The notes below the pieces were generated by a model that did no database searches, had not been told where the DNA came from, and saw only the letters and a program-made list of their open reading frames with translations. Positions 1 through 64,000 of a DNA stretch of 64,000 nt are shown one piece after another. Source of the DNA: Pseudodesulfovibrio sp. 5S69 (GTDB taxonomy: Bacteria; Desulfobacterota; Desulfovibrionia; Desulfovibrionales; Desulfovibrionaceae); the NCBI RefSeq assembly GCF_037094465.1, contig NZ_CP146609.1, positions 2,785,501-2,849,500 on the forward strand, in the 5' to 3' direction. Position 1 is the stretch's first letter, and each line of letters begins with the position of its first letter. The position numbers and the translations under genes were made by a program.

Positions 1-293
1 GGGTCGGAATCGGGATGGTCCTCCTCGCCGGGTTTGGCAGGATAATCGGGCCGGGACCACCGGCCGGGCCGGGTCTTGTCGTCGCCGCCGCCCGACCGCC
101 GCCTGAACATGCGGACCAGGAAATAGGCGACGAGCACCAGCAGCAGGATGTTCAAGATGGAACCGCCACGGCTCGGGGCGGCGGCCTGCGCCAGTGCCGG
201 AGTGGCCATGAGCAGGACCAGGGCGGGCGCTGCCAGCCAAAGGGCCGGGCGACCGGCCGAACCGGGCGCGTTCACGTTGTTGTCGTTGTGCAT
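1..293 (-). CDS. N-terminal part of a membrane protein, possibly Tim44-like domain family (runs off left edge)
   Basis: Only the first 97 residues lie in the window; the gene continues beyond base 1. It begins MHNDNNVNAPGSAG, followed by a hydrophobic segment ending in an Ala-X-Ala-like signal-peptidase site (about residues 17-38). A second hydrophobic stretch (LNILLLVLVAYFLV, about 47-60) is followed by a basic run and a Gly/Pro/Asp-rich hydrophilic tail. This signal-plus-TM-plus-linker layout is typical of bacterial Tim44-like domain proteins, but the diagnostic C-terminal domain is not in view, so the family is a guess. It lies 35 bp downstream of the receiver gene on the same strand, so co-transcription is possible. 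Confidence 0.7.
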   Translation of the reverse strand, partial: MHNDNNVNAPGSAGRPALWLAAPALVLLMATPALAQAAAPSRGGSILNILLLVLVAYFLVRMFRRRSGGGDDKTRPGRWSRPDYPAKPGEEDHPDSD

Positions 294-328
294 GGGTGCT
301 TCGTAAAACAAACTGGGCGGACAGGCAA

Positions 329-727
329 TCAATCGATGAGGGCGAGATTGCGCAGGATGGCGTACAGGCTCTCCACCTCGATGGGTTTGGGCAGGTAGGC
401 CGCCGCTCCGCCTTTGTAATAGGCCCGGACCACGGTCTTGGGGTCGTTCAGGGCGGTGATCATGATCACTTTGGCCTCATTGGCGGCGGACACGCCCGCC
501 TCCTGTTCCATGGCGCGGATGTCCTTCAGTGCCTGATGGCCGTCCTTGTTGGGCATCATGATGTCCATGCAGACCAAGTCGTAGGGACGACCCTCGTCAA
601 CGGCCTTGCGGAAGGCGTCCACGCACTCCACCCCGTCCGAGGCGGTGTCGCACTCGCCGAAATCGGACAGGAGCGCGGTCAGCAACTTGCGGCTGGTGAA
701 TTCGTCTTCTACTATAAGGATACGCAT
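329..727 (-). CDS. Single-domain response regulator (CheY-like receiver)
   Basis: A 132-residue stand-alone receiver domain with all canonical positions: the acidic pair E8/D9, phospho-acceptor D55 in VCMDIMMPN, T91 after the beta-4 strand (IMITAL) and K114 in the LPKP loop. It has no output domain, so it should act by protein-protein contact as CheY or Spo0F do. The start is supported by an AGAAGGAGA ribosome site just upstream. No histidine kinase or chemotaxis gene is visible nearby, so its partner kinase is unknown. Confidence 0.93.
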   Translation of the reverse strand: MRILIVEDEFTSRKLLTALLSDFGECDTASDGVECVDAFRKAVDEGRPYDLVCMDIMMPNKDGHQALKDIRAMEQEAGVSAANEAKVIMITALNDPKTVVRAYYKGGAAAYLPKPIEVESLYAILRNLALID

Positions 728-914
728 TGATTCTCCTTCTTAGAAGCGAAATACACCACTCGAAGAAGGAATTCAACGGGTCGTGGGGATGAAGGACGCA
801 ATATATAACGCCTTCACAGGCTCTTCGCTCCCCCCCTCCGGGGCTTGCCCTGGAGCCGATTGCCACGTAGGAACAGGGCCACGGCGAACCACGCCGATCC
901 GGAGGAACAACTGC

Positions 915-1244
915 ATGGACTTTTCACATATCCCCGCCTTCCTCGGCGGTTTTTTCGACTTCCTGGACAGCCCCCAGTGGCGCGCCTGGCCGTTCAACTC
1001 CGGGTACGGGGAGCACATCCTGCCCGCCGTGGCCCGGCTGCTCTTCGTCACCCTGATCATGGGCGTAATCCTGCTCTTCCTCCGGCTGCTCTTCGGCCCC
1101 GGCGGCCCCCTGCGGGACAAGGAACTCGAAGAGGAAGCCCGCCGGGAGACCGAGCGGGAACGGGCCGAGCTCAAGGAGCGCCTCGAAAAGGGCGACATCT
1201 CCGAAACGGAATACCGGGTCGGAATGAAGAGGCTCAAGGATTAA
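915..1244 (+). CDS. Small membrane protein with SHOCT-like C-terminus
   Basis: A 109-residue protein with one clear transmembrane helix (about residues 38-60, LLFVTLIMGVILLFLRLLF). A charged helix follows, ending in LKERLEKGDISETEYRVGMK, which matches the pattern of the SHOCT (short C-terminal) domain: a helix, a Gly turn, then an acidic 'T/S-E-E-E-F/Y' helix. The start at 915 has a GGAGGA ribosome site; an upstream in-frame ATG at 783 would add a low-complexity leader and is less likely. The next gene starts 2 bp after its stop, implying co-translation with the HD protein. Function unknown. Confidence 0.8.
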   Translation: MDFSHIPAFLGGFFDFLDSPQWRAWPFNSGYGEHILPAVARLLFVTLIMGVILLFLRLLFGPGGPLRDKELEEEARRETERERAELKERLEKGDISETEYRVGMKRLKD

Positions 1245-1246
1245 CC

Positions 1247-2035
1247 ATGTGCCTGTCCGCCCACAAGAAACTGCTGCGAGAGTTCGCCGAGCGCCATCTC
1301 ACCGGCGAGGCGAAAAACGATTACCATATCCGCCTGAAGCTCGATCACTCCATGCGGGTCCTGGACAACGGACTTGAGATCATCGGGAACGAAGGCATCA
1401 CCGGTCGCGACGGGGAACTGGCGGCCATGGCCTGCCTGTACCACGACATCGGGCGGTTTCCGCAGTTCGCGCGCTGGGGAACCTTCAAGGACGTGGATTC
1501 CGTCAACCATGGGCGCATGGGCGTGCTGGCGCTGCGCGGGCTCGACCTGCCCGGTGGATTCACCGAGGCTGAGTGGCGGCTGATCAAGGCCGCCGTGGGG
1601 CTGCACAACGCCAAGAACGTCAATCCCCGCATAAAGGCCCCCGTGGCCGCCATGGTCAAGGTCACCCGCGACGCGGACAAAATCGACATCTTCGCCGTGA
1701 TCCTCGACCACCTGTCCCACCCCGACTCGCCGGACAAGGAGGTCATCCTCCAGCTCGAAAAGCACCCCACACGCTATACCCCGGCGGTCTTCGAAGCGAT
1801 CATGTCCGACGGTTCCTGCGACTACGGCCTGCTCAAATACGACAAGGACTTCCTGCTGCTCCTCACGGGCTGGCTCTTCTCCCTGAACTACGGGACCTCG
1901 GCCCGGCTGCTGCGGGAGCGCGGCCTGGTGGCCCGGACCTTCGAACTGCTGCCCGGGACGGACGAGATAAAGCGACTCGAGGAAAAGGTCCTCCGGCACC
2001 TGGAGGCCAAGGAAGCGACCCGGCTTCAAGGATAA
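1247..2035 (+). CDS. HD-domain metal-dependent phosphohydrolase
   Basis: A 262-residue protein of the HD superfamily. An N-terminal His lies in the LDHSMRV helix, the signature His66-Asp67 is in LYHDIGRFPQF, more histidines occur in VNHGRM and GLHNAKN, and a distal Asp is in RDADKIDI. HD enzymes bind divalent metals and hydrolyse phosphate esters, often of nucleotides, but the substrate cannot be told from the sequence. The start at 1247 immediately follows the stop of the SHOCT-like gene. The end lies 19 bp before the sterol-desaturase-family gene, so the three look like one transcript. Confidence 0.87.
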   Translation: MCLSAHKKLLREFAERHLTGEAKNDYHIRLKLDHSMRVLDNGLEIIGNEGITGRDGELAAMACLYHDIGRFPQFARWGTFKDVDSVNHGRMGVLALRGLDLPGGFTEAEWRLIKAAVGLHNAKNVNPRIKAPVAAMVKVTRDADKIDIFAVILDHLSHPDSPDKEVILQLEKHPTRYTPAVFEAIMSDGSCDYGLLKYDKDFLLLLTGWLFSLNYGTSARLLRERGLVARTFELLPGTDEIKRLEEKVLRHLEAKEATRLQG

Positions 2036-2054
2036 CAGGAGCCAAGGAGGCGCT

Positions 2055-2837
2055 GTGACCACGGAAACCCTGCTCCGACTCGGTTCGTTCCTGGCCATCC
2101 TCGCGGTCATGGGAGCGGCGGAGACTCTCTGGCCCCGGCGCGCTCTGTCCACCGGCAAGGGCCGCCGCTGGTTCGCCAACCTGTCCGTGGCCTTTCTCGC
2201 CTCCATCCTGACCCGGCTGCTCATTCCGCTCCTGCCCGCCGTCGTGGCCGCCTATGGCCAGGCGCACGGGATCGGCCTGCTCCACCTCGTCCCTCCGCCG
2301 CCGGTCGCGGCCTGGATCATCTCGGTGCTTGTCCTGGACATGGTCATCTACTGGCAGCACGTCCTCTTCCACCGTCGGCGGCTGCTTTGGCGAGTCCACC
2401 GCATGCACCACGCCGACCTGGATATCGACGCCTCCACCGGCATCCGCTTCCACCCCATCGAGATCATCCTGTCCATGCTCATCAAGCTGGCCGTGGTCCT
2501 GGTCCTGGGGCCGCCCGCCGGGGCCGTCATCCTGTTCGAGATCCTGCTCAACGGCTGCGCCATGTTCAACCATGCCAACGTGCGCATCCCCGTAAACGTC
2601 GACCGCGTCCTGCGGCTCTTCCTGGTCACCCCGGACCAGCACCGGGTGCACCACTCCACGGACATGCGCGAGGCGAACATGAATTTCGGCTTCAACTTTC
2701 CCTGGTGGGACCGACTGTTCAGGACCTACAAACCCCAGCCCGACCTGGGCCACGAGGGCATGCACATCGGACTGAACATCTTCCGGGGCCGCGAGTTCGG
2801 CAGGCTGACCCGCATGCTGGCCATTCCGTTCCTCTAG
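2055..2837 (+). CDS. Sterol desaturase / fatty acid hydroxylase family membrane di-iron enzyme
   Basis: A 260-residue integral membrane protein with the histidine clusters of the fatty acid hydroxylase superfamily: HVLFH (about residues 102-106), HRMHH (115-119) and HRVHH (196-200). These residues bind a di-iron centre in the family. Several hydrophobic helices surround them (AVMGAAETL..., LLIPLLPAVVAAY, MLIKLAVVLVLG). Translation starts at GTG 2055 with an AAGGAGG site upstream. Family members normally use O2, which is odd for a presumed strict anaerobe; a role in O2-exposed lipid modification or defence is only speculation. Confidence 0.88.
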   Translation: MTTETLLRLGSFLAILAVMGAAETLWPRRALSTGKGRRWFANLSVAFLASILTRLLIPLLPAVVAAYGQAHGIGLLHLVPPPPVAAWIISVLVLDMVIYWQHVLFHRRRLLWRVHRMHHADLDIDASTGIRFHPIEIILSMLIKLAVVLVLGPPAGAVILFEILLNGCAMFNHANVRIPVNVDRVLRLFLVTPDQHRVHHSTDMREANMNFGFNFPWWDRLFRTYKPQPDLGHEGMHIGLNIFRGREFGRLTRMLAIPFL

Positions 2838-2911
2838 AGACAGCTTTACATCCTCCTGCGAGTGCTTATTGTTTTCGATAACGCACTGTCATCCGAACAC
2901 AGGAGAACCCC

Positions 2912-3820
2912 ATGTCCGATACACTCTACGACGTCGTCATCCTCGGCTCCGGCCCCGGCGGGCTCCAGGCCGCCATCCACGCCTCGCGAAAAAAGGCGAG
3001 AACCCTGATGCTCGGGCGCATCGACAACTCCAGCCTGTACTGGGCACACGTGGAAAACTACTGCTGCCAGATCAAGATATCCGGCGAGGAAATCCTGAAG
3101 CGGGGCCGCGACCAGGCCGAAAGCTTCGGGTCGGAATTCCGCGACGAGGACGTCCTGGCCATCGAACCGGACGGCAAACTCTTCTCGCTCAAGCTCGAAT
3201 CCGGCGACACGGTCCGGGCCAAAACCATCATCCTGGCCACCGGGTCCAGCCGCAACAAGCTGGGCGTGCCCGGCGAAAAGGAGCTGCTCGGCAAGGGCGT
3301 AAGCTACTGCGTTGACTGCGACGCGGGTTTCTACCGCGACGAGGTGGTGGCCGTGGCCGGTTGCCGCAGCGCCGCCGCGGGCGGGGCCGTCGCCCTGACC
3401 CACTTCGCCAGCGAAGTGCACCTCTACTGCGAAGAGCTGGATGTGAACGAAGGGCTGCGCAGGCAACTCGACGAGACCGGTGTGAAGGTTCACGAAGGCC
3501 GGACCATCAAGGAAATCCAGGGAGAAAACGCGGTCGCCTCCGTGCTCCTGGACGACGGCTCCACCCAGGACGTCAGCGGCGTGTTCATCGAGTTGGGTGC
3601 CAAGGGCGTGCTGGAACTGACCGCCATGCTCGGCGTACGGCTGGACGAGAACATGAAGTACATCGAGGCGGACAAGAAGCAGTGCACCAACGTGCCCGGC
3701 GTGTTCGCCGCGGGCGACATCTGCGGCCCGCCCCTACAGATGGCCAAGGCCGTGGGCGAGGGCTGCGTGGCGGGCATCGAAGCCGCGACCTACGCGAAGA
3801 AGCTTGAACTCGACGAATAG
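2912..3820 (+). CDS. Thioredoxin-reductase-like FAD flavoprotein with altered NAD(P)H site
   Basis: A 302-residue flavoprotein with a low-molecular-weight thioredoxin reductase layout. The N-terminal FAD motif is ILGSGPGGLQAA (about residues 10-21). A redox-active pair C133-V-D-C136 occupies the place of the usual CATC, and a C-terminal FAD motif reads GVFAAGDICGPP. The second Rossmann region reads AVAGCRSAAAGG where NADPH-dependent enzymes have a GGGxSA motif, and the HRRxxxR motif that grips the NADPH phosphate is replaced by YCEELDVNE. It may therefore use NADH, ferredoxin or another donor. No thioredoxin gene is adjacent. It is convergent with the PilZ gene, with only 10 bp between their stops. 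Confidence 0.88.
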   Translation: MSDTLYDVVILGSGPGGLQAAIHASRKKARTLMLGRIDNSSLYWAHVENYCCQIKISGEEILKRGRDQAESFGSEFRDEDVLAIEPDGKLFSLKLESGDTVRAKTIILATGSSRNKLGVPGEKELLGKGVSYCVDCDAGFYRDEVVAVAGCRSAAAGGAVALTHFASEVHLYCEELDVNEGLRRQLDETGVKVHEGRTIKEIQGENAVASVLLDDGSTQDVSGVFIELGAKGVLELTAMLGVRLDENMKYIEADKKQCTNVPGVFAAGDICGPPLQMAKAVGEGCVAGIEAATYAKKLELDE

Positions 3821-3830
3821 GCCCGAACGG

Positions 3831-4460
3831 CTATAACCTGGGGATGCGGCAGCAGACCTGGGTCTCGATGAAACCGGATATCCGCTTGCGGGCATCCGGT
3901 TCGTCGTTGTTGAAACGCAGCACAGCGTAGTGCGCGTGGTTCTTCATGAAAACCTTGAGCACGGTGCAACCCACGGAAATCCCGTCCCCGTCCATGTCGA
4001 AGGGGTGGAAGGTCAGGTGCACGCGCCCGCCCGTCTCCGAAGGGAATCCGCCCTCCCCGCCGTCCATGAAACGGACGCGGGTGCAACTGGCGGACATGTC
4101 CTCCAGCACACCCCTGGCCGCTGACTTCCCGTTGACCACGAAGGCAGGAAACGAGCAGGAACAACGCGGCTCGCTGCGTTCCTCGGCGTCGAAGATCTGT
4201 TCCGGGGCGGCCAGTTCGAGGATGGTGCCGGGCGATTCCAGGGTGTTCAGCACGCGGGAGTTGAAGCCGAGCAGCTTGCCGTCGAAGGCGTAGCGGACCA
4301 GGGCAAAGGTGTCGGTCGCCAGGCGCCGCATGACCGCATCGGGGACATCGGCAAAGACCATCAGGCGTCCGTCGGGCTCAAGCCCGGCCACCAGCCCGAG
4401 AAAACGGTCTTCGAATGTGGAGACCTCCAGAATGATGTAGTCGCCCATGGCGATGTCCAT
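3831..4460 (-). CDS. PilZ-domain protein, YcgR-like layout, degenerate c-di-GMP motif
   Basis: A 209-residue protein. The N-terminal half is beta-rich (MGDYIILEVSTFEDRF, LVAGLEPDGRLMVF) like the YcgR N-domain, and the C-terminal half resembles PilZ. An RxxxR motif is present as RSEPR, but the expected (D/N)xSxxG box reads DMSASCT, with the Gly lost, so c-di-GMP binding is uncertain. A GGGAGGG ribosome site 5 bp upstream favours the start at 4460 over an in-frame start at 4508, which would overlap the divergent gene. Likely a flagellar-motility or envelope regulator by family analogy. Confidence 0.8.
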   Translation of the reverse strand: MDIAMGDYIILEVSTFEDRFLGLVAGLEPDGRLMVFADVPDAVMRRLATDTFALVRYAFDGKLLGFNSRVLNTLESPGTILELAAPEQIFDAEERSEPRCSCSFPAFVVNGKSAARGVLEDMSASCTRVRFMDGGEGGFPSETGGRVHLTFHPFDMDGDGISVGCTVLKVFMKNHAHYAVLRFNNDEPDARKRISGFIETQVCCRIPRL

Positions 4461-4525
4461 GCCACCCTCCCGTATTGTTTCAATAAACCATGGCGCTTCG
4501 GGGTGCAATTATATATACGCACTCT

Positions 4526-4813
4526 ATGCTCAAAACGCTCGGAATTCTCGCCTGGGGCGGATGCCTGCTGACCCTGGCCTGGCAGGGAGCGGCCTGGGCC
4601 GTCACCGGGGCCTGGCCTTCCATAACCCTCATGGACGTCTTCGGCAAACTGTTCGGCCTCGACCTGCTCACCCTGGCCCGGCACCTCTCCCTGGATATCG
4701 CCGCCAAGGCCGCCTACATGCTCTTCACCACGGAACTGTCCCTTTTCCTGTGGTGGGCCGGGGTGGTCATGTTCGGTCTGATGTTCGCCCTCGGGCTCCT
4801 TGGCCGGAAATAA
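4526..4813 (+). CDS. Small two-helix membrane protein, unknown function
   Basis: A 95-residue protein with hydrophobic helices at about residues 3-25 (LGILAWGGCLLTLAWQG) and near the C-terminus (LFLWWAGVVMFGLMFALGLL). No family is recognised. Starts at 4526 or 4490 are both in frame and neither has a good ribosome site. An AT-rich TATATA block at 4511-4516 could be a -10 element that would make 4526 nearly leaderless. It lies upstream of the decaheme cytochrome/rnf operon and may or may not belong to it. Confidence 0.6.
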   Translation: MLKTLGILAWGGCLLTLAWQGAAWAVTGAWPSITLMDVFGKLFGLDLLTLARHLSLDIAAKAAYMLFTTELSLFLWWAGVVMFGLMFALGLLGRK

Positions 4814-4940
4814 ATTCGGCATTCCCTCATATCCGCCGGACAATAGCCAGCGTAACCCAAAAACCCCTTTAGGGTATGGACTAAACCCCACGGTTTCAGC
4901 TACAAGTTTGTATTCCGCTCCAAATCGTGAGGTCGACCCA

Positions 4941-5681
4941 TTGCAGAAACGGTATCTCCCCATCGCCATCGTGACCGGCATCCTTTTTCTCGTCGCCCTG
5001 GGCGGCTATCTGGCTCCCGCCGGCTCCGAAGGACCGCCGGTCCGGGTGCTCCTGGCGAACAAGGGTGGCAAGGTCATCCTGGACCACGCCCAGCATATCG
5101 ACGATATGGAGGGCCGCTGCGCCGACTGCCACCACACCTCGGGCAGCGACCCGAATCCGCCCGCCTGCTCCTCCTGCCACGCGGCCAAATTCGGCAAGGA
5201 TTTCGCCATATCGCACCAAGACACCATGGATGAGAAACAGTGCGGCTCCTGCCACCACGCCGGGGCGACCATCGGCAAATTCGCCCACGACGAACACGCC
5301 GACGACTACGCCTCAGGGGATTGTCAGACCTGCCACCACGACACGGACATCGAGCCGGAACCGCAGGCCTGCTCCAACTGCCACACGAACGGGGCCGACT
5401 CCCGCCCGAGCCTGCGCGATGCAGCCCACGCCCGGTGCGCGGACTGCCACGACGATATGTTCAAGGAAGGGGCCATCGGCTGCACCCGCTGCCACGAGCG
5501 CAAGACCGAACCGGCGTCCGAAGCGGACTACCAACCCTGCGCCGATTGCCATGCCTCGCCCACGGACCAGTTGATTCCGACCACCATGGCCGCCTTCCAT
5601 GCACAGTGCCAGGGATGCCACGAGAAGAACGGCTCCGGCCCGTACGGCGATGACGCCTGCTACCAATGCCATATGAAATAA
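4941..5681 (+). CDS. dhcA: Decaheme periplasmic c-type cytochrome of the Rnf operon (DhcA-like)
   Basis: Ten CxxCH haem-binding motifs (CADCH, CSSCH, CGSCH, CQTCH, CSNCH, CADCH, CTRCH, CADCH, CQGCH, CYQCH) make this a decaheme cytochrome. The N-terminus has a basic start and one hydrophobic helix (IAIVTGILFLVALGGYLA), so it is exported and probably membrane-anchored on the periplasmic side. A TTG start at 4941 with GAGGT 8 bp upstream gives 246 residues. An ATG at 4800 would add 47 unlikely residues and overlap the preceding gene. In Desulfovibrio a multihaem cytochrome gene is known to precede rnfCDGEAB, linking the Rnf complex to the periplasmic cytochrome pool. rnfC starts 14 bp downstream. 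Confidence 0.92.
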   Translation: MQKRYLPIAIVTGILFLVALGGYLAPAGSEGPPVRVLLANKGGKVILDHAQHIDDMEGRCADCHHTSGSDPNPPACSSCHAAKFGKDFAISHQDTMDEKQCGSCHHAGATIGKFAHDEHADDYASGDCQTCHHDTDIEPEPQACSNCHTNGADSRPSLRDAAHARCADCHDDMFKEGAIGCTRCHERKTEPASEADYQPCADCHASPTDQLIPTTMAAFHAQCQGCHEKNGSGPYGDDACYQCHMK

Positions 5682-5695
5682 GGGACCCCAGAACC

Positions 5696-6901
5696 ATGAG
5701 CGATTTCAACTTCAGCCTGCTGTGCGGCGAAACCGGGCCCCTGACCACGGCCTCCCGGCCGGACAGGCTGCGCCTTTCCCTGGACGGCACGACCCCGATC
5801 CTGGCCGTGGGCGACCAGGTCCTGGCGGGCACGAAAGTGGCCGTAGGCAACGGACCGGACAAGGGCGACCTGCACGCCCCCCTGGCCGGGATCATCCTCG
5901 AACTCGATCCCTACTCCATGCTCATCGAGATGGACAACGGCGGCAAGGCCGAGCCCCACACTCCCTGCGCCGAGGGAGGCGGGCTGCTCAGGCAGTGGCT
6001 CAAAACCATGGGCGTGGACGTGGGCGCCCTGTACCAGGCCCCCACCCTGATCATCAACGGGGTCCCGCCCGAGCCGGGCATCTCCGTGTTCGAGCCCTTG
6101 CTGCGCGACTACCGCAAGACCCTTGAGATGGGTCTGGAAACGATCCAGAAGGTCATCGAACCGGCCAAGATGTTCCTGGTGGCGGCCAAGGGCAACCGGG
6201 CCAACGCCTTTGCCAACTGCACCGTGGTCCACGTCAATCCGGTCTATCCCAACGGGCTGGACCCGCTGGTCTACAAGACGGTCCTCAGGCAGGAGGTCCT
6301 GCCCGGCGCGCGGCCGGACAACGCCACGCTCCTGTCGGTCAAGGATTTGTACGCCATCGGCCGGGTTATGGAGACGGGCCGCCCCCTGACCGAGACGGTC
6401 ATGACCATCGGCGGGCAGAACCGGCTGGTGCGCGTGGGCACGCCCGTGGGCTTTCTGGCCGCCGAGGCCTGTGCCCAGATCCAACCCGGAGACCGCGCGG
6501 TGCTGGGCGGCCCCCTGCGCGGCATGGCCGCGGTCAACCTGGAACAGGGCGTGGACAAGGACACCTACGGGCTGACCCTCATGCGCCGCGAGGCGAGCCT
6601 GGAGACCACCGACAATTTCTGCCTCGGCTGTGGAAACTGCGAACGCCACTGCCCGGCCCGGATCCTGCCCGGCATGATCAGCCGCTGCGCCGAATTCAAG
6701 CATTTCAAGCGGGCCGAGGCCTACCACATCCACTCCTGCATGGAGTGCGGTTTGTGCGGCTACTGGTGCACGGCCCGGCGTCCGCTGCTGCAGTACATCC
6801 GCCTGGCCAAGTACGAACTGGCCCTGCTGGCCGGAGCCCGCGTACCGGCCGGACCCACGGCCGATGAACTCAAGGAGCAGACCGGAGACACGCCATGCTG
6901 A
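5696..6901 (+). CDS. rnfC: RnfC subunit of the ion-translocating ferredoxin:acceptor oxidoreductase
   Basis: A 401-residue peripheral Rnf subunit. An N-terminal barrel-sandwich region (VGDQVLAGTKVAVG, HAPLAGIILE) is followed by the RnfC core (PTLIINGVPPEPG, NPVYPNGLDPLV, TVMTIGGQNRLVRVGTPVG, VLGGPLRG). Two complete CxxCxxCxxxC clusters follow (CLGCGNCERHC and CMECGLCGYWC) for two [4Fe-4S]. The acidic ECEPY-type motif that normally follows LIIN and contacts FMN/NADH is absent, and YPQGGE and GGPMMG are altered, so NADH oxidation at RnfC is doubtful. Its stop overlaps the rnfD start by 7 bp. Confidence 0.93.
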   Translation: MSDFNFSLLCGETGPLTTASRPDRLRLSLDGTTPILAVGDQVLAGTKVAVGNGPDKGDLHAPLAGIILELDPYSMLIEMDNGGKAEPHTPCAEGGGLLRQWLKTMGVDVGALYQAPTLIINGVPPEPGISVFEPLLRDYRKTLEMGLETIQKVIEPAKMFLVAAKGNRANAFANCTVVHVNPVYPNGLDPLVYKTVLRQEVLPGARPDNATLLSVKDLYAIGRVMETGRPLTETVMTIGGQNRLVRVGTPVGFLAAEACAQIQPGDRAVLGGPLRGMAAVNLEQGVDKDTYGLTLMRREASLETTDNFCLGCGNCERHCPARILPGMISRCAEFKHFKRAEAYHIHSCMECGLCGYWCTARRPLLQYIRLAKYELALLAGARVPAGPTADELKEQTGDTPC

Positions 6902-7875
6902 AGCCGCTCAATCCCATCCTGACCGTGGCCGTCCCGCCGCACGTGCACTGCGGGCGGTCCATCCGGCGCTACATGGTCGACACCCTGATCGCGCTCATGC
7001 CCGCCGCCCTCATGGCCGTGGTCGTCTTCCGCGTGGAGGCGCTCCGGGTCATGGCCCTGTCCTGCGCCGTGGCCGTGGCCGCAGAGTTTCTGCTCAACCG
7101 GATCATGCGCCGCGAGCAGTCCGTGGACGACTACAGCGCGCTGGTCACCGGCCTGCTGTTCGCCTTCCTGCTCCCGGCATCGAGCCCGTGGTGGCTGGTG
7201 GTCGTCGGTTCGTTCGCCGCCATCGCCCTGGGAAAGATGATCTTCGGCGGCCTGGGCGGCAGCCCGCTCTGTCCGGCCCTGGTGGGCTGGGCCGCGTGCC
7301 GCATCTCCTGGGGGAGCTACATGGATACCAACGCGACCATGCTCTCCTCCCACCTGGCCGCGCCCCTGCAGCAGCTCAAGTATTTCGGGCTGGACGCCAT
7401 CGGCTCCATCCACTACCCCGACCTGCTCCTGGGCAATCAGCTCGGCGGACTGGGTGCCGTGCACGTGGCCGCGCTGCTGGTGGGCGCCGCCTACCTGCTC
7501 CTGCGCGGCCACATCAAATGGGAGGTCCCGGCCGGATTCATCGCGGGCCTGCTGCTGGCCGCCTGGGTCTACCGGCTCATGGACCCCACGGTCTACGCCC
7601 CGCCCCTGTTCCACCTGCTGGCGGGCGGCGCGATCTTCGGAGCCTTCTTTCTGGCCACGGACCCGTCCTCCAGTCCCATCGGACGGCTGCCCGCCATTCT
7701 CTTCGGGCTCATGGCCGGGGCCATGGTCGTCATCATCCGGGTGTACGGCATGTATCCGGACGGCGTGCCTTTCGCCATCCTGCTGGCCAACCTGTTCACC
7801 CCGCTGCTCGACCGCATCCGGCCCAAACCGTTCGGTGGCCCCTACTCCTTCCAAAGCGGCACGGAGGGCGCGTAA
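6895..7875 (+). CDS. rnfD: RnfD integral membrane subunit
   Basis: A 326-residue polytopic protein with RnfD/NqrB hallmarks: DDYSALVTGLLFAFLLP, IALGKMIFGGLGGSPLCPAL, the C-terminal ATDPSSSPIGRLP, and MYPDGVPFAILLANLFTPLLDRIRPK. Members carry FMN covalently on a Thr in an SGATPL motif. The aligned place here reads SSHLAAPLQQLK (nt 7345-7380), with Ala in place of the Thr, so covalent flavin attachment looks lost. Predicted helices number about eight or nine. Translation is coupled to rnfC by overlap and to rnfG, whose ATG directly follows the stop. Confidence 0.93.
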   Translation: MLKPLNPILTVAVPPHVHCGRSIRRYMVDTLIALMPAALMAVVVFRVEALRVMALSCAVAVAAEFLLNRIMRREQSVDDYSALVTGLLFAFLLPASSPWWLVVVGSFAAIALGKMIFGGLGGSPLCPALVGWAACRISWGSYMDTNATMLSSHLAAPLQQLKYFGLDAIGSIHYPDLLLGNQLGGLGAVHVAALLVGAAYLLLRGHIKWEVPAGFIAGLLLAAWVYRLMDPTVYAPPLFHLLAGGAIFGAFFLATDPSSSPIGRLPAILFGLMAGAMVVIIRVYGMYPDGVPFAILLANLFTPLLDRIRPKPFGGPYSFQSGTEGA

Positions 7876-8454
7876 ATGAAGGGAATGATCAAGATGGTCG
7901 TGGTCCTGTCGCTCTTCTGCGGCCTGTCCGGCCTGACCCTGGCCACGGTGCGCCAGGCCACGTCCAAACGCATCGAAGACCAGGTCATGACTTACGTGCA
8001 GGGCCCTGCCCTGGCCCAGATCTTCACCGGCTACGACAACAACCCGGTCAAGGACCGCAAGACCTTCGACCTGCCGGACGGTCCGGTGACCGTGTTCCCG
8101 GCCATGAAGGACGGCAAACTCATAGGCGTGGCCTTCGAGACCTTCGGCAAGGGATTCGGCGGCCCGGTGGGCATCATGGTCGGCTTCAACACCGACGGCA
8201 CCAAGCTGGCGGGCATCGGCACGACCACGCTCAAGGAAACGCCCGGCCTGGGCATGCGCCTGGTGGAGCCCGAGTACCGCGACCAGTTCCGGGGCCACAC
8301 CACCAAGTCCGTGGCCCTGACCAAGAACGGCGGCGACATCGCGGCCATCGCCGGGGCGACCATCTCGTCCACGGGCAGCGTGGCCGCGGTCAACCAGGCG
8401 ATCAAGATTTTCCAACAGATCAAGGACAAGATCCACGCCACGTGGACCTCGTAA
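7876..8454 (+). CDS. rnfG: RnfG FMN-binding periplasmic subunit
   Basis: A 192-residue protein with one N-terminal membrane anchor (IKMVVVLSLFCGLSGLTLA) and an FMN-binding domain (VGIMVGFNTDGTKLAGIG, TLKETPGLGMRL). The Thr that would accept FMN is in IAGATISS, but the Asp expected six residues before it in the ApbE recognition motif (DxxSGAT) is Ala here. The flavinylation enzyme ApbE, adjacent to rnf in several genomes, is not found in this window. The gene starts directly after rnfD and is followed 14 bp later by rnfE. Confidence 0.92.
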   Translation: MKGMIKMVVVLSLFCGLSGLTLATVRQATSKRIEDQVMTYVQGPALAQIFTGYDNNPVKDRKTFDLPDGPVTVFPAMKDGKLIGVAFETFGKGFGGPVGIMVGFNTDGTKLAGIGTTTLKETPGLGMRLVEPEYRDQFRGHTTKSVALTKNGGDIAAIAGATISSTGSVAAVNQAIKIFQQIKDKIHATWTS

Positions 8455-8468
8455 GCCAAGGTAGTCAC

Positions 8469-9146
8469 ATGAGCACATTGTGGAAGGAATTCTCGAAGGG
8501 ACTGTGGCACGACCTGCCGCCGTTCAAGCTTGTTCTGGGGCTGTGTCCCACCCTGGCCGTGACCAAGACCGCCTACAACGGCTTCGGCATGGGCATGGCC
8601 GTCATCTTCGTCCTGGCCCTGTCCAACATGCTGATCTCCATGCTGCGCAAGGTCATCCCGAGCAAGGTGCGCATCGCCTGCTTCATCGTGGTCGCCGCCT
8701 CGCTGGTGGTCTGCGTGGAGCTGCTCATGCAGGCCTATGCCTATCCGCTGTACCAGCAGCTCGGCATCTTCGTACCGCTGATCGTGGTCAACTGCATCAT
8801 CTTGGGTCGGGCCGAGGCCTTCGCCTCCAAGAACCCGGTCCTGCTGTCCGTGGCCGACGGCCTGGGCATGGGCATGGGTTTCACCCTGTCCCTGACCTTT
8901 CTCGGCTCCCTGCGCGAGCTGTTCGGCTACGGCACGTGGTTCGGCATGCACGTCATGGGCGGCTGGTTCAAACCCTTCGGCTTCATGGTCGAGGCCCCGG
9001 GCGCGTTCGTCTGCCTGGGCGTGCTGCTCGCGGGCATGAACGCCCTGACCAACTGGCAGCGGAAGACCAAGGGACTGGAGGCCGTCGAGGGCCCGGTCCA
9101 CGACTGCAAGACCTGCGGCATGTGCGCCAGCAAACCGAGGATGTGA
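8469..9146 (+). CDS. rnfE: RnfE integral membrane subunit with Cys-rich tail
   Basis: A 225-residue NqrD/RnfE-family membrane protein. The conserved Cys in LGLCPTLAVTKT (C26) and the second in NCIILGRAEAFA are the pair thought to hold the intramembrane iron-sulfur centre together with RnfA. About six hydrophobic helices are visible. The C-terminus carries an extension HDCKTCGMCASKP with a CxxCxxC pattern, not usual for RnfE, which could bind metal or an Fe-S cluster or form disulfides. It is separated by 2 bp from the following extra gene. Confidence 0.93.
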   Translation: MSTLWKEFSKGLWHDLPPFKLVLGLCPTLAVTKTAYNGFGMGMAVIFVLALSNMLISMLRKVIPSKVRIACFIVVAASLVVCVELLMQAYAYPLYQQLGIFVPLIVVNCIILGRAEAFASKNPVLLSVADGLGMGMGFTLSLTFLGSLRELFGYGTWFGMHVMGGWFKPFGFMVEAPGAFVCLGVLLAGMNALTNWQRKTKGLEAVEGPVHDCKTCGMCASKPRM

Positions 9147-9148
9147 CC

Positions 9149-9658
9149 ATGAAACGACGGCTCATGCTTCCGCTCCTGGCCCTCTCGCTGATCCTGGCCG
9201 CGTCCCCGGCCCTGGCCCAACGCCCGACCGACGAGAGCATGATGAACATGCTCAAGGCCTCGGGCACCGTGGAAACGATCCAGGCGATGATTTCCAAACT
9301 TCTCGCCCGGACCCAGGCGAATCTGCAGGCACGTCTCCCCAACCTGCCGGACAAGGCGGTCCGGATAGTGAACGAGGAGATGCACAACGGCGTCCAGGAC
9401 ATCATCAGGGAAATACTGGCCAAGCAGATGGCCTTTTTCGCCGACCATATGACCCAGAAGGACGTGGACGACCTGATCGAGCTCTACAATTCCCCGGCCT
9501 GGAAGAAGCAGGTCGAGGTCTCCAGGCTCTACGTGGCCTCGGAATACGGCAAGATGCTGCGGGACGACGTCCCGCGCATGACCAAGGAAATGATCTCCCG
9601 CATCCTCTCCCGGCTGAAGGCCGAGGGGTATCTCGATAAAAAGGACGAGGGCATATAA
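9149..9658 (+). CDS. Secreted helical protein inserted in the rnf operon (DUF2059-like)
   Basis: A 169-residue protein with a signal peptide (MKRRLMLPLLALSLILAASP, cleavage after ALA-Q about residue 24). The rest is helical and soluble (FFADHMTQKDVDDLIELYNS, PAWKKQVEVSRLY). This matches the feel of DUF2059 proteins, which have a helix pair with 'Y.S..F' near the end. It begins 2 bp after rnfE, and its stop TAA overlaps the ATG of rnfA, so it is translationally integrated. In the usual rnfCDGEAB order nothing sits between E and A. A periplasmic assembly or accessory factor for Rnf is a reasonable inference, unproven. Confidence 0.82.
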   Translation: MKRRLMLPLLALSLILAASPALAQRPTDESMMNMLKASGTVETIQAMISKLLARTQANLQARLPNLPDKAVRIVNEEMHNGVQDIIREILAKQMAFFADHMTQKDVDDLIELYNSPAWKKQVEVSRLYVASEYGKMLRDDVPRMTKEMISRILSRLKAEGYLDKKDEGI

Positions 9659-10233
9659 TGGACTACTTCGTACTCGTCATCGCCGCCATCTTCGTCAACA
9701 ACATCGTGTTGGCGCAGTATCTGGGCAACTGCCCGTTCATCGGCACGTCCAAGGAGTCGGGCGTGGCGCTCGGCATGGGGCTGGCTGTGGTCTTCGTGGC
9801 TACCCTGGCCGCGGTTATCACATGGTGCGTCCAGGAGTACCTGCTTGCGCCCAACGACCTCGACTATCTCCAGACCATCGCCTTCATCCTGGTCATCGCC
9901 GCCCTGGTCCAGTTCGTGGAGATGTTCCTGAAAAAGGCCATCCCGCCGCTGTACAAGTCGCTCGGCATCTTCCTGCCGCTGATCACCACCAACTGCGCGG
10001 TGCTCGGCATCGCCATCATCTGCCAGCGCGAGGAATTCGGCCTGCTCCAGACCTTCCTCTTCTCCATGGCCTCGGGCGTGGGCTTCATGCTCGCATTGGT
10101 GCTCCTGGCGGGCATCCGCGAGCGGCTGGACCTGGCCCGCGTACCCATGGCCATGCGGGGCACCCCGCTCGGCCTGGTCATGGCCGGGTTGATGTCCCTG
10201 GCCTTCTTCGCCTTCAAGGGCATGGCATCCTAG
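9658..10233 (+). CDS. rnfA: RnfA integral membrane subunit
   Basis: A 191-residue NqrE/RnfA-family protein with about six transmembrane helices. The conserved cysteines are C25 in LGNCPFIGTSKESG and C113 in TTNCAVLGIA; with the RnfE pair these are the proposed ligands of an intramembrane [2Fe-2S] centre. Length and motifs are normal for the family, in contrast to RnfB, RnfC and RnfD. It is coupled to the upstream extra gene by a TAATG overlap. rnfB follows after 12 bp. Confidence 0.95.
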   Translation: MDYFVLVIAAIFVNNIVLAQYLGNCPFIGTSKESGVALGMGLAVVFVATLAAVITWCVQEYLLAPNDLDYLQTIAFILVIAALVQFVEMFLKKAIPPLYKSLGIFLPLITTNCAVLGIAIICQREEFGLLQTFLFSMASGVGFMLALVLLAGIRERLDLARVPMAMRGTPLGLVMAGLMSLAFFAFKGMAS

Positions 10234-10245
10234 GAGTAAGACGCT

Positions 10246-12348
10246 ATGATCACCGCTTCCGTACTCATCCTCCTCGGCATCGGGTTCACCTCCGCCGTCA
10301 TCCTGGCGGTGGCCTCCAAGCTGCTCTACGTCTATGAGGACCCGCGCATCGCGCAGGTGGAGAACGTGCTGGCCGGAGCCAACTGCGGCGGATGCGGTTA
10401 TCCCGGTTGCGCCGGAGCCGCCCAGGGCGTGGTCGAGGGCAAGGCCGGGGCCACGGTCTGCGTGGTCGGCGGCGATGCGGTGGCCGAAAAGGTGGCCGCC
10501 ATCATGGGCCTGGAGTTCTCATCAATGGAAAAGCAGATCGCCTTTGTCGACTGCACCGGCGGCATCCGGGCCGAAGAGGTCTACAGGTACGCCGGGGTCA
10601 AGGACTGCCGCGCCCAGCACATGCTCTACAACGGCTCCAAGATGTGCCCCGAAGGCTGCCTCGGATTCGGGACCTGCATCACGGCCTGCCAGTTCGGAGC
10701 CATCGAGATGGGGCCCAACGGCTACCCCGTGGTGGACCCCAACCTGTGCACCGCCTGCGGCGGCTGCGAGCAGGTCTGCCCGCGCGGCGTAATCACGGTC
10801 TGGGGCATGACCGCGCGCATCACCCACCTGAACCTCGAAACCGACTGCCTGGCCCCGTGCCGCCAACGGTGCCCGGGCCAGATCAACATCCCCCGCTACA
10901 TCGAACAGGTCTCCCGCGGCGACTACGCCGGGGCCCTGGAGACCATCCGCGAGCGCATCCCCATGCCCCTGTCCATCGGCCGGGTCTGCCCGCACCCCTG
11001 CGAGGGTGTCTGCCGCCGGGGCCGCGTGGACGAGCCGGTGGGCATCAACATGATCAAACGTTTCGCGGCGGACTGGGAGATGAACTCCGGGACCCGCCTG
11101 CCCATCTCCTGCGCCCCGGACACCGGACGCAAGGTGGCCGTGGTCGGCGGCGGCCCCGCCGGGCTGTCCTGCGCCTTCTTTCTGCGCCGTCTGGGCCACA
11201 GCCCGACCATCTTCGAGTCCATGCCCAAGCTGGGTGGTCAACTGCGCTACGGCATCCCGGAATACCGGCTGCCCAAGGCCGTGCTGGACTGGGAGATCCA
11301 GGGCATCCTGGACCTGGGCATCGACGTGCGCTTCGAACAGTTTTTCGGCAAGGACTTCACCCTGGACACCCTGCGCGAGGAGGGCTTCGAGGCCGTGTTC
11401 CTCGGCATCGGGGCGTGGATGAACATGAATCTGCGCATCGAGAACGAGGACGCCGAGGGCGTCTCCACGGGCACCGAGTTCCTGACCAAGGTGGGCCTTG
11501 GCGTGGAGAGCGGCACCGGCAAGAAGGTCGTGGTCGTGGGCGGCGGCAACACCGCCATCGACGCGGCCCGGACCAGCGTGCGCCTGGGCGCGGACGTGAC
11601 CCTCATGTACCGCCGTACCCGCGACGAGATGCCCGCCAACATGGAAGAGATCATCGGGGCCGAGGAGGAAGGCGTCAAATACCTCTTCCTGGCCGCGCCC
11701 ACGCGCATCGTCAAGGACGGCGACGGCCGCGTGACCCACATCGAGTACATCAAGATGGAATTGGGTGAGCCGGACCAGTCCGGGCGCCGCCGCCCCATCC
11801 CCATCGAGGGCTCCGAGACGCTCATCGAGGCGGACACCGTGTACACGGCCATCGGACAGAAGCCCGAGCTGTCCTGCCTCTACGAGGACGGCGTGTGCCA
11901 GTTGGAGGAGACGCGCTGGCGCACCCTAGCCGCCGATCCCGACACCCTGCAGACGGCCATGCCGCACGTCTTCACCGGCGGCGACATGCACACCGGCCCG
12001 GCCCTGGTCATCACCGCCCTGGGCGAGGGCCGCAAGGCCGCCCGGTCCATCCACCAGTACCTCAACGGCGAGCCGCCGCACGTGGACGCGCGCACCCAGC
12101 GTGACATGATCCCCTACACCATGTTCACCGATGTGCCCAACGTGGGCTACCGGGAGCGGTCCGAGATGCCTCATCTGATAGAGTGCGACGAACGCGCCTG
12201 CACCTTCGGCGAGATCGAAGGCGCGCTCAGCGAAGCCCAGGCCAAACGCGAGACGTGCCGCTGCCTGCGTTGCGGGCTGACCTGCTATAACCGCGACATG
12301 GTCGACGGCCAGGAGTGCGCCGATGGGGATTGCGTCAAAAATCAGTAA
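10246..12348 (+). CDS. rnfB: RnfB fused to a GltD/NfnB-like FAD-NAD(P)H oxidoreductase module
   Basis: A 700-residue protein. Residues 1-25 are a membrane anchor; then comes the RnfB Fe-S domain (ANCGGCGYPGCAG) and a two-cluster ferredoxin domain (CPEGCLGFGTC, CTACGGCEQVC) to about residue 185. From about 205 it continues as a glutamate-synthase small-subunit-like protein: N-terminal Fe-S cysteines (CLAPCRQRC, CPHPCEGVC), an FAD motif VAVVGGGPAG at 296, an NAD(P)H motif VVVVGGGNTA at 427, MYRRTRDEMPA, and a C-terminal FAD motif FTGGD. The tail has extra Cys (CRCLRCGLTC). Ordinary RnfB is about 190-330 residues. The fusion is in one uninterrupted frame, so this is not an assembly artefact visible at the sequence level. 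Confidence 0.93.
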   Translation: MITASVLILLGIGFTSAVILAVASKLLYVYEDPRIAQVENVLAGANCGGCGYPGCAGAAQGVVEGKAGATVCVVGGDAVAEKVAAIMGLEFSSMEKQIAFVDCTGGIRAEEVYRYAGVKDCRAQHMLYNGSKMCPEGCLGFGTCITACQFGAIEMGPNGYPVVDPNLCTACGGCEQVCPRGVITVWGMTARITHLNLETDCLAPCRQRCPGQINIPRYIEQVSRGDYAGALETIRERIPMPLSIGRVCPHPCEGVCRRGRVDEPVGINMIKRFAADWEMNSGTRLPISCAPDTGRKVAVVGGGPAGLSCAFFLRRLGHSPTIFESMPKLGGQLRYGIPEYRLPKAVLDWEIQGILDLGIDVRFEQFFGKDFTLDTLREEGFEAVFLGIGAWMNMNLRIENEDAEGVSTGTEFLTKVGLGVESGTGKKVVVVGGGNTAIDAARTSVRLGADVTLMYRRTRDEMPANMEEIIGAEEEGVKYLFLAAPTRIVKDGDGRVTHIEYIKMELGEPDQSGRRRPIPIEGSETLIEADTVYTAIGQKPELSCLYEDGVCQLEETRWRTLAADPDTLQTAMPHVFTGGDMHTGPALVITALGEGRKAARSIHQYLNGEPPHVDARTQRDMIPYTMFTDVPNVGYRERSEMPHLIECDERACTFGEIEGALSEAQAKRETCRCLRCGLTCYNRDMVDGQECADGDCVKNQ

Positions 12349-12355
12349 AAAAAGG

Positions 12356-12384
12356 TTGCAAAGCGCAAGGCTTGGCGATATACA
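12356..12384 (+). promoter_or_regulatory. Sigma-70 type promoter for tRNA-Val
   Basis: TTGCAA at 12356-12361 and TATACA at 12379-12384 with exactly 17 bp between. Transcription would start near 12391, about 34 bp before the tRNA. It begins just after the rnfB stop, so the tRNA has its own promoter. Confidence 0.65.
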
Positions 12385-12424
12385 GTTTCTCCCTTGAGGC
12401 GATGTCCTCAAGCAAGACCGAAGT

Positions 12425-12501
12425 GGGCGATTAACTCAGCTGGTCAGAGTGCCATCTTCACACGGTGGAAGTCACAGGTTCAAATCCCGTATCGCCCACC
12501 A
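12425..12501 (+). tRNA. tRNA-Val (anticodon CAC)
   Basis: A complete cloverleaf: acceptor GGGCGAT pairs with ATCGCCC, D-arm ACTC/GAGT, anticodon stem CCATC/GGTGG with loop TTCACAC (anticodon CAC, reads GUG), and T-loop TTCAAAT. The T-stem has one A-C mismatch. CCA is encoded at 12499-12501. It has its own promoter upstream and a terminator 10 bp downstream. Confidence 0.95.
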
Positions 12502-12511
12502 CTTCGACAGC

Positions 12512-12548
12512 AAAAACGGACGCTTGATACAAGCGTCCGTTTTTTTTC
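12512..12548 (+). terminator. Rho-independent terminator of tRNA-Val
   Basis: A perfect 10-bp stem ACGGACGCTT (12516-12525) / AAGCGTCCGT (12531-12540), loop GATAC, then eight T. An A-tract on the left lets it work from the other side as well, for the convergent TetR gene. Confidence 0.9.
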
Positions 12549-12606
12549 GTTGGCAAGAGCACTGCGTCCACGAAACATCCGCCTCCCCTTTCCGGAAGAG
12601 AAAGGT

Positions 12607-13206
12607 TCACCGGGTTGCCGAAAGGCCCGCAAGGACGGCCGAGACCACCCTTTGCAGCAGAAGCTCCCTGTCTTCGTCCTTGTGTTCCAAAACCAGAACC
12701 GGATGGTGGAACGAGGCCGTGGCCTCGAAGAGGACTTCCATGGCTCTTTCGGGCAACGCTATGTCCAGCTCGCCGGAATCCGCACCGCGCTCCAACAGGG
12801 ACAGCAACTGATCGTGCAAATTCTCCAGATGGCGGAGCACGAAGGGCTTGTCCGCTTCCACCGCCATGTTGAACGACCGGTACAGTTCAGGGTCCCGCAT
12901 GACCTTGTTCCGCTTTTGACGGTGATACGCCATGAACCATTCAAGGATGGCCAACCGGGAAGGGCCGCCGGTACGGGCCACCCGCTCCATTGCCTCATCC
13001 ATCTCATTCAGCCAGCGCTCCGAGATGGCGTCGAGAATAGCCCCCTTGCTCGGGAAGTGGTTATACAAGGCAGCATGGGTCACCCCCAACCCTTTGGCGA
13101 CATCCACAAGCCGGAACCTGTCCAGGCCGACCTGGCGTATGGTATCCTGGGCGATTTCAATGGTCCTCTCGACCATCTCCTCTGAACTCAATCCGGTCTT
13201 CGGCAT
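12607..13206 (-). CDS. TetR/AcrR family transcriptional regulator
   Basis: A 199-residue one-component regulator. The N-terminal helix-turn-helix reads RFRLVDVAKGLGVTHAALYNHFPSK, the standard TetR pattern (run ends with YNHFPSKGAIL), followed by a helical ligand-binding domain. The start at 13206 (MPKTGLSSEE) is preferred. Upstream in-frame GTG 13278 would add a basic, low-complexity leader. It is divergent from the SDR gene across an AT-rich 290-bp region containing two matching operator-like sites, so it probably represses the SDR gene and itself. Confidence 0.9.
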   Translation of the reverse strand: MPKTGLSSEEMVERTIEIAQDTIRQVGLDRFRLVDVAKGLGVTHAALYNHFPSKGAILDAISERWLNEMDEAMERVARTGGPSRLAILEWFMAYHRQKRNKVMRDPELYRSFNMAVEADKPFVLRHLENLHDQLLSLLERGADSGELDIALPERAMEVLFEATASFHHPVLVLEHKDEDRELLLQRVVSAVLAGLSATR

Positions 13207-13296
13207 CTTTTTCGCCCTTGTTCGCCCTTTTGTCTTTTTTCCGGCACGTCCCCCTGTCTTGAGCCGATGCCGGAACACACATAAAAAATCGATCTC

Positions 13297-13425
13297 ATTA
13301 CATTTTAAAAAAAAGTAATTTACCCCGAACAGCTTGTCAATCGGCGCGGATCAAGGGATACGCGGATATACAGTTTCAGGTTGACGCCATTTTAATTACA
13401 ATTTATATAAAAAGTAAGTTGTAAT
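13297..13425. promoter_or_regulatory. Putative paired TetR operators between the regulator and SDR genes
   Basis: Two related sites in an AT-rich intergenic region. Site 1 (13297-13319) is ATTAC-N13-GTAAT. Site 2 (13395-13418) is ATTAC-N14-GTAAG, extended by a second arm TTGTAAT at 13419-13425 that pairs with ATTACAA at 13395-13401. Both share a TTTA..AAAAAGTAA core. A divergent TetR gene next to such sites is the usual arrangement for autoregulation. Binding is inferred, not shown. Confidence 0.5.
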
Positions 13426-13495
13426 AAAAGAAAAAAACACTCAATTTCCAACCGTGAATAAGGGACCAGCCGGTCCCGGCACAAAGGAGAACGCC

Positions 13496-14236
13496 ATGAA
13501 CACAACAAGCAAGACGGCTATTGTCACCGGCGGTTCAGGCGGTATCGGAAAGGCGATTTCACTTCGTCTCGCACAGGACGGGTTCGCCGTGGCGCTGAAT
13601 TATATCGGCAACAGGGAACAGGCGGACCGGACGGTCGCCGACATCAAGGGCATGGGCGGCAACGCTCTGGCCGTCCAGGGCGATGTCGGCAACGTCGAGG
13701 ACATGGAACGGCTGTTCGATACAGCCAGGGAGACCTTCGGCGGTGTCGACGTTGTCGTGAACAGCGCGGGGATCATGCCCATGGTGCCCATCCAGGAAGC
13801 GGACATGGACGCTTTCGACAGGGTCATCAACGTCAATCTCCGGGGGACGTTCATCGTTCTGGGATTGGCAGCCAAACGCCTTGAACGAGGCGGGCGGATC
13901 ATCGCCCTGTCCTCAAGCGTCATTGCCCTCGCGTATCCGGGATACGGCCCGTACATCGCTTCCAAGGCCGGTGTCGAGGGACTTGTGCGCGTGCTGGCCA
14001 ACGAGATGCGCGGCCGGGGCATCTCCGTCAACGCCATTGCCCCCGGCCCCATCGGCACCGACCTGTTCCTGAAAGGAAAGACCGAGGAGCAAATCGCCCG
14101 CATCAGTAGCCTGGCGCCTCTGGAGCCCAGGCTCGGCACACCCGATGAGATCGCCGCCACGGTGTCGTTTCTGGCCGGGCCGGACGGAACCTGGGTCAAT
14201 GCACAGGTTCTGCGCGTGAATGGAGGGGTTGCCTGA
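13496..14236 (+). CDS. Short-chain dehydrogenase/reductase (SDR)
   Basis: A 246-residue classical SDR: cofactor motif TGGSGGIG (about residues 10-17), NSAG at about 87, catalytic Ser in LSSSVIAL and the Tyr-x3-Lys pair in YGPYIASK. It starts at 13496 after an AAAGGAGA site. Sequence style (AVALNYIGNREQAD) resembles 3-oxoacyl-ACP reductase-like or sugar/aldehyde reductases; the substrate is unknown. The divergent TetR gene likely controls it, suggesting an inducible, perhaps detoxifying, reductase. Confidence 0.9.
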   Translation: MNTTSKTAIVTGGSGGIGKAISLRLAQDGFAVALNYIGNREQADRTVADIKGMGGNALAVQGDVGNVEDMERLFDTARETFGGVDVVVNSAGIMPMVPIQEADMDAFDRVINVNLRGTFIVLGLAAKRLERGGRIIALSSSVIALAYPGYGPYIASKAGVEGLVRVLANEMRGRGISVNAIAPGPIGTDLFLKGKTEEQIARISSLAPLEPRLGTPDEIAATVSFLAGPDGTWVNAQVLRVNGGVA

Positions 14237-14314
14237 TCCGGAAGCCGAAGACAACCCGCGGCGCGAACATGCCGGTCGCCCGGGTCAACCGCAATGGCTC
14301 TCGCCCGCTCAACC

Positions 14315-14348
14315 AAAAAACGGACGCCTGTGCAGGTGTCCGTTTTTT
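14315..14348. terminator. Bidirectional terminator between the SDR gene and the SpoIIAA-like gene
   Basis: Stem ACGGACGCCT (14320-14329) / AGGTGTCCGT (14334-14343) with one G-T pair, flanked by A6 on the left and T6 on the right. It sits between two convergent genes. Confidence 0.85.
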
Positions 14349-14352
14349 GATC

Positions 14353-14715
14353 TCAACCGCATATCCAGTCCAGGGCCTGGTCCAGCTTCTCGGGTGGATA
14401 CAGTTTGACCTCGCAGTCCATGAGCAGTTCGCCGAGCTTGACGCCCCAGCGAACCCAGGCCGGGCCGCCGACCACGGCCAGCCGGCGGAAATCCTTGCGG
14501 TGGGCCATGCCGAATTTGGCGTCGTCCCACAGGGCCTTGGGCTCCCAGCCCGTGAAGTCCTCGTCCATGTACAGCAGGGCATCGGCCTTGCCGTGCGCCC
14601 GGATGATCATCTCCAGGGCCGGAATCCAGACGTCCCGGTAGTCGTCGTCCGAGAGCTTGCCCGAGACACGGACCGCCAGCATCCTGGTCGTGGACTGTTC
14701 CATAACGCTGATCAT
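14353..14715 (-). CDS. SpoIIAA/STAS-like protein
   Basis: A 120-residue soluble protein of the SpoIIAA-like family: N-terminal strand TRMLAVRVSGKLSDDDYRD, then ALEMIIRAHGKADALLYMDE, a WDDAKFGMAHRKDFRRLAVV segment and a C-terminal helix. This pattern (E/K...G.l...D...) is characteristic of the family seen in many proteobacteria. The start at 14715 has an AAGGAGG site; an in-frame ATG at 14748 lacks one. Function unknown. It converges on the SDR gene, sharing its terminator. Confidence 0.82.
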   Translation of the reverse strand: MISVMEQSTTRMLAVRVSGKLSDDDYRDVWIPALEMIIRAHGKADALLYMDEDFTGWEPKALWDDAKFGMAHRKDFRRLAVVGGPAWVRWGVKLGELLMDCEVKLYPPEKLDQALDWICG

Positions 14716-14811
14716 GCAAAACCTCCTTGTTCGGATACAATGCCGCACAAGGAGTATAGCCCATTTGCGGTCCCGTGCCCAGCCGAAACCGCAGGATCGC
14801 TCGGTCCGAGA

Positions 14812-15393
14812 TCAGACGAACGTCACCCGGATGGGCAGGTCGCCGTCCAGACCGTCGAGACGGGCGAGAAATCCGCCCGCATCCAGACCGCCCGCCTCGA
14901 TGATCTGGGCCTTCTTCTCGCGCAAAAAACCGGCCAGCACGTCGGCGTCCACCAGGATGCCCCGCGCGAGCAAACCCCGCCCGCTTTCCACTGCCAGGGT
15001 GCTGAAGACCTTCATGGCCAGCCGGGCCGGGGCCGCGTCGACGCGGGAGTGGTCCTTGACCTCGATCCCGCTGCGGAAGCTTTTGTAGAAATTGTCCCGG
15101 CCCATTACGATGCCCACCAGGCCGGGCATGGCGCTGCCCAGGGCCATGCGGTCCCCGTCCTTGATGTAGGTGCGGTCCAGATCGTCCACCGGACTGTTGT
15201 TCAGGAAGATGGTCCGGACCGTGGAGTCGATGAATCCGTCGTCGAAACCGAGGGCCTCATGCAGAAATTGGCGGACGGAAGTCCCGGAAACGCCGTTCAG
15301 CGCGAATCCCTTCTGGAGAATATAATTCCAGCCCCATGCGGCCTCCGCAACCATCGAAATGTCCATGCAGCCGTCCTTGCTGATCAATTCCAT
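14812..15393 (-). CDS. Unknown protein divergent from aor, with a beta-grasp-like segment
   Basis: A 193-residue soluble protein of no family I recognise. Residues about 57-93 read like the second half of a MoaD/ThiS beta-grasp fold: TIFLNNSPVDDLDRT, then IKDGDRMALGSAMPGLVG, similar to the 'NGxxV...L.DGDxVal.Pxv.GG' end of MoaD/ThiS. It does not end in GlyGly; a further 100 residues follow. It is transcribed away from aor from a shared 170-bp region with an inverted repeat, which suggests a role linked to the oxidoreductase. The beta-grasp reading is tentative. Confidence 0.75.
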   Translation of the reverse strand: MELISKDGCMDISMVAEAAWGWNYILQKGFALNGVSGTSVRQFLHEALGFDDGFIDSTVRTIFLNNSPVDDLDRTYIKDGDRMALGSAMPGLVGIVMGRDNFYKSFRSGIEVKDHSRVDAAPARLAMKVFSTLAVESGRGLLARGILVDADVLAGFLREKKAQIIEAGGLDAGGFLARLDGLDGDLPIRVTFV

Positions 15394-15429
15394 GTTCTGC
15401 CTTCCGAATGTATTGTGCTATTTTTGAAC

Positions 15430-15493
15430 ATTATGCCGATGTAAACATAATATATTGTTTTTTTTGACATTAATTTTGAAAACGGGGTATGAA
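15430..15493 (+). promoter_or_regulatory. aor promoter with upstream inverted repeat
   Basis: TTGACA at 15464-15469 and TATGAA at 15488-15493 with 18 bp between form a plausible promoter. Immediately upstream, ATTATG (15430-15435) and CATAAT (15446-15451) form an inverted repeat with a 10-bp centre, a possible activator or ModE-type binding site serving aor and the divergent gene. Confidence 0.45.
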
Positions 15494-15566
15494 AAGACAG
15501 TTAGTCCGTTTATCGACAATGCGTCAAGAGGGACGCTCAATTCCAAAAAAGACTGAGGGTGAATCA

Positions 15567-17294
15567 ATGTCAAAAATTTTGCGAATCAACTGTCGGACAA
15601 AGGAATACACTTACGAGGACGCCGGTCCCTACGTCGGCCTTGGCGGCCGCGCCCTGACCTCCAGGGTCATCAACAAGGAAGTCCCGGCCACCTGCCATCC
15701 CCTGTCCGCCGAAAACAAACTGGTTTTCGCCACCGGCCTGATGGGCGGTTCCACCGCTGCCAACTCCGGCCGTCTGTCCGTGGGCACCAAGTCCCCCCTG
15801 ACCGGCGGCATCAAGGAGTCCAACTCCGGCGGCCTGTTCGCCCACAAGATGCCCAAGATGGGCCTCAAGGCCATCATTCTCGAGGACAAGCCCGCCGAAG
15901 ATGCGCCCTTCTCCACCCTGTTCATCACCGAGGACAAGGTCGAATTTCGCGACGCCTCCGACATCAGCGGCCTGGACACCTACCCCGGCCATGACAAACT
16001 TCTGGCCCAGTACGGCGACAAGCTCTGCGCGGCCATGATCGGCCCCGCCGGCGAGACTCTGCGCAAGACCGCCACCATCCAGTTCACCGACCCATACAAA
16101 CGGCCCGCCCGCTCGGCCGGTCGCGGCGGCACCGGCGCGGTCCTCGGCTCCAAGAAGATCAAGGCCATCGTCCTCGACCCCGCGGTCAACGTGAAGGTCT
16201 CGGCCGCCGACATGGACGCCTTCAAGCAGGCCCGCTCCACCTGGGTCTCCATCCTCAAGGGCCACCCCGTCACGTCCCAGGGCCTGCCCGCCTACGGCAC
16301 CTCCGTGCTGGTCAACATCATCAACGAGGCGGGCGCCATGCCCACCAAGAACTTCCGCTACGGCCAGTGCGAGCACGCCGCCGAGATCTCCGGCGAAAAA
16401 ATCGCCGACCTGATCAAGGAGCGCGGCGGCAAGACCACCGAGGGTTGCCACACCGGCTGCATCATCCAGTGCTCCCAGCAGTACAACGACGCCGACGGCA
16501 ACTACGTGACCTCCGGCTTCGAGTACGAAACCGTCTGGGCCCTGGGCGCCAACTCCCTGATCAAAGACCTCGACGACATCGCCCTCATGGACCGCATCTG
16601 CGACGAAAAGGGCATGGACACCATCGAGATCGGCAACACCGTGGCCGTGGCCATGGACGGCGGTATCATCCCCTGGGGTGACGGCAAGGCCGCCATCGAA
16701 CTGCTCAAGAAGGTCGGCACCAACGATCCCCTGGGCATGATCATCGGCAACGGCGTGGACTTCGCCGGCGGGGCCTTCGGCGTGGAACGCCTGCCCACCG
16801 TCAAAGGCCAGTCCATGCCCGCCTACGACCCGCGCGCCGTCAAGGGCGTGGGCGTGACCTACGCCACCACCCCCATGGGTGCCGACCACACCGCCGGTTA
16901 CGGCGTCACCGCTAACTGCCTGGGCGTGGGCGGCACCATCGACGGCCACAAGAAGGAAGGCAACGTCGAGCTGTCCAAGAATCTCCAGGTGGCCACCGCC
17001 GCCATCGACTCCATGGGCTTCTGCCTGTTCGTGGCCTTCGCGGTCCTGGATTCCGAGAACGGCGTCCAGACCATGGCCGACCTGGTCCAGTCCTGGACCG
17101 GCAACGCCTTCTCCGTGGACGACCTGGTCGCCCTGGGCGCCGGCGCCTTGCAGGACGAACTGGACTTCAACGAGCGCGCGGGCTTCTCCAAGATCGACGA
17201 CCAACTGCCCCGCTTCTTCGAGACCGACCCCCTGCCGCCTCACAACGTCACCTGGGATTACACCGTGGATGAGCTCCAGGACGCCAAGGTCTAA
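15567..17294 (+). CDS. aor: Aldehyde:ferredoxin oxidoreductase (tungsten bis-pyranopterin enzyme)
   Basis: A 575-residue AOR-family enzyme: N-terminal GLGGRALTSRVINKEVP, cofactor-contact motif GRGGTGAVLGSKKIKAI (about residues 190-206), cluster cysteines C294, C298 and C302 in EGCHTGCIIQC, and a late Cys C486 in SMGFCLFVAF. Spacing C-x3-C-x3-C rather than the C-x2-C-x3-C of archaeal AOR recalls YdhV-type members. The family oxidises aldehydes to acids, passing electrons to ferredoxin. The start at 15567 follows GAGGGTG. Downstream MoaD/MoeB-like genes and tupABC provide cofactor and tungstate, which supports tungsten rather than molybdenum. Confidence 0.93.
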   Translation: MSKILRINCRTKEYTYEDAGPYVGLGGRALTSRVINKEVPATCHPLSAENKLVFATGLMGGSTAANSGRLSVGTKSPLTGGIKESNSGGLFAHKMPKMGLKAIILEDKPAEDAPFSTLFITEDKVEFRDASDISGLDTYPGHDKLLAQYGDKLCAAMIGPAGETLRKTATIQFTDPYKRPARSAGRGGTGAVLGSKKIKAIVLDPAVNVKVSAADMDAFKQARSTWVSILKGHPVTSQGLPAYGTSVLVNIINEAGAMPTKNFRYGQCEHAAEISGEKIADLIKERGGKTTEGCHTGCIIQCSQQYNDADGNYVTSGFEYETVWALGANSLIKDLDDIALMDRICDEKGMDTIEIGNTVAVAMDGGIIPWGDGKAAIELLKKVGTNDPLGMIIGNGVDFAGGAFGVERLPTVKGQSMPAYDPRAVKGVGVTYATTPMGADHTAGYGVTANCLGVGGTIDGHKKEGNVELSKNLQVATAAIDSMGFCLFVAFAVLDSENGVQTMADLVQSWTGNAFSVDDLVALGAGALQDELDFNERAGFSKIDDQLPRFFETDPLPPHNVTWDYTVDELQDAKV

Positions 17295-17318
17295 CCACCG
17301 CATCAACCTAAACGACAT

Positions 17319-17349
17319 GGGCCGGGGAATGTTCCCCGGCCCCTTTTTT
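17319..17349 (+). terminator. Rho-independent terminator after aor
   Basis: Stem GGGCCGGGGAA (17319-17329) folding on TTCCCCGGCCC (17332-17342) followed by a T-run at 17344-17349. It separates aor from the MoaD-like gene, which must be reached by readthrough or its own promoter. Confidence 0.85.
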
Positions 17350-17387
17350 GGTTGACCCCCGCACCCCAAACCACCTAGGTTCATGCC

Positions 17388-17615
17388 ATGGGAATAGAAC
17401 TCAAATGTTTTGCTACCCTGAGGGATTACCTGCCGGAAAACAGCGACGACTACCCCGTTGAACCGGGCGAGACCATCCGCTCCCTGGTGATCCGGCTCGG
17501 CATCCCGGAGAAGGACGTGACCATCATGTTCATCAATTCCCGGTTCTCCACTCTGGACAGCGAGATCAAGGACGGCGACCGCGTAGGACTGTTTCCCCCG
17601 GTGGGCGGAGGCTAG
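17388..17615 (+). CDS. MoaD/ThiS-like sulfur carrier protein
   Basis: A 75-residue beta-grasp protein with strands IELKCFATLRDYL and VTIMFINSRFS, an acidic turn EIKDGDRVGLFPPV and the essential C-terminal GlyGly (ends GGG). In MoaD the terminal Gly is adenylated, then thiocarboxylated, to deliver sulfur to the pterin dithiolene. Its place between aor and a MoeB-like gene points to a carrier devoted to the tungsten cofactor. No ribosome site precedes ATG 17388. A possible promoter (TTGACC 17352-17357, TAGGTT 17376-17381, 18-bp spacer) would start transcription almost at the ATG, so it may be leaderless. Confidence 0.9.
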   Translation: MGIELKCFATLRDYLPENSDDYPVEPGETIRSLVIRLGIPEKDVTIMFINSRFSTLDSEIKDGDRVGLFPPVGGG

Positions 17616-17619
17616 TCCC

Positions 17620-18456
17620 TTGGGCGCCTCCCTCGAAGAATCCATCCGGCGCCTGGCCCGACCCCGCACCCTGCCCTGGGGCGGCACCGGAGCGGTCCTG
17701 GACGTGAGCGACGTGACCGCACTGGCCGAAGAATACGGCCTGCCCGGTCACGAGATCGAGGCCCTTGCCCTGAGCCAGGACGTCACACCAGCCCGCTACC
17801 TGCGCAACCGGCAATCCGTCTCCCGCGAGGACCAGATCCGTCTGCTGCGGGCAAGCGTCGCCATGGTCGGGCTCGGCGGCCTGGGCGGATCCCTGCTGGA
17901 GCAGTTCCTGCGCCTGGGCATCGGCCGCGTGCGCGCGGCGGACGGCGACCGGTTCGAGGCCTCCAACCTGAACCGCCAGGCCCTGTCAAGCCTGGACGGA
18001 CTCGGCCGCGACAAGGCCCGTGCCGCCAGGCTGCGGGCCGATGAAATCAACCCCTCGATCACGCTGGAAACGCACTCGGAATTTCTCGCCGACGAGACCC
18101 TGCCGGGCTTTCTCGACGGCTGCGCGCTGGCCGTGGACGCCCTGGGCGGCCTGACCATGCGAGGCCATCTGCAACGGGCCGCGGCCGGGGCGGGCATCCC
18201 CCTGGTCACCGGAGCCCTGGCCGGATGGACCGGCTATGTGGCCGTGGTTATGCCGGGGCAGACCGGCCCGGCGGACCTCATGGGCACGGACAACGGTGCC
18301 GAGGAGCGCCTCGGCTGCCCCGCGCCGGCCGTGAACCTGGTGGCCTCGCTCATGGCCCTGGAGGTCGTCAACGTCCTGACCGGCGCGCCGACCTTGGCCG
18401 GGCGGATGCTTGTCACGGACCTGCGTTCGTACACATTCGAGACCATTTCGCTCTGA
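17620..18456 (+). CDS. MoeB/ThiF/HesA-family adenylyltransferase
   Basis: A 278-residue E1-like enzyme. The ATP-binding loop is GLGGLGGSLLEQFL (about residues 85-98), followed by acidic ADGDRFEASNLNRQ (the Asp and Arg contact ATP), and an AVDALGGLTMR region corresponds to the catalytic-Asp strand. It has an unusual N-terminal 65 residues and lacks the paired CxxC zinc ligands of E. coli MoeB. It should activate the MoaD-like carrier encoded just upstream. Start TTG 17620 with GGAG 9 bp upstream; 4 bp after the moaD-like stop. Confidence 0.9.
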   Translation: MGASLEESIRRLARPRTLPWGGTGAVLDVSDVTALAEEYGLPGHEIEALALSQDVTPARYLRNRQSVSREDQIRLLRASVAMVGLGGLGGSLLEQFLRLGIGRVRAADGDRFEASNLNRQALSSLDGLGRDKARAARLRADEINPSITLETHSEFLADETLPGFLDGCALAVDALGGLTMRGHLQRAAAGAGIPLVTGALAGWTGYVAVVMPGQTGPADLMGTDNGAEERLGCPAPAVNLVASLMALEVVNVLTGAPTLAGRMLVTDLRSYTFETISL

Positions 18457-18489
18457 TTTGGTGTCAAGCCTGACCCCATTATGTTTTCA

Positions 18490-18519
18490 TTGACGTAATT
18501 CAAAAAAATCGTCTATTTT
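18490..18519 (+). promoter_or_regulatory. Putative promoter of the ModE-like/tup genes
   Basis: TTGACG at 18490-18495 and TATTTT at 18514-18519 with 18 bp between, in an AT-rich patch after the MoeB-like gene. A transcript from here would have a leader of about 60 nt before the ModE-like start at 18589. Confidence 0.5.
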
Positions 18520-18588
18520 ATTCACTTGGTAGAATATCTTTCCGAAATCGGTTCCACTTTCTTTGATCTGAGAACTCCGAGGTACCTC

Positions 18589-18975
18589 ATGAAACGAAAC
18601 CCCGAAACCATCCTGAGACTGCGCGTCTGGCTCGAACAAGAGGACCAAACCTACATAGGCATCGGCAGCACCCTGTTGCTCCAGCAAGTGGAAAAACTGG
18701 GATCGTTACGCAAGGCGGCTGAAGCCTTGGGCATGTCCTACAGGCGGGCATGGGGCAAGTTGAAGAACGCCGAAGAACGCATAGGCAAACCCCTGGTGGA
18801 GAAGACCAAGGGTAAGGGCCAGCGCTTCAACCTCTCGCCCTATGGCCGCGAAGTCATGGAGAAATTCCTGCATTTCTACTTGGATGTAGAGGAATACGCC
18901 ACCAAGCGCGCCACGGAACTGCTCGAAATGGACGTCAAGAAATCCGGCGAATTCTACCGGGACGACATGGAATAA
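18589..18975 (+). CDS. ModE-type winged-helix regulator without molybdate-binding domain
   Basis: A 128-residue protein matching only the N-terminal DNA-binding half of ModE: IGIGSTLLLQQVEKLGSLRK, AAEALGMSYRRAWGKLKNAE, KTKGKGQRFNLSPYGREVM. The C-terminal MOP/TOBE domains that sense molybdate or tungstate are missing; the last 25 residues are helical and acidic. GAGGT precedes ATG 18589. Its position directly before tupA suggests it controls tungstate uptake and possibly aor. How it would sense metal is unclear. It is not the Xer-like TunR regulator type described in sulfate reducers. Confidence 0.85.
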   Translation: MKRNPETILRLRVWLEQEDQTYIGIGSTLLLQQVEKLGSLRKAAEALGMSYRRAWGKLKNAEERIGKPLVEKTKGKGQRFNLSPYGREVMEKFLHFYLDVEEYATKRATELLEMDVKKSGEFYRDDME

Positions 18976-19028
18976 ATCCTCATCTTGTTTGAGGACTGCG
19001 GATACAACTGTTCATCATTGGAGGAAAA

Positions 19029-19853
19029 ATGAAACGTTTGCTTATCGCCGCCCTGTCCTGCCTCATCGTCATGGTCATGGCCCTGCCCGCGCTGGCCGGC
19101 CCGACCCTGATGATGGCCACCACCACCAGCACCGCCAACACCGGCCTGCTGGACGAACTGATCGTTCCCAAATTCCTGAAAGATACCGGAATCGAGATCA
19201 AATTCGTGGCCGTGGGCACCGGCAAGGCCCTCAAAATGGCCGAGAACTGCGACGTAGACGTTGTCCTGGTCCATGCTCCGGCCGCTGAAAAGGCTTACGT
19301 GGACAAGGGCGTGCTCGTTGACCGCAAGGAACTCATGTACAACGACTTCGTCATCATCGGACCGGCCTCCGACCCGGCGGGCATCAAGGGCATGGACGTG
19401 GCCGACGCCCTGAAGACCATCGCCCGGAAGCAGGCCGTGTTCGCCAGCCGCGGCGACAACTCCGGCACCAACAAGAAGGAGCTCTCCCTGTGGAAGGCAG
19501 CCGGCATGGCCGTGCCCGAAAAGGACGCTTGGTACATCCAGACCGGCCAGGGCATGCTCCCGACCATCAACATCGCCAACGAAAAGAACGGCTACACCAT
19601 GACCGACCGCGGCACCTACATCAAGTATGCGGACACCAAGGGCGGCAACCCGCCGCTGGTGGTCCTGGTCGAAGGCGACAAAGTCCTGTTCAATCAGTAC
19701 AGCGCCCTGGCCGTGAACACCGCCAAATGCAAGGATGCCCAGTACGACCTGGCCACCAAATTCATCAACTGGATGGCCTCTCCGGACACCCAGAAGGCCA
19801 TCGGCAACTTCAAGCTGCTTGGCAAGAAGCTGTTTATCCCCAACGCCAAATAG
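19029..19853 (+). CDS. tupA: Tungstate ABC transporter substrate-binding protein TupA
   Basis: A 274-residue periplasmic binding protein with a signal peptide (KRLLIAALSCLIVMVMALPALA). It carries the oxyanion-binding TTTSTANTGLLDELIVPKF start of the mature protein, typical of TupA/WtpA-like rather than ModA proteins, plus FASRGDNSGTNKKE and NGYTMTDRGTYI. TupA binds tungstate with high selectivity. GGAGGAAA ribosome site at proper distance. A strong hairpin after the gene probably raises the level of the binding protein relative to the permease and ATPase. Confidence 0.92.
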   Translation: MKRLLIAALSCLIVMVMALPALAGPTLMMATTTSTANTGLLDELIVPKFLKDTGIEIKFVAVGTGKALKMAENCDVDVVLVHAPAAEKAYVDKGVLVDRKELMYNDFVIIGPASDPAGIKGMDVADALKTIARKQAVFASRGDNSGTNKKELSLWKAAGMAVPEKDAWYIQTGQGMLPTINIANEKNGYTMTDRGTYIKYADTKGGNPPLVVLVEGDKVLFNQYSALAVNTAKCKDAQYDLATKFINWMASPDTQKAIGNFKLLGKKLFIPNAK

Positions 19854-19871
19854 GACCGCACGTCTGACTCG

Positions 19872-19908
19872 ACGGGGGAGGGAGGCGGCAACTCTCTCCC
19901 CCGTTTTT
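19872..19908 (+). terminator. Hairpin/attenuator between tupA and tupB
   Basis: CGGGGGAGGGA and TCTCTCCCCCG arms with a short loop, followed by TTTTT. Located in the 66-bp gap inside tupABC, it likely stops part of the transcripts, giving more TupA than TupB/TupC, as is common in ABC importer operons. Confidence 0.75.
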
Positions 19909-19919
19909 GCGAGATTACC

Positions 19920-20615
19920 ATGGAATATCTGCTTGAAGGCTTCCGGCAGGGGATTTTACTCCTCTTCTCGGGCGATCCAGAGGCCTATTCCGCCATTTGG
20001 GCCACGGTCTACGCCTCGACTCTGTCCATGATCTGCAGCATGGCCATAGGCGTGCCCCTGGGCTTCCTGCTCGGCTACAAGGAATTTCCCGGGAAGAAGG
20101 TCGTCCGCACCATTGTGGATACCCTGCTCTCCTTCCCCACCGTGGTCATCGGGCTGGTGGTCTACGCCTTCCTGACCCGCAACGGCCCTCTGGGCGGCAC
20201 CGGCCTGCTCTTCACCATCCCCGGCATGGCCATCGGCCAGACCCTGCTCGGCCTGCCGATCATCGTGGCCATGACCGCCAATGCAGTGGAGTCACTGGAC
20301 AAACGGCTGCCCATGACCCTGATCACGCTCGGCGCCAGCCCCGCTCAGATGATGTGGGCCACGGTCCTCGAAGCCCGCTACTCGATAATGCTCGCGGCCA
20401 TGGCCGCCTACGGGCGCATCGTTTCCGAGGTGGGCATCTCCATGATGGTCGGCGGCAACATCAAGTGGCACACCCGGACCATCACCACGGCCATCGCACT
20501 GGAGACCGGCAAGGGCGAATTCGCCGTGGGCATCGCCCTGGGCATGGTCCTCCTGGCCGTGGCCCTGCTGGTCAACATCGGGGCCGCGGGCCTCAAAAGG
20601 CGGGCCGTCCAATGA
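19920..20615 (+). CDS. tupB: Tungstate ABC transporter permease TupB
   Basis: A 231-residue inner-membrane permease with six hydrophobic helices. The EAA-like cytoplasmic loop reads ITLGASPAQMMWATVLEARY, the docking site for the ATPase, and it ends with LVNIGAAGLKRR. The sequence is of the TupB/ModB class. Its last codons overlap the start of tupC by 4 bp, so the two are translationally coupled. Confidence 0.92.
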   Translation: MEYLLEGFRQGILLLFSGDPEAYSAIWATVYASTLSMICSMAIGVPLGFLLGYKEFPGKKVVRTIVDTLLSFPTVVIGLVVYAFLTRNGPLGGTGLLFTIPGMAIGQTLLGLPIIVAMTANAVESLDKRLPMTLITLGASPAQMMWATVLEARYSIMLAAMAAYGRIVSEVGISMMVGGNIKWHTRTITTAIALETGKGEFAVGIALGMVLLAVALLVNIGAAGLKRRAVQ

Positions 20616-21265
20616 CCTCGCCGCTGATCGCCCTCGACAACGTCCGGCAGCGCTATTCGGAACGAACCGTCCTGGACATCGAACACCTGGAGTTCGGGGA
20701 AGGAACCATCACCGGCCTGGCCGGTCCCAACGGCTCGGGCAAGTCCACCCTGCTCCGCCTGCTCGCCTTCCTGGAACCCCCGGCAAAGGGAACCATCACT
20801 TTTCTCGGCCAACCCGCTTCGGCCAAATCCACCGTGAACCGGCAGGTCACCCTGCTGGTCCAGGAACCCTACCTGCTCAAGCGCACGGTCTTCGCCAACG
20901 TGGCCTACGGCCTGCGGATCCGCAGCAAGAACGACATCCCGTCCAAGGTGGCCCGCGCCCTGGAGGTCGTCGGCCTCGACCCCGCAGTCTTCGCCAAACG
21001 GCAGTGGTTCGAGCTGTCCGGCGGCGAGGTGCAGCGAGTGGCTCTGGCAGCCCGGCTGGTTCTCAAGCCCAAGCTCCTGCTCATGGACGAGCCCACGGCC
21101 AGCCTGGACGCCAAGAGCGCCGAGCTGATCCATCAGGCCGCCCTGTCCGCCCGCGATGAATACGGCGCGGCCCTGATCGTGGCCAGCCATGACATGACCT
21201 GGCTCGAAGCGGTCACCGACCACATCCATTATCTCGAAAACGGCCGCCTGGTGCGGACCGTCTAA
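20612..21265 (+). CDS. tupC: Tungstate ABC transporter ATPase TupC
   Basis: A 217-residue ABC ATPase: Walker A GPNGSGKSTLLRLL, Q-loop LLVQEPYLLKRTVF, signature LSGGEVQRVALAARL, Walker B LLLMDEPTASLD and switch His in ASHDMTWLEA. It is short, without the C-terminal TOBE domain of ModC, as is usual for TupC. It drives tungstate import with TupA and TupB. Followed 15 bp later by the MobB-like gene. Confidence 0.93.
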   Translation: MTSPLIALDNVRQRYSERTVLDIEHLEFGEGTITGLAGPNGSGKSTLLRLLAFLEPPAKGTITFLGQPASAKSTVNRQVTLLVQEPYLLKRTVFANVAYGLRIRSKNDIPSKVARALEVVGLDPAVFAKRQWFELSGGEVQRVALAARLVLKPKLLLMDEPTASLDAKSAELIHQAALSARDEYGAALIVASHDMTWLEAVTDHIHYLENGRLVRTV

Positions 21266-21280
21266 ACGTACGGAGGACCC

Positions 21281-21988
21281 ATGAAGGCAGTCTCCATCAT
21301 CGGACCGAAAAATTCCGGCAAGACCACCCTGGGCGTGGAACTCGCGCGTCACTTCAAGGAACGTGGAATGACTGTGTCCGCGGCCAAGTTCAGCCACCAC
21401 GGCTTCGACTGGAGAGATGCCGACACCACGGACTACGCCGCCGTGTGCGACACCGTGACGGGCCTGGGGCCCAAGGAGGCCTTCGTCCACTGGACCGGGC
21501 ACCGCTTCCTGCCGGACCTGCTGCCGCTTTTGACCAACGACGTGCTCATCGTGGAAGGCGGCAAGGAGCTCGGGTTTCTGCCCCGCATCCTCTGTCTGCG
21601 CGGCGATCTGTCCGACGGCATTGACTGGCTGCACCCGGAACTGGCCATCGCCAGCGTGGGCGAGACCGCCGTGGACGGCGTACCGGTGATCGACGATCTC
21701 CCGGCCCTGGCCGATGTGGTCCTTGAGAAGGGGTTCTTCCTGCCGGGCATGGACTGCGAGACCTGCGGCCGCCCGGACTGCCGAACCCTGGCCGCGGAAA
21801 TTGTGGCCGGAAAGACCACTCCCCGAGCCTGCCTGGCCATGCACAATTCCATCCAGGTCGACATCGACGGCGCGGTGGTGGGCATGAAGCCGTTCGTGGA
21901 GGACATCATCTCCGCCTCCATCCGCGAGATGATCCGCACCCTCAAGGGGTACGCGCCGGGCAAGGCGACCATCAAGCTGGACGTCTAG
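21281..21988 (+). CDS. MobB-like molybdopterin-guanine dinucleotide biosynthesis adaptor
   Basis: A 235-residue P-loop protein: Walker A GPKNSGKTTLGVEL, a metal/His motif AKFSHHGFDWRDADTTDY and LIVEGGKELGF. These features match MobB, which helps MobA attach nucleotide to the pterin cofactor. The C-terminal part adds a CETCGRPDC cysteine motif (about residues 159-167), probably a metal or Fe-S site, as seen in FmdE/MobB-like proteins of anaerobes. ACGGAGG ribosome site. It closes the tungsten region: transport, cofactor sulfuration, nucleotide addition and enzyme. Confidence 0.85.
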   Translation: MKAVSIIGPKNSGKTTLGVELARHFKERGMTVSAAKFSHHGFDWRDADTTDYAAVCDTVTGLGPKEAFVHWTGHRFLPDLLPLLTNDVLIVEGGKELGFLPRILCLRGDLSDGIDWLHPELAIASVGETAVDGVPVIDDLPALADVVLEKGFFLPGMDCETCGRPDCRTLAAEIVAGKTTPRACLAMHNSIQVDIDGAVVGMKPFVEDIISASIREMIRTLKGYAPGKATIKLDV

Positions 21989-21991
21989 CTC

Positions 21992-22453
21992 ATGCGCATC
22001 GTCCTCTTCGAGCCGGAAATTCCGCCCAACACCGGCAACATCGCCCGGCTGTGCGCGGCCACCAGGACCCCGCTGCACCTCATCGAGCCGCTCGGCTTCT
22101 CCATAGACGACAAGCATCTCAAGCGCGCCGGGCTGGACTACTGGCCGCACGTCGACGTGACCGTGCACCCGGATTTCGACCAGTTTATCGAAACCGTGGC
22201 CCCGCCGCGACTGGTCATGGCCACCACCAAGGCGCGCACGGCCCACCACCGCTTCGGATTCCGGGCCGACGACGCCATCGTCCTCGGCCCGGAGACGCGC
22301 GGCCTGCCCCGGGAACTCATGGAGGGCCACCCCAGGGTGCGCATCCCCATCTGGGGCGAGGTACGCAGCCTGAACCTGTCCACGGCCACGGGCATTCTGC
22401 TCTTCGAGGCCCTGCGCCAGACCGACTCCATCGTGGACGTCTTCCCGGCTTGA
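21992..22453 (+). CDS. trmL: tRNA (cytidine/uridine-34 2'-O) methyltransferase TrmL
   Basis: A 153-residue SPOUT methyltransferase with the three family motifs: EIPPNTGNIARLCAAT, VLGPETRGLPRE and IPIWGEVRSLNLSTATGILLFE, the knotted SAM site. Size is as expected for TrmL, which methylates the wobble base of tRNA-Leu isoacceptors. It starts 3 bp after the MobB-like gene, so it may be read from the same transcript although unrelated in function. Confidence 0.93.
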   Translation: MRIVLFEPEIPPNTGNIARLCAATRTPLHLIEPLGFSIDDKHLKRAGLDYWPHVDVTVHPDFDQFIETVAPPRLVMATTKARTAHHRFGFRADDAIVLGPETRGLPRELMEGHPRVRIPIWGEVRSLNLSTATGILLFEALRQTDSIVDVFPA

Positions 22454-22529
22454 GTTTTCGCCGCCTCGGCGGTACTATTTCACCGTCAAAGAAATTCCCA
22501 ACCCTTTCACCCGAGACTGAAAGAACTCC

Positions 22530-23546
22530 ATGAAACTTCTCGTCACCGGCGGCTGCGGCTTCATCGGCACCAACTTCATCCGGCTCATGCTCGCCGCGCA
22601 CCCGGACTGGTCCATCCTCAACCTGGACAAGCTGACCTACGCGGGCAACCGGTTGAACCTCCTCGACCTTGAAGAAAACGAGCCGCGCTACGAGTTCGTC
22701 CAGGGCGACATCTGCGACCGGGAACTGGTCATGGACCTCCTGTCCGGCAATGGAATCGACGCGGTGGTCAACTTCGCGGCCGAATCCCACGTGGACCGGT
22801 CCATCAACGACCCGTCCCCCTTCGTGACCACCAACACGGGCGGGGCCCAGAACCTCATGGAGTGCGCCAGGCAGTGCGGCACCGGACGGTTCGTCCACGT
22901 GTCCACGGACGAGGTCTACGGCACCCTCGGCCCCTCGGGTAAATTCACCGAGACCACGCCGCTGGCCCCGAACAGCCCGTACTCGGCCAGCAAGGCGGGA
23001 GCGGACCTCATGGCCCGCGCCTACTTCGAGACCTACGGTTTTCCGGTGCTGATCACGCGCTGCTCCAACAACTACGGGCCGTACCAATTCCCGGAGAAAC
23101 TCATCCCGCTCATGTATCTGAACGCCAAGGCGGACAAACCGCTGCCGGTCTACGGCGACGGGCTCAACGTGCGCGACTGGATCTATGTGGACGACCACTG
23201 CCGGGGCGTGGAGCTGACCCTGACCAAGGGACGCGAGGGCCAGGCCTACAACTTCGGCGGCAACGCCGAGGAGACCAACATTTCCGTGGTCAAGACCCTG
23301 CTGTCCATCGTGGGCAAGCCGGAGTCGCTGATTACCTTCGTCACGGACCGACCGGGCCACGACAAGCGGTACGCCATGGACTACTCCCTGGCGGCCGAAG
23401 AGCTCGGATTCGCACCGACCTTGCCCTTTGACCAGGGGCTGGCCCGGACCGTCGCCTGGTACGAGGCCAACGCCACCTGGCTCGAACAGGTCCAGAGCGG
23501 CGAATACCGGACGTTCATGGACTCCTGGTACGAGGAGCGCGCCTGA
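22530..23546 (+). CDS. rfbB: dTDP-glucose 4,6-dehydratase
   Basis: A 338-residue extended SDR: NAD motif GGCGFIGTNFIRLM, FAAESHVDRSI, HVSTDEVYG, catalytic Tyr in PYSASKAGADL and SNNYGPYQFPEKLIPLM, all characteristic of RfbB/RmlB. It converts dTDP-glucose to the 4-keto-6-deoxy sugar for dTDP-rhamnose. Its stop overlaps the rfbD start by one base. rfbA lies 36 kb away and no rfbC is seen in the window. Confidence 0.95.
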   Translation: MKLLVTGGCGFIGTNFIRLMLAAHPDWSILNLDKLTYAGNRLNLLDLEENEPRYEFVQGDICDRELVMDLLSGNGIDAVVNFAAESHVDRSINDPSPFVTTNTGGAQNLMECARQCGTGRFVHVSTDEVYGTLGPSGKFTETTPLAPNSPYSASKAGADLMARAYFETYGFPVLITRCSNNYGPYQFPEKLIPLMYLNAKADKPLPVYGDGLNVRDWIYVDDHCRGVELTLTKGREGQAYNFGGNAEETNISVVKTLLSIVGKPESLITFVTDRPGHDKRYAMDYSLAAEELGFAPTLPFDQGLARTVAWYEANATWLEQVQSGEYRTFMDSWYEERA

Positions 23547-24421
23547 TGCGTATGGAAGGCTCGCGCATCGCCGTCCTCGGCGGCAGGACCGGCCTGCTCG
23601 GCCAGGCCCTGACCACGGCCCTGGACAACGCCGGAGCCCTTGCCTTTCCCTTGTCCAGACGGGATTGCGACGTCCTCGATCCGCTGTCCGTGGAACAATG
23701 GCTGGACAAGAACGACCCGGACCTGCTCATCAACGCCACGGGCTACACCCAGGTGGACCTGGCCGAAGACGAGCCGGAAAGGGCGTTTGCGCTCAACGGC
23801 TCGGTCCCGCCGCTGCTGGCCACCCTGGCCGCGCGCCGGGCCATCCCGTTTGTCCACTACAGCACGGACTTCGTCTTCAACGGCCGGAAACGCTCGCCCT
23901 ACACCGAGTACGACGAGCCCAACGCCACCTCGGTCTACGGAATCAGCAAGGCGGACGGGGAGCGCGGCCTGCTCAAGCTCGGCTACAGGCGCACCCTGAT
24001 TATCCGCATCTCCTGGCTCTTCGGGCCGGGGCGGACAAATTTCGTCAAAAAGATCCTGGGACTGGCCGACGCGCACAAGACCCTGACCGTGGTCAACGAC
24101 CAGATCGGTTCCCCGTCCTACACCCCGGACGTGGCGAAAAACACCGTCAAATTGCTGGAATGGGACGCCACCGGCATCTTCCACCTGGCCAATGCGGGCG
24201 AGACCTCCTGGCACGGGCTGGCCAACACGGCCGTGAACCTGGCGAACAAGGACTGCACGGTCTCGCCGGTGCCCACCTCGGCTTACCCCACCAAGGCCTC
24301 CCGGCCGCCCTACTCGGTGCTCGACCTGTCCAAGTTCACCCGGACCACGGGCACGGCCCCGCGCTCCTGGGAGGACGCGCTCAGGCAATACGTGCTGGGT
24401 GATCTCGGCCTGGGCGCCTAG
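23546..24421 (+). CDS. rfbD: dTDP-4-dehydrorhamnose reductase
   Basis: A 291-residue RmlD-family reductase: GGRTGLLGQALTTAL, INATGYTQVDLAEDEPERAF, FVHYSTDFVFNG, catalytic YGISKADGE and the C-terminal SRPPYSVLDLSKF. It performs the last step of dTDP-L-rhamnose synthesis. It is coupled to rfbB; its 3' end overlaps the convergent SulP gene by 4 bp. Confidence 0.94.
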   Translation: MRMEGSRIAVLGGRTGLLGQALTTALDNAGALAFPLSRRDCDVLDPLSVEQWLDKNDPDLLINATGYTQVDLAEDEPERAFALNGSVPPLLATLAARRAIPFVHYSTDFVFNGRKRSPYTEYDEPNATSVYGISKADGERGLLKLGYRRTLIIRISWLFGPGRTNFVKKILGLADAHKTLTVVNDQIGSPSYTPDVAKNTVKLLEWDATGIFHLANAGETSWHGLANTAVNLANKDCTVSPVPTSAYPTKASRPPYSVLDLSKFTRTTGTAPRSWEDALRQYVLGDLGLGA

Positions 24422-27147
24422 AGCATCAGTTCGCGGACCCTGGCGTTGGAATTGGCCAACCGCTCGGACAGAAGATTGATCAGGAACCGGTTGATGGCCG
24501 TGACCAGCCTGGGCACGCGCGCCTCGATGGCGTCGAGCTTGCGCAGGGTCATGCGGTAGAGGACGCATTTCTCCGCCGCCCGGATGGTCGCAGACCTCGG
24601 GGACAGGGTGTAGATGCCCATCTCGCCGAAGACCGCGCCGGGCCCGACCTTCTTGAGCCGGATGATCCGCCCGTCCGGCAGTTCCAGTTCCACGTCCAGC
24701 CTGCCGGACTCCACGAAATACATGGCGTCCGAACTGTCGCCCTGGCGGAAGACCGCCTCGCCCGCCTGGGCCACCTCGCGCTTGAGGACCTTCATGAGCG
24801 CCGGGATGTACTTGGGTTCCGGGAAGATCGGCACCAACAGTTCGGGCAGGGTCTTCTGCCGGATCTCGAGCATGCCCTCGGCGTCCAGCACGCGGTTTTC
24901 GCACCACTCCAGGGCATAGTCCAGGTTGAAGAAAATCTTGAATTGCCCGTCCTCGTCGCCCGCGTATCCCAGGGAGACCAGGTGCGACTCCAGCTCCAGC
25001 GGAGCGCTGGTGATGACCACCTGAATCCTGTTCTGTACGGCCAGCTTGTACAGCTTGGCGAAGCCGAAGCTTGAGGCCGAGGCAAACCCCCTGGCCAGCC
25101 GGAAATCGAGGACTAGGTATTCCAGAGAGAGCTGGTTGTCGTCGTCCAGCCGCCTGCGGATGTCCCGGAGGAGCTGTTCCATGGCTCCCAGGAAGAGGAA
25201 CCCCTGAAGACGCATGATGTGGATATGATCGCCGAACTCCTTGAGGACGCGCTGCTGGGCGGAGGCCCGGTCCACGTTGCTGGTGTGCTGGGAGCCGGAG
25301 AGCACGTTGCGCACCACCCCGCCCCGGCCCACGCGGCTGACCGTAACCATCAGGGCCAGAGCCACGCCGAAGCCGATGCCCTCAAGCAGCCCGAGCAGGA
25401 TGGTGGCCGCGAAGGTGAACCGGAGCAGCCACAGCTCGGAACGGCTGGTGAAGGACGACTTGGTGCGCAGCATCCAATCACGGATGAGGTCCAGCCCGGC
25501 ATAGACGAGCAGCCCCTCGGGCACGAACCGGGGGATCATGGGCAGGATGAAGTCCGCATAGAACAACCCGACGGCGCAGATCAGCCCGGCCACGATACCG
25601 ACCAGCGGTCCCCGGCCGCCCGCGGCATAGCTGCCCGCACTCCGGCCGAAGGACAGGGAGACCGGCATGCCGCAACACAGCCCGGAAACCATGTTGGTCA
25701 CGCCCAGCGCACTGTATTCGCGGCTCAGGTCGCTCTCGCGCCCCCGGATCAGCTCCAACCGGGTGATCCGGAACATGACCGTGAGCACGGCCAGGACGAC
25801 CATGGCCCCGATGTACAGCCCGTGGGACTTGATCACCGACCATTGGATGTCGGCAAAGAGCATGGGCGACTTGAGCACCTCCACCAGGTGGACCAGCAAC
25901 GACCCCTTGGGAAAGGCCACGGGCTGGGCCAGGTCGCGGACCGCCGGGTCCGTGGCCCAGACGCCCGCCGCGTTGCCCGCGCCCACGGCCACCAGGATAA
26001 GGGCCAGCAGGAACAGGGAGTTCTTGGTCCGGAACATGGCGAAAAACAGGATCAGGCCGAAGATCACGCTCGGCCCCATGGTGTAGAGGTCCTCGCTCAG
26101 GTTGAAATTGGTCACCAGAGACAGCCCCAGGCTGTAGACGTTGCTCCAGTCGAGGTTCAGCCCGCCCATCCAGGCGAAGGCCCCGATGAGCACGAACACG
26201 CCCACGCCGCCGATGACCCCGCCGATAATCTGCAGCGGGATGAAGCGGATGTATTCGCCGAGCTTGAGCTGGCCGAGCACCAGCAGGCTCAACCCGGTCA
26301 ACAACGCCGCCGTCGCCACGCCAGCCAGGATGGTCGGCAGGATGAGTTCCGGGGCGAATGTGTCGGCCATGTAGCGGTACATGCTGCCCATGAACAGGAA
26401 GAGCACGGCGGTCAGGACCGTCTCCGGGCCGACCAGGGCGAAGGGAACCCGCGACAGGAAGGAAAAGAAAATGGACCCGACGATAACCCCGGTCAGGGCG
26501 GTGCCGAGCAGAAACGGCAGATACTGGTGCATGCCCCCCTGGGACGCGGCCAGCAGGGACAGGGAATAGACGAAAAAGAGGGACAGAACGCCGGAGACGA
26601 TGCCCGCATACAGATTCAGGGTCTTGCCGCCTCGCAGCAGCCGCCAGCGGTCCGGATCGCCTACCGCCTCGATGTTCGCCGCTTCCGCGCCGTCCCGGAA
26701 ATCGGCGTCCCAAACCTGCGGCTCGTCGGGTTCGGCCAGGTCGCTGACGTCGATCTCGCTTTCGTCCACCTCGGGCAGTTCCTCCACGGCTTCGAGCCGC
26801 GCGCCACACCGGGAACAGGCGTCGCCGTGACCCGGCTCCTGTATATGGCCGCAGGCGGCGCAGATGACGTCCTCGGGCCTTTCCAGGTCCACTGTCAACT
26901 CCCCGGCGTCCAGGTCGATGGGCTTCAGCGGCTCGCCGTCGCCACCAGCCGGAAGCGTTTCGTCCTGCGCCGCGGCCCCGGCCGGTTCCTCCACCTCCAC
27001 CTCATACGGGATGCCGCCTGCCACGGCCTCATCTTCGGCCTCGATGGTCACGCCCCGGCCGCAACCGGGACACTTGGCCTTTCTCCCGGCCAAAGCATCC
27101 GGAACAATGCGTTCATAGCCGCAGGATTCACACTTGAAAATAGCCAC
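24418..27147 (-). CDS. SulP-family anion transporter with zinc ribbons, STAS and cyclic-nucleotide-binding domain
   Basis: A 909-residue multidomain membrane protein. Residues 1-32 form a zinc ribbon (CESC ... CPGC); a second Cys set, ICAACG...ACSRCG, is near 95-118, within an acidic linker. The SulP permease core spans about 170-600 with ten or more helices (e.g. IIGGVIGGVGVFVLIGAF, GLCCGMPVSLSFGRSAGSYA). A STAS domain (LEYLVLDFRLARGFAS) follows, then a cNMP-binding domain (FRQGDSSDAMYFVESGRL, VFGEMGIYTLSPRSATI). It probably carries sulfate or bicarbonate under nucleotide control; the substrate is not decided. N-terminal zinc ribbons are an unusual addition. Confidence 0.92.
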   Translation of the reverse strand: MAIFKCESCGYERIVPDALAGRKAKCPGCGRGVTIEAEDEAVAGGIPYEVEVEEPAGAAAQDETLPAGGDGEPLKPIDLDAGELTVDLERPEDVICAACGHIQEPGHGDACSRCGARLEAVEELPEVDESEIDVSDLAEPDEPQVWDADFRDGAEAANIEAVGDPDRWRLLRGGKTLNLYAGIVSGVLSLFFVYSLSLLAASQGGMHQYLPFLLGTALTGVIVGSIFFSFLSRVPFALVGPETVLTAVLFLFMGSMYRYMADTFAPELILPTILAGVATAALLTGLSLLVLGQLKLGEYIRFIPLQIIGGVIGGVGVFVLIGAFAWMGGLNLDWSNVYSLGLSLVTNFNLSEDLYTMGPSVIFGLILFFAMFRTKNSLFLLALILVAVGAGNAAGVWATDPAVRDLAQPVAFPKGSLLVHLVEVLKSPMLFADIQWSVIKSHGLYIGAMVVLAVLTVMFRITRLELIRGRESDLSREYSALGVTNMVSGLCCGMPVSLSFGRSAGSYAAGGRGPLVGIVAGLICAVGLFYADFILPMIPRFVPEGLLVYAGLDLIRDWMLRTKSSFTSRSELWLLRFTFAATILLGLLEGIGFGVALALMVTVSRVGRGGVVRNVLSGSQHTSNVDRASAQQRVLKEFGDHIHIMRLQGFLFLGAMEQLLRDIRRRLDDDNQLSLEYLVLDFRLARGFASASSFGFAKLYKLAVQNRIQVVITSAPLELESHLVSLGYAGDEDGQFKIFFNLDYALEWCENRVLDAEGMLEIRQKTLPELLVPIFPEPKYIPALMKVLKREVAQAGEAVFRQGDSSDAMYFVESGRLDVELELPDGRIIRLKKVGPGAVFGEMGIYTLSPRSATIRAAEKCVLYRMTLRKLDAIEARVPRLVTAINRFLINLLSERLANSNARVRELML

Positions 27148-27422
27148 AAGGTACCGCCGGATTCAAGAGGTGCTATACAAGACCGGAATAGACGAAACCG
27201 GTTTCCATATTGTTTCACGCATTTAAGTACATACGTCAACCCAGGCCCACGCGCAAGCCGGCTGTACAACGTCGGCTACATATCTTTTTTCATGAAATTG
27301 TATTCAAGGGCTAAAGTTTCCGATCTATGGGTCGATATAATTGGTGCGAGTGAGGCGAAGTGTGTACACGGATCGTACGCACCTCCTCGGACAGGAACTC
27401 GAAATCCCATGGAAGGGCGACC

Positions 27423-28325
27423 ATGCGCAAGCATACCGTTTCCATAATCGTTTCCGACCCGGAAACCCACCCCGGCCTGCCGCGACTGCTGCAGTCCATC
27501 TCCCGACAGTCCGACGGGCTGGACCGGACCGAGATCGTGGTGGCGGGAAACGGCGGACACGCCCCTTCCGACGAGGCCCTCTGGCGGGCCATCACTGGCC
27601 TGGAGGCCGTCCGGCTGGAGACCTTCGATCCCGACGTCACCCCGGCGCGGGCGCGCAACCTTGCCGCGGCCAAGGCCATCGGCGACCGGCTCGTCTTCCT
27701 GCGGCCCGACCACCGTCTCGACCCCAAGTACCTGACCACAGCCGACGCGGTCTTCGCGGACCACCACGAGACCGGCGTCATGTATGCCGACTACATCCGG
27801 CTCGCGCCGGGCAGGAACCGCTCCATGGGCCCATCCATGATCCAACTGCCGCCCTACCGCGACGGCCTGCTCCAGGCACGCGGCTTTCTCGGCCCCGGCG
27901 TGCTCATCACCCGCGAAGCCTTTGACCGGACCGCCGGTTTCCGCGATAACACCTTCTACCGGGACTGGGACCTGTGGGTCCAGGCGGCGCAGGCGGGGGC
28001 TCCATTCTATCACGTCGGCTACCCGCTGACCTCCTGCGAACACCGCAAGGTTTCTTTCCGCGAACGGGCCGAAGACGGGCGGAGCAAGGCCGTCCTGGTC
28101 ATCAACAACCAGCACTTCTTCCATGAACACACGGTGCGCTGGGCGCTCGCCTATCTGCGCGGCGACGCCTGGGCCGAGGCCTTCGGCTTCATGACCATCC
28201 CCGGCCCCATGGACGTCACCCGCATGCTCCACGACCACGCCATGCGCACCATGGGCACCGACACCCTGGCCGAAGAAGCCATCCGACAATTCGACCAGGC
28301 GGTCATCAACTCCCACCTCCTGTAA
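27423..28325 (+). CDS. GT2-type glycosyltransferase
   Basis: A 300-residue GT-A fold protein: HTVSIIVSDPETHPGLPRLL start, EIVVAGNGG, ARNLAAAKAIGDRLVFLRPD (a DxD-like site) and a C-terminal acceptor region with YRDWDLWVQAAQAG. GGAAGGG precedes ATG 27423. It is divergent from the SulP gene across 275 bp and stands alone, with no sugar-polymer operon adjacent; the acceptor is unknown. Confidence 0.85.
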   Translation: MRKHTVSIIVSDPETHPGLPRLLQSISRQSDGLDRTEIVVAGNGGHAPSDEALWRAITGLEAVRLETFDPDVTPARARNLAAAKAIGDRLVFLRPDHRLDPKYLTTADAVFADHHETGVMYADYIRLAPGRNRSMGPSMIQLPPYRDGLLQARGFLGPGVLITREAFDRTAGFRDNTFYRDWDLWVQAAQAGAPFYHVGYPLTSCEHRKVSFRERAEDGRSKAVLVINNQHFFHEHTVRWALAYLRGDAWAEAFGFMTIPGPMDVTRMLHDHAMRTMGTDTLAEEAIRQFDQAVINSHLL

Positions 28326-28402
28326 ACCGTTCGTTTAGTGAGATAATGGTTGAGAGCGACCTCCTATATCAGAGAACCGCTACCGATTGTTGCGCGCCCG
28401 AT

Positions 28403-28420
28403 CCCCCCCCCCCAAAAAAA
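28403..28420. repeat. C11A7 homopolymer tract in a gene-free stretch
   Basis: Eleven C followed by seven A in the 258-bp gap between the glycosyltransferase and aminotransferase genes. Such tracts can slip during replication. I see no gene in the surrounding bases 28326-28528; a 72-codon open frame across it has no coding signature. Confidence 0.8.
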
Positions 28421-28529
28421 GAAAGAAGAGGCGTTCGACGCATTGCTGAGCCGGAAGCCTTATTTATGTGCCCTCCCCACGAAGCGGCATTAAAAAGTTC
28501 AGAGAGAGGAGGGATGGGGAGTGCGGGAC

Positions 28530-28562
28530 AAAAAAAGGGCCGTCCCATGGACGGCCCCTTTT
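28530..28562. terminator. Bidirectional rho-independent terminator
   Basis: A perfect 9-bp stem GGGCCGTCC (28537-28545) / GGACGGCCC (28549-28557), loop CAT, A7 on the left and CTTTT on the right. It ends the minus-strand metF-asd-aminotransferase transcript. Confidence 0.88.
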
Positions 28563-28583
28563 GAATAGCACTGGAGGCCCGGC

Positions 28584-29525
28584 CTAGAGGGGGATGCCGG
28601 TGTCCTGGAGGTCCTTTTTGAGGAGCTCGCGGATGCGGGCGGCCACGGGGCCGGGCTTGACGTTATGGATGGGTTTGCCGTTGAACCGGACCACGGGGAT
28701 GGCGTCGCCGGTGGTGCCGACGATGATGACTTCGCGGGCCAGGAGGATTTCCTCTTCGCTGATGCTGCGGAAGACGATGGGCACCTCACTTTTGATCAGG
28801 TCCACGGCGCGCATCAGAGTGGTCCCGGCCAGGGCGTTGGTGAATTCCGGGATGATCAGCTTGCCGCCCTCGTCCACGATACAGACGTTCTCGGTGGCCC
28901 CTTCGGCCAGGAACCCGTTGCGGTCGAAGCAGAACGGGAAATCGTAGCCCTTCTCCTCGGCCTCGTGCTTCATGAGCACGTTGGGCAGGTAGTCGATGGA
29001 CTTGATGGTCGCCAGGTACGACTGCTTGGCCGGGATGGAGGTCTTGAAGGCGGTGACCCCCTTTTCGTAGACCGATTCCGGCTTGGGATGCAGGTCGTAG
29101 GAGACCACGTAGAGGCTCGATTCCGGGCACTCGGACGGATAGATGCCGAAGCCGCCGGGTCCGCGCCCCAGGAGCACACGGACCATGCCGCTCTCGCGGC
29201 CGCCCGCCCTGGCCACGTCGAGGATCAGCTCTCGGATCTCGTCCCAAGAGCACGGCGGGGTCATGTAGATGGCCCGGCAGGACCGTTGCATGCGGGCCAT
29301 GTGCGGCTCGAGCTGGTAGAGCTTCCCGTCGACGAACTTCATGGTCTCGAAGATGCCGTCACCGCGATGGACCAAATGGTCGTCCCAGGGCATGACCATG
29401 AGCTTGGGGTCCGTGCAGATCATGCCCACACGGTGCTCGTAGAAGGCCTGGATTTCGCCTGCGCCGGGCCGCTCGACGGCCAGCATGGCTTCCAGATAGG
29501 TTTTCGAATCCGCTACCTTGGCCAC
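28584..29525 (-). CDS. PLP-dependent class IV aminotransferase (branched-chain type)
   Basis: A 313-residue fold-type IV enzyme: DDHLVHRGDGIFETMKFVDG, Lys in LATIKSIDYLPNVLMKHEA (the likely PLP Schiff-base Lys), EGATENVCIV and VGTTGDAIPVVRFNGKPI. The class contains IlvE, D-amino-acid aminotransferase and 4-amino-4-deoxychorismate lyase. A branched-chain role fits the amino-acid neighbours but is not certain, as the loop motifs differ from E. coli IlvE. Third in a minus-strand run metF-asd-aminotransferase, 10 bp after asd. Confidence 0.88.
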   Translation of the reverse strand: MAKVADSKTYLEAMLAVERPGAGEIQAFYEHRVGMICTDPKLMVMPWDDHLVHRGDGIFETMKFVDGKLYQLEPHMARMQRSCRAIYMTPPCSWDEIRELILDVARAGGRESGMVRVLLGRGPGGFGIYPSECPESSLYVVSYDLHPKPESVYEKGVTAFKTSIPAKQSYLATIKSIDYLPNVLMKHEAEEKGYDFPFCFDRNGFLAEGATENVCIVDEGGKLIIPEFTNALAGTTLMRAVDLIKSEVPIVFRSISEEEILLAREVIIVGTTGDAIPVVRFNGKPIHNVKPGPVAARIRELLKKDLQDTGIPL

Positions 29526-29535
29526 GATGAACTCC

Positions 29536-30561
<1,026 letters not shown>

Positions 30562-30579
30562 TATCCTTACCCCCAAAAA

Positions 30580-31452
30580 CTATATATTGAGATTTTTTCC
30601 GATTTCAAGAACGGCCTCGGCGCGGTTGAGCGTATACAGGTGTACGCCCGGCGCGCCGCCTTCGATGAGCTCCCGAGCCTGTTTGGTCGCGTAGTCGATG
30701 CCGAGTGCGTACACGGCATCGTCACCGCCCTCCTCATGCGCCTTTTCGAGAGCGCTCAGGAACTTGCCCGGAATGGCCGCGCCACACAGGCTGAGGATGA
30801 ATTTGGCCGACTTCAGGCTCAGGAGCGGCATGACGCCGGGAATGACCGGCACGTCCGCGCCCATCAGCTTGAGGCGCTCCACGTAGTCGAAATACATGCG
30901 GTTGTCGAAGAACATCTGGGTGACTAGGAACTTCGCACCCTTGCGCACCTTGAGATGGACCATGTCCAGGTCGGACTTGATGGACGGCGACTCGCAATGG
31001 GGCTCGGGATAGGCCGCCCCGCCCACGCACAGGTCGGGATACCGCGAGCAGATGTATTCGATCAGCTCCGAGGCGTGCTGGAACTCCTGGGCGCTGAAAT
31101 CGAAATCGTCCAGGCCACGGGGCGGGTCGCCGCGCAGGGCCAGGACATTGTCGATGCCGGCCTTGACCAGGCTTTCCAGGAAACCGTCCAGTTTCTCGGC
31201 CGAGGCCCCCACGCTGGTCAGGTGGGTAATAGGCTCGATGCCGTGGTCCCGTTTCATCCGGGTGGCGATCTCCAGGGTGTTGTCCTGGGTGCCGCCGCCC
31301 GCGCCGTAGGTCACGGACGCGAACAGGGGATCGAGGACCTTGAGCTTGTCGACCACCTCGAAAAAGGCGGGCCAGGCCTCCCGCTCCTTGGGAGGGAAGA
31401 ACTCCAGGGAGAGGAACGGGGACGTCCCTTCGATCAGATCACAAACGCGCAA
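30580..31452 (-). CDS. metF: Methylenetetrahydrofolate reductase
   Basis: A 290-residue MetF-type flavoprotein: FLSLEFFPPKE, FASVTYGAGGGTQDNT, HLTSVGASAEKL, ALRGDPPRG, KGAKFLVTQMFFDN and GVMPLLS. It reduces methylene-THF to methyl-THF for methionine synthesis; in sulfate reducers it can also link to the Wood-Ljungdahl methyl branch. Start is TTG 31452 with a GAAGGAG site. The 123 bp upstream contain short hairpins but no riboswitch I can recognise. Confidence 0.95.
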   Translation of the reverse strand: MRVCDLIEGTSPFLSLEFFPPKEREAWPAFFEVVDKLKVLDPLFASVTYGAGGGTQDNTLEIATRMKRDHGIEPITHLTSVGASAEKLDGFLESLVKAGIDNVLALRGDPPRGLDDFDFSAQEFQHASELIEYICSRYPDLCVGGAAYPEPHCESPSIKSDLDMVHLKVRKGAKFLVTQMFFDNRMYFDYVERLKLMGADVPVIPGVMPLLSLKSAKFILSLCGAAIPGKFLSALEKAHEEGGDDAVYALGIDYATKQARELIEGGAPGVHLYTLNRAEAVLEIGKNLNI

Positions 31453-31575
31453 AGCTTACTCCTTCAACAATCGCTTCAGGTCAGGCCCAATTCGGGCAAG
31501 TGAAGATACATACTCCTTCTCGGCCCAACCTTCAATGGAGAAATGGCGTAAATCCCCGTACGACGGGCATCGGGA

Positions 31576-31965
31576 TCAATTGTGGAGAGCTTCGACGATG
31601 ACGACGTCGGCGGGCAGGAAGTCGAGAGCGACCGGCCCCGTGGGATCGGCCCAGGCCATCTGCTGGCCTTCCACACCCTTCAACTCACCTGAATATTTAG
31701 TGATATGGTAAAAATACAGATGAACGGAGAACTCGTCGTACTCGTGCCGCAGGTCGCGCCAGTACGCAAATTCCTCGGGCGTTACGTCCAACTCCTCGCG
31801 GAACTCGCGGACCAGGGCCTGTTCGCGCGTCTCGCCCCGCTCCACCTTGCCGCCGGGGAATTCCCACCATCCGGCCATGGGCCCGCCCTCGGGCCGCCGC
31901 ACGGCCAGGTATTCCCCGTCGCGCCAGACGATGCCCGCCACCACCTCCAGGACCGGCTTGCTCAT
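31576..31965 (-). CDS. Nudix hydrolase, MutT-like
   Basis: A 129-residue Nudix protein; the box GGKVERGETREQALVREFREELDV fits GX5EX7REUXEEXGU with one substitution. Start 31965 (MSKPVLEVVAG) has AGGGGG upstream and overlaps the stop of the ABC-F gene by 4 bp. Substrate is probably oxidised or diphosphate nucleotides (MutT/CTP-pyrophosphohydrolase group); a YaaA-like housekeeping function cannot be told from sequence. Confidence 0.9.
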   Translation of the reverse strand: MSKPVLEVVAGIVWRDGEYLAVRRPEGGPMAGWWEFPGGKVERGETREQALVREFREELDVTPEEFAYWRDLRHEYDEFSVHLYFYHITKYSGELKGVEGQQMAWADPTGPVALDFLPADVVIVEALHN

Positions 31966-33935
31966 GCCGCCCCCTGTTCGCCGGTGATGGCCTCCATGCG
32001 GTCTTCCAATTCGGCCATCCGTTCCATGATGGTCTCGGCCCACTCCGTGGCGTCCTTGTAGGCCGCGTTGAGCTTCAGCGCCTGTTCGGGCTTCTCGTAA
32101 GTAGCGGGATCGTTCATCTTCTCTTCCAACCCGGCCTGCTCGTCCAGAATCTTTTCCAGGTCCGCCTCAAGCTTCTCGTACTTGTTCTTCAGCGGTTTGA
32201 GCTCGCGATAGAGGCGGTTGCGCTCCTCGGCCTGGCGGCGCTTTTCCTCCTTGGTCAGCTTGCGCTTCTCCAAGGCTTCCTCGGCGTCGCAGGCGGCCTG
32301 TCCGTTGCGGCACGCCTCTTCCCGCTTCTGCCGGGCGTGAAATTCCTCGAACCCACCCACGTGCTGAGCCAGCCCGTTTTCGTCCAGGGACCAGACCTCC
32401 TCGGCCACCTCGTTCAGCAGGTAGCGGTCGTGGGCCACGAAGAGCAGCGTGCCCTCGTAGTCCTGCAAGGCCCGAATGAGCCCTTCGCGGGTCTCGATGT
32501 CCAGATGGTTGGTGGGTTCGTCCAGGACGAGCAGGTTGGCCTTGGCCAGGAACAGGGTGGCCAGGAGCAGGCGGGACTTCTCGCCGCCGGACAGCCCCTT
32601 GACCTTGCGCTCGAAATACCGCTCGCCGAGCAGGAACAGGCCGAGCACGCTCATGACCTGTTCCTCGGTCAGCCCTGGGCTGGACAGCCGCCGGATCTCG
32701 CCGATGACCGAATTGTCCAGATTGAGGATTTCATGCTGGTGTTGGCTGAAATAGCCCATTTCGGTACCGGGACCGATCTTGACGTGCCCGGCGGACGGCG
32801 TCAGCGTCCCGGCGATGAGCTTGAGCAAGGTCGACTTGCCCGCACCGTTGGGCGCGACCACGGCCACCTTCTTGCCCCGGAAGAGTTGGAAGTTGAGGGC
32901 GGGCCAGACGGAATGGCCGCCCTCGTATTGAAATTCGAGGTCCACCGCGGACACCGGGACCTTGTCGCCACGTTTGGGCTCGGGCAGGCGGAAACTCAGG
33001 CTCCGCCCGCGGTGATGGGAGGCCTGGACCTGCTTGATCTGGTTGAGTTCCTGTTCGAGCTTCTCGACCTTCTTGAGTTTGCTCTGCGCCTGGGCCGCCT
33101 TGCGCGCCTTCACCCGGAACTTGTTGATGTATTTGTATTCATTCTCGATCCGGGCCGACAGCTTGTCCGCTTCCTTGCGCCGCTGCTCCCGATTCTCCTC
33201 ATCCCAGGCCAAGAACTCGTCGAAGGAGCCCTTGCGCAGGAGCGGCTTGGCCCCGCCCAAGAAGAGCACGTGGGTGCCCACGCGGTTCAGGAAGATGCGG
33301 TCGTGGACCACGAAAGCGAGCGTACCCCGGAAATTGAGCAGATAGTCCTCCAACCACTCCACGGCCTCCAGGTCGAGGTGGTTGGTGGGCTCGTCGAGCA
33401 GGAGCACGTCCGCGCCCTGCAACAAGACCCGCCCGAGCTTGGCCCGTTCGCGCCAGCCGCCGGACAGTTCGCCGATGTTCTTGTGCAGATCGTCTTCGGC
33501 AAAACCCAGGCCGGTCAGGATTGCCCGCGCCTTGTGGTCCGGGTTGTAGCCGTAGAGCTGCTCGAACTCCGCCTGGCGGTGAGACAGTTGTTCGATACGG
33601 GCGTTGTCGCCCTCATGTACGGCCTTTTCCCACGCCTCCCAGAACTCGTTCCAGGAGGGCAGCGCGGACAGGACCCAGGCCAGGAGCTGCTGCTTGAGGA
33701 CATCGCCGGTCATCTCCTGGGCCACGTAGCCCACGCGGGCGCCCTTGGTCAGGGTAACCTGGCCGCCGTCGGGCTCGATCTCCCCGGCCAGGACCTTAAG
33801 CAGCGTACTCTTTCCGCAGCCGTTGGGGCCGGTCAGGGCAAGGCGCATGCCCGGCGCGACCTCGAAGGCCACGTCGGAAAAGATCGGCTCGCCGCCGTAG
33901 GATTTTTCGAGGCTCTGTACTGTGATGCGCGACAT
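31962..33935 (-). CDS. ABC-F family ATPase (ribosome-associated, Uup/YheS-like)
   Basis: A 657-residue soluble protein with two ABC cassettes and no membrane domain: Walker A GPNGCGKSTLLKVL and APNGAGKSTLLKLI, signatures LSGGWRERAKLGRVLL and LSGGEKSRLLLATLF, Walker B LLLDEPTNHLD and LVLDEPTNHLD. A charged inter-domain linker (ABC-tran CTD type) and a C-terminal coiled coil (KEEKRRQAEERNRLYRELK...) complete it. ABC-F proteins act on the ribosome or in DNA repair. Divergent from the GIY-YIG gene. Confidence 0.93.
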   Translation of the reverse strand: MSRITVQSLEKSYGGEPIFSDVAFEVAPGMRLALTGPNGCGKSTLLKVLAGEIEPDGGQVTLTKGARVGYVAQEMTGDVLKQQLLAWVLSALPSWNEFWEAWEKAVHEGDNARIEQLSHRQAEFEQLYGYNPDHKARAILTGLGFAEDDLHKNIGELSGGWRERAKLGRVLLQGADVLLLDEPTNHLDLEAVEWLEDYLLNFRGTLAFVVHDRIFLNRVGTHVLFLGGAKPLLRKGSFDEFLAWDEENREQRRKEADKLSARIENEYKYINKFRVKARKAAQAQSKLKKVEKLEQELNQIKQVQASHHRGRSLSFRLPEPKRGDKVPVSAVDLEFQYEGGHSVWPALNFQLFRGKKVAVVAPNGAGKSTLLKLIAGTLTPSAGHVKIGPGTEMGYFSQHQHEILNLDNSVIGEIRRLSSPGLTEEQVMSVLGLFLLGERYFERKVKGLSGGEKSRLLLATLFLAKANLLVLDEPTNHLDIETREGLIRALQDYEGTLLFVAHDRYLLNEVAEEVWSLDENGLAQHVGGFEEFHARQKREEACRNGQAACDAEEALEKRKLTKEEKRRQAEERNRLYRELKPLKNKYEKLEADLEKILDEQAGLEEKMNDPATYEKPEQALKLNAAYKDATEWAETIMERMAELEDRMEAITGEQGAA

Positions 33936-34036
33936 GATAATAATGGACCTTTAGCGTTTGCGGATGAGAGATATAATGCGTGAAGCGGATTGGCAACTGT
34001 TTTGACCGCGCACGATCCTGAAGGTACACTGCCGCC

Positions 34037-34312
34037 ATGCAGACATGGAACGTCTACCTGCTCCGATGCGCGGACAACAGCCTCTACTGCGGCATCACCA
34101 ACGACCTGAACCGGCGGCTTGCGGCGCACAACGCCGGCACCGCCTCCAAGTACACCCGGGCCCGGCTCCCGGTGTCCCTGGCGGCCAGCGTGGAGGTGAA
34201 CGGCAAGAGCGCGGCCCTGAAACTGGAACTGGCCATCAAGAAGCTCCCGGCCGGGCAAAAGATCGAGCGGCTCACCAGCCACGCGGAACCAAGACGGACG
34301 GCAGCCGGGTGA
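34037..34312 (+). CDS. GIY-YIG nuclease family protein
   Basis: A 91-residue domain with the GIY-YIG signature as WNVYLLRC...LYCGITNDLNRRLAAHNAG, conserved Arg and a downstream Glu in LKLELAIKKL. It is the small UPF0213/YhbQ type. These are probably DNA-repair or modification nucleases, function mostly unknown. AT the 5' end 101 bp separate it from the divergent ABC-F gene. Confidence 0.9.
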   Translation: MQTWNVYLLRCADNSLYCGITNDLNRRLAAHNAGTASKYTRARLPVSLAASVEVNGKSAALKLELAIKKLPAGQKIERLTSHAEPRRTAAG

Positions 34313-34413
34313 CACGCCGAGGAAAGACGCATTTCCTTGCCAGCCGCCATGTTTCCACGTAACTTGCACGCAACCTAAGGCTCTCCCGGAACCCGACAAC
34401 CCATAGACACCCA

Positions 34414-34662
34414 ATGCTGGAAGTCAGTACCGTATATCTTCTCCTGGCCATGTTCGGGTTCGTTCTCCTGGGGATCATCGTCATCCACCACCACAACTGC
34501 TCGGACCTGATCCGCCGCAAGCGCAACGAAGTCCGGCGGCTGACCGTGCACCTCGAGGCCAAGAACACCGTCCTCGAGGAGCAAATCGCCGACCTCAAGA
34601 CCAAGGTGGGCGATCTCGATGAACAGATCGCCATCCTGGAACAACGGAAAACCGTGCGATGA
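34414..34662 (+). CDS. Small membrane-anchored coiled-coil protein
   Basis: An 82-residue protein: one N-terminal transmembrane helix (VYLLLAMFGFVLLGIIVI), a His-rich junction (HHHN) and then a heptad-patterned helix (VRRLTVHLEAKNTVLEEQIA...). No family recognised. Its stop overlaps the start of the next gene by 4 bp; both have the same TM-plus-coiled-coil plan, so they may form a hetero-oligomer. Confidence 0.75.
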   Translation: MLEVSTVYLLLAMFGFVLLGIIVIHHHNCSDLIRRKRNEVRRLTVHLEAKNTVLEEQIADLKTKVGDLDEQIAILEQRKTVR

Positions 34663-35114
34663 CCTTCAGCATGCTCTTCGGCCTGTTTCTGGCCATCTTC
34701 TTCATAGCGTTCCGCATGATCTCCAAATATCGGTACGCGACCATGAACGAGCTCAACAACCGGCAAAACGAACTCGAAACCCGGCACCAATCCCTGCGCG
34801 ACCAGAAGCGGGATCTGGAACGGGATCTGGTCAACAAGGAACAGGCCCTGGCCAGCCTGCGGAGCAGCCAGGGCGACATCCGGGGCATCACCGTGGCCGA
34901 TCTGGAAGCGGCCGAGGCGGACGAGAACGAAAAGATAGGCCGCTACCTGCTGAACCAGGGCAAGATCACCCGGGAACAGCACGACCGGGCCCTGAAGAAG
35001 ATGGAAATCCTCAAGATGGACTACATCGGCGTATGCATGGCGCTCGGCTTCATCGACCTGGAGACAGGCAGGCAGGCGGAAAAGGCCGGAAAACTCAGCA
35101 GCCCGTCCCTCTGA
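34659..35114 (+). CDS. Membrane coiled-coil protein with MshEN-like C-terminus
   Basis: A 151-residue protein: TM helix (FSMLFGLFLAIFFIAF), coiled coil of about 50 residues (NNRQNELETRHQSLRDQKRD...), then a compact helical end ENEKIGRYLLNQGKITREQH. The latter resembles the N-terminal domain of type II secretion/pilus ATPases (MshEN: 'lGelLv..G.it.eql..al..q'), some of which bind c-di-GMP. The PilZ genes in the window show c-di-GMP signalling is present, but a link is speculative. Coupled to the preceding gene. Confidence 0.78.
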   Translation: MTFSMLFGLFLAIFFIAFRMISKYRYATMNELNNRQNELETRHQSLRDQKRDLERDLVNKEQALASLRSSQGDIRGITVADLEAAEADENEKIGRYLLNQGKITREQHDRALKKMEILKMDYIGVCMALGFIDLETGRQAEKAGKLSSPSL

Positions 35115-35133
35115 TCCTCTTTTTCCCCTATGC

Positions 35134-35166
35134 AAAAAAGGGCCGCATCGCCAAACGATGCGGCCC
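35134..35166. terminator. Terminator between convergent genes (leuB end)
   Basis: A perfect 11-bp stem GGGCCGCATCG (35140-35150) / CGATGCGGCCC (35156-35166), loop CCAAA. An A6 tract at 35134-35139 gives a U-tail on the minus strand for leuB transcripts. Confidence 0.88.
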
Positions 35167-35188
35167 GTTCCATTCTCTTTCGGCCGAA

Positions 35189-36256
35189 TTACATGTTCGC
35201 CAGCACGGCGTCGGCCATGGCGGTGCAGCCCACGGCCTTGCCGCCTTCCTGCACGATGTCGCCGGTGCGGAAGCCCTGCTCCAGGGTCTTTTCCACGGCC
35301 TGTTCGATGCAATCCGCTTCCGCGCCCATGTCGAAGGCGTGGCGCAGCATCATGGACACGGACAGGATGGTCGCCAGGGGGTTGGCCAGGTCCTTGCCCG
35401 CAATGTCCGGGGCCGAGCCGTGGATGGGCTCGAACAGGCCGGGGTTGCCCGCGCCCAGGGAAGCCGACGGCAGCATGCCGATGGAACCGGTGATGGCCGC
35501 GGCCTCGTCCGACAGAATGTCGCCGAACAGATTGCCGGTGACGAGCACGTCGAACTGGGACGGATCGCGCACCAACTGCATGGCCGCATTGTCCACATAC
35601 AGGTGGGACAACTCGATGTCCGGGTAGTTCCTGTGCTCGTCGATGACGATCTCGCGCCACACACGGGACACGTCCAGCACGTTGGCCTTGTCCACGGAGC
35701 AGACCTTGCCCGAGCGCTTGCGGGCGGCTTCGAAGGCCACCTTGGCGATGCGCCGGATCTCGTGCTCGAAGTAAACCATGGTGTTGAAGCCGAAGCGCTC
35801 GCCGTCCTTCTCGCCGTCATAGCGCGGCTCGCCGAAGTAGATGCCGCCGGTCAGCTCGCGCACGACCATGACGTCCAGCCCGCGGGCCACGATGTCCGGG
35901 CGCAGATAGCAGGCGTCTGCCAACTGCTTGAACAGCCTGGCCGGGCGCACATTGGCGAACAGCCCGAGCTCCTTGCGGATGCCGAGCAGCCCCTTCTCAG
36001 GGCGAATGGCCGGGTCAATGGTGTCCCACTGGGGACCGCCCACCGCGCCGAGCAGCACGGCGTCCGATTCCCGGCACTTGGCCACGGTCTCGGCGGGCAG
36101 CGGCTCGCCCTCGGCATCGATGGCGCAACCGCCGATCAAAGCCTCGGTCGTCTCGAAGGTGCGGCCGAACTTGTCGGCCACCTTGTCCAGAACCCGCAGG
36201 GCCTGGGTCACGATCTCCGGCCCTATCCCGTCACCGGGCAATACACAAATCTTCAT
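35189..36256 (-). CDS. leuB: 3-isopropylmalate dehydrogenase
   Basis: A 355-residue beta-decarboxylating dehydrogenase: [15 protein letters not shown] start, [66 protein letters not shown] and [14 protein letters not shown]. Third step of leucine synthesis. Start 36256 has GGAGAG upstream. It is separated from leuD by a 321-bp spacer filled with a composite palindrome, so its transcript may be uncoupled or processed from leuACD. Confidence 0.96.
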
Positions 36257-36271
36257 TACGCTCTCCTGTTG

Positions 36272-36390
36272 TGATGCCTCCGGCGGGCCTACCGGCGGTC
36301 GCCTTCGGCGGGACCAGAGAACCTTTTGAAAAAGGTTCTCCGGACTCTCCAAAACTTTTTGTCGCGCCTTCGGCGAAGCCGTAGGGGCGC
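36272..36390. repeat. Palindromic intergenic repeat, copy A
   Basis: Left half of an inverted pair with copy B. It starts with GATGCCTCCGGCGG, then a hairpin AGAGAACCTTTT/AAAAGGTTCTC near 36315-36339. The inner flank reads CCAAAACTTTTT followed by GC-rich CGCCTTCGGCG. It lies between leuB and leuD, both on the minus strand, so it is not simply a terminator of convergent genes. Confidence 0.85.
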
Positions 36391-36483
36391 ATGATCAATG
36401 CCAATATCAGAAATTTACGTTCAAGAATACATCCAGCCCGACAGCCCGACCTCCGCCACCTCCCCCGCTAAGCGGTTCCAGAA

Positions 36484-36576
36484 AGCTCGGAAAAGGAAGG
36501 GATGAGGGTCCGGGAAGGGGAGGAAAGAACCCTTTTCAAAGGGTTTTCCTGCCCTTCCCCGGCCGCCGGAGGCCTT
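36484..36576. repeat. Palindromic intergenic repeat, copy B
   Basis: Inverted partner of copy A, ending two bases before the leuD stop: hairpin AACCCTTT/AAAGGGTT within longer GGGAAGGG...CCCTTCCC arms, closing with GGCCGCCGGAGGC at 36560-36572, the reverse complement of the left end of copies A, C and E. Between A and B (36391-36483) I see no gene. Confidence 0.85.
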
Positions 36577-36577
36577 C

Positions 36578-37069
36578 CTAGGCCAATTTCTTCTTGGCGT
36601 ACTCGACCAGTCCGCCCGCGTTGAGAATTTCCTGCATGAACGGGGGAACCGGAGCGGCCTGCACGGTCGTGCCGGTGGTCAGATTCTTGATGACACCGGA
36701 CGCGGTGTCCACTTCGATCTGATCGGTATCGCTGAACTTGTCGATATCGTCGCCGATCTCGAGCAGGACCAGGCCCATGTTGAAGCCGTTGCGGTAGAAG
36801 ATGCGCGCGAAGCTGTGGGCCAGGACCACGGGGATGCCCGCGCCCAGGATGGAGATGGGCGCGTGCTCGCGGGACGAGCCGCAGCCGAAGTTCACGCCGC
36901 CGACCATGACGTCGTTCTCCTTGACGCGCTTGACCCATCCGGCCTCCAGGCCCTCCATGCAGTTGGCGCCCAGTTCCTTGGCATCGGTGGTCACCAGGAA
37001 ACGGGCCGGGATGATCGCGTCCGTATCGATATGGTCGCCCACTTTGTGAACGGTTCCGGTTACTTTCAT
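36578..37069 (-). CDS. leuD: 3-isopropylmalate dehydratase small subunit
   Basis: A 163-residue Leu[36 protein letters not shown] and [13 protein letters not shown] are the swivelling-domain motifs. The form is the short archaeal/deltaproteobacterial type. It pairs with LeuC to isomerise 2-isopropylmalate. 12 bp downstream of leuC. Confidence 0.96.
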
Positions 37070-37081
37070 TATTGCACCTTC

Positions 37082-38341
37082 CTACAGCTTGGCGGGGTTG
37101 ATGATCTCGCCGGCCACGGCGGAGGCGGCGGCCACGGCGGGGTTGGACAGGAAGACCTCGGACTCCAGGGAACCCATGCGGCCCTTGAAGTTCCGGTTGG
37201 TGGTGGAGATGGCGCGCTCGCCGCCCGCCAGGATGCCCATGTGGCCGCCCAGGCAGGGACCGCAGGTGGGCGGACCGACGATACAACCGGCGTCCATGAA
37301 GATCTCCATCAGCCCTTCCTGCATGCACGCCTTCCAGATGGCCGGGGTGGCGGGCAGGATGATACAGCGCACCTTGGGGTCGACCTTGCGGCCCTTGAGC
37401 ACTTCGGCGGCCAGGCGCATGTCCTCGATGCGGCCGTTGGTGCAGGAGCCAATGACGGCCTGGTGGATCTTGAGCCCGGCGGTCTCGTCCACGGGCTTGA
37501 CGTTTTCGGGCAGGTGCGGACAGGCCACCTGGGGAGCCATGCCGGTGACGTCGATGTCGAGCACGCGCTCGTACACGGCGTCCGCGTCCGGGGTCATCGT
37601 CTCGCCGCCCTTGAACCCGGCGTTGGCCGCGTAGTCCAGGGTCTTCTGGTCCACAGGGAACAGGCCGACCTTGCCGCCCGCTTCGATGGCCATGTTGGCG
37701 ATGGTCATGCGGCCTTCAAGGGTCATGTCGTCGACCACGTCCCCGCCGTATTCCAGCGCCTTGTACAGCGCGCCGGACACACCGAGGATGCCGATCTGGT
37801 TGAGCACGTAGTCCTTGGGGCCGACGTACTTGCCGGGGGTGCCGGTCAGGTTCACACGGATGGTCGGCGGGACCTTGAACCAGGTCTCGCCCAGCGCCAT
37901 GGCCGCGCCGATGTCGGTGGAACCCATGCCCGTGGCGAACGCGCCCAGGCCGCCGTAGGTGCAGGTGTGGGAGTCCGCGCCCACGACCACGTCGCCGGGG
38001 CCGACGATGCCCTTCTCGGGCAGCAGCGCGTGCTCCACGCCGACCTCGCCGCACTCGTAGTAGTGGGTCACGCCCATCTCCTCGGCGAAATCGCGGACCA
38101 CCTTGACCTGCTCGGCGGAATCGATGTCCTTGTTCGGGGTGAAGTGATCGCAGACCAAGGAAATCTTATCCCGGTCGAACACCTTCTTCGCGCCCATGGC
38201 CTTGAAGGACTTGATCGCCAGAGGGGCGGTGATGTCGTTGGCAAGGACCATGTCCACCTTGCACTGGACGATCTGCCCCGCGCCGGTGACCTGCTCGTCC
38301 GTATGGTTCTGCAGAATTTTTTCAGCTAAGGTCTGACCCAT
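37082..38341 (-). CDS. leuC: 3-isopropylmalate dehydratase large subunit
   Basis: A 419-residue aconitase-family protein with the [4Fe-4S] ligands in VIGSCTNGR and VGPPTCGPCLGGHMG, plus ADSHTCTYGGLGAFATGMGSTD. Forms the heterodimer with LeuD. The length is that of the homoaconitase-like/LeuC2 group found in Desulfovibrio. Starts 4 bp after leuA stop. Confidence 0.96.
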   Translation of the reverse strand: MGQTLAEKILQNHTDEQVTGAGQIVQCKVDMVLANDITAPLAIKSFKAMGAKKVFDRDKISLVCDHFTPNKDIDSAEQVKVVRDFAEEMGVTHYYECGEVGVEHALLPEKGIVGPGDVVVGADSHTCTYGGLGAFATGMGSTDIGAAMALGETWFKVPPTIRVNLTGTPGKYVGPKDYVLNQIGILGVSGALYKALEYGGDVVDDMTLEGRMTIANMAIEAGGKVGLFPVDQKTLDYAANAGFKGGETMTPDADAVYERVLDIDVTGMAPQVACPHLPENVKPVDETAGLKIHQAVIGSCTNGRIEDMRLAAEVLKGRKVDPKVRCIILPATPAIWKACMQEGLMEIFMDAGCIVGPPTCGPCLGGHMGILAGGERAISTTNRNFKGRMGSLESEVFLSNPAVAAASAVAGEIINPAKL

Positions 38342-38345
38342 TTGT

Positions 38346-39878
38346 CTATTTCTCCTCTTTCGCTTTTTCCAAGCGGTTCAATGCGTTGACCATGGCCAAG
38401 GCGCTGGCCTTGACCACATCGCCGTCGTTGGCCCGACCCACGGCCTTGACGCCTTCGTGCTCTATGCGCACGGCGACCCCGGCCAGGGCGTCGGATCCTT
38501 CGGTCACGGCGTTGACCGTATAGCTTTCGAGTTTCGGGGATACGCCCACCAATGAGTAGATGGACTGGAACACGGCGTCAATGGAACCTTCGCCGAAATT
38601 GCTGGTGCGTCTGACCTCGGCCTCGTTCGCGGCCCCGAACGCCATGACCGTTGCCGCATGCGGCGGCACGTCGCCGGTGCCGGAGAACACGGACATGTCC
38701 ACCAGCCGGAAGCGGTCCTTGCGGCGGTACACGGACTCCAGGATGAGCGCCTCCACGTCCTCGTCGAAGACCTGCTCCTTCTTGTCGGCCAGGTCCTTGA
38801 CCGCCTTGAAGAGTACGTTGATCTGATCCTCGTCCAGGCTGTAGCCCAGCTCCTCGGCCTTCTTGCGCACGGCGTGGGAGCCGGAGTGCTTGCCGATGAC
38901 GATCTCGTTGTTGGTCAAGCCGATGGAGGCCGGAGTCATGATCTCATAGGTCAGCCGGTTCTTGAGCACGCCGTCCTGGTGCACCCCGGATTCATGGGCA
39001 AAGGCGTTGGCCCCGACGATGGCCTTGTTGGGCGGGATGGGCATACCGATGATCTGGGAAAGCCTGCGGCAGGACGGGTATATCTGCTCGGTGACGATAC
39101 CGGTCTCGACGCCGTACAGTTCCTTGCGGGTATTCAGCGCCATGACCAGATCCTCAAGCGCCGCGTTGCCCGCGCGCTCGCCGATGCCGAGCACGGTGCA
39201 CTCCACCTGGCGCGCGCCCGCACGAACGGCGGCCAGGGAGTTGGCCACGGCCGAACCCAGGTCGTTGTGGCAATGGACCGAGATCATGGCCTTGTCGATG
39301 TTGCCGACATTGTCCATGAGATACTTGATCAAATCATAATACTCGAAGGGCTGGGTATACCCCACGGTGTCCGGAATGTTGACCACGCAGGCCCCGGCGT
39401 CGATGGCGGTCTCGGTCACTTTGACCAGGAAATCCCAATCCGAGCGCGAGGCGTCCTCGGCTGAAAACTCCACGTTGTCGGTGTACCGGCGGGCATGGCC
39501 GACGGCCTTCTTGATCATCTCGATGACCTCGTCGGCGGTCTTGCCCAGCTTGTGCTTCATGTGGATTTCGCTGGTGGCCAGGAAGACGTGGATACGCGGG
39601 TGCTTGGCATCCTTGATGGCTTCCCAGCAGCGGTCGATGTCGCCGGTCACGGCGCGGCACAGCCCGGCGATCTGCGGTTTCTCGACCGCGGCGGCAATGG
39701 CCTGGACCGCCTCGAAATCGCCCTGACTGGCGATGGGGAAACCCGCCTCGATGATGTCCACGCCCAGGGTCTCAAGCTGGCGGGCCATGCGGATCTTCTC
39801 GTCCAGGTTCATGGTCGCGCCGGGAGACTGTTCGCCGTCACGCAAGGTAGTGTCGAATACGTACACTCTTTCTGCCAT
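38346..39878 (-). CDS. leuA: 2-isopropylmalate synthase
   Basis: A 510-residue LeuA: catalytic DTTLRDGEQSPGATM, VHCHNDLGSAVANSLAA (metal-binding His), GIGERAGNAALE, and a C-terminal LeuA dimer/regulatory domain (FGEGSIDAVFQSIYSLVG, VRIEHEGVKAVGR) for feedback by leucine. Start 39878 is preceded by CGGAGGAT. First enzyme of the leucine branch. The 138 bp before it contain a short BCAA-rich frame of doubtful meaning. Confidence 0.96.
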   Translation of the reverse strand: MAERVYVFDTTLRDGEQSPGATMNLDEKIRMARQLETLGVDIIEAGFPIASQGDFEAVQAIAAAVEKPQIAGLCRAVTGDIDRCWEAIKDAKHPRIHVFLATSEIHMKHKLGKTADEVIEMIKKAVGHARRYTDNVEFSAEDASRSDWDFLVKVTETAIDAGACVVNIPDTVGYTQPFEYYDLIKYLMDNVGNIDKAMISVHCHNDLGSAVANSLAAVRAGARQVECTVLGIGERAGNAALEDLVMALNTRKELYGVETGIVTEQIYPSCRRLSQIIGMPIPPNKAIVGANAFAHESGVHQDGVLKNRLTYEIMTPASIGLTNNEIVIGKHSGSHAVRKKAEELGYSLDEDQINVLFKAVKDLADKKEQVFDEDVEALILESVYRRKDRFRLVDMSVFSGTGDVPPHAATVMAFGAANEAEVRRTSNFGEGSIDAVFQSIYSLVGVSPKLESYTVNAVTEGSDALAGVAVRIEHEGVKAVGRANDGDVVKASALAMVNALNRLEKAKEEK

Positions 39879-40016
39879 GGTATCCTCCGGATAGTTCCCC
39901 TTGTGGGGGTATGTTCTAAATGTTTGACAACGGGTATGCAACCGCCAAACGCAAAACCCGCGCGGGGAGCGTGGCGATCAGGGTCAGTACGACGTACTAA
40001 TATGGGATGAGGAGAG

Positions 40017-40784
40017 CTAGCCTAGCTCTTTCTTGGAGCTGTCCCGTAGTAGTCGCTTGCCTCTGCGGGATAGTAGGAAAAGGGTGTAGAGCGGGCCGGA
40101 GATGAGGTAGCCCAGGAAGAAGACGAACCCGAGCACCTTGGGCCGGGACGCGATGAGCGAGAAAATCAGGATCGCGGTCACCATCCAGCTGAAGGGATGG
40201 GCCTTGAATGCGCTGATTTCCTTGAAGGAATAGAAGCGGATGGTGCTGACCATGAAGAAGGACAACACGTAGACGAGGACCAAGGTGCCCACCGAGATCA
40301 CGGAGTGCAGGTATTCCTGCGGCACGTAGTCGGTGAAGAGCACCAGGGTGGCCAGGGTACAGGCCGCCGCCGGAATGGGCAGGCCCACGAAATGCTTCTT
40401 GGATGTGGTCGCCGCCTGGACGTTGAACCGGGCGAGGCGCAGGGCTCCGCAGGCCATGAACAGGAAGGAGGCCATCAGGCCGAGGCGGCCGAAGTCGTGC
40501 AGCAGCCAGAGGTAGGACATGACCGCCGGGACCACGCCGAAGGCGACCAGATCGGCCAGGGAGTCGAGCTGGACGCCGAATTCGCTCTGCGTGTTGGTGA
40601 TCCGCGCCACCTTGCCGTCCAGGCCGTCGAACACGCAACTCGCCAGGATGCACAGGGCGCAGGAGGCGATGTCCCCCTGGATGGCCCAGGTCAGTCCCAG
40701 AAAGCCGACAAACAGGCTGGCCGTGGTCAGCAGGTTCGGCAGAAGGTAGACACTTTTATGGCGCGGCAATTTTTTCTCAACCAT
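40017..40784 (-). CDS. pssA: CDP-diacylglycerol-serine O-phosphatidyltransferase
   Basis: A 255-residue membrane enzyme with the CDP-alcohol phosphotransferase motif DGLDGKVARITN...FGVQLDSLAD (DGx2ARx8Gx3Dx3D) near residues 53-80 and about seven hydrophobic helices. It makes phosphatidylserine. It lies 27 bp after psd, the next enzyme in phosphatidylethanolamine synthesis. Confidence 0.95.
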   Translation of the reverse strand: MVEKKLPRHKSVYLLPNLLTTASLFVGFLGLTWAIQGDIASCALCILASCVFDGLDGKVARITNTQSEFGVQLDSLADLVAFGVVPAVMSYLWLLHDFGRLGLMASFLFMACGALRLARFNVQAATTSKKHFVGLPIPAAACTLATLVLFTDYVPQEYLHSVISVGTLVLVYVLSFFMVSTIRFYSFKEISAFKAHPFSWMVTAILIFSLIASRPKVLGFVFFLGYLISGPLYTLFLLSRRGKRLLRDSSKKELG

Positions 40785-40811
40785 GGCAATCAGTTACTTG
40801 TACTCTCCGGT

Positions 40812-41459
40812 TCAGGCGGAACGCTTCTCCGCCAGGACCGTCTCGCCGGCGACGGTCTTCTGACCGACGCTGACAGTTGGTACATAGCCATCCGGAATGT
40901 AAAGGTCAACTCTTGAACCGAACTTAATCAAACCATACCGCTCGCCCCGCTTGAGCTTGTCGCCCGGCTCGGCCCAGCAGACGATGCGCCGTGCGATGAG
41001 CCCCGCGATCTGGACCATGGTGAACCGCTGGTTGCCCTTGCCGGTGATGACCACGACGTTGCGCTCGTTGTCCTCGCTGGCCTTGTCGAAGGAGGCGTTG
41101 AAGAACTTGCCGGGGATGTAGCGGATGGCCTCGACCTTGCCGCTGACCGGCATGCGGTTCACATGCACGTTGAAAACGTTCATGAAGATGGCGATGTACT
41201 GGCGGGTGTCTCCGGTCATGGGGTCCACGGCCCGGCCGACCTTGATGACCTTGCCGTCCGCAGGGGCGGACACGGCCTCGGCGTCCTCGGGGCCGACCCG
41301 CTCGGGGTCGCGGAAAAAGTGCCCGATGAACGCGGTGGCGACGAGGCCGAGCACGGCCACGGGCCAGCAGCCTATGATGGCGAAAATCAGAGTGGTGAAT
41401 GCTGCGATGACGATATAGGGCAGCCCTTCCAGGGCGACGCCGACAGACGGTTTCAACAT
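40812..41459 (-). CDS. psd: Phosphatidylserine decarboxylase, short (type II-like) form
   Basis: A 215-residue Psd: hydrophobic N-terminal helices, FMNVFNVHVNRMPVSG, and the self-cleavage site in GLIKFGSRVDLYIP, where the Ser becomes the pyruvoyl group. Start 41459 with AAAGGAG upstream. With PssA it produces phosphatidylethanolamine. psd is the first gene in a minus-strand run that continues with pssA and leuACDB. Confidence 0.95.
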   Translation of the reverse strand: MLKPSVGVALEGLPYIVIAAFTTLIFAIIGCWPVAVLGLVATAFIGHFFRDPERVGPEDAEAVSAPADGKVIKVGRAVDPMTGDTRQYIAIFMNVFNVHVNRMPVSGKVEAIRYIPGKFFNASFDKASEDNERNVVVITGKGNQRFTMVQIAGLIARRIVCWAEPGDKLKRGERYGLIKFGSRVDLYIPDGYVPTVSVGQKTVAGETVLAEKRSA

Positions 41460-41566
41460 GGCGCGTTGAGCTCCTTTTCTGCTAAGTTTCCGCTCCTTAC
41501 CCTTGGCTCCCTCAAACCGCAAGTTTGTTTTTTACAATATATTCGCCGCAAGGTATACCCCGGGGC

Positions 41567-42595
41567 ATGGATCCGGTAACGCACCTCTCCTCGGGCCTCA
41601 TGGGCGGCCTGGCCGCGCGCAAATGGTTTCCCGACGGGAAATTCCTCGTCCCCGCCTGCATGCTCGCGGCCTGGATTCCCGATGTGGACATCTTCTTCGG
41701 CGACGGCCCGGAGTTCAACCTGATCTACCACCGGGGCATCAGCACCTCCTTCTTCGGCACGTTCTTCCTGGCCCTGGCCCTGGCCGGGCTGTACAAGCTC
41801 GTTTCCCGGCGTACCCCGTTCGTCAAGATCGCGGCCCTGTTCTACGCGCTCGCCCTGACCCACGTCTGGCTGGACCTGATCACCACCTACGGCACCCAGA
41901 TCCTGGCCCCCTTCTCCAACCACCGCTTCGCCCTGGACGGCGCGTTCATCATCGACCCGCTCTTCACCCTGACCGCGCTCGCCCTCATCGTCGCCGCCTG
42001 GCTGATCAAAAAACGCCGCCACGCCATCGCCCTCATCGGCATGGCCTGGTTCTTCGCCTACCCCCTGGCCAACATGGGCGTGGGGGCCGTGCTCCAGACC
42101 GTCTACGCCCACCGGCTCGACGCCGAGGGCATCGCCTACGACCACGTCCACGTCACCCCGGACGCCCTGTCGCCCCGGTTCTGGAAGGTTGTGGTCACCG
42201 CCGGACCGGACTACCTCCTCGACACCATGGACCTGTTCGGCGACCGCGAGCCCGCCGCCCCCCTGCGCGTAAAACGGGCGGACAAGGCGTTCCTGCGCAA
42301 GCTCGGCGAGCAAGAGTCCATGTTCGCGACCTACGCATGGTTCACCAAATGGCCCTACGTCGAAGAGACCGACACCCCCAAGGGACGACGGCTCGTCTTT
42401 CACGACCTGCGCTTCACCTCCACCAATCCGGTCCTGGCCTGGTACTACCGCGGCAAACGGCAGCCCTTCACCCTGACCGCGCAGCTCGACAATTCGGGAC
42501 GGCTCGCGGCCTGGTCCTATGAAGGCGGCATCCGCACCCAGGACAACACCGGCACCGGCGGCTCCGGGACGGGCCTCGAAGAAAAAATCCAATGA
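41567..42595 (+). CDS. Membrane-bound metal-dependent hydrolase, YdjM/LexA-binding hydrolase family
   Basis: A 342-residue protein: MDPVTHLSSGLMGG, LAAWIPDVDIFFGD, YHRGISTSFFG and ALTHVWLDLITTYGTQIL are the metal-ligand motifs of the PF04307 'inner-membrane-associated hydrolase' family. Four to five transmembrane helices (residues about 70-190) follow. The second half is a soluble domain. Substrate unknown. The 5' end at 41567 is chosen because upstream in-frame codons lack a ribosome site. Its stop overlaps the DMT gene start by 4 bp. Confidence 0.85.
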   Translation: MDPVTHLSSGLMGGLAARKWFPDGKFLVPACMLAAWIPDVDIFFGDGPEFNLIYHRGISTSFFGTFFLALALAGLYKLVSRRTPFVKIAALFYALALTHVWLDLITTYGTQILAPFSNHRFALDGAFIIDPLFTLTALALIVAAWLIKKRRHAIALIGMAWFFAYPLANMGVGAVLQTVYAHRLDAEGIAYDHVHVTPDALSPRFWKVVVTAGPDYLLDTMDLFGDREPAAPLRVKRADKAFLRKLGEQESMFATYAWFTKWPYVEETDTPKGRRLVFHDLRFTSTNPVLAWYYRGKRQPFTLTAQLDNSGRLAAWSYEGGIRTQDNTGTGGSGTGLEEKIQ

Positions 42596-43458
42596 CATGG
42601 TTCCTGCTCTCGGCGGGCGCGGCCTTCTTCATGGCCAGCAACTCCGCGTTCATCAAGCGGTTCTTCTCGGACCTCTCGCCCTGGGAAATGAGCCTCATCC
42701 CCTATTTCTACGGTCTGCCGCTCTTTCTCGCCGCCCTGGCCTTCATCGACATCCCGGCCATCGGCCCCGATTTCCTCCCCTACATGGCCTGGGTGCTGCC
42801 CATGCTCACCGTTGCCATCCTCCTCTATTACCGCGCCATCCGCGTGTCCCCCTTGTCCCTGACCCTGCCCTTCCTCAGCTTCACCCCGGTCTTCGTCCTG
42901 TTCACCGGCGGACTCATCCTCGACGAAGCCCTCACTCCCCAGGGCACCGCGGGCATGCTCCTGGTGGTCGTGGGCGGCTACGTCCTCAACCTCGACTCGG
43001 CCAGGTACGGATTCCTCGGGCCGATCAAGGCGGTCTGGAAGGAACCCGGCTCGGCCCTGATGCTCGTCGTGGCCGTCCTGTTCGGGCTGACCTCGGTGGG
43101 CGGCAAGGTCATCATCCTCAACTCCTCGCCCCTGTTCGCGGCCGTGGTCATCTTCTCCCTGTACGGCGTCCTGCTCACCCTCCTCCTGCTGGCCACCGGC
43201 AAGGCGTCCCTCAAGAATCTCACCCGCAGGCCGTTGCTCGGCATCGTGGCCGGACTGATCGTCTTTGCCGAAGCCCTCTGCCACAATGTGGCCATGACCC
43301 TGACCGCGGCCGCCTACATGATCACTATCAAGCGCCTGGCCGGCATTTTCTCGGTCCTCTACGGCTGGCTGCTCTTCCATGAAACCGGCATCCGCTACCG
43401 CCTCATCGGCACCGCTATCATGACCGCCGGCGCCGCCGTCATCGCTTTGTGGGGATAG
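42592..43458 (+). CDS. EamA/DMT-superfamily transporter
   Basis: A 288-residue protein of about ten transmembrane helices in two EamA repeats, e.g. LSAGAAFFMASNSAFIKRFF..., LTLPFLSFTPVFVLFTGGLI and the second-repeat MTLTAAAYMITIKRLAGIF. This is the drug/metabolite transporter fold; substrate unknown. Coupled to the preceding hydrolase; ends one base before the composite repeat. Confidence 0.9.
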   Translation: MTWFLLSAGAAFFMASNSAFIKRFFSDLSPWEMSLIPYFYGLPLFLAALAFIDIPAIGPDFLPYMAWVLPMLTVAILLYYRAIRVSPLSLTLPFLSFTPVFVLFTGGLILDEALTPQGTAGMLLVVVGGYVLNLDSARYGFLGPIKAVWKEPGSALMLVVAVLFGLTSVGGKVIILNSSPLFAAVVIFSLYGVLLTLLLLATGKASLKNLTRRPLLGIVAGLIVFAEALCHNVAMTLTAAAYMITIKRLAGIFSVLYGWLLFHETGIRYRLIGTAIMTAGAAVIALWG

Positions 43459-43580
43459 GATGCCTCGGCGGCCAGGGGAAGGGAGAGAGGGACCCTTTGA
43501 AAGGGCTTCCTCTCTCCCTTCCCTGGATCCGCGACTCCCTCTCACCCTCCTAAACTTTTTAGATGCGCATTCGCGCGTAC
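43459..43580. repeat. Palindromic intergenic repeat, copy C
   Basis: Begins at the stop of the DMT gene with GATGCCTCGGCGGCC, then a long hairpin with arms GGGAAGGGAGAGAGG and CCTCTCTCCCTTCCC, then CCTAAACTTTTTAG and a GCGCATTCGCG flank. Left half of an inverted pair with copy D. Confidence 0.9.
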
Positions 43581-43664
43581 GGAGGGTCGAGGCAAGGCTT
43601 GCCTCTTCGCCAGAAAACGTTTGATCCAGAGTATAAGCCTGAAAAAAACTGAATGAACGCGCTC

Positions 43665-43776
43665 GCACGGCCTCCGCGAAGCGGCGACAAAAAGTTTTGG
43701 AGGGTCCAGGGAACCTTTCTCAAAAGGTTCCCTGGCCGTCGGAGACGCCCGCCCGGCGAGGGCCCGCCGGAGGCGC
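43665..43776. repeat. Palindromic intergenic repeat, copy D
   Basis: Inverted partner of copy C: CTCCGCGAAGCGGCGAC, AAAAAGTTTTGGAGGG, hairpin CCAGGGAACCTTT/AAAGGTTCCCTGG (43707-43735) and a closing GGCCGTCGGAGACGC. Bases 43581-43664 between the copies hold no gene that I can see. Confidence 0.9.
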
Positions 43777-43802
43777 AAAAAAAGCCCGGGCGGGCCGGGC
43801 TT
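43777..43802 (-). terminator. Rho-independent terminator of the methyltransferase gene
   Basis: Stem AAGCCCGG (43782-43789) / CCGGGCTT (43795-43802) with an A7 tract at 43777-43783, i.e. a U-tail on minus-strand transcripts. Confidence 0.82.
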
Positions 43803-43828
43803 GGTATGGATCGTCGGGTGAACGCGGG

Positions 43829-44848
43829 CTAGGTCAGGTAGCGGTAGAAGTCGCTGCCGAGCTTGTGCATGGGCAGGACCTTGCCTTCGAGGATGAGCCC
43901 CTGGGGAATGAATTTTTCGTCCAGGTATTCGGCCGGGGGCTGGAAACCGTTTTCGCGGGCAAGGATGACCGAAGTGCGGCTGGCGGCGCTGTGGGCGATG
44001 AGCCCTTCGGGAAAAAACACGGCCCGGTCCAGGCTGTCGCCCACGGTTTCGAGGAAGGCCCGATATTTGTAGAAACAGTTGTCCGCGTCCAGGGACTGCT
44101 GGATGCCCGCCATGACCTCGTTGGCCACGAAGTCGACCGCCCTGCCCCGGACCATGCCGAAGGCATTGGGCCGGGTCGGATCGGCGAGCATGACGGCCCC
44201 CGCGCCGAGCGAATGGACCAGGTCGTGGGTCCGCTCCCCGGAAACCGGATCGCACTGATAGCCCAGGGTCTGGATGTCCGAGGAGCCGCTGCGCCGGGCC
44301 AGGATCTGCAGGGCCAGGAGCATGATGCCGGTCCCGGCACCGATGTCCACGCCCACGAACGGGCCGCTGCCGGGGTACGTCCCCGCATGGGACAGGACCG
44401 CGCGCATGACGTGGGCCGCACGCGGGGCGTCGGCCAAAACGCGCAGCACAGAGGACCACATGCGCAGCCGGTTCATGACCTCGATGTCGTCGCCCGGCTC
44501 GTTCATGGACTGATGGCGCGAAAACTGTTCGAACAGTCCGGCCAGTTCGCCATAGGGCACGGGCTCGCGGTGAGCATCCTCGTGCACGTAGGCGAAGAAA
44601 TATTTCACGGCCACGTTGAGCAGCCGGGTGTCGGACACGGGCTCGCCGGGATCGCACAGCCGCTCCACGTCCGAGACCAGGGCGTCGGGCGTGTAGAAAT
44701 CCGGGGCGATGGCCGGGGCCGGAGTGCCGACCATGGTCGTAAAATTCCGAGCCTGCATGCCCGCCGAGGCCAGGGGCGAACCGATCAGGCCCCCCGAAAC
44801 GGGGCTGTGGGCCGGGTCAAATATGTGGGGTATGCTCGTCTTGCTCAT
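43829..44848 (-). CDS. Class I SAM-dependent methyltransferase-like protein
   Basis: A 339-residue protein with methyltransferase motif I as FVGVDIGAGTGIMLLALQIL (about residues 158-177) and a following acidic strand (TLGYQCDPVSGER). An N-terminal 150-residue domain precedes it; the C-terminal region contains DFVANEVMAGIQQSLD, as in some PRMT-like or small-molecule methyltransferases. Substrate unknown. Start 44848 (MSKTSIPHIF) is chosen; 44947 in frame would add a basic leader with no ribosome site. Nothing else is in the 150 bp up to the tRNA terminator. Confidence 0.78.
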   Translation of the reverse strand: MSKTSIPHIFDPAHSPVSGGLIGSPLASAGMQARNFTTMVGTPAPAIAPDFYTPDALVSDVERLCDPGEPVSDTRLLNVAVKYFFAYVHEDAHREPVPYGELAGLFEQFSRHQSMNEPGDDIEVMNRLRMWSSVLRVLADAPRAAHVMRAVLSHAGTYPGSGPFVGVDIGAGTGIMLLALQILARRSGSSDIQTLGYQCDPVSGERTHDLVHSLGAGAVMLADPTRPNAFGMVRGRAVDFVANEVMAGIQQSLDADNCFYKYRAFLETVGDSLDRAVFFPEGLIAHSAASRTSVILARENGFQPPAEYLDEKFIPQGLILEGKVLPMHKLGSDFYRYLT

Positions 44849-44998
44849 GGTTGTCCGAACGGTCGAGGTTTGGGGAAATTGTTGCCGTCCGGGTCTGTAT
44901 CTGCACGGACCATACCGAGCGTACGCAAAAAGGCGCACAAAAGTCATATTTTATTGATAGAGCAATAATATCGATATGGTAATGGAATATGCCAGACA

Positions 44999-45031
44999 CA
45001 AAAAAAGGCCGGTCTCGTCGAGACCGGCCTG
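44999..45031 (-). terminator. Terminator of the tRNA cluster
   Basis: Stem AGGCCGGTCTC (45006-45016) / GAGACCGGCCT (45020-45030), loop GTC, and a U-tail on the minus strand. Nearly the same as the terminator at 45139-45172. Confidence 0.92.
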
Positions 45032-45039
45032 ATCGTTTC

Positions 45040-45114
<75 letters not shown>

Positions 45115-45138
45115 GTGTCTTCGGCGGCGTGGGCTCCC

Positions 45139-45172
45139 CTAAAAAAGCCGGTCTCTCGCGGAGACCGGCTTG
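45139..45172 (-). terminator. Internal terminator between tRNA-Gly copies
   Basis: Stem AAGCCGGTCTC (45145-45155) / GAGACCGGCTT (45161-45171), loop TCGCG, with a minus-strand U-tail. It would end the Gly-Cys-Gly transcript before copy 1, unless readthrough occurs; no separate promoter for copy 1 is obvious in the 60 bp gap. Confidence 0.88.
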
Positions 45173-45178
45173 ATTAGC

Positions 45179-45253
<75 letters not shown>

Positions 45254-45257
45254 CGAG

Positions 45258-45332
<75 letters not shown>

Positions 45333-45340
45333 GACGTTTT

Positions 45341-45415
<75 letters not shown>

Positions 45416-45432
45416 CCTCAAAAGCGAACCAC

Positions 45433-45461
45433 TGTTTACCCGTGGCCCCGTTGGGTGTCAA
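45433..45461 (-). promoter_or_regulatory. Promoter of the tRNA-Gly/Cys cluster
   Basis: On the minus strand: TTGACA (45461-45456), a 17-bp spacer, TAAACA (45438-45433). A perfect -35 box and correct spacing; transcription should start about 10 bp before the first tRNA. Confidence 0.8.
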
Positions 45462-45639
45462 GGGTATTTTGGTTTTTTTCGAAATTAGGAGCCATATGAA
45501 CTCCTTGGAATTTTTGGCCTAATGGAAAGGCTTTACTTTTAGGGTCTTTTTGGTATACCAACGCGCTTTAATTCAGTAGAAAAGGGGTTGCACCCTTAGC
45601 TCCTCAACAGACTGCTCACTCTCAGAGGGGGAGGTTCAT

Positions 45640-46002
45640 ATGGAAGCGAATGATCTGAAGTACTTTAGGGAAACCCTGGACGGCATGCTCGATGACATCC
45701 TCAAGAAAAGCGAGGCGACCATCGAAGACATGACCGAATCGGGTGAGATCTATGCCGATCCGGCGGACCGGGCCACGGCCGAAAGCGACCGTGCCTTTAC
45801 CCTGCGTCTGCGCGACCGCGAACGCAAGCTGATCAAGAAAATCCAGCAGGCCATCAACCGCATCGAGGACGGCGAATTCGGCATCTGCCAGGAATGCGGC
45901 GACGATATCTCCATTGCCCGGCTCAAGGCGCGGCCCATGACCACGCTGTGCATCAACTGCAAAAGCAAACAGGAAGAAGACGAGGCCGTCCGCGGCGACT
46001 AG
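45640..46002 (+). CDS. dksA: DksA/TraR-family transcription factor
   Basis: A 120-residue DksA: coiled-coil N-terminal arm, tip motif ADPADRATAESD (the DxxDxA needed for RNA polymerase secondary-channel action) and a four-Cys zinc finger (CQEC...CINC) in FGICQECGDDISIARLKARP. It modulates rRNA and stress genes with ppGpp. It is AGAGGGGGAG-preceded. It sits 225 bp from the divergent tRNA cluster, a promoter class DksA is known to control. Confidence 0.94.
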   Translation: MEANDLKYFRETLDGMLDDILKKSEATIEDMTESGEIYADPADRATAESDRAFTLRLRDRERKLIKKIQQAINRIEDGEFGICQECGDDISIARLKARPMTTLCINCKSKQEEDEAVRGD

Positions 46003-46032
46003 CCGCCCGGCTTCACCTGGACGGAGACGGCC

Positions 46033-47550
46033 ATGGAAGCCAATTTCTTCCGCTTCCTGAGCGCGGAACTTTCGTCCACCCTCATCGGCCGCCGGATAGA
46101 CAAGGTATTCGGCCCGGCCCCCGGCGTCTGGGTGCTGGCCATCCAGAACACGGGCGAACCCCTTCACCTGATTTTCAGGCCCGCCAAATCGGCGGGCCAT
46201 TTATTTCTCTCCCCCGTCAAACCGGTCAACCCGCAGACCGCCCCGGCCATGGCCATGTGGTTCCGCAAGCGCCTCAGGAACCGCAAGATCCTGGCCGCAC
46301 GCACAGATTGGCCCAACCTGCGCCTGGCGCTGGAACTCAGCCCGCGCACCGACCCGGACGGCAAAACCTTCCTCATCCTCGACTGTCGCACCGGCATGTC
46401 CCTGGCCGACGAGCTCCCCCCCTCCTTCTCCCTTGAGCCGGAGTGGCCCGCCCTCGAAGACGTCCTGGAAGACCCGGACATCTGGCGCGAATACCCGCAT
46501 ATCTCGCCGCCCCTGCGCAAGGTGCTGGCCGGGCTCCCCGAAGAACGGGCCCACGCCCTCTATTTCCAGGTGGCCACGGCCTCGGCGGACGCCTTCCACC
46601 TCGCCCGGTCCGGCGACGCCTGGTCGCCGCCCACGGTCTGGCCGTCCGGCAAGAATGACGAAATTTTCCATTCGGCCCTGGACGCGGCCCGCACCTACGG
46701 CGAACGCACCCTCTTCCCCATGCTCGACATGGAGGAGGACAAGGCTCAGATCGTCCAGCTCAAGCGCGTGCGCAAGAAACTCAAGCGCAATCTCGCCAGC
46801 CTGGACCAGGAGCAGGCGCGCCTCGAACAGCTCTCCGCCGAGCAGGTCAAGGCAGAGGCCCTCCAGGCCGAACTCTACCGCTTCAAGGACGCCGAGGGGC
46901 TCGAGTCCGTGGACGTCACCCACCCGGTGCACGGCCCCATGACCGTCCCCCTCAATCCCTTTCTCTCGCCCACCGAGAACATGGAGCGCTATTTCAAGCT
47001 GGCGGCCAAGGCCCAACGCGGCTTCCCGCACGTGGAGCGCCGCCGCCGCGAGCTCCTCGCCCAACTCGCCCAGGCCGAAGACGGCACCCTGGAAGTCCAC
47101 CCCACCCTGGTCCCGCAGGGAACCTCCGAACCCGATGGCCCCGCCGCCCTGCCCAAACGGTTCCGGGGCCTGGCCGTGCGCCTGTTCCGCACCAGCGACG
47201 GCTTCACCGTCATCCGGGGCAAGAACAAGACCGCCAACCACCACATGCTCAGCCAGGCGGCCTCGCCCTTCGACTACTGGTTCCACGTGGAGGACGGCCC
47301 GAGCTCACACGTCATCCTCAAACGCGACCACCCCGGCCAGGATGTGCCCGAAACCTCCCTGACCCAGGCCGCCATCCTTTGCGGGCTCAAAAGCTACCGC
47401 AAGGACGACGGCAAGGCCGACGTCATGTACGCCCTGGTCAAGGACGTACGCAAAGTCAAAGGGTTCAACCTCGGCCAGGTCGCCGTGGACCGCAAACTCG
47501 GCACCCTGCGCGTCGACCTCGACCCGTCGCTTGAAGAAAAATTAGGCTAA
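46033..47550 (+). CDS. NFACT-family protein (RqcH-like)
   Basis: A 505-residue protein: NFACT N-terminal domain (LSSTLIGRRIDKVFGPAPGV, LHLIFRPAKSAGHLFLSP), a long coiled coil in the middle (about residues 235-280, KRVRKKLKRNLASLDQEQAR) and a C-terminal NFACT-R domain (KTANHHMLSQAASPFDYWFH, SSHVILKR). Bacterial RqcH binds split 50S subunits and adds alanine tails to stalled peptides; earlier annotations call it fibronectin-binding protein. 30 bp after dksA. Confidence 0.88.
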   Translation: MEANFFRFLSAELSSTLIGRRIDKVFGPAPGVWVLAIQNTGEPLHLIFRPAKSAGHLFLSPVKPVNPQTAPAMAMWFRKRLRNRKILAARTDWPNLRLALELSPRTDPDGKTFLILDCRTGMSLADELPPSFSLEPEWPALEDVLEDPDIWREYPHISPPLRKVLAGLPEERAHALYFQVATASADAFHLARSGDAWSPPTVWPSGKNDEIFHSALDAARTYGERTLFPMLDMEEDKAQIVQLKRVRKKLKRNLASLDQEQARLEQLSAEQVKAEALQAELYRFKDAEGLESVDVTHPVHGPMTVPLNPFLSPTENMERYFKLAAKAQRGFPHVERRRRELLAQLAQAEDGTLEVHPTLVPQGTSEPDGPAALPKRFRGLAVRLFRTSDGFTVIRGKNKTANHHMLSQAASPFDYWFHVEDGPSSHVILKRDHPGQDVPETSLTQAAILCGLKSYRKDDGKADVMYALVKDVRKVKGFNLGQVAVDRKLGTLRVDLDPSLEEKLG

Positions 47551-47551
47551 G

Positions 47552-47668
47552 AATGCCTCCGGCGGCCGGGGAAGAGGAAGAGGGAACCCTTCGAAGAGGG
47601 CTTCCCTCTTCCCTTCCCGAACCTCCATCCCATCTCCCCTCCGAGACTCTTTAGCGCCGCTTCGCGGA
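47552..47668. repeat. Palindromic intergenic repeat, copy E
   Basis: Starts 2 bp after the NFACT stop with AATGCCTCCGGCGGCC, hairpin GAAGAGGAAGAGGGAA.../...TTCCCTCTTCCC, then GAGACTCTTTAGC and a CGCTTCGCG flank. Left half of an inverted pair with copy F. Confidence 0.9.
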
Positions 47669-47760
47669 TGTACGGCTGCGTCTCATTCGGCTTCTTCTTC
47701 GAACGATTCCTCTAGTGCAAAAGATACAGGGAGAAGAGGTAGGTTTTACCTTAGCCCGCC

Positions 47761-47884
47761 GCCCGCGCGAAAGCGCACACATAAAGTTTGGGAGGGAGAG
47801 AGGGTTGGGGGTGCAGGGAAGGGAGAGAGGGACCTTTTTCTCAAAAGGTCCCCTCTCTCTCCCCCTGGCTGCCGGAGGCGTCCT
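47761..47884. repeat. Palindromic intergenic repeat, copy F, overlapping a gene end
   Basis: Inverted partner of copy E: CGCGCGAAAGCGC, AAAGTTTGGGAGGG, hairpin GGGAGAGAGGGACCTTTT / AAAAGGTCCCCTCTCTC, ending TGCCGGAGGCGTCC. The last codons and stop of the lysozyme-like gene (47841-47884) lie inside it. Bases 47669-47760 hold nothing I recognise. Confidence 0.88.
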
Positions 47885-48842
47885 GAACCGTACGGTTCAC
47901 GGACATCTTTTGGAGCATATTCAGGGCGAGTTGTTTTTCGGAGTCCATGCGGTGGGCCACGCTTTTCTGGATGCGGGGGGTGGAGGAGCCGAACTGATTC
48001 TTGCGGGATTCGTACACGCCGTTGATGAGTTGGGCGTTAAAGTCGTCGTTCTGGCCCTTATGCAGGAACCGGTCGATGACCTTGTTGAAGATATTGGCCG
48101 CGCCTGTCGGGCCGTGCTGGACCGAGGTGGACCAGAGGACTTCCTGGAGGGCGGGCGGCGCGTTGTTGAAATCCAGACCGGTGCGGTCGAGGATCATGTT
48201 CCGGGCCGGGTCATAGGTCTGCCGGGCAATGAAATCGTGCTGGACCTGTTCGAACCCGGCCGGATCCTCGGCGGCGATGGCCCGCCAGACTGTGGGCATA
48301 CCGCCCTGTTTGGAGCCGGTGTCGGACGGCCCGGCATCACGCAGCCGATCGGCCCAGTCGGGCCGGGTCTTGTCGAGATACGTCAGAAAATCGTCCATGG
48401 TGCCGGGCTTGGAGGCGATCTGATACGTACCGTAGGAGGTCCCGCCCACGCGGTCATAGCCGATGACAGCCCCCCCTCCCTCGCCGGATTCGAACCGGGC
48501 GGCCAGTTTGCCGGGGGTGTGCAGGTTGGTTGTGGGCCGGGATGTCGCCGCAGCGGGCGGCACGGCTGCCTGGGGCCGGACGAGCGGCGCTTTAAGGCCC
48601 GACTCGTCGCGCATGATGCTGGAAAGGGCGGACAGCGCCTCAAGCATCTGGGAGTCGTTGATGATGGAGACGTCGAAGGACCCGCCACTCCCTTCGCCGG
48701 TCTTGTCGCCGAAAAGGGCCTGCGTCATGCTCATCTGGTTGTCGAAGGCGGTCCGGATGGCCAGCCGTTTGCCGTCACGCCCCGCGGGCGCGCCTTGGGC
48801 GGCGTTCATGGCCTCGTAGCCGCCGATCTTGCCAATGGACAT
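47841..48842 (-). CDS. Lysozyme-like / VgrG-related domain protein
   Basis: A 333-residue protein. The N-terminal 110 residues are polar, with no signal peptide. The C-terminal domain has AARFESGEGGGAVIGYDRVG, TSYGTYQIASKPGTM, DWADRLRDAG, LQEVLWSTSVQHGPTG, a pattern I associate with phage-tail or VgrG-related lysozyme-like proteins (catalytic Glu in FESG). No phage or type VI genes are adjacent. The final codons, DASGSQGEREGTF, are encoded by the intergenic repeat F, so the original C-terminus has been replaced. AGGAG supports the start at 48842. Confidence 0.75.
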   Translation of the reverse strand: MSIGKIGGYEAMNAAQGAPAGRDGKRLAIRTAFDNQMSMTQALFGDKTGEGSGGSFDVSIINDSQMLEALSALSSIMRDESGLKAPLVRPQAAVPPAAATSRPTTNLHTPGKLAARFESGEGGGAVIGYDRVGGTSYGTYQIASKPGTMDDFLTYLDKTRPDWADRLRDAGPSDTGSKQGGMPTVWRAIAAEDPAGFEQVQHDFIARQTYDPARNMILDRTGLDFNNAPPALQEVLWSTSVQHGPTGAANIFNKVIDRFLHKGQNDDFNAQLINGVYESRKNQFGSSTPRIQKSVAHRMDSEKQLALNMLQKMSVNRTVQDASGSQGEREGTF

Positions 48843-48949
48843 ATGCTGCTCCTGCGCTGAAAACGTCAAAACATTGACCCCGAGAAGGGTGCGCAAGGAG
48901 AGAAGCAAGGGGTGTGCCTATGGGCACGGCCGTACGGATTCGTTGGAGA

Positions 48950-50044
48950 TCAGGATTTGAAGAGGTGGGCGTAACGCATGTCGGCGAGCATGCGGTCCAC
49001 CAGCTTGCGGTGACCCGAAGGGAGGGCATAGCCGGAGAGTTCGGCGGGCTTGACGAACCCGCCCTTGACCGCCTCGTGGAAGACCGGCTCGGCAGGTTCA
49101 CCGTCGTACCGGCACAGGAAGCAGTCCATGGTCACCCGGTAGCGGGTGTAGCTGTAGCGGACCACGGTGATCTTCTCCACCGGCTCCACGGCCAGCTCCA
49201 CCTCTTCCAGGTATTCGCGTCGGAGGGCCTGCTCCGGGGTCTCGCCGGGCTCGATGCACCCGCCGGGGAATTCCCACAGGCCGGGCCAGACGTCGCCGGG
49301 CTTGCGTTTCTGGATGAGCACCCTGCCCCGATGAACCAAAAAGCCGGTGGCCATGTCGATGCGGATGGTTTCCTTGGCCGCGGGCAGGACCGGCCGGAGC
49401 GGGACCGTACCCTTTTCATACGCCCGGCAGAATTCACGGACCGGGCACGCTTCGCAGCGCGGATTCTTGCGGCAGATCAGGGCCCCGAACTCCATGACCG
49501 CCTGGTTGAAATCGCCCGGCCGGTCGTGGGGGATGAGCCGACGGACCGCATCCTCGACCATATTGCGTCCCGCCCGGTCCCGGACCGGGATGTCCATGTC
49601 GAGCAGACGGGCGAAAACCCGCAGGACATTGGCGTCCACGGCGGGCTCATGCCGGCCGAAGGCGATGGAGGCCACGGCCCCGGCCGTGTAGTCGCCCACG
49701 CCGGGCAACGAGCGGATGTCCGCAAAATCGGCAGGAAACTCGCCGTTGAATTGATCTTGGATCAGGACGGCGGCTCGGTGCAGGTTGCGGGCGCGGGAGT
49801 AGTAGCCGAGCCCCTCCCAGAGGTTGAGGATCTCTTCCTCGTGGGCGTCGGCCAGGGAACGGATGTCCGGGAACCGGTCCATCCACCGCTTGTAGTACTC
49901 CACCACCCGGTCCATCTGCGTCTGCTGGGCCATGATCTCGGAGATCCAGACCCGGTAGGGGCTGGGGTCGTGCCGCCAGGGCAGGTCCCTGTGTTCGGCG
50001 TCGTACCATTGAAGCAGCTTGCGCGTGAATCCGGTCTGGTCCAT
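48950..50044 (-). CDS. mutY: A/G-specific adenine glycosylase MutY
   Basis: A 364-residue MutY: AQQTQMDRVVEYYKRW, helix-hairpin-helix LPGVGDYTAGAVASIAFG with catalytic Asp in AVDANVLRVFARL, [4Fe-4S] cysteines in CRKNPRCEACPVREFC, and a C-terminal Nudix-like 8-oxoG-recognition domain (WEFPGGCIEPGETPEQAL). It removes A opposite 8-oxoG. 12 bp after gpmA, same strand. Confidence 0.96.
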   Translation of the reverse strand: MDQTGFTRKLLQWYDAEHRDLPWRHDPSPYRVWISEIMAQQTQMDRVVEYYKRWMDRFPDIRSLADAHEEEILNLWEGLGYYSRARNLHRAAVLIQDQFNGEFPADFADIRSLPGVGDYTAGAVASIAFGRHEPAVDANVLRVFARLLDMDIPVRDRAGRNMVEDAVRRLIPHDRPGDFNQAVMEFGALICRKNPRCEACPVREFCRAYEKGTVPLRPVLPAAKETIRIDMATGFLVHRGRVLIQKRKPGDVWPGLWEFPGGCIEPGETPEQALRREYLEEVELAVEPVEKITVVRYSYTRYRVTMDCFLCRYDGEPAEPVFHEAVKGGFVKPAELSGYALPSGHRKLVDRMLADMRYAHLFKS

Positions 50045-50056
50045 GACCGCTGTTAT

Positions 50057-50803
50057 CTACCCCCCCTTGGCCTGGTTGGCAACTGCCTCGGCGGCCTTGG
50101 CCGCGGCCTCGGGGTCGCCCAGGTAATAGTGCCGGATGGGGGTCAGGTCGTCGTTCAGCTCGTAGACCAGGGGCAGGCCGGTGGGGATGTTCAGCTTGGT
50201 GATGGCCTCGTCGGACATGTTGTCCAGAAACTTGACCAGCCCACGCAGGGAGTTGCCGTGGGCCACGATGAGGACCTTTTGCCCGGCGCGGACCTGAGGG
50301 GCGATGGAGTCAAACCAATAGGGCATGGTCCGGTCGATGGTCAGTTTGAGGCTCTCGCAGCGCGGCAGTTCTTCGGCCGCGAGGTCCGCGTAGCGCCGGT
50401 CCTTGCCCGGGAAGCGCTCGTCGTCGGCCTCCAACTCGGGCGGTGAGGTGTCGAAGCTGCGCCGCCAGACAAAGACCTGGTCGTCGCCGTACTTTTTGGC
50501 GGTCTCGGCCTTGTTCAGCCCCTGCAACGCGCCGTAATGGCGCTCGTTGAGCCGCCAGGTCTTGAAGACCGGCAGCCACATGAGGTCCAGCTCGTCCTGG
50601 ACCAGCCACAGGGTTCGGATGGCCCGCTTGAGCAGGGAGGTGTGGGCCACGTCGAAGGTGAAGCCCTCCTCCTTGAGCAGCCGCGCGCCGTCCACGGCCT
50701 CGCGTACCCCCTGGCTCGTCAGGTCCACGTCCGTCCAGCCGGTAAACCGGTTCTCCAGGTTCCACTCACTCTGTCCGTGTCGGATCAATACCAATTTATG
50801 CAT
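50057..50803 (-). CDS. gpmA: 2,3-bisphosphoglycerate-dependent phosphoglycerate mutase
   Basis: A 248-residue dPGM: catalytic [54 protein letters not shown], and [19 protein letters not shown]. Glycolysis/gluconeogenesis. ATG 50803 is preferred over 50830 (AAGGGGAG upstream). Confidence 0.96.
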
Positions 50804-50885
50804 GATGGCTCCCCTTCGTGTTCGGTTCATGAAACAGGAGCATAACCCGATAACGGGATTCTTGGGAAGGGACAGCGTGTGAAGA

Positions 50886-53546
50886 TCAATACCGCTTGGG
50901 GGCGGATTTGCGTATTTCCTTGTCGATCTGGTTGAACAGCTCGCGCTTGCGCTTGTCGAAGGTGACCGCGCTCTTGATGGCGGCCATGGCCACGCACAGG
51001 ATGCTCAGGATGATGATCAGCCCCTTGGATATCTCCCACCGCTGGCTCGGGTCCTTGATGGTGTCCAGGATCATGTTGCCCTGGACGCCCTGGGTAAAAT
51101 AGATGAGCGCCGGCACGGCGATGAGCAGGGAGCCCAGCCCGAGGAGTTCGAGCCAGATGAAGTTGCGCCCGAGCATGAGGATGAACAAGGTTGAGTCTCG
51201 GATGATACGCAGGGTGACCAGGCGGCCCTGGAGGCTGTCGATGTGCTCCTCGATCTCCTCCACAAAGCGAAGCGACTTGCGGAAATTGTCCGCGTCGTGC
51301 AGGCGCTGGGTGCGTATCCAATTGATCTTGTCCACGCAATAGTTGAACTCCCGGTTGAACTCCAGGAGCAGCTTGGGAAACGGGAACCAGGCGGCCTCGC
51401 GCTGGATGTCGCGTACCCGTTCCGCCAGGTATTCGATGTTGGAATGGACCCGCTTTATCTCGCGCTTGACCTCATCGTCGAGGGCGGCCTGAAACTTTTC
51501 CGCGCCCTTGATCAACTGGTGATAAGCCACGTAGTTGTTGGTCCGGCTGAAGTTGCGCAGCCGGTCCAGTTCCTCGTTGGCCGTCTCGAAATAAGGGTGA
51601 TTCTCGTCGAACCGCCGGGAGATGTCGTCGGTCAGGTCCTCGACCTGCTTGCGGGTGGTCTCCACAGAGGTCTCCGCCTGGTGCCATTTCTCCCACATGG
51701 CGCTGAGCAGTTGCACCCTGCCGCGGTCGAGCTCCGGGTCCACGAGGATGCGGTTGAAGATGTTCGGGTCACGGGACACCAGGTCGAACAGGGTGTCCAT
51801 GGCCTGGCCGGTGAAGCCCATCTTGACCATGCAGACCGCCTGCCGGTAGACGGGCTGGAGCCATGTGGGCGACAGGGAATTGACCCGCTTGTAGGTGTTG
51901 ATGGCGTCCTTGTAATTGCCCTCCACCTCCATAAGCCGCGCCTGGAGAAAGGCCATGCACCCCTGCTGCATGGTCGTGTAGCTCATGCGCTCGGCCTCCT
52001 GCCAGTGGAACATGGCCTGGTTCAGGTCGCCGTTCTCCAGGTACCAGTAGCCCCACAGGGACTGGGGCTGGTAACTCCTCGGGTACTTGACCTGAGCCTC
52101 CTTGAGCTGCCGCTCGGCTTCCTCCATGTCCCCCTTTTCGAGGTTTTCCATGGCCTCCCAGATGTAGTCGCCCTCCTGGGGGGCGAGCTGCTTGAAGCCG
52201 TCCTCCCACTCCTTGCCCCGGCTGCGCCAGACGAGCTTCAGAGTACGCAGCTGGACCGGAGAATTGATCTCGAAGACCGCACGGGCCAGCAGGCTCTCCA
52301 GGTCGTTCTTCGACTCCATGACCCGGAGGATGGAGGAGACGAAATCCTCCTTGGAGACATCCTTGTCCAAGCCGGAGAAGCTGTTGGAAAATTCATTGAT
52401 GTCCGCCTTGGACAACAGCCGCCAAACCTGGGGCTGCGGGGTAGCGATCCGCTTGCTCGGGCATTCGGACGCCTTGTGGTTCTTGAGCCCGCAGTAGAAG
52501 CATTCGTGATCCCCGTCCGAGGCCACCAGGGCGTTGGGCAGGGCCACCTGCATGGTCCCGTATCCGGCGCCGTCGTCTCCGTCCTTGAGGGAGAGGGTGC
52601 ACCAGGAGTCCAGGTTGACCGCCCCCGCGCCGTAGCGGGCCTCGTTCATGCGGAACCAGGGCGAAAGCAGGAACCCGTCCATGAAACGCACGTGGGGGTA
52701 GTCCGGGGTGAGCCGGTTCCAGTCCAGCCCCACCTTGCGGGGCAGGTCCGCGGTGAAGTGCAGGTCCCCCTGGGGCACGGCGGCCATGACCACCGGCCAG
52801 TATTTCTTGTCCGGGGCCTCCTTGTTGTGCCGGATGAGGTTCATCAACTCGGTGGTGAAGTTCTTGAGCAGCCGGAAGTTGTCCAGCGGCAGGAAGAGCG
52901 CCCCTTCCTTGACGTCGGATATGTATTTGAGCCCGAGCCGCTGCAACAACTCGATGACGTCGGTGGAAAAATCGCGCCAGCCCAGGATGCTCTCCTTGTC
53001 CGACATGCGCCCCAGCGGCTTGAGGATGAAGAACCAGCGCAATGTGGATTCGTAGTCCAGGCCCTGGTCCGCGACCAGCCGCAGCCACTCCACGTTGGCC
53101 AGCCCCTCCACGCGCCCGGCCCCCTCGGTGGTCAGCCCGGCCACGGACTGCACCTGCGCCTTGAGCTTGGGGTGGACGACCACCTCGAAATCATGGGGCG
53201 GGGCCACACTCTGGCGGTCAAGCTCCACGGACAGGGACACGGAGTATTCGAGGTCGTAGCCCACCAGAAAGGTCAGGGGCACAAGCTGGCAGAACACCGG
53301 CATGGGGTTGACCCGTGCCCAGACCTGAAGGCGGGCGATGGCCCGGAAGACCTCCACGGTGTTGCAGTACCACAGGGCCTGTTCCCCGTCCTTGGCCAGG
53401 CACAGGGCACCATATTCCTGCAGGGTGTTGTCCACCGCGCCGTGCAGGTTGTCTTTCCAGACCACCCAGATGCCGAAGCCTGAGGCCACCAGCCGGGACT
53501 GGTTGATGACGGGAAGGGTATCCAGGAGCTTGGCTATGGTCGGCAC
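50886..53546 (-). CDS. Large membrane protein with CCHC zinc knuckle and TPR-like repeats
   Basis: An 886-residue protein I do not recognise as a whole. Residues 1-330 are a mixed alpha/beta region ([33 protein letters not shown]). A zinc knuckle follows (C349, C352, H357, C362 in [18 protein letters not shown]), then TPR-like helices at about 430-600 ([40 protein letters not shown]), a coiled coil (about 610-760) and two C-terminal transmembrane helices ([39 protein letters not shown]). The N-terminal bulk should be cytoplasmic. A GAG-type CxxCxxxxHxxxxC motif is rare in bacteria. Confidence 0.85.
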
Positions 53547-53624
53547 GGGTCCACCTCACGCCTCTTGGCGGCGTCGTTCACAAGGGGAAAAGCACGCTCC
53601 ACGGCCTGCGCCGTCCGGCATGCG

Positions 53625-54485
53625 CTAACTCAACGTATTCAGGGGAATTTCTTTCCCCTCGCGGACCATGCAAAACAGATTCCAAACATGGTCGGCTTCT
53701 TCCTTTTTGCCTCTTTTTTCGCACCCTTGCATGTAAATATCGACCTTGCGCCGCAGAGAGTCCAGGGCCGACTGGTGCTGTTCTTCGTCAAGTTTTCGAC
53801 TTTGCAGGATTTTTATCAGTGCGCGGATACGGTGCAAATCGGCGCACGGCACACACACGGACAACTGGTCCGGCCTGCCGCCGTGCTTCAGGGTCAGGGG
53901 CTCACGGACCAGTCCCACCGGGAAGTGCAGGCAGGCGCGCAGCCACATGTCGTAGTCCTCGCAGGACGGCATGGCCGTGTCGAAGGGGCCCATGACTTCC
54001 CAGGCCGCGCGGGTGAACATGGTGCACGACGGGCTGATCAGACACATCTCCAGTGCGGCCTCGAAGAACCACCCCTCGGGTTTGGCGTACCGGGCGGGCT
54101 GGTTGACCCGCTTTCCGCCCCGGTACCAGATCTCCTCGGTCTGGCATATCTCGTAGCCGTGCCCGGCCATGTAGGCAAGCTGCGTCTCAAGCTTGCCTGG
54201 CAGCCACTCGTCGTCGGAATCGAGCAGGGCCACGACCTCGCCCCGGCACTCGGCGATGCCGGTGTTGCGCGCTCCGGATACGCCCTGATTCTCCTGGCGT
54301 CGGCAGTGGATGCGCGGGTCGTCGAACCGGGCCAGGACCGCGCCGGTATCGTCGGTGGAGCCGTCGTCGATGACCCGGCACTCCCAGTTGCCGTAGGTCT
54401 GGGCCAGGACGGATTCGAGCGCCCTGCCGAGATACTCCGCCCTGTTGTAAGTGGGCAGGATGATGGAGACCAGACTGTTTTTCAT
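53625..54485 (-). CDS. GT2 family glycosyltransferase
   Basis: A 286-residue GT-A enzyme: LVSIILPTYNRAEYLGRALE, RVIDDGSTDDTGAVL, ARNTGIAECRGEVVALLDSDDEW (DxD-like site) and CEDYDMWLRACLH. It is divergent from the GT4 gene, 72 bp away; the two may act on the same surface polysaccharide. C-terminal 60 residues are charged helix. Confidence 0.9.
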   Translation of the reverse strand: MKNSLVSIILPTYNRAEYLGRALESVLAQTYGNWECRVIDDGSTDDTGAVLARFDDPRIHCRRQENQGVSGARNTGIAECRGEVVALLDSDDEWLPGKLETQLAYMAGHGYEICQTEEIWYRGGKRVNQPARYAKPEGWFFEAALEMCLISPSCTMFTRAAWEVMGPFDTAMPSCEDYDMWLRACLHFPVGLVREPLTLKHGGRPDQLSVCVPCADLHRIRALIKILQSRKLDEEQHQSALDSLRRKVDIYMQGCEKRGKKEEADHVWNLFCMVREGKEIPLNTLS

Positions 54486-54557
54486 GTATATGAGCCCTTG
54501 CCTTCACCGTCGCGAACTGTCATGTTGTGTATCCAACAGTCCACCCAGGCGCAATCT

Positions 54558-55667
54558 ATGAGAATATTTCAAGTCATCAATGTCCGCTGGTTCAACGCGA
54601 CGGCGTGGTACGCCGTCACCCTGAGCAAACTCCTGGCCGACGCGGGCCACGAGGTCCTGGTCCTGACCCAGGCCGGGACCCAGTCCGAGGCTGTGGCCAG
54701 GGAAGCCGGACTGAACACCGTGTCCGTGGACCTGAACACCACCAATCCCGTGCGCTTCGCCGCCGCCGCAAGGCATATCATACAACTGCTGCGGGCGCAC
54801 CGTCCGGATATCGTCAACTGCCACCGGGGGGAAGGCTTTTTCCTGTGGGGGCTGCTCAAGCTCCTCGGCTTCCACTACCGGCTGGTGCGGACCCGGGGCG
54901 ACCAGCGCCCGCCTCGCTCCGACGCGATCAATCGCTGGCTCCACGCGGGCGTGGCCGATGCCGTGGTGGTCACCAACCGGCGCATGGCCGACTATTTCCT
55001 GCACAAGATGCGCACGCCCGGCCACGGGCTGTGGCTCATCCACGGCGGCGTGGATACCGCGAAATTCCATTTTGACCAGGCCGGGCGCGATAAGGTCCGG
55101 GAGGAATTCGGCTTCGGCCCGGACGACCTGGTTGTCGGCCTGCTCGGCCGCTTCGACCGGGTCAAGGGCCACAAGGAGACCATCGAGGCCGTGGCCGCCC
55201 TTCGAAGACGCGGCATGGACAACATCCGCCTGTTCCTCATCGGCTTCGACACGGCCATGACCAGCGACCAAATCAAGGCGCACATCGCGGACGCCGGGAT
55301 CGGGGACATCACCCGCATCAGCGGCAGGCGCGATGACGTGGCCGCCTGTGTCAGCGCGCTGGACATCGGCGTGGTCGCCTCCCTATGGTCCGAAGCCATC
55401 GCCCGCTCGGCCCTGGAAATCATGGCCGCCGAACGCCCGCTGGTATCCACCAACGTGGGCGTCATGCCGGACCTGGTAGACCCCGCCGTGCTGGTCGATC
55501 CCGAAGACGTGGACGGACTGGCCGGGGCCATCGGCGCGGTGGCCGAAGACCCCGCCCTGCGCGACCAGGTTCTGGCCGCCCAGAAGCGGACCATGTCCCA
55601 GCTCACCCTGGACGAATTCCTCAAGCGGACCCTGAATCTCTATCAGAGCCTCGTGGACGGGGACTGA
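54558..55667 (+). CDS. GT4 family glycosyltransferase
   Basis: A 369-residue GT-B glycosyltransferase: N-terminal RIFQVINVRWFNATAWYAVT, LGRFDRVKGHKETIEAVAAL, SGRRDDVAACVSALDIGVV and the EX7E motif in SEAIARSALEIMAAERPL. Retaining transferase using a nucleotide-sugar; LPS or capsule role likely. It ends 6 bp before the convergent MltB-like gene. Confidence 0.9.
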   Translation: MRIFQVINVRWFNATAWYAVTLSKLLADAGHEVLVLTQAGTQSEAVAREAGLNTVSVDLNTTNPVRFAAAARHIIQLLRAHRPDIVNCHRGEGFFLWGLLKLLGFHYRLVRTRGDQRPPRSDAINRWLHAGVADAVVVTNRRMADYFLHKMRTPGHGLWLIHGGVDTAKFHFDQAGRDKVREEFGFGPDDLVVGLLGRFDRVKGHKETIEAVAALRRRGMDNIRLFLIGFDTAMTSDQIKAHIADAGIGDITRISGRRDDVAACVSALDIGVVASLWSEAIARSALEIMAAERPLVSTNVGVMPDLVDPAVLVDPEDVDGLAGAIGAVAEDPALRDQVLAAQKRTMSQLTLDEFLKRTLNLYQSLVDGD

Positions 55668-55673
55668 TCCCGG

Positions 55674-56597
55674 TCAGCCGCCGAAGAGCTCCCTTGTCTT
55701 GGCGATCCTGTCGGCCACGGCCAGGACGGTCATGGCGTAGCTCTCGGAGTGATTGTAGCGGTAGATGACCTTGAGCTTCTGCTCCTCGGTCATGGAATCC
55801 TTCCAGCCATGCTCGGCCACAAAATTGGCCATGGAGAACAGGGCGTCCCTGGTCTCAAAGAGGTCCACGCGCCCGTCGCCCGACCCGTCGCGGCCATAGT
55901 GCTCCGCGCTGGTGGGCATGAACTGGCACAACCCAATGGCCCCATACACGGAGCTGCGGATGGTCAACGGGTCCTGGCCGTTGGCCTGGGCGTAGCGGAT
56001 GAGCGCCTTGAGCTCCTCGTAGGCCCAGTCGCCCTTCTCCCTGGTCCGCCTGACCAGCCAGTCCATGGTCTCGCGGGGAACGTCCCTGCGCTCGATGCGG
56101 TCGCGGATAAGCTCGAAATTCCCTGCCAACGCCATGGAGGCCAGGATGGTGAACCCGTTGTAGTCACCCACGGTCATGCCCAGGCGCGACTCGATGAGCA
56201 TGAGCGCGGTCAGGACCTCGCCCGGCACCCCGAATTGCTCGTGGATCAGGGTCAGGTCCGCCCGGTGCTCGCGGTAGAAGGCGTAGGCACCGGCGATGAG
56301 CAGCGGGTTGAGGTAACGGTCCATGACCTGCGGGGCGGACTGCGGCCCCGGCTCCCTGGCGGACAACCGGGTGTTGAGCAGGACGTTCATCTTGCGGGCC
56401 ATGATCTCGGGCTGGAACTCAAGGTCCGGGCTGGAAAAGAGGTAGGCGACCTTGCGCCGTTCGAAGCCATCGCCGGCCAGGCGGTTTACCAGCGGGTCCC
56501 ACAGGGCGTCGGCCGCGGCCGGTCCGGCCAGGGCGGCCAGTCCCAGGCAACAAAAGAAAACGGCGGCCAACGTTGTTTCGATGGCCGCGCGTTTCAT
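55674..56597 (-). CDS. Lytic murein transglycosylase, MltB-like
   Basis: A 307-residue protein with a signal peptide (RAAIETTLAAVFFCCLGLAALAG, a potential lipobox-like CC is present). Catalytic region: LTALMLIESRLGMTVGDYNG (Glu), GAIGLCQFMPTSAEHYG and WKDSMTEEQKLKVIYRYNHS. It cleaves peptidoglycan to anhydromuropeptides. Start 56597 (MKRAAIETTL); in-frame ATG 56696 overlaps the zinc-ribbon gene and is unlikely. Confidence 0.9.
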   Translation of the reverse strand: MKRAAIETTLAAVFFCCLGLAALAGPAAADALWDPLVNRLAGDGFERRKVAYLFSSPDLEFQPEIMARKMNVLLNTRLSAREPGPQSAPQVMDRYLNPLLIAGAYAFYREHRADLTLIHEQFGVPGEVLTALMLIESRLGMTVGDYNGFTILASMALAGNFELIRDRIERRDVPRETMDWLVRRTREKGDWAYEELKALIRYAQANGQDPLTIRSSVYGAIGLCQFMPTSAEHYGRDGSGDGRVDLFETRDALFSMANFVAEHGWKDSMTEEQKLKVIYRYNHSESYAMTVLAVADRIAKTRELFGG

Positions 56598-56616
56598 GCG
56601 CCTTTTCGGCTTTGCG

Positions 56617-56784
56617 TCAAATTCGGTCCATGGGGACAAAACCCATTTCCTCCTCGAAGTCGTCGTCCATTCTGGATGAAAACTTCCTGAGATCATAGAC
56701 CTTGCCGCAGGATGGACACTTCAGCGTGACCTCGCGGCATCCCCGGTAGGCGGTCAGGTCCTGACCGCATTTTTCGCACTCCAT
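56617..56784 (-). CDS. 55-residue zinc-ribbon protein
   Basis: A small dual-CxxC protein: ECEKCGQDLTAYRGC ... LKCPSCGKVYDLRKF, then an acidic tail DDDFEEEMG. It may be a metal chaperone or regulator; this type is common in Desulfovibrio. AGGGG upstream of ATG 56784. It lies 43 bp after the TolC-family gene and 19 bp before the MltB-like gene, so the three are likely co-transcribed. Confidence 0.8.
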   Translation of the reverse strand: MECEKCGQDLTAYRGCREVTLKCPSCGKVYDLRKFSSRMDDDFEEEMGFVPMDRI

Positions 56785-56827
56785 GCCCCTGGCCTTCCAG
56801 GTGCGCTTGCGGCCGGAAAACACGGTG

Positions 56828-58189
56828 CTACTTGACCTCTTTGAGGCCAAGGTTCTTCTCGCCCATAGCCACGTAGAGCTTGGACACGGCGGTTCCATAG
56901 TCGGCCAGGGCCTGCGACAACTGGGCCTCGGCCATGCTCAGGCGGTCCTGCGCGTTAAGCACGTCGGTGTTCGTACCCACCTGTGCCTGATAGCGGGCCA
57001 CGGCCATGCGGTAGGCTTCCTCGGCCGCGACCACCGACTTCTTGGCCACGGAGATGCGGTCGGCCGCCTCCTGGAGGTTCAGGATGGAGCTCTTGACCTC
57101 GAAGCCCGCGTTGAGCCGAGTGTTCTCCAAGTCTGCTTCCATCTGCTTGACCATCTCCGCGTACTGCTTGGATTCGTAGTAGTCGGAACCCCACTGGAAG
57201 ATGTCCATGGAGGCGTCCACGCCCGCGGTCCAGTATTCGCCGGAACGCTCGGAGGCATAGCCGCTGCCGTTGACCACGGCGTCGTCGCCACGGGTGACGT
57301 AATCCCAGTGGCCGTTGACCGAGGGGTAGAAACTGCTCTCGGCCATGGTCACGTCCTTCTGGGCCATCTCAACACTCTTCAAGCCCATGATCAGGTCGGG
57401 CCGATGATCGTAGGCCCGGATCAGGCATTCCTTGAGGGTCAGCCCAAAGGGGATGTATTTCAACTCTCCGACGTACTTGATCGGAGCCTCCAAGGGAATG
57501 TTCAGCAGGGTGTTCAACTGGGTCTCCTGCGTGGAGACGGCGTTGCGAGCCTTGAGGAGTTCCTGCCGGGCGGTGGCCAGGTCGACCTCGGCGTCCAGGA
57601 CCTCGGCCTTGGGTCGCAGGCCGACCTCGTAGAATGCGCTGGTCACCTTGAGCTGGGATTCCAGGCGGGCCACGGAGTCCTCGGCGCTCTTCACGTCCAT
57701 GCGCGCCTTGAGCAGGGAAAGAAAATTGGACTGGACGGACTCGATCAGGGTCAGTTCCACGTTGGTCAACGAGGCCTCGGTGGACTCCCTGTTCAGCTTG
57801 GCCTTCTGCCAGCCAGCCAGGAGGTTGAAACCCTGGAAAATAGGCTGGGTCAGGTTCAGGGAGGCGACCCAGTCGCCGTCATTGTTGCTGTATTGGTACT
57901 TACGGTTGTAATAGGTATATCCATAAGAACCGCTCAGGGTCGGTCCGAACTTGCCGAGCGCGGAGCGCTGGCCGTGCTGGGCACCCCGCAGCTGCGCGCG
58001 GATGGACTGCATGTTCGGATTAAACTCCAGGGCCCGTTGCACGCACCGCTCCAGATCGAAGGGGCCGGAGACATCCCCGGTCGAGCCCTTGTCCATGGCG
58101 GGATCGGCGTCCTGGGCGAAAGCGAGCCCGGCCGAAGCTACAAGGGCCGAAAGCATCAGAGCCAAAAACAAAAACCGTGTGCGGTCCAT
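56828..58189 (-). CDS. TolC-family outer membrane efflux protein
   Basis: A 453-residue outer-membrane factor: signal peptide (RFLFLALMLSALVASAGLAFA), two OEP repeats with long coiled helices (LRGAQHGQRSALGKFGPTLS, WQKAKLNRESTEASLTNVEL, AQDRLSMAEAQLSQALADYG). It should form the trimeric export duct for a type I or RND pump, but no pump genes are near. Confidence 0.9.
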   Translation of the reverse strand: MDRTRFLFLALMLSALVASAGLAFAQDADPAMDKGSTGDVSGPFDLERCVQRALEFNPNMQSIRAQLRGAQHGQRSALGKFGPTLSGSYGYTYYNRKYQYSNNDGDWVASLNLTQPIFQGFNLLAGWQKAKLNRESTEASLTNVELTLIESVQSNFLSLLKARMDVKSAEDSVARLESQLKVTSAFYEVGLRPKAEVLDAEVDLATARQELLKARNAVSTQETQLNTLLNIPLEAPIKYVGELKYIPFGLTLKECLIRAYDHRPDLIMGLKSVEMAQKDVTMAESSFYPSVNGHWDYVTRGDDAVVNGSGYASERSGEYWTAGVDASMDIFQWGSDYYESKQYAEMVKQMEADLENTRLNAGFEVKSSILNLQEAADRISVAKKSVVAAEEAYRMAVARYQAQVGTNTDVLNAQDRLSMAEAQLSQALADYGTAVSKLYVAMGEKNLGLKEVK

Positions 58190-58287
58190 ACTGGGATTCC
58201 TGCCTGAAATTTCAGGTTAAGTTGTACTATCAACAATCATCAACCCAACTATTTAACGACTTTTTCTAGAGGTCGCAAGACAAAACG

Positions 58288-59079
58288 TCAACCGTCACGC
58301 AACGCTGCGCAATCCGACGGGTCGCCCTGGAGTTTCTCCAGGGTATGCCGGAAGGTCGGCAGCAGCGGCTCAAGGCACTCGGCCACGGCCTTGGGGCTGC
58401 CGGGCATGTTGACGATGAGCGCGTTGCCGAGGGTACCGGCCACTGCCCGCGAGATGGCCCCGTGCGGGGTCTTGGCCAGGCTGGCCGCGGTCATGGCCCG
58501 CTCGTAGCCGGGCAGTCTTTTTTCTATGACGGCCAGGGTCGCTTCCGGGGAGACGTCCCTGGGGGCCACGCCCGTGCCGCCCGTGGTCAGGATGAGATCG
58601 ACTCCCTGGTTCAGGGCCAGGTCGGCCAAAAGCCCCTTGAGCTGGCCGGTCTCGTCCGGGATGACGAACCCCTGCACGTTGTTCAGCTCCAGGACCTCCC
58701 CCACCAGCTTGCCCACCAGCGGGCCGGATTCGTCCACGCGCTCGCCCCTGGCCCCCTTGTCGCTCAAGGTGATCCACGCCAGAGCGTAGCCGGAGCGGGA
58801 AACCTCGAACATGCCGTCGCCCGGAGCCATGTCGCCGAGGGCTTCAAGCAGGTACAGGGGACGGGACGAAGCGCCCGGCCCCTCGGGCAGCCAAGCCGCC
58901 GAGCGGACCTTGAACGCGCCGCCCTCCCCGCCCAGCCGGTCGCCGACGCGCAGGCCGGGCCGGACCGTGTTCGTGGTCAGGGCCGCCGGAGACAGATTGC
59001 CGCTGCCGGAGCAGAGATACACGAGGTCGCCCTTCTTGACAGGTGAGGCCAGGCCGATGTTCAGGCTTTTGCAGGACAT
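58288..59079 (-). CDS. MogA/MoaB-domain molybdopterin adenylyltransferase-like protein with extra N-domain
   Basis: A 263-residue protein. Residues about 97-250 are a MogA-type domain: YALAWITLSDKGARGERVDE, DLILTTGGTGVAPRDVSPEA, NALIVNMPGSPKAVAECL. MogA adenylates the molybdopterin before metal insertion. The first 95 residues (SLNIGLASPVKKGDLVYLCS, RVGDRLGGEGGAFKV) are beta-rich and not part of usual MogA. It may work with the tungsten cofactor pathway at 17-22 kb. A GAGGAA site at 59079; 17 bp after the DUF1614 gene. Confidence 0.87.
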   Translation of the reverse strand: MSCKSLNIGLASPVKKGDLVYLCSGSGNLSPAALTTNTVRPGLRVGDRLGGEGGAFKVRSAAWLPEGPGASSRPLYLLEALGDMAPGDGMFEVSRSGYALAWITLSDKGARGERVDESGPLVGKLVGEVLELNNVQGFVIPDETGQLKGLLADLALNQGVDLILTTGGTGVAPRDVSPEATLAVIEKRLPGYERAMTAASLAKTPHGAISRAVAGTLGNALIVNMPGSPKAVAECLEPLLPTFRHTLEKLQGDPSDCAALRDG

Positions 59080-59096
59080 GATTCCTCCCTTGGTTA

Positions 59097-59828
59097 TCAG
59101 GCCAGCAGGACGGACAGGATGCCCGCCACGAACACACCGCCGAAAGTACCGGGGCCGCCGATGGAGACCAGTTGCGTACCCACCCGGTTGCGGAAGCGCG
59201 GCACCAAGAGCGGGATGACGTTGCCGCCGAGCACGGCCCCCATGGTCCCGGCCACGTAAGCGGCCACCGGACGGTACTCGGGGGGGACGAAAAAGAAGAC
59301 GCACAGGAAGGTGATCAGAGCGGGCAGGACCAGCGGGATACGCATGCCGGTGAACGGGTCGGGCTTGGACATGGCGTAGCACCCGCCCGCGACCATGAGC
59401 AGGACGAATCCGATCCAGGGGTAGACCCCGCCCGCCTGAAAGATCATATGCTGGCGGATGATGAAGGTGATGCTCAGGAGCAGGGGCATGAGGAAGCCGC
59501 CCACGTTGACGGCGAAGACTTGCTTCCGGAGTTCGCTCTCCGCCTCCTCCTCGATGCGCACCGGACGGCCGCCCTCGTCCATGCCGAAGCTGACGGACCG
59601 GGGCTTCGTGACCACCACCAGCCGTTCGCTGGTGTGCACCGGGATGTTGATCATCCGCCCGAGCAGGATGGCGATGAGCATGAGCACGCCCTGGGCCGGG
59701 GTCAGCCCCAGCTTGGAGAAGGCGTCGGCCACCAGAGAGACCGGCAGGAATATGAACAGGAAAAAGAGCGCCACCAGCAGAAGCAGCGCCGGGATCATGC
59801 CGCCGGAATATTGAAAATAGGGATTCAT
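59097..59828 (-). CDS. DUF1614 family membrane protein
   Basis: A 243-residue protein with about seven transmembrane helices: MIPALLLLVALFFLFIFLPV, VFAVNVGGFLMPLLLSITF, and a C-terminal GAVLGGNVIPLL and GGPGTFGGVFVAGILS. This is the DUF1614 pattern. Function unknown. It immediately precedes the MogA-domain gene and shares its transcript, so a link to oxyanion or cofactor handling is possible. Confidence 0.85.
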   Translation of the reverse strand: MNPYFQYSGGMIPALLLLVALFFLFIFLPVSLVADAFSKLGLTPAQGVLMLIAILLGRMINIPVHTSERLVVVTKPRSVSFGMDEGGRPVRIEEEAESELRKQVFAVNVGGFLMPLLLSITFIIRQHMIFQAGGVYPWIGFVLLMVAGGCYAMSKPDPFTGMRIPLVLPALITFLCVFFFVPPEYRPVAAYVAGTMGAVLGGNVIPLLVPRFRNRVGTQLVSIGGPGTFGGVFVAGILSVLLA

Positions 59829-59965
59829 TGGTCACACCTTTGGTAAGGACGCGCCCGGACCGGTTGCTTTTGCTTTTATCCCGGCCCTATAGTAAGGCAA
59901 TGTCCATGCAGTTGGGGTGTATCCTAACTTGAAATCGAAGTAAATCAAAGCACTCAGAGGCATAT

Positions 59966-60847
59966 ATGAAAGGCATCATCCTCGCGGGCGGCTCCGGGAC
60001 CCGGCTCCATCCCCTGACCAGGGTGGTCAGCAAGCAACTGCTGCCCGTGTACGACAAGCCGATGATCTACTATCCCCTGTCCACCCTGATGCTGGCGGAC
60101 ATCCGGGACATCCTGATCATCTCCACCCCCCACGACCTGCCGAACTTCAAAAAACTGCTGGGCGACGGTTCCCAGCTCGGCCTGAAGCTGACCTACCGCG
60201 AGCAGCCCCGGCCCGAAGGGCTGGCCCAGGCCTTTCTCATCGGCGAGGAGTTCATCGGCAACGACAATGTCTGCCTGGTGCTCGGAGACAACATCTTCCA
60301 CGGCCACGGGTTGGGCTCCATCCTGCAGTCGGCGGGTCGCCTGAAAAAAGGAGGCCTGGTCTTCGCCTACCTGGTCAAGGACCCGGAGCGCTATGGCGTG
60401 GTAGAATTCGACCGCAATTTCAAGGCGTTGTCCATCGAGGAAAAACCGGCCAAACCCAAGTCCAAGTACGCGGTCACCGGGTTGTACTTCTACGACAACG
60501 ACGTCATCGACATGGCCAAATCCCTCAAGCCGTCGCCCCGCGGCGAGCTCGAGATCACGGACATCAACAAGCTCTATCTCAAGCGCGGCGACCTGGAAGT
60601 CCAGACTCTGGGCAGGGGGTACGCCTGGCTCGACATGGGCACCCACGAATCCCTGCACGGGGCGGCCGGCTTCGTGCGCGCGGTCCAGGCCCGGCAGGGA
60701 TACGTCATCTCCAGCCCCGAGGAGATCGCCTACCGCAGGGGGTTCATCGGCCGCGACCAACTCATGTTCCTGGCCGCGGAGATGAGCAACAACGACTACG
60801 GTCAATATCTCCTGGAAGTGGCCAAGGAGGAGCCCGGCATATTCTAG
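59966..60847 (+). CDS. rfbA: Glucose-1-phosphate thymidylyltransferase
   Basis: A 293-residue Rml[74 protein letters not shown]. It makes dTDP-glucose, the substrate of RfbB. Separated from rfbB/rfbD, so the rhamnose pathway genes are dispersed. Divergent from DUF1614. Confidence 0.96.
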
Positions 60848-60874
60848 CCCGGTTGCGCCCGCCCCCGAAGACAA

Positions 60875-60910
60875 CGAAGCCGCTTCCCCCGACAACGGGA
60901 AGCGGCTTCG
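60875..60910 (+). terminator. Strong hairpin after rfbA, without U-tail
   Basis: A perfect 14-bp stem CGAAGCCGCTTCCC (60875-60888) / GGGAAGCGGCTTCG (60897-60910), but no T-tract follows, so it may be an mRNA-stabilising hairpin rather than a terminator. Confidence 0.55.
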
Positions 60911-60915
60911 CCATA

Positions 60916-60950
60916 AAGAGAGAAAACGCGGTCCGGAGACCGCGTTCCTA
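60916..60950 (-). terminator. Terminator of the 47-residue membrane protein gene
   Basis: Stem AACGCGGTC (60925-60933) / GACCGCGTT (60938-60946) with loop CGGA; on the minus strand the tail is TTCTCTCTTT. Confidence 0.75.
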
Positions 60951-60954
60951 AGCT

Positions 60955-61098
60955 CTAGTGATGGTCGCTGTGCATGGCCTCACGCACACGGATGATGCCG
61001 ATGGTGAGAATCCAAGCCAGGTAGATGAAAATCAGGGACACGCCGACAAAGCCGGGACCCGAACTCTGAGCCATACCGTGAAGCAGTTCGCCAATCAT
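60955..61098 (-). CDS. 47-residue single-pass membrane microprotein
   Basis: A short gene with a strong GGAGGA ribosome site 6 bp before ATG 61098. The peptide starts MIGELLHGMAQSSGPGF, has one helix (GVSLIFIYLAWILTIGII) and ends in RVREAMHSDHH. Its own terminator lies 5 bp after the stop. This compact unit looks genuine. Function unknown; His-rich end is of note. It is divergent from the PilZ gene. Confidence 0.72.
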   Translation of the reverse strand: MIGELLHGMAQSSGPGFVGVSLIFIYLAWILTIGIIRVREAMHSDHH

Positions 61099-61355
61099 GT
61101 TATTCCTCCTCGATCACCCTTTTTAGCTTGAAAAGATGTATCTTATTGCCCCTCAAACCGGCTTGTTGTCAACCCTATTTCACTATTTGCCCGATTCCTT
61201 CCGGGGTCTCCGGAGAGTTGCCGACCCCGCCTTCGCAAGGCCGGGGACAGAGAATTTCTTCGCGCCGTACCCCGCTCCGGATATCTTGTCACCATCCCGG
61301 CTTTGCCATACTATTGTCCCGCAAGCGCAGCAAACCCTTCTACACACGGCAAGCA

Positions 61356-61928
61356 ATGGGCATTCTGGATTCTCTCGGCAAGATCTTCTCCAAGTCCGGC
61401 AAGGACGGTTCTCCCGCCGTGGACAAGGCGGCCGGGACGTCCGCCGGTCCCGAAAGGAACGCCGCCGCCCCGGCCCCAAAGCAGCCCGCCCCACAGGACA
61501 GGGACGAGGACTTCCGCGGCGGGGCCGGGGACGAGGGGGCGCTGGGCTTCAGCATCACCATCAAGAACGGCCGGATCACCAAACGCAAGGCGTTCCGGAT
61601 CACCGTGGACGGATTGGCCGTGTTCATCCCCCGGTTGGGCAAGACCTTCCCGGCGAGCGACATCAGCGCCTCAGGCCTGGGCTTTCGCTTTCAGAAGCCC
61701 CGGATCAAGTGCGGCGTGAAGATCAAAATGGACCTGCTGATCAACGGAGGCCGCGAGGTCGAGGGCGTGCTGTGCAAGGTCATGCGCCACGAACGCGGCG
61801 TGGTCGGCTGCGCCTTCATGGACCTGGACCGCAAACAGGAGGACGCGGTCAGCCGCATCGTCCTGGAGGGCGAAAAGCAATTGGCCGCCCGCAGGACCGC
61901 CGCCAGAAAGGGAAAGAACCGGTCCTAG
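61356..61928 (+). CDS. PilZ-domain protein with canonical c-di-GMP motif
   Basis: A 190-residue protein. An N-terminal Ala/Pro-rich linker (about residues 20-60) is followed by a PilZ domain with RxxxR as RKAFR and DxSxxG as DISASGLGF, both intact. The C-terminus is basic (RRTAARKGKNRS). Therefore it likely binds c-di-GMP, in contrast to the degenerate PilZ at 3831-4460. Start at 61356 is not supported by a clear ribosome site; upstream in-frame ATG 61128 gives a poor leader. Confidence 0.83.
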   Translation: MGILDSLGKIFSKSGKDGSPAVDKAAGTSAGPERNAAAPAPKQPAPQDRDEDFRGGAGDEGALGFSITIKNGRITKRKAFRITVDGLAVFIPRLGKTFPASDISASGLGFRFQKPRIKCGVKIKMDLLINGGREVEGVLCKVMRHERGVVGCAFMDLDRKQEDAVSRIVLEGEKQLAARRTAARKGKNRS

Positions 61929-62302
61929 CTTCCGGCCCGTTCGCGCAATTCCTCAATATATGCGTCGAGGTCGTTGGGCTCGCCCGCCTTATGGTCCTCG
62001 GGATAGAGCAGCGCGGTCATGAAAAAGACCGAGCCCAGGCGCAGGGCCGTGCTCGCGCTCATGGAGAACTGCTCCAGCCGTCCGGCCACGCCGTCCGCCA
62101 GGTCGTTGGGCAACCGCTCGACCAGCACCCACGCGTTCTCGGCCAGTCCGGCCAGCAGCTTGGCCTTCTTCTCCAGGCAGGCCTGAAAGGCGGTCTGCCC
62201 CCCTTCGGCCAGGGCGGTCTCGCCCTCTGTCTCGATGCGTTTCACCTCGGCGCTTGTGTGTTCCAGAAAGGTTATCAATTCCTGCAAGGCGTTGTCGGAC
62301 AT
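61925..62302 (-). CDS. Helical protein, unknown function
   Basis: A 125-residue, nearly all-helical, soluble protein (NALQELITFLEHTSAEVKRI, CLEKKAKLLAGLAENAWVLV). No family recognised. CAGGAGAT ribosome site before ATG 62302. The 3' end overlaps the PilZ gene's stop on the other strand by 4 bp. Divergent from the RdgC-like operon. Confidence 0.75.
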   Translation of the reverse strand: MSDNALQELITFLEHTSAEVKRIETEGETALAEGGQTAFQACLEKKAKLLAGLAENAWVLVERLPNDLADGVAGRLEQFSMSASTALRLGSVFFMTALLYPEDHKAGEPNDLDAYIEELRERAGS

Positions 62303-62466
62303 GTTGATCTCCTGATTTTTCATCAAAGCATAGCCGCGAAACTCTTTGAAAACAAGGGCGTGCGGAACCGGGATGCCCGCATCGGGCCGGTAAATCCGCT
62401 TTACACGGAGGCCAAGAGGTTTTACCTCATTGGGTCCCGGAACTCGAACATCCAAGGAGACCCGAA

Positions 62467-63081
62467 TTGAGCATACTCTCCGCCAGCCTCGGGCTGACAC
62501 GATACCGCATCATCGAAGAGGTCCCCACGGAACTGCTTCAACAGGTGCCTGAAAAACTGAAGCAATTCTGCATGGTGGACATCGACGGCACGGCCGACGA
62601 GCGCTCCTTCGGCTGGACCAACATCGACGACATGCTGGACATGAACTGGACCGCGTCCCCGCCTGAAAAGGCCGACTACTTCGCCTTTTCCCTGCGCCTG
62701 GACACCCGGCGCATCCCGCCCGCGGTGCTCAAGAAGCACAACACCATAGCGACCAACAAGGAACTCGAGCACAACAAGGAGCAGGGCAAGAATTTCGTGT
62801 CCCGCGACCGCAAGCGCGAGATCAAGGAACAGGTCACGCTCCGGCTGCGCGCCCGGACCCTGCCCATCCCCGCGGTCTTCGACGTGATCTGGAATGCTTC
62901 GGCCAACCGCATTTACCTGGACACCACCAACGCCAAGGTCCGCGCCCTGTTCGAAGACCACTTCACCCTGACTTTCGACCTCCACCTGGAACCGCTGACC
63001 CCGTTCTTCATGGCCATGGACATCCTCGGCGAAGAGGCCGCGCCCAGGCTGGAAAACCTCGACCCGACCATCTTCGTCTAG
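62467..63081 (+). CDS. RdgC-like recombination-associated protein
   Basis: A 204-residue protein resembling RdgC: a central charged helix (NKELEHNKEQGKNFVSRDRK), REIKEQVTLRLRARTLPIPA, FDVIWNASANRIYLDTTNAK. RdgC of E. coli (about 300 residues) is a DNA-binding ring that restrains RecA. Here the protein is shorter, and the following gene may supply the rest. Start TTG 62467 after AAGGAGA. Annotation is by motif similarity only. Confidence 0.72.
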   Translation: MSILSASLGLTRYRIIEEVPTELLQQVPEKLKQFCMVDIDGTADERSFGWTNIDDMLDMNWTASPPEKADYFAFSLRLDTRRIPPAVLKKHNTIATNKELEHNKEQGKNFVSRDRKREIKEQVTLRLRARTLPIPAVFDVIWNASANRIYLDTTNAKVRALFEDHFTLTFDLHLEPLTPFFMAMDILGEEAAPRLENLDPTIFV

Positions 63082-63090
63082 GAGCACGCC

Positions 63091-63612
63091 ATGGATCTTT
63101 CACTCGTTGAACGCGAAAACACCCTGCTCGGCCAGGACTTCCTGACCTGGCTCTGGTTCAAGACCGACCAGGACGCCGTGCTCTTCAAGCTTGAGGACAA
63201 CCGGACCTTCACCCTGCACATGGAGCAGAAGCTGTCTGTCCAGGGCGGCGAGGGCGAGACCAAGGCCACGGCCACGGTATCCAGCCCGGCCGGTGAACTG
63301 TCCGAGGCCAAGACCGGCCTGCGCACCGGCAAGAAGGTCAACAAGGCCCAGTTGCTCTTCGCCATGGACCAGGACGAATGGCTGGTCACGGTCAGCGCCA
63401 CGGACTTCGGCCTGTCCGGCCTGAAGACCCCGAAGATCAGCACCAAGGACGACGAGGGCGATGACCCGGACGCCAAATTCCTGGAAAAGATGTTCCTGCT
63501 GGAGCGCTGCCTGGAGATGTTCGACGTGGTCTTCACCCAGTTCCTCAACCTCCGCCTGAGCAAGGACTGGGCCGAGGAATCCGCCCGGGTCAAACTCTGG
63601 ATCAACGGCTAG
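63091..63612 (+). CDS. RdgC-associated protein of unknown function
   Basis: A 173-residue protein beginning with GQDFLTWLWFKTD, a motif I associate with RdgC-like systems. It has an acidic middle (TKDDEGDDPDAK) and a C-terminal helix (FLEKMFLLERCLEMFDVVF). It lies 9 bp after the RdgC-like gene. Together the two equal about 377 residues, possibly a split version of a longer RdgC-like protein. Confidence 0.7.
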   Translation: MDLSLVERENTLLGQDFLTWLWFKTDQDAVLFKLEDNRTFTLHMEQKLSVQGGEGETKATATVSSPAGELSEAKTGLRTGKKVNKAQLLFAMDQDEWLVTVSATDFGLSGLKTPKISTKDDEGDDPDAKFLEKMFLLERCLEMFDVVFTQFLNLRLSKDWAEESARVKLWING

Positions 63613-63616
63613 CATC

Positions 63617-64000
63617 ATGTCTGAAACCCTGCGTATCGCCTGCTTCGGCGACAGTCTGACCGAAGGGTACGGCCTGGCCCGGCAGGAGGCCCTGCCCGCC
63701 ATCCTGCAGCGTGAGCTGTACGAGCGGGGCGTGAACGCCCACTGCCTCAATTTCGGCGTGTCCGGCGACACCTCCGAGGACGGCCTGGACCGGCTGGACG
63801 ATGTCCTTGAGGCGGAACCCGACGGCGTACTCCTGGCCTTCGGGGCCAACGACTGTTTCCTGGACGACCCGGTGGACGAGGTGGCCGCACGGCTGTCCGC
63901 CCTGATCGAGGCCTTCCGCGACCGGAATATCCCGGTCCTGCTGGCGGGCGTCAACGCCGGGCTCAACCCGAACCCGTCCTACCGTACGCGCTTCGAGGCG
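63617..64000 (+). CDS. SGNH/GDSL arylesterase, TesA-like (runs off right edge)
   Basis: The first 128 residues are present: nucleophile block RIACFGDSLTEGYGLARQEA (Ser in GDSL), block II around NFGVSGDTSEDGL, and GANDCFLDD (block III). This is the TesA/lysophospholipase L1 type. No signal peptide, so it may be cytoplasmic, unlike E. coli TesA. 4 bp after the RdgC partner gene. Confidence 0.9.
   Translation, partial: MSETLRIACFGDSLTEGYGLARQEALPAILQRELYERGVNAHCLNFGVSGDTSEDGLDRLDDVLEAEPDGVLLAFGANDCFLDDPVDEVAARLSALIEAFRDRNIPVLLAGVNAGLNPNPSYRTRFEA

Follow-up and report, generated by a model that had tools for sequence, protein, structure and literature searches.

An RnfB–GltD fusion in Pseudodesulfovibrio sp. 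5S69 accompanies loss of the RnfC and RnfD flavin motifs and may connect NADPH with periplasmic cytochromes

Results

An rnf operon with a fused rnfB

The window, by which we mean the whole stretch of 64,000 nucleotides analyzed from Pseudodesulfovibrio sp. 5S69 (contig NZ_CP146609.1), contains a complete six-subunit Rnf core, with rnfA, rnfB, rnfC, rnfD, rnfE and rnfG together in one operon. The DNA of the rnf region is GC-rich. The features of the operon are the following:

4800..5681, + strand: multihaem c-type cytochrome, 10 CxxCH motifs; listed from the first TTG, although the true start could be farther downstream
5666..6901, + strand: rnfC, 411 aa; retains the RnfC fold and two 4Fe-4S motifs
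6008..6043, + strand: site in rnfC where canonical rows have the FMN/NADH glycine loop (GMGGAGFPTHVK); here a 14-column alignment gap
6895..7875, + strand: rnfD, 326 aa
7345..7368, + strand: rnfD stretch SSHLAAPL, where canonical RnfD has the flavinylation motif S-S-A-T-P-L; the threonine is lost
7876..8454, + strand: rnfG, 192 aa, FMN_bind; above the cut-off of NCBIfam RnfG_DVU2794
8350..8373, + strand: rnfG motif AGATISST; covalent-FMN motif retained
8469..9146, + strand: rnfE; both cysteines for the putative membrane 2Fe-2S cluster with RnfA retained
9149..9658, + strand: small protein between rnfE and rnfA, 169 aa, signal-like N-terminus, weakly DUF2059-like (under the Pfam cut-off)
9658..10233, + strand: rnfA; both cluster cysteines retained
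10246..12348, + strand: rnfB-gltD fusion, 700 aa
10246..10815, + strand: RnfB part, residues 1-190; membrane anchor, FeS domain (GANCGGC) and ferredoxin dicluster
10834..11094, + strand: GltD-type N-terminal Fe-S domain (Fer4_20); cysteines 201, 205, 209, 248, 252 and 256
11122..12075, + strand: FAD and NADPH-type Rossmann domains; GGGPAGL 301-307, GGGNTA from 432, YRR from 455
12076..12345, + strand: C-terminal tail; C-x2-C-x3-C motif (673, 676, 680)

The cytochrome encoded at 4800..5681 has one hydrophobic stretch near residue 53, with all haem motifs downstream of it (107-287), and is probably membrane-anchored with its haems in the periplasm. No NfnA-like gene was found among the genes of the operon; a Nfn-type pair (a DHODB-like NAD-binding protein and GltA) is encoded elsewhere in the genome. 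Nor does the operon resemble that of a Na+-NQR, which would combine an NqrF-type NADH module with absence of RnfB: no such combination was found, and RnfB is present.

The fusion protein

The frame at 10246..12348 runs from an ATG at 10246 to a stop codon that ends at 12348, with no internal stops, and its product joins RnfB (residues 1-190) to a StnC/NfnB/GltD-type module (residues 199-681). The continuous 700-codon RnfB–GltD/NfnB-like frame of the original prediction is confirmed by the open reading frame, the domain matches and homologues of the same length. A frameshift, a chimera or an assembly artefact is ruled out by the open frame and by a length that agrees within a few residues in 119 of the 120 top-ranking homologues out of 6245, these 119 being of 690-716 aa, with 61-93% identity and 97-100% query coverage. 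The NCBIfam RnfB models match inside residues 1-196, none of them reaching its curated cut-off; the Pfam matches FeS (42-73) and Fer4 (161-184) in the RnfB part, and Fer4_20 (202-282) and Pyr_redox_2 (296-595) in the GltD part, are all above cut-off. The GltD part has as its top NCBIfam match PRK12771 (197-684, 1.4e-149, 499 bits), slightly below the cut-off of 516. The predicted structure of the fusion is confident (pLDDT 89.5, pTM 0.85), and the solved folds nearest to it are NfnABC, StnABC and Nfn.

Two descriptions in the original prediction stand in part. The RnfB portion had been called normal: its anchor, FeS domain and ferredoxin dicluster are there, but the second ferredoxin dicluster, seen after residue ~195 in RnfB sequences without the fusion, is replaced by the GltD module in the fused proteins. 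A strict CxxCxxCxxxC motif occurs once in each of the 44 fused proteins, and two or three times in 34/35 unfused RnfB from operons whose RnfC lacks the glycine loop (loopless, see below); canonical RnfB has one in 13/33 and more in 20. The Fe-S, FAD and NAD(P)H motifs, in turn, had been called complete. The FAD and then the NADPH-type Rossmann motifs stand intact and in order after Fer4_20, but the Fe-S head is incomplete when compared with NfnB: the match covers positions 29-112 of the 113 of the Fer4_20 profile, the first positions being absent, and the NfnABC and StnC chains, too, align from a point beyond the first part of this domain. Cysteines 673, 676 and 680 of the tail are invariant in the 54 fused proteins aligned. 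With the GltD motifs scored from alignment columns (strict regular expressions undercount them), the NADPH motif (GGGNTA plus YRR) is intact in 28 of 44 fused proteins, the one under study among them, and degenerate in the other 16, including the third paralogue of the same genome, which rules out that all fused proteins bind NADPH.

How widespread the fusion is had been left as a question. It is common in the family, and copies within rnf operons were found in 13 families of the phylum. In a survey by genome, covering one phylum, the full-length fusion (E <= 1e-130) was present in at least 48 of 199 sampled genomes of the family, in all 17 sampled genomes of the genus and in at least 42 of 395 genomes across the phylum. 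The genome of Pseudodesulfovibrio sp. 5S69 itself has three rnf operons with the fusion.

Loci compared

We compared 121 rnf loci, with genes called from tblastn-anchored frames: 44 are fused and loopless, that is, without the RnfC glycine loop, 33 unfused and loopless, 33 unfused with the loop, and none fused with the loop. Of the rest, five have no RnfB in the stretch (L133, L136, L141, L142, L144) and six contig-end cases (L118, L126, L130, L132, L139, L143) stay unassigned; in L139, RnfB is seen on the opposite strand and the operon is cut. The counts from trees, cysteines and RnfG, cytochromes and RnfD motifs follow earlier labels, with 35 loopless unfused loci (L118 and L139 included) and nine without RnfB. 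The family contributes 20 chosen fused loci, the three of Pseudodesulfovibrio sp. 5S69 and 23 chosen unfused loci. Fused loci outside the family came from two sources, a first set of 20 chosen (10 with a readable rnf operon, nine outside rnf operons, and L065 without RnfC) and 11 met through the lower rows of the second RnfC list. From that list 60 rows were fetched (28 high, 32 lower), the rest, some of them from the same families, being left out. The 33 loop-bearing loci, referred to as canonical, are five family loci above the RnfC cut-off plus 28 picked, going down the list, among entries that score over 480 bits. The RnfC-like rows L058-L061 were left out, as they show no rnf operon (two start at profile positions 112-117 and two end at 354-355).

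Loss of flavin motifs in the return arm to NAD

The glycine loop of RnfC, the FMN/NADH site, is absent from all 44 fused rnf operons, and none of the 33 loop-bearing operons is fused. A Pfam search of the operon's RnfC gave no Complex1_51K (FMN-binding) match; a canonical RnfC of the same family matches at 8.8e-54. Fusion alone as the cause of the loop loss is ruled out, since the loop is also lacking in 33 operons without the fusion, 23 from the family and 10 from outside it. A further set of named loci (the best 80 of 111) is loopless in 80/80 cases, a figure that is not independent because the set was gathered with the loopless RnfC profile; it comprises 18 fused, 45 unfused, 15 without RnfB and two cut loci.

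All 44 fused loci fall in one 82-member clade of a tree of RnfA and RnfD, with support 100. Throughout this clade the RnfD motif D-x-x-[ST]-x-A-T is missing (0/82), as opposed to 28/33 canonical rows that have it; the looser S/T-x-A-T occurs anywhere in RnfD in 15/82 clade rows, and S/T-x-A-T-P in 2/82, neither at the flavinylation site. Fisher p-values for these motif counts take no account of common descent, and we do not count them in support. The RnfC and RnfD losses fall on the same branch, and therefore count as one event and not as repeated evidence. Outside the clade, six loci that are also loopless (L122, L124, L125, L127, L129, L132) keep the RnfD motif (6/6), with no upstream cytochrome in the five that are readable, and look like an independent loss in RnfC. 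In a tree of RnfB, 23 unfused RnfBs of the family group with canonical RnfBs (99), contrary to the core tree, a conflict that points to exchange of the RnfB head. Both trees are quick and unrooted, and that of RnfB holds 100 of 112 RnfB sequences (42 of the 44 fused), 12 having been dropped when the anchor motif was not found in the called frame.

Both cysteines of RnfA and both of RnfE are kept in 44/44 fused operons, although the column is imperfect as a control, since the second RnfE cysteine is Ala in 11/33 canonical rows. The threonine of the RnfG motif is kept in 43/44 fused operons, with Ser in the remaining one. Judged by these motifs, the ion-pumping half of Rnf is intact and the return arm to NAD is dismantled. 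In RnfC, both 4Fe-4S motifs are kept in 121/121 loci. The ATD position of RnfD, which we read as a candidate riboflavin site, is D or E in 44/44 fused operons; the candidate sites are only partly lost.

A multihaem gene lies just upstream of rnfC in 67/81 loci of the clade as against 0/31 canonical loci; in four canonical loci, multihaem frames occur at other places in the stretch. Where the upstream DNA is readable, 9/20 of the fused operons from outside the family have no multihaem gene at that place.

Discussion

The original prediction, that the fusion gives Rnf a pyridine-nucleotide site on RnfB, is supported as regards the site, which is of the NADPH type by motifs, families and fold; it is no extra on an otherwise normal Rnf. 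Because the RnfC FMN/NADH loop and the RnfD flavinylation motif are lost, the fusion holds the only recognisable pyridine-nucleotide site among the genes of the operon. The GltD head on RnfB and the missing return-arm flavin motifs of RnfC and RnfD lead us to lean, slightly, towards a reading in which this Rnf would be an ion-coupled NAD(P)H:cytochrome c oxidoreductase and not a ferredoxin:NAD+ oxidoreductase, with the GltD module in place of the second RnfB ferredoxin domain. NADPH would reduce the FAD of the module, and single electrons would pass from its Fe-S clusters to the RnfB ferredoxin domain and on to the membrane-proximal FeS domain. The 2Fe-2S cluster of RnfA/E would be the membrane crossing, with ion movement, after which the electrons would reach the FMN of RnfG and, since the return route over RnfD and RnfC is interrupted, leave to a periplasmic cytochrome. 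The complex may also run in reverse, an ion gradient driving the formation of NADPH from the periplasmic cytochrome pool, with electrons from H2 or formate. RnfB would then be an exchangeable input head, unfused Desulfovibrionaceae placing a ferredoxin-type RnfB on the same core. At the level of sequence, this reading draws on the fusion, the RnfC loop and RnfD motif losses, the kept RnfA/E cysteines, the RnfG motif, the RnfB clusters and the ten-haem gene with which the operon opens. The retention of the RnfC 4Fe-4S motifs is odd for a dead arm and counts against it, as do the merely partial loss of the RnfD riboflavin-site candidates, the looser RnfD motifs in some clade rows, the imperfect RnfE column, the fused operons that have no multihaem gene upstream, the canonical loci with multihaem frames at other places, and the degenerate NADPH motifs.

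That same retention, together with the kept RnfC fold, suits a site-swapped complex, in which NAD(P)H would enter at RnfB and electrons return through the riboflavin of RnfD to the RnfC clusters, there to serve a one-electron carrier such as ferredoxin; this would be an ion-coupled NADPH:ferredoxin oxidoreductase. A one-electron partner fits the loss of FMN, and the lack of an upstream cytochrome gene in nearly half of the readable fused operons outside the family speaks for this complex as well. We nevertheless regard this as unlikely, because RnfG would have to reach the riboflavin without the covalent FMN of RnfD, whose motif is missing across the whole clade, and because most loci of the clade do have the cytochrome gene. 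It is less likely still that the complex is a ferredoxin:NAD(P)+ oxidoreductase whose NAD(P) end has passed from RnfC to the GltD module, both substrates meeting on RnfB and the membrane part being idle or bypassed. Ferredoxin clusters and the GltD FAD do lie on one chain, and in Nfn the NfnB-type module trades electrons with ferredoxin (PMC10482914, in the portion available). However, such an enzyme would have no ion coupling, the conserved RnfA/E cysteines and RnfG flavin motifs of an idle pump would go unexplained, and the second ferredoxin domain, on the docking side, is missing. The degenerate NADPH motifs of the 16 fused proteins might suggest that the RnfC and RnfD losses are real while the GltD module survives as a relic with a regulatory or structural role; with the motif intact in 28, including the protein studied here, we find this very improbable. 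Least credible is the Nfn-like bifurcation at the RnfB FAD raised in the original prediction, with one electron for ferredoxin and one for the membrane: the module is homologous to NfnB and R341 of its IPEYRLPK stretch is invariant in 54/54 (its equivalence to R201 of NfnB being a guess), but NfnABC and StnC rank above NfnB in sequence and fold matches, the FAD of StnC is non-bifurcating despite keeping the arginine (PMC10482914, in the portion available), and the operon is without an NfnA-like gene, the Nfn-type pair standing apart in the genome.

An NAD(P)H:cytochrome c oxidoreductase at this locus may have a wider counterpart. It is conceivable, though we would stop short of calling it probable, that there is a second class of Rnf, spread within one phylum over 13 families or more, which has abandoned the U-route to NAD and works as an ion pump with electrons passing straight through between carriers in the cytoplasm and cytochromes in the periplasm. 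Such a pump would take swappable RnfB heads for NADPH (GltD), for ferredoxin, or for NADH by way of a NuoEF pair encoded in an operon of its own, and the Rnf of the Desulfovibrio lineage would belong to this class. The Rnf of sulfate reducers has been treated as a ferredoxin:NAD+ or NADH:ferredoxin oxidoreductase (PMC4215793, PMC7922080 and PMC4287179, as far as their available text goes). If the RnfC NAD site is gone lineage-wide, the ferredoxin:NAD+ assignment fails as drawn and models of energy conservation change. What NAD(P)H does in Desulfovibrio is described as a long-standing mystery (PMC4215793, same proviso), and a direct NADPH-to-cytochrome pump, if true, would be a candidate for the missing NAD(P)H road to the cytochrome pool. 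That Rnf links this pool to NAD(P)H or ferredoxin is an earlier idea drawn from gene order: a hypothesis repeated in 2014 has the cytochrome encoded with rnf in D. gigas connect the periplasmic cytochrome pool and NAD(P)H/ferredoxin in the cytoplasm (PMC4287179). With the lost motifs and the fused head, the idea becomes concrete. In D. alaskensis G20, dhcA stands with the rnf operon, according to the source text available. A 2024 paper on the rnf operons of Desulfovibrionaceae took the present gene as loss of rnfB (PMC11434368), but that protein does carry the RnfB part, as its N-terminal portion; the available parts of this paper and of PMC4287179 do not report the RnfC and RnfD losses. Within a limited search, and in the text available, we recognised no description of the fusion as RnfB-GltD, nor of the RnfC and RnfD losses in bacteria.

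Among known systems, the operon is like the canonical ferredoxin:NAD+ Rnf of Acetobacterium woodii and Clostridium tetanomorphum in its six subunits, RnfB clusters, RnfA/E cysteines, RnfG flavin motif and RnfC fold. The canonical complex is described with a U-shaped path through RnfB, A/E, G, D and C, the pump being at RnfA/E and RnfD serving electron transfer only (PMC11889175, available in part). Unlike it, the fused operon has neither the RnfC FMN/NADH loop nor the RnfD covalent-FMN motif, carries a GltD module for the second RnfB ferredoxin domain and includes a ten-haem cytochrome gene. A cytochrome gene with the operon, here at its head, is shared with Methanosarcina acetivorans, whose Rnf is reported not to interact with NAD(P), to be co-transcribed with a cytochrome c and, as proposed, to end its chain at RnfG with cytochrome c as the acceptor; there, ferredoxin is the electron source and the text available describes no GltD head (PMC4023990). 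The RnfC of M. acetivorans, taken as a control, scores above the TIGR01945 cut-off. By sequence and fold the GltD module is nearest to StnC of StnABC, NfnABC and NfnB, and StnC is described as a linear NADPH conduit with a non-bifurcating FAD (PMC10482914, in the portion available); in contrast to these transhydrogenases, the module sits on a membrane-anchored RnfB and the operon has no bifurcating partner gene. For Na+-NQR it has been proposed that RnfC (as NqrA) lost its NAD and FMN sites and that a new NADH module (NqrF) was acquired (PMC4014512, in the portion available). The fused operon would be a parallel, and beside Na+-NQR a second, case of Rnf rewired through loss of the RnfC flavin site and gain of a pyridine-nucleotide module. 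The two differ in that Na+-NQR, which reduces quinone, has lost RnfB and the clusters of RnfC, both of which the fused operon retains, its new module being joined to RnfB.

The fusion protein and its operon

The original prediction of an RnfB-GltD fusion in one continuous frame was borne out: the 700-codon frame is unbroken, and the domains and motifs of both parts were found.

10246-12348, forward strand: rnfB-gltD fusion gene
Fusion residues 1-190: RnfB part, with anchor, GANCGGC FeS domain and one ferredoxin dicluster
Fusion residues 199-681: GltD-type module, with Fer4_20 and FAD and NADPH-type Rossmann motifs
Operon order: cytochrome c (10 CxxCH), rnfC, rnfD, rnfG, rnfE, small DUF2059-like protein, rnfA, rnfB-gltD
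9105-9146: C-terminus of RnfE, a cysteine-rich tail (CKTCGMC)
9149-9658, between rnfE and rnfA: the small protein, with a signal-like N-terminus and weak similarity to DUF2059
15489-21265: a frame resembling an aldehyde ferredoxin oxidoreductase, followed by ThiF-like, ModE-like and tungstate-type transporter frames, all named by sequence appearance

For the AlphaFold2 model of the fusion (76 sequences; pLDDT 89.5, pTM 0.85), the top folds in Foldseek were NfnABC of Caldicellulosiruptor, NfnABC of Thermococcus and StnABC of Sporomusa, and a PDB sequence search gave the same leading relatives; the closest named homologue among the matches listed is a Pseudodesulfovibrio mercurii protein (93%). 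By sequence comparison, the GltD module occupies the place where the unfused RnfBs compared, after residue ~195, carry a second ferredoxin dicluster. In A. woodii, ferredoxin docking is thought to occur close to clusters B1-B2 of RnfB; the C-terminal region of this subunit is mobile and has been compared to a fishing hook for ferredoxin (PMC11889175).

Three rnf operons, every one with a fused RnfB, are present in this genome (a single contig of 4.16 Mb): besides the window copy there are L009 and L010, 63% and 48% identical to it. The fused RnfB of L010 (L010:12941-15055) has a degenerate NADPH motif, and the cytochrome frame upstream is short. A single ApbE-type gene was found in the genome, far from the operon (C1:1292146-1292967), and an Nfn-type pair, a DHODB-like NAD-binding protein adjoining a GltA-type protein, is encoded separately from it at locus L011.

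Distribution and subtypes of the fusion

The fused protein was found at full length in at least 48 of the 199 Desulfovibrionaceae genomes sampled, in 17/17 of the genus and, among the matches listed at E <= 1e-130, in 42 of 395 genomes sampled across the phylum, the window's own included. In-operon copies represent 13 families on the RnfA+RnfD tree. GGGNTA and YRR are kept in 28 of the 44 in-operon fused proteins, including those of the window and L009; YRR, which marks NADPH in the GltD/NfnB family, is a putative marker of NADPH specificity here. Eight have GDTNTA-like loops without YRR, and eight a changed FAD loop (GGGAEGL) with a degenerate nucleotide site. L010 belongs to the GDTNTA-like group, so the three Rnf complexes of the genome need not have a common donor.

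Fused genes also stand outside rnf operons. At L081:765-5729 (assigned by Pfam) and L084:777-5879 (assigned by frame order and appearance) they adjoin NuoF-like and NuoE-like genes, with an RseC-like gene also at L081; the nucleotide site of these fused proteins is degenerate, and NuoF may therefore supply NADH. At seven further loci (L067, L068, L070, L071, L072, L075 and L083) no rnf gene was found in the fetched stretch; for the first six, the genome carries an rnfC match at another place, and the genome of L083 also has a fused rnf operon (L077). Five phylum genomes have ferredoxin-GltD matches, apparently without the RnfB anchor, starting at residue 98-99 in frames of about 600 aa (G271, G303, G381, G357) or at residue 46 in a frame of 901 (G331). 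G303 (locus L114) and G331 (L115) have, alongside unfused RnfB, a loopless rnfC, that is, one encoding no FMN/NADH glycine loop.

Phylogeny and loss of the RnfC loop

The RnfA+RnfD tree, of 121 rows, has a single clade of 82 (support 100) that unites the fused rows with 38 of the remaining 44 loopless rows; the 33 loop-bearing, canonical rows and six independent loopless rows stand apart from it. The 46 Desulfovibrionaceae rows form one clade (100); within it a subclade (98), made up of the 23 unfused rows, lies among fused rows. In the RnfB tree (residues 1-190; 100 of 112 sequences), however, the 23 unfused RnfBs of the family are joined with seven canonical ones in one group (99), while a clade of 43 (95) holds 42 fused rows and L118, which is cut by a contig end. 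Neither root nor direction is inferred in either tree; a conflict of this kind would be expected if the RnfB head had been replaced in the unfused family lineage.

The six independent loci (L122, L124, L125, L127, L129 and L132) apparently represent a second loop loss with the RnfD flavin motif kept; RnfB is unfused in five, L132 being cut by a contig end. Canonical loop-bearing operons also occur within the family (L053-L057; 5/199 genomes over the cut-off), where the rnfA frame called is unusually long (309-491 aa), possibly a calling artefact.

Flavin motifs and the upstream cytochrome

The RnfD threonine of S-[SG]-A-T-P-L is present in 32/33 loop-bearing rows (one gap) and 6/6 of the independent group; within the clade, by first-round labels that precede reassignment of contig-end loci, it is present in 4/44 fused, 0/30 unfused and 0/8 RnfB-less rows, the four fused ones (L077, L119, L120, L121) having an altered context. 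Anywhere in RnfD, D-x-x-[ST]-x-A-T was found in 0/82 clade against 28/33 canonical rows, and the looser S/T-x-A-T in 15/82 against 29/33; S/T-x-A-T-P occurs in two of the 82, both off the site. The motif column lacks threonine in all 77 named loci with readable RnfD (from the best 80 of 111, gathered with a loopless RnfC profile). All 44 fused rows have the four RnfA/E cysteines, and 43 of them have the RnfG threonine, with serine in the other; in canonical rows the column of the second RnfE cysteine holds C in 21/33 and A in 11/33.

A multihaem frame, defined as one with at least 3 CxxCH and no more than 1.6 kb upstream of rnfC, precedes 67 of 81 readable clade loci (family 23/23 and 23/23; elsewhere 11/20, 4/7 and 6/8), and by the same measure 0/31 canonical loci and 0/5 readable loci of the independent group. 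Multihaem frames at other places in the stretch were seen in four canonical loci (L091, L095, L104, L106).

Proposed electron path and comparison with known systems

In A. woodii, electrons pass from RnfB through the RnfA/E cluster, RnfG FMN, RnfD FMN and riboflavin, the RnfC clusters and RnfC FMN to NAD+; the ion pump is placed at RnfA/E, and RnfD serves electron transfer only (PMC11889175). Against this path, the clade keeps motifs as far as RnfG, but those of the next and the last flavin are missing. The original interpretation holds in part: motifs and fold support an NADPH-type site on RnfB, but the rest of the Rnf is not normal. Electrons would enter via the GltD module, StnC being a related protein that acts as a linear NADPH-FAD-Fe-S conduit (PMC10482914), and would leave from RnfG to the periplasmic cytochrome, an exit that is the simplest outcome of the motif pattern. 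The conserved RnfC clusters and dhcA of D. alaskensis G20 fit this exit badly, which leaves room for a scheme in which NAD(P)H would enter at RnfB and electrons return via RnfD to the RnfC clusters, serving a one-electron carrier there.

For many Desulfovibrionaceae, a 2024 paper reported that rnfB is lost and that an FAD-dependent oxidoreductase is present (PMC11434368); the gene behind that report is a fusion in which RnfB is retained. An earlier hypothesis, repeated in PMC4287179, has the rnf cytochrome as a link from the periplasmic cytochrome pool to NAD(P)H/ferredoxin, and rnfCDGEA with a cytochrome and no B is described in Desulfotignum (PMC4046663). We recognised no description of the RnfC/RnfD losses in bacteria in the literature searched, mostly at title level and with the main 2011 comparative paper outside its scope. 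We regard this Rnf variant as new, its proposed wiring being surprising and open to test. A precedent for exit at RnfG to cytochrome c is the Rnf of Methanosarcina acetivorans, reported to lack NAD(P) interaction and proposed to end its chain in this way (PMC4023990). The probable rewiring of the clade parallels that proposed by Reyes-Prieto in 2014 for Na+-NQR, as Rnf minus RnfB and the NAD/FMN sites of RnfC, plus NqrF (PMC4014512).
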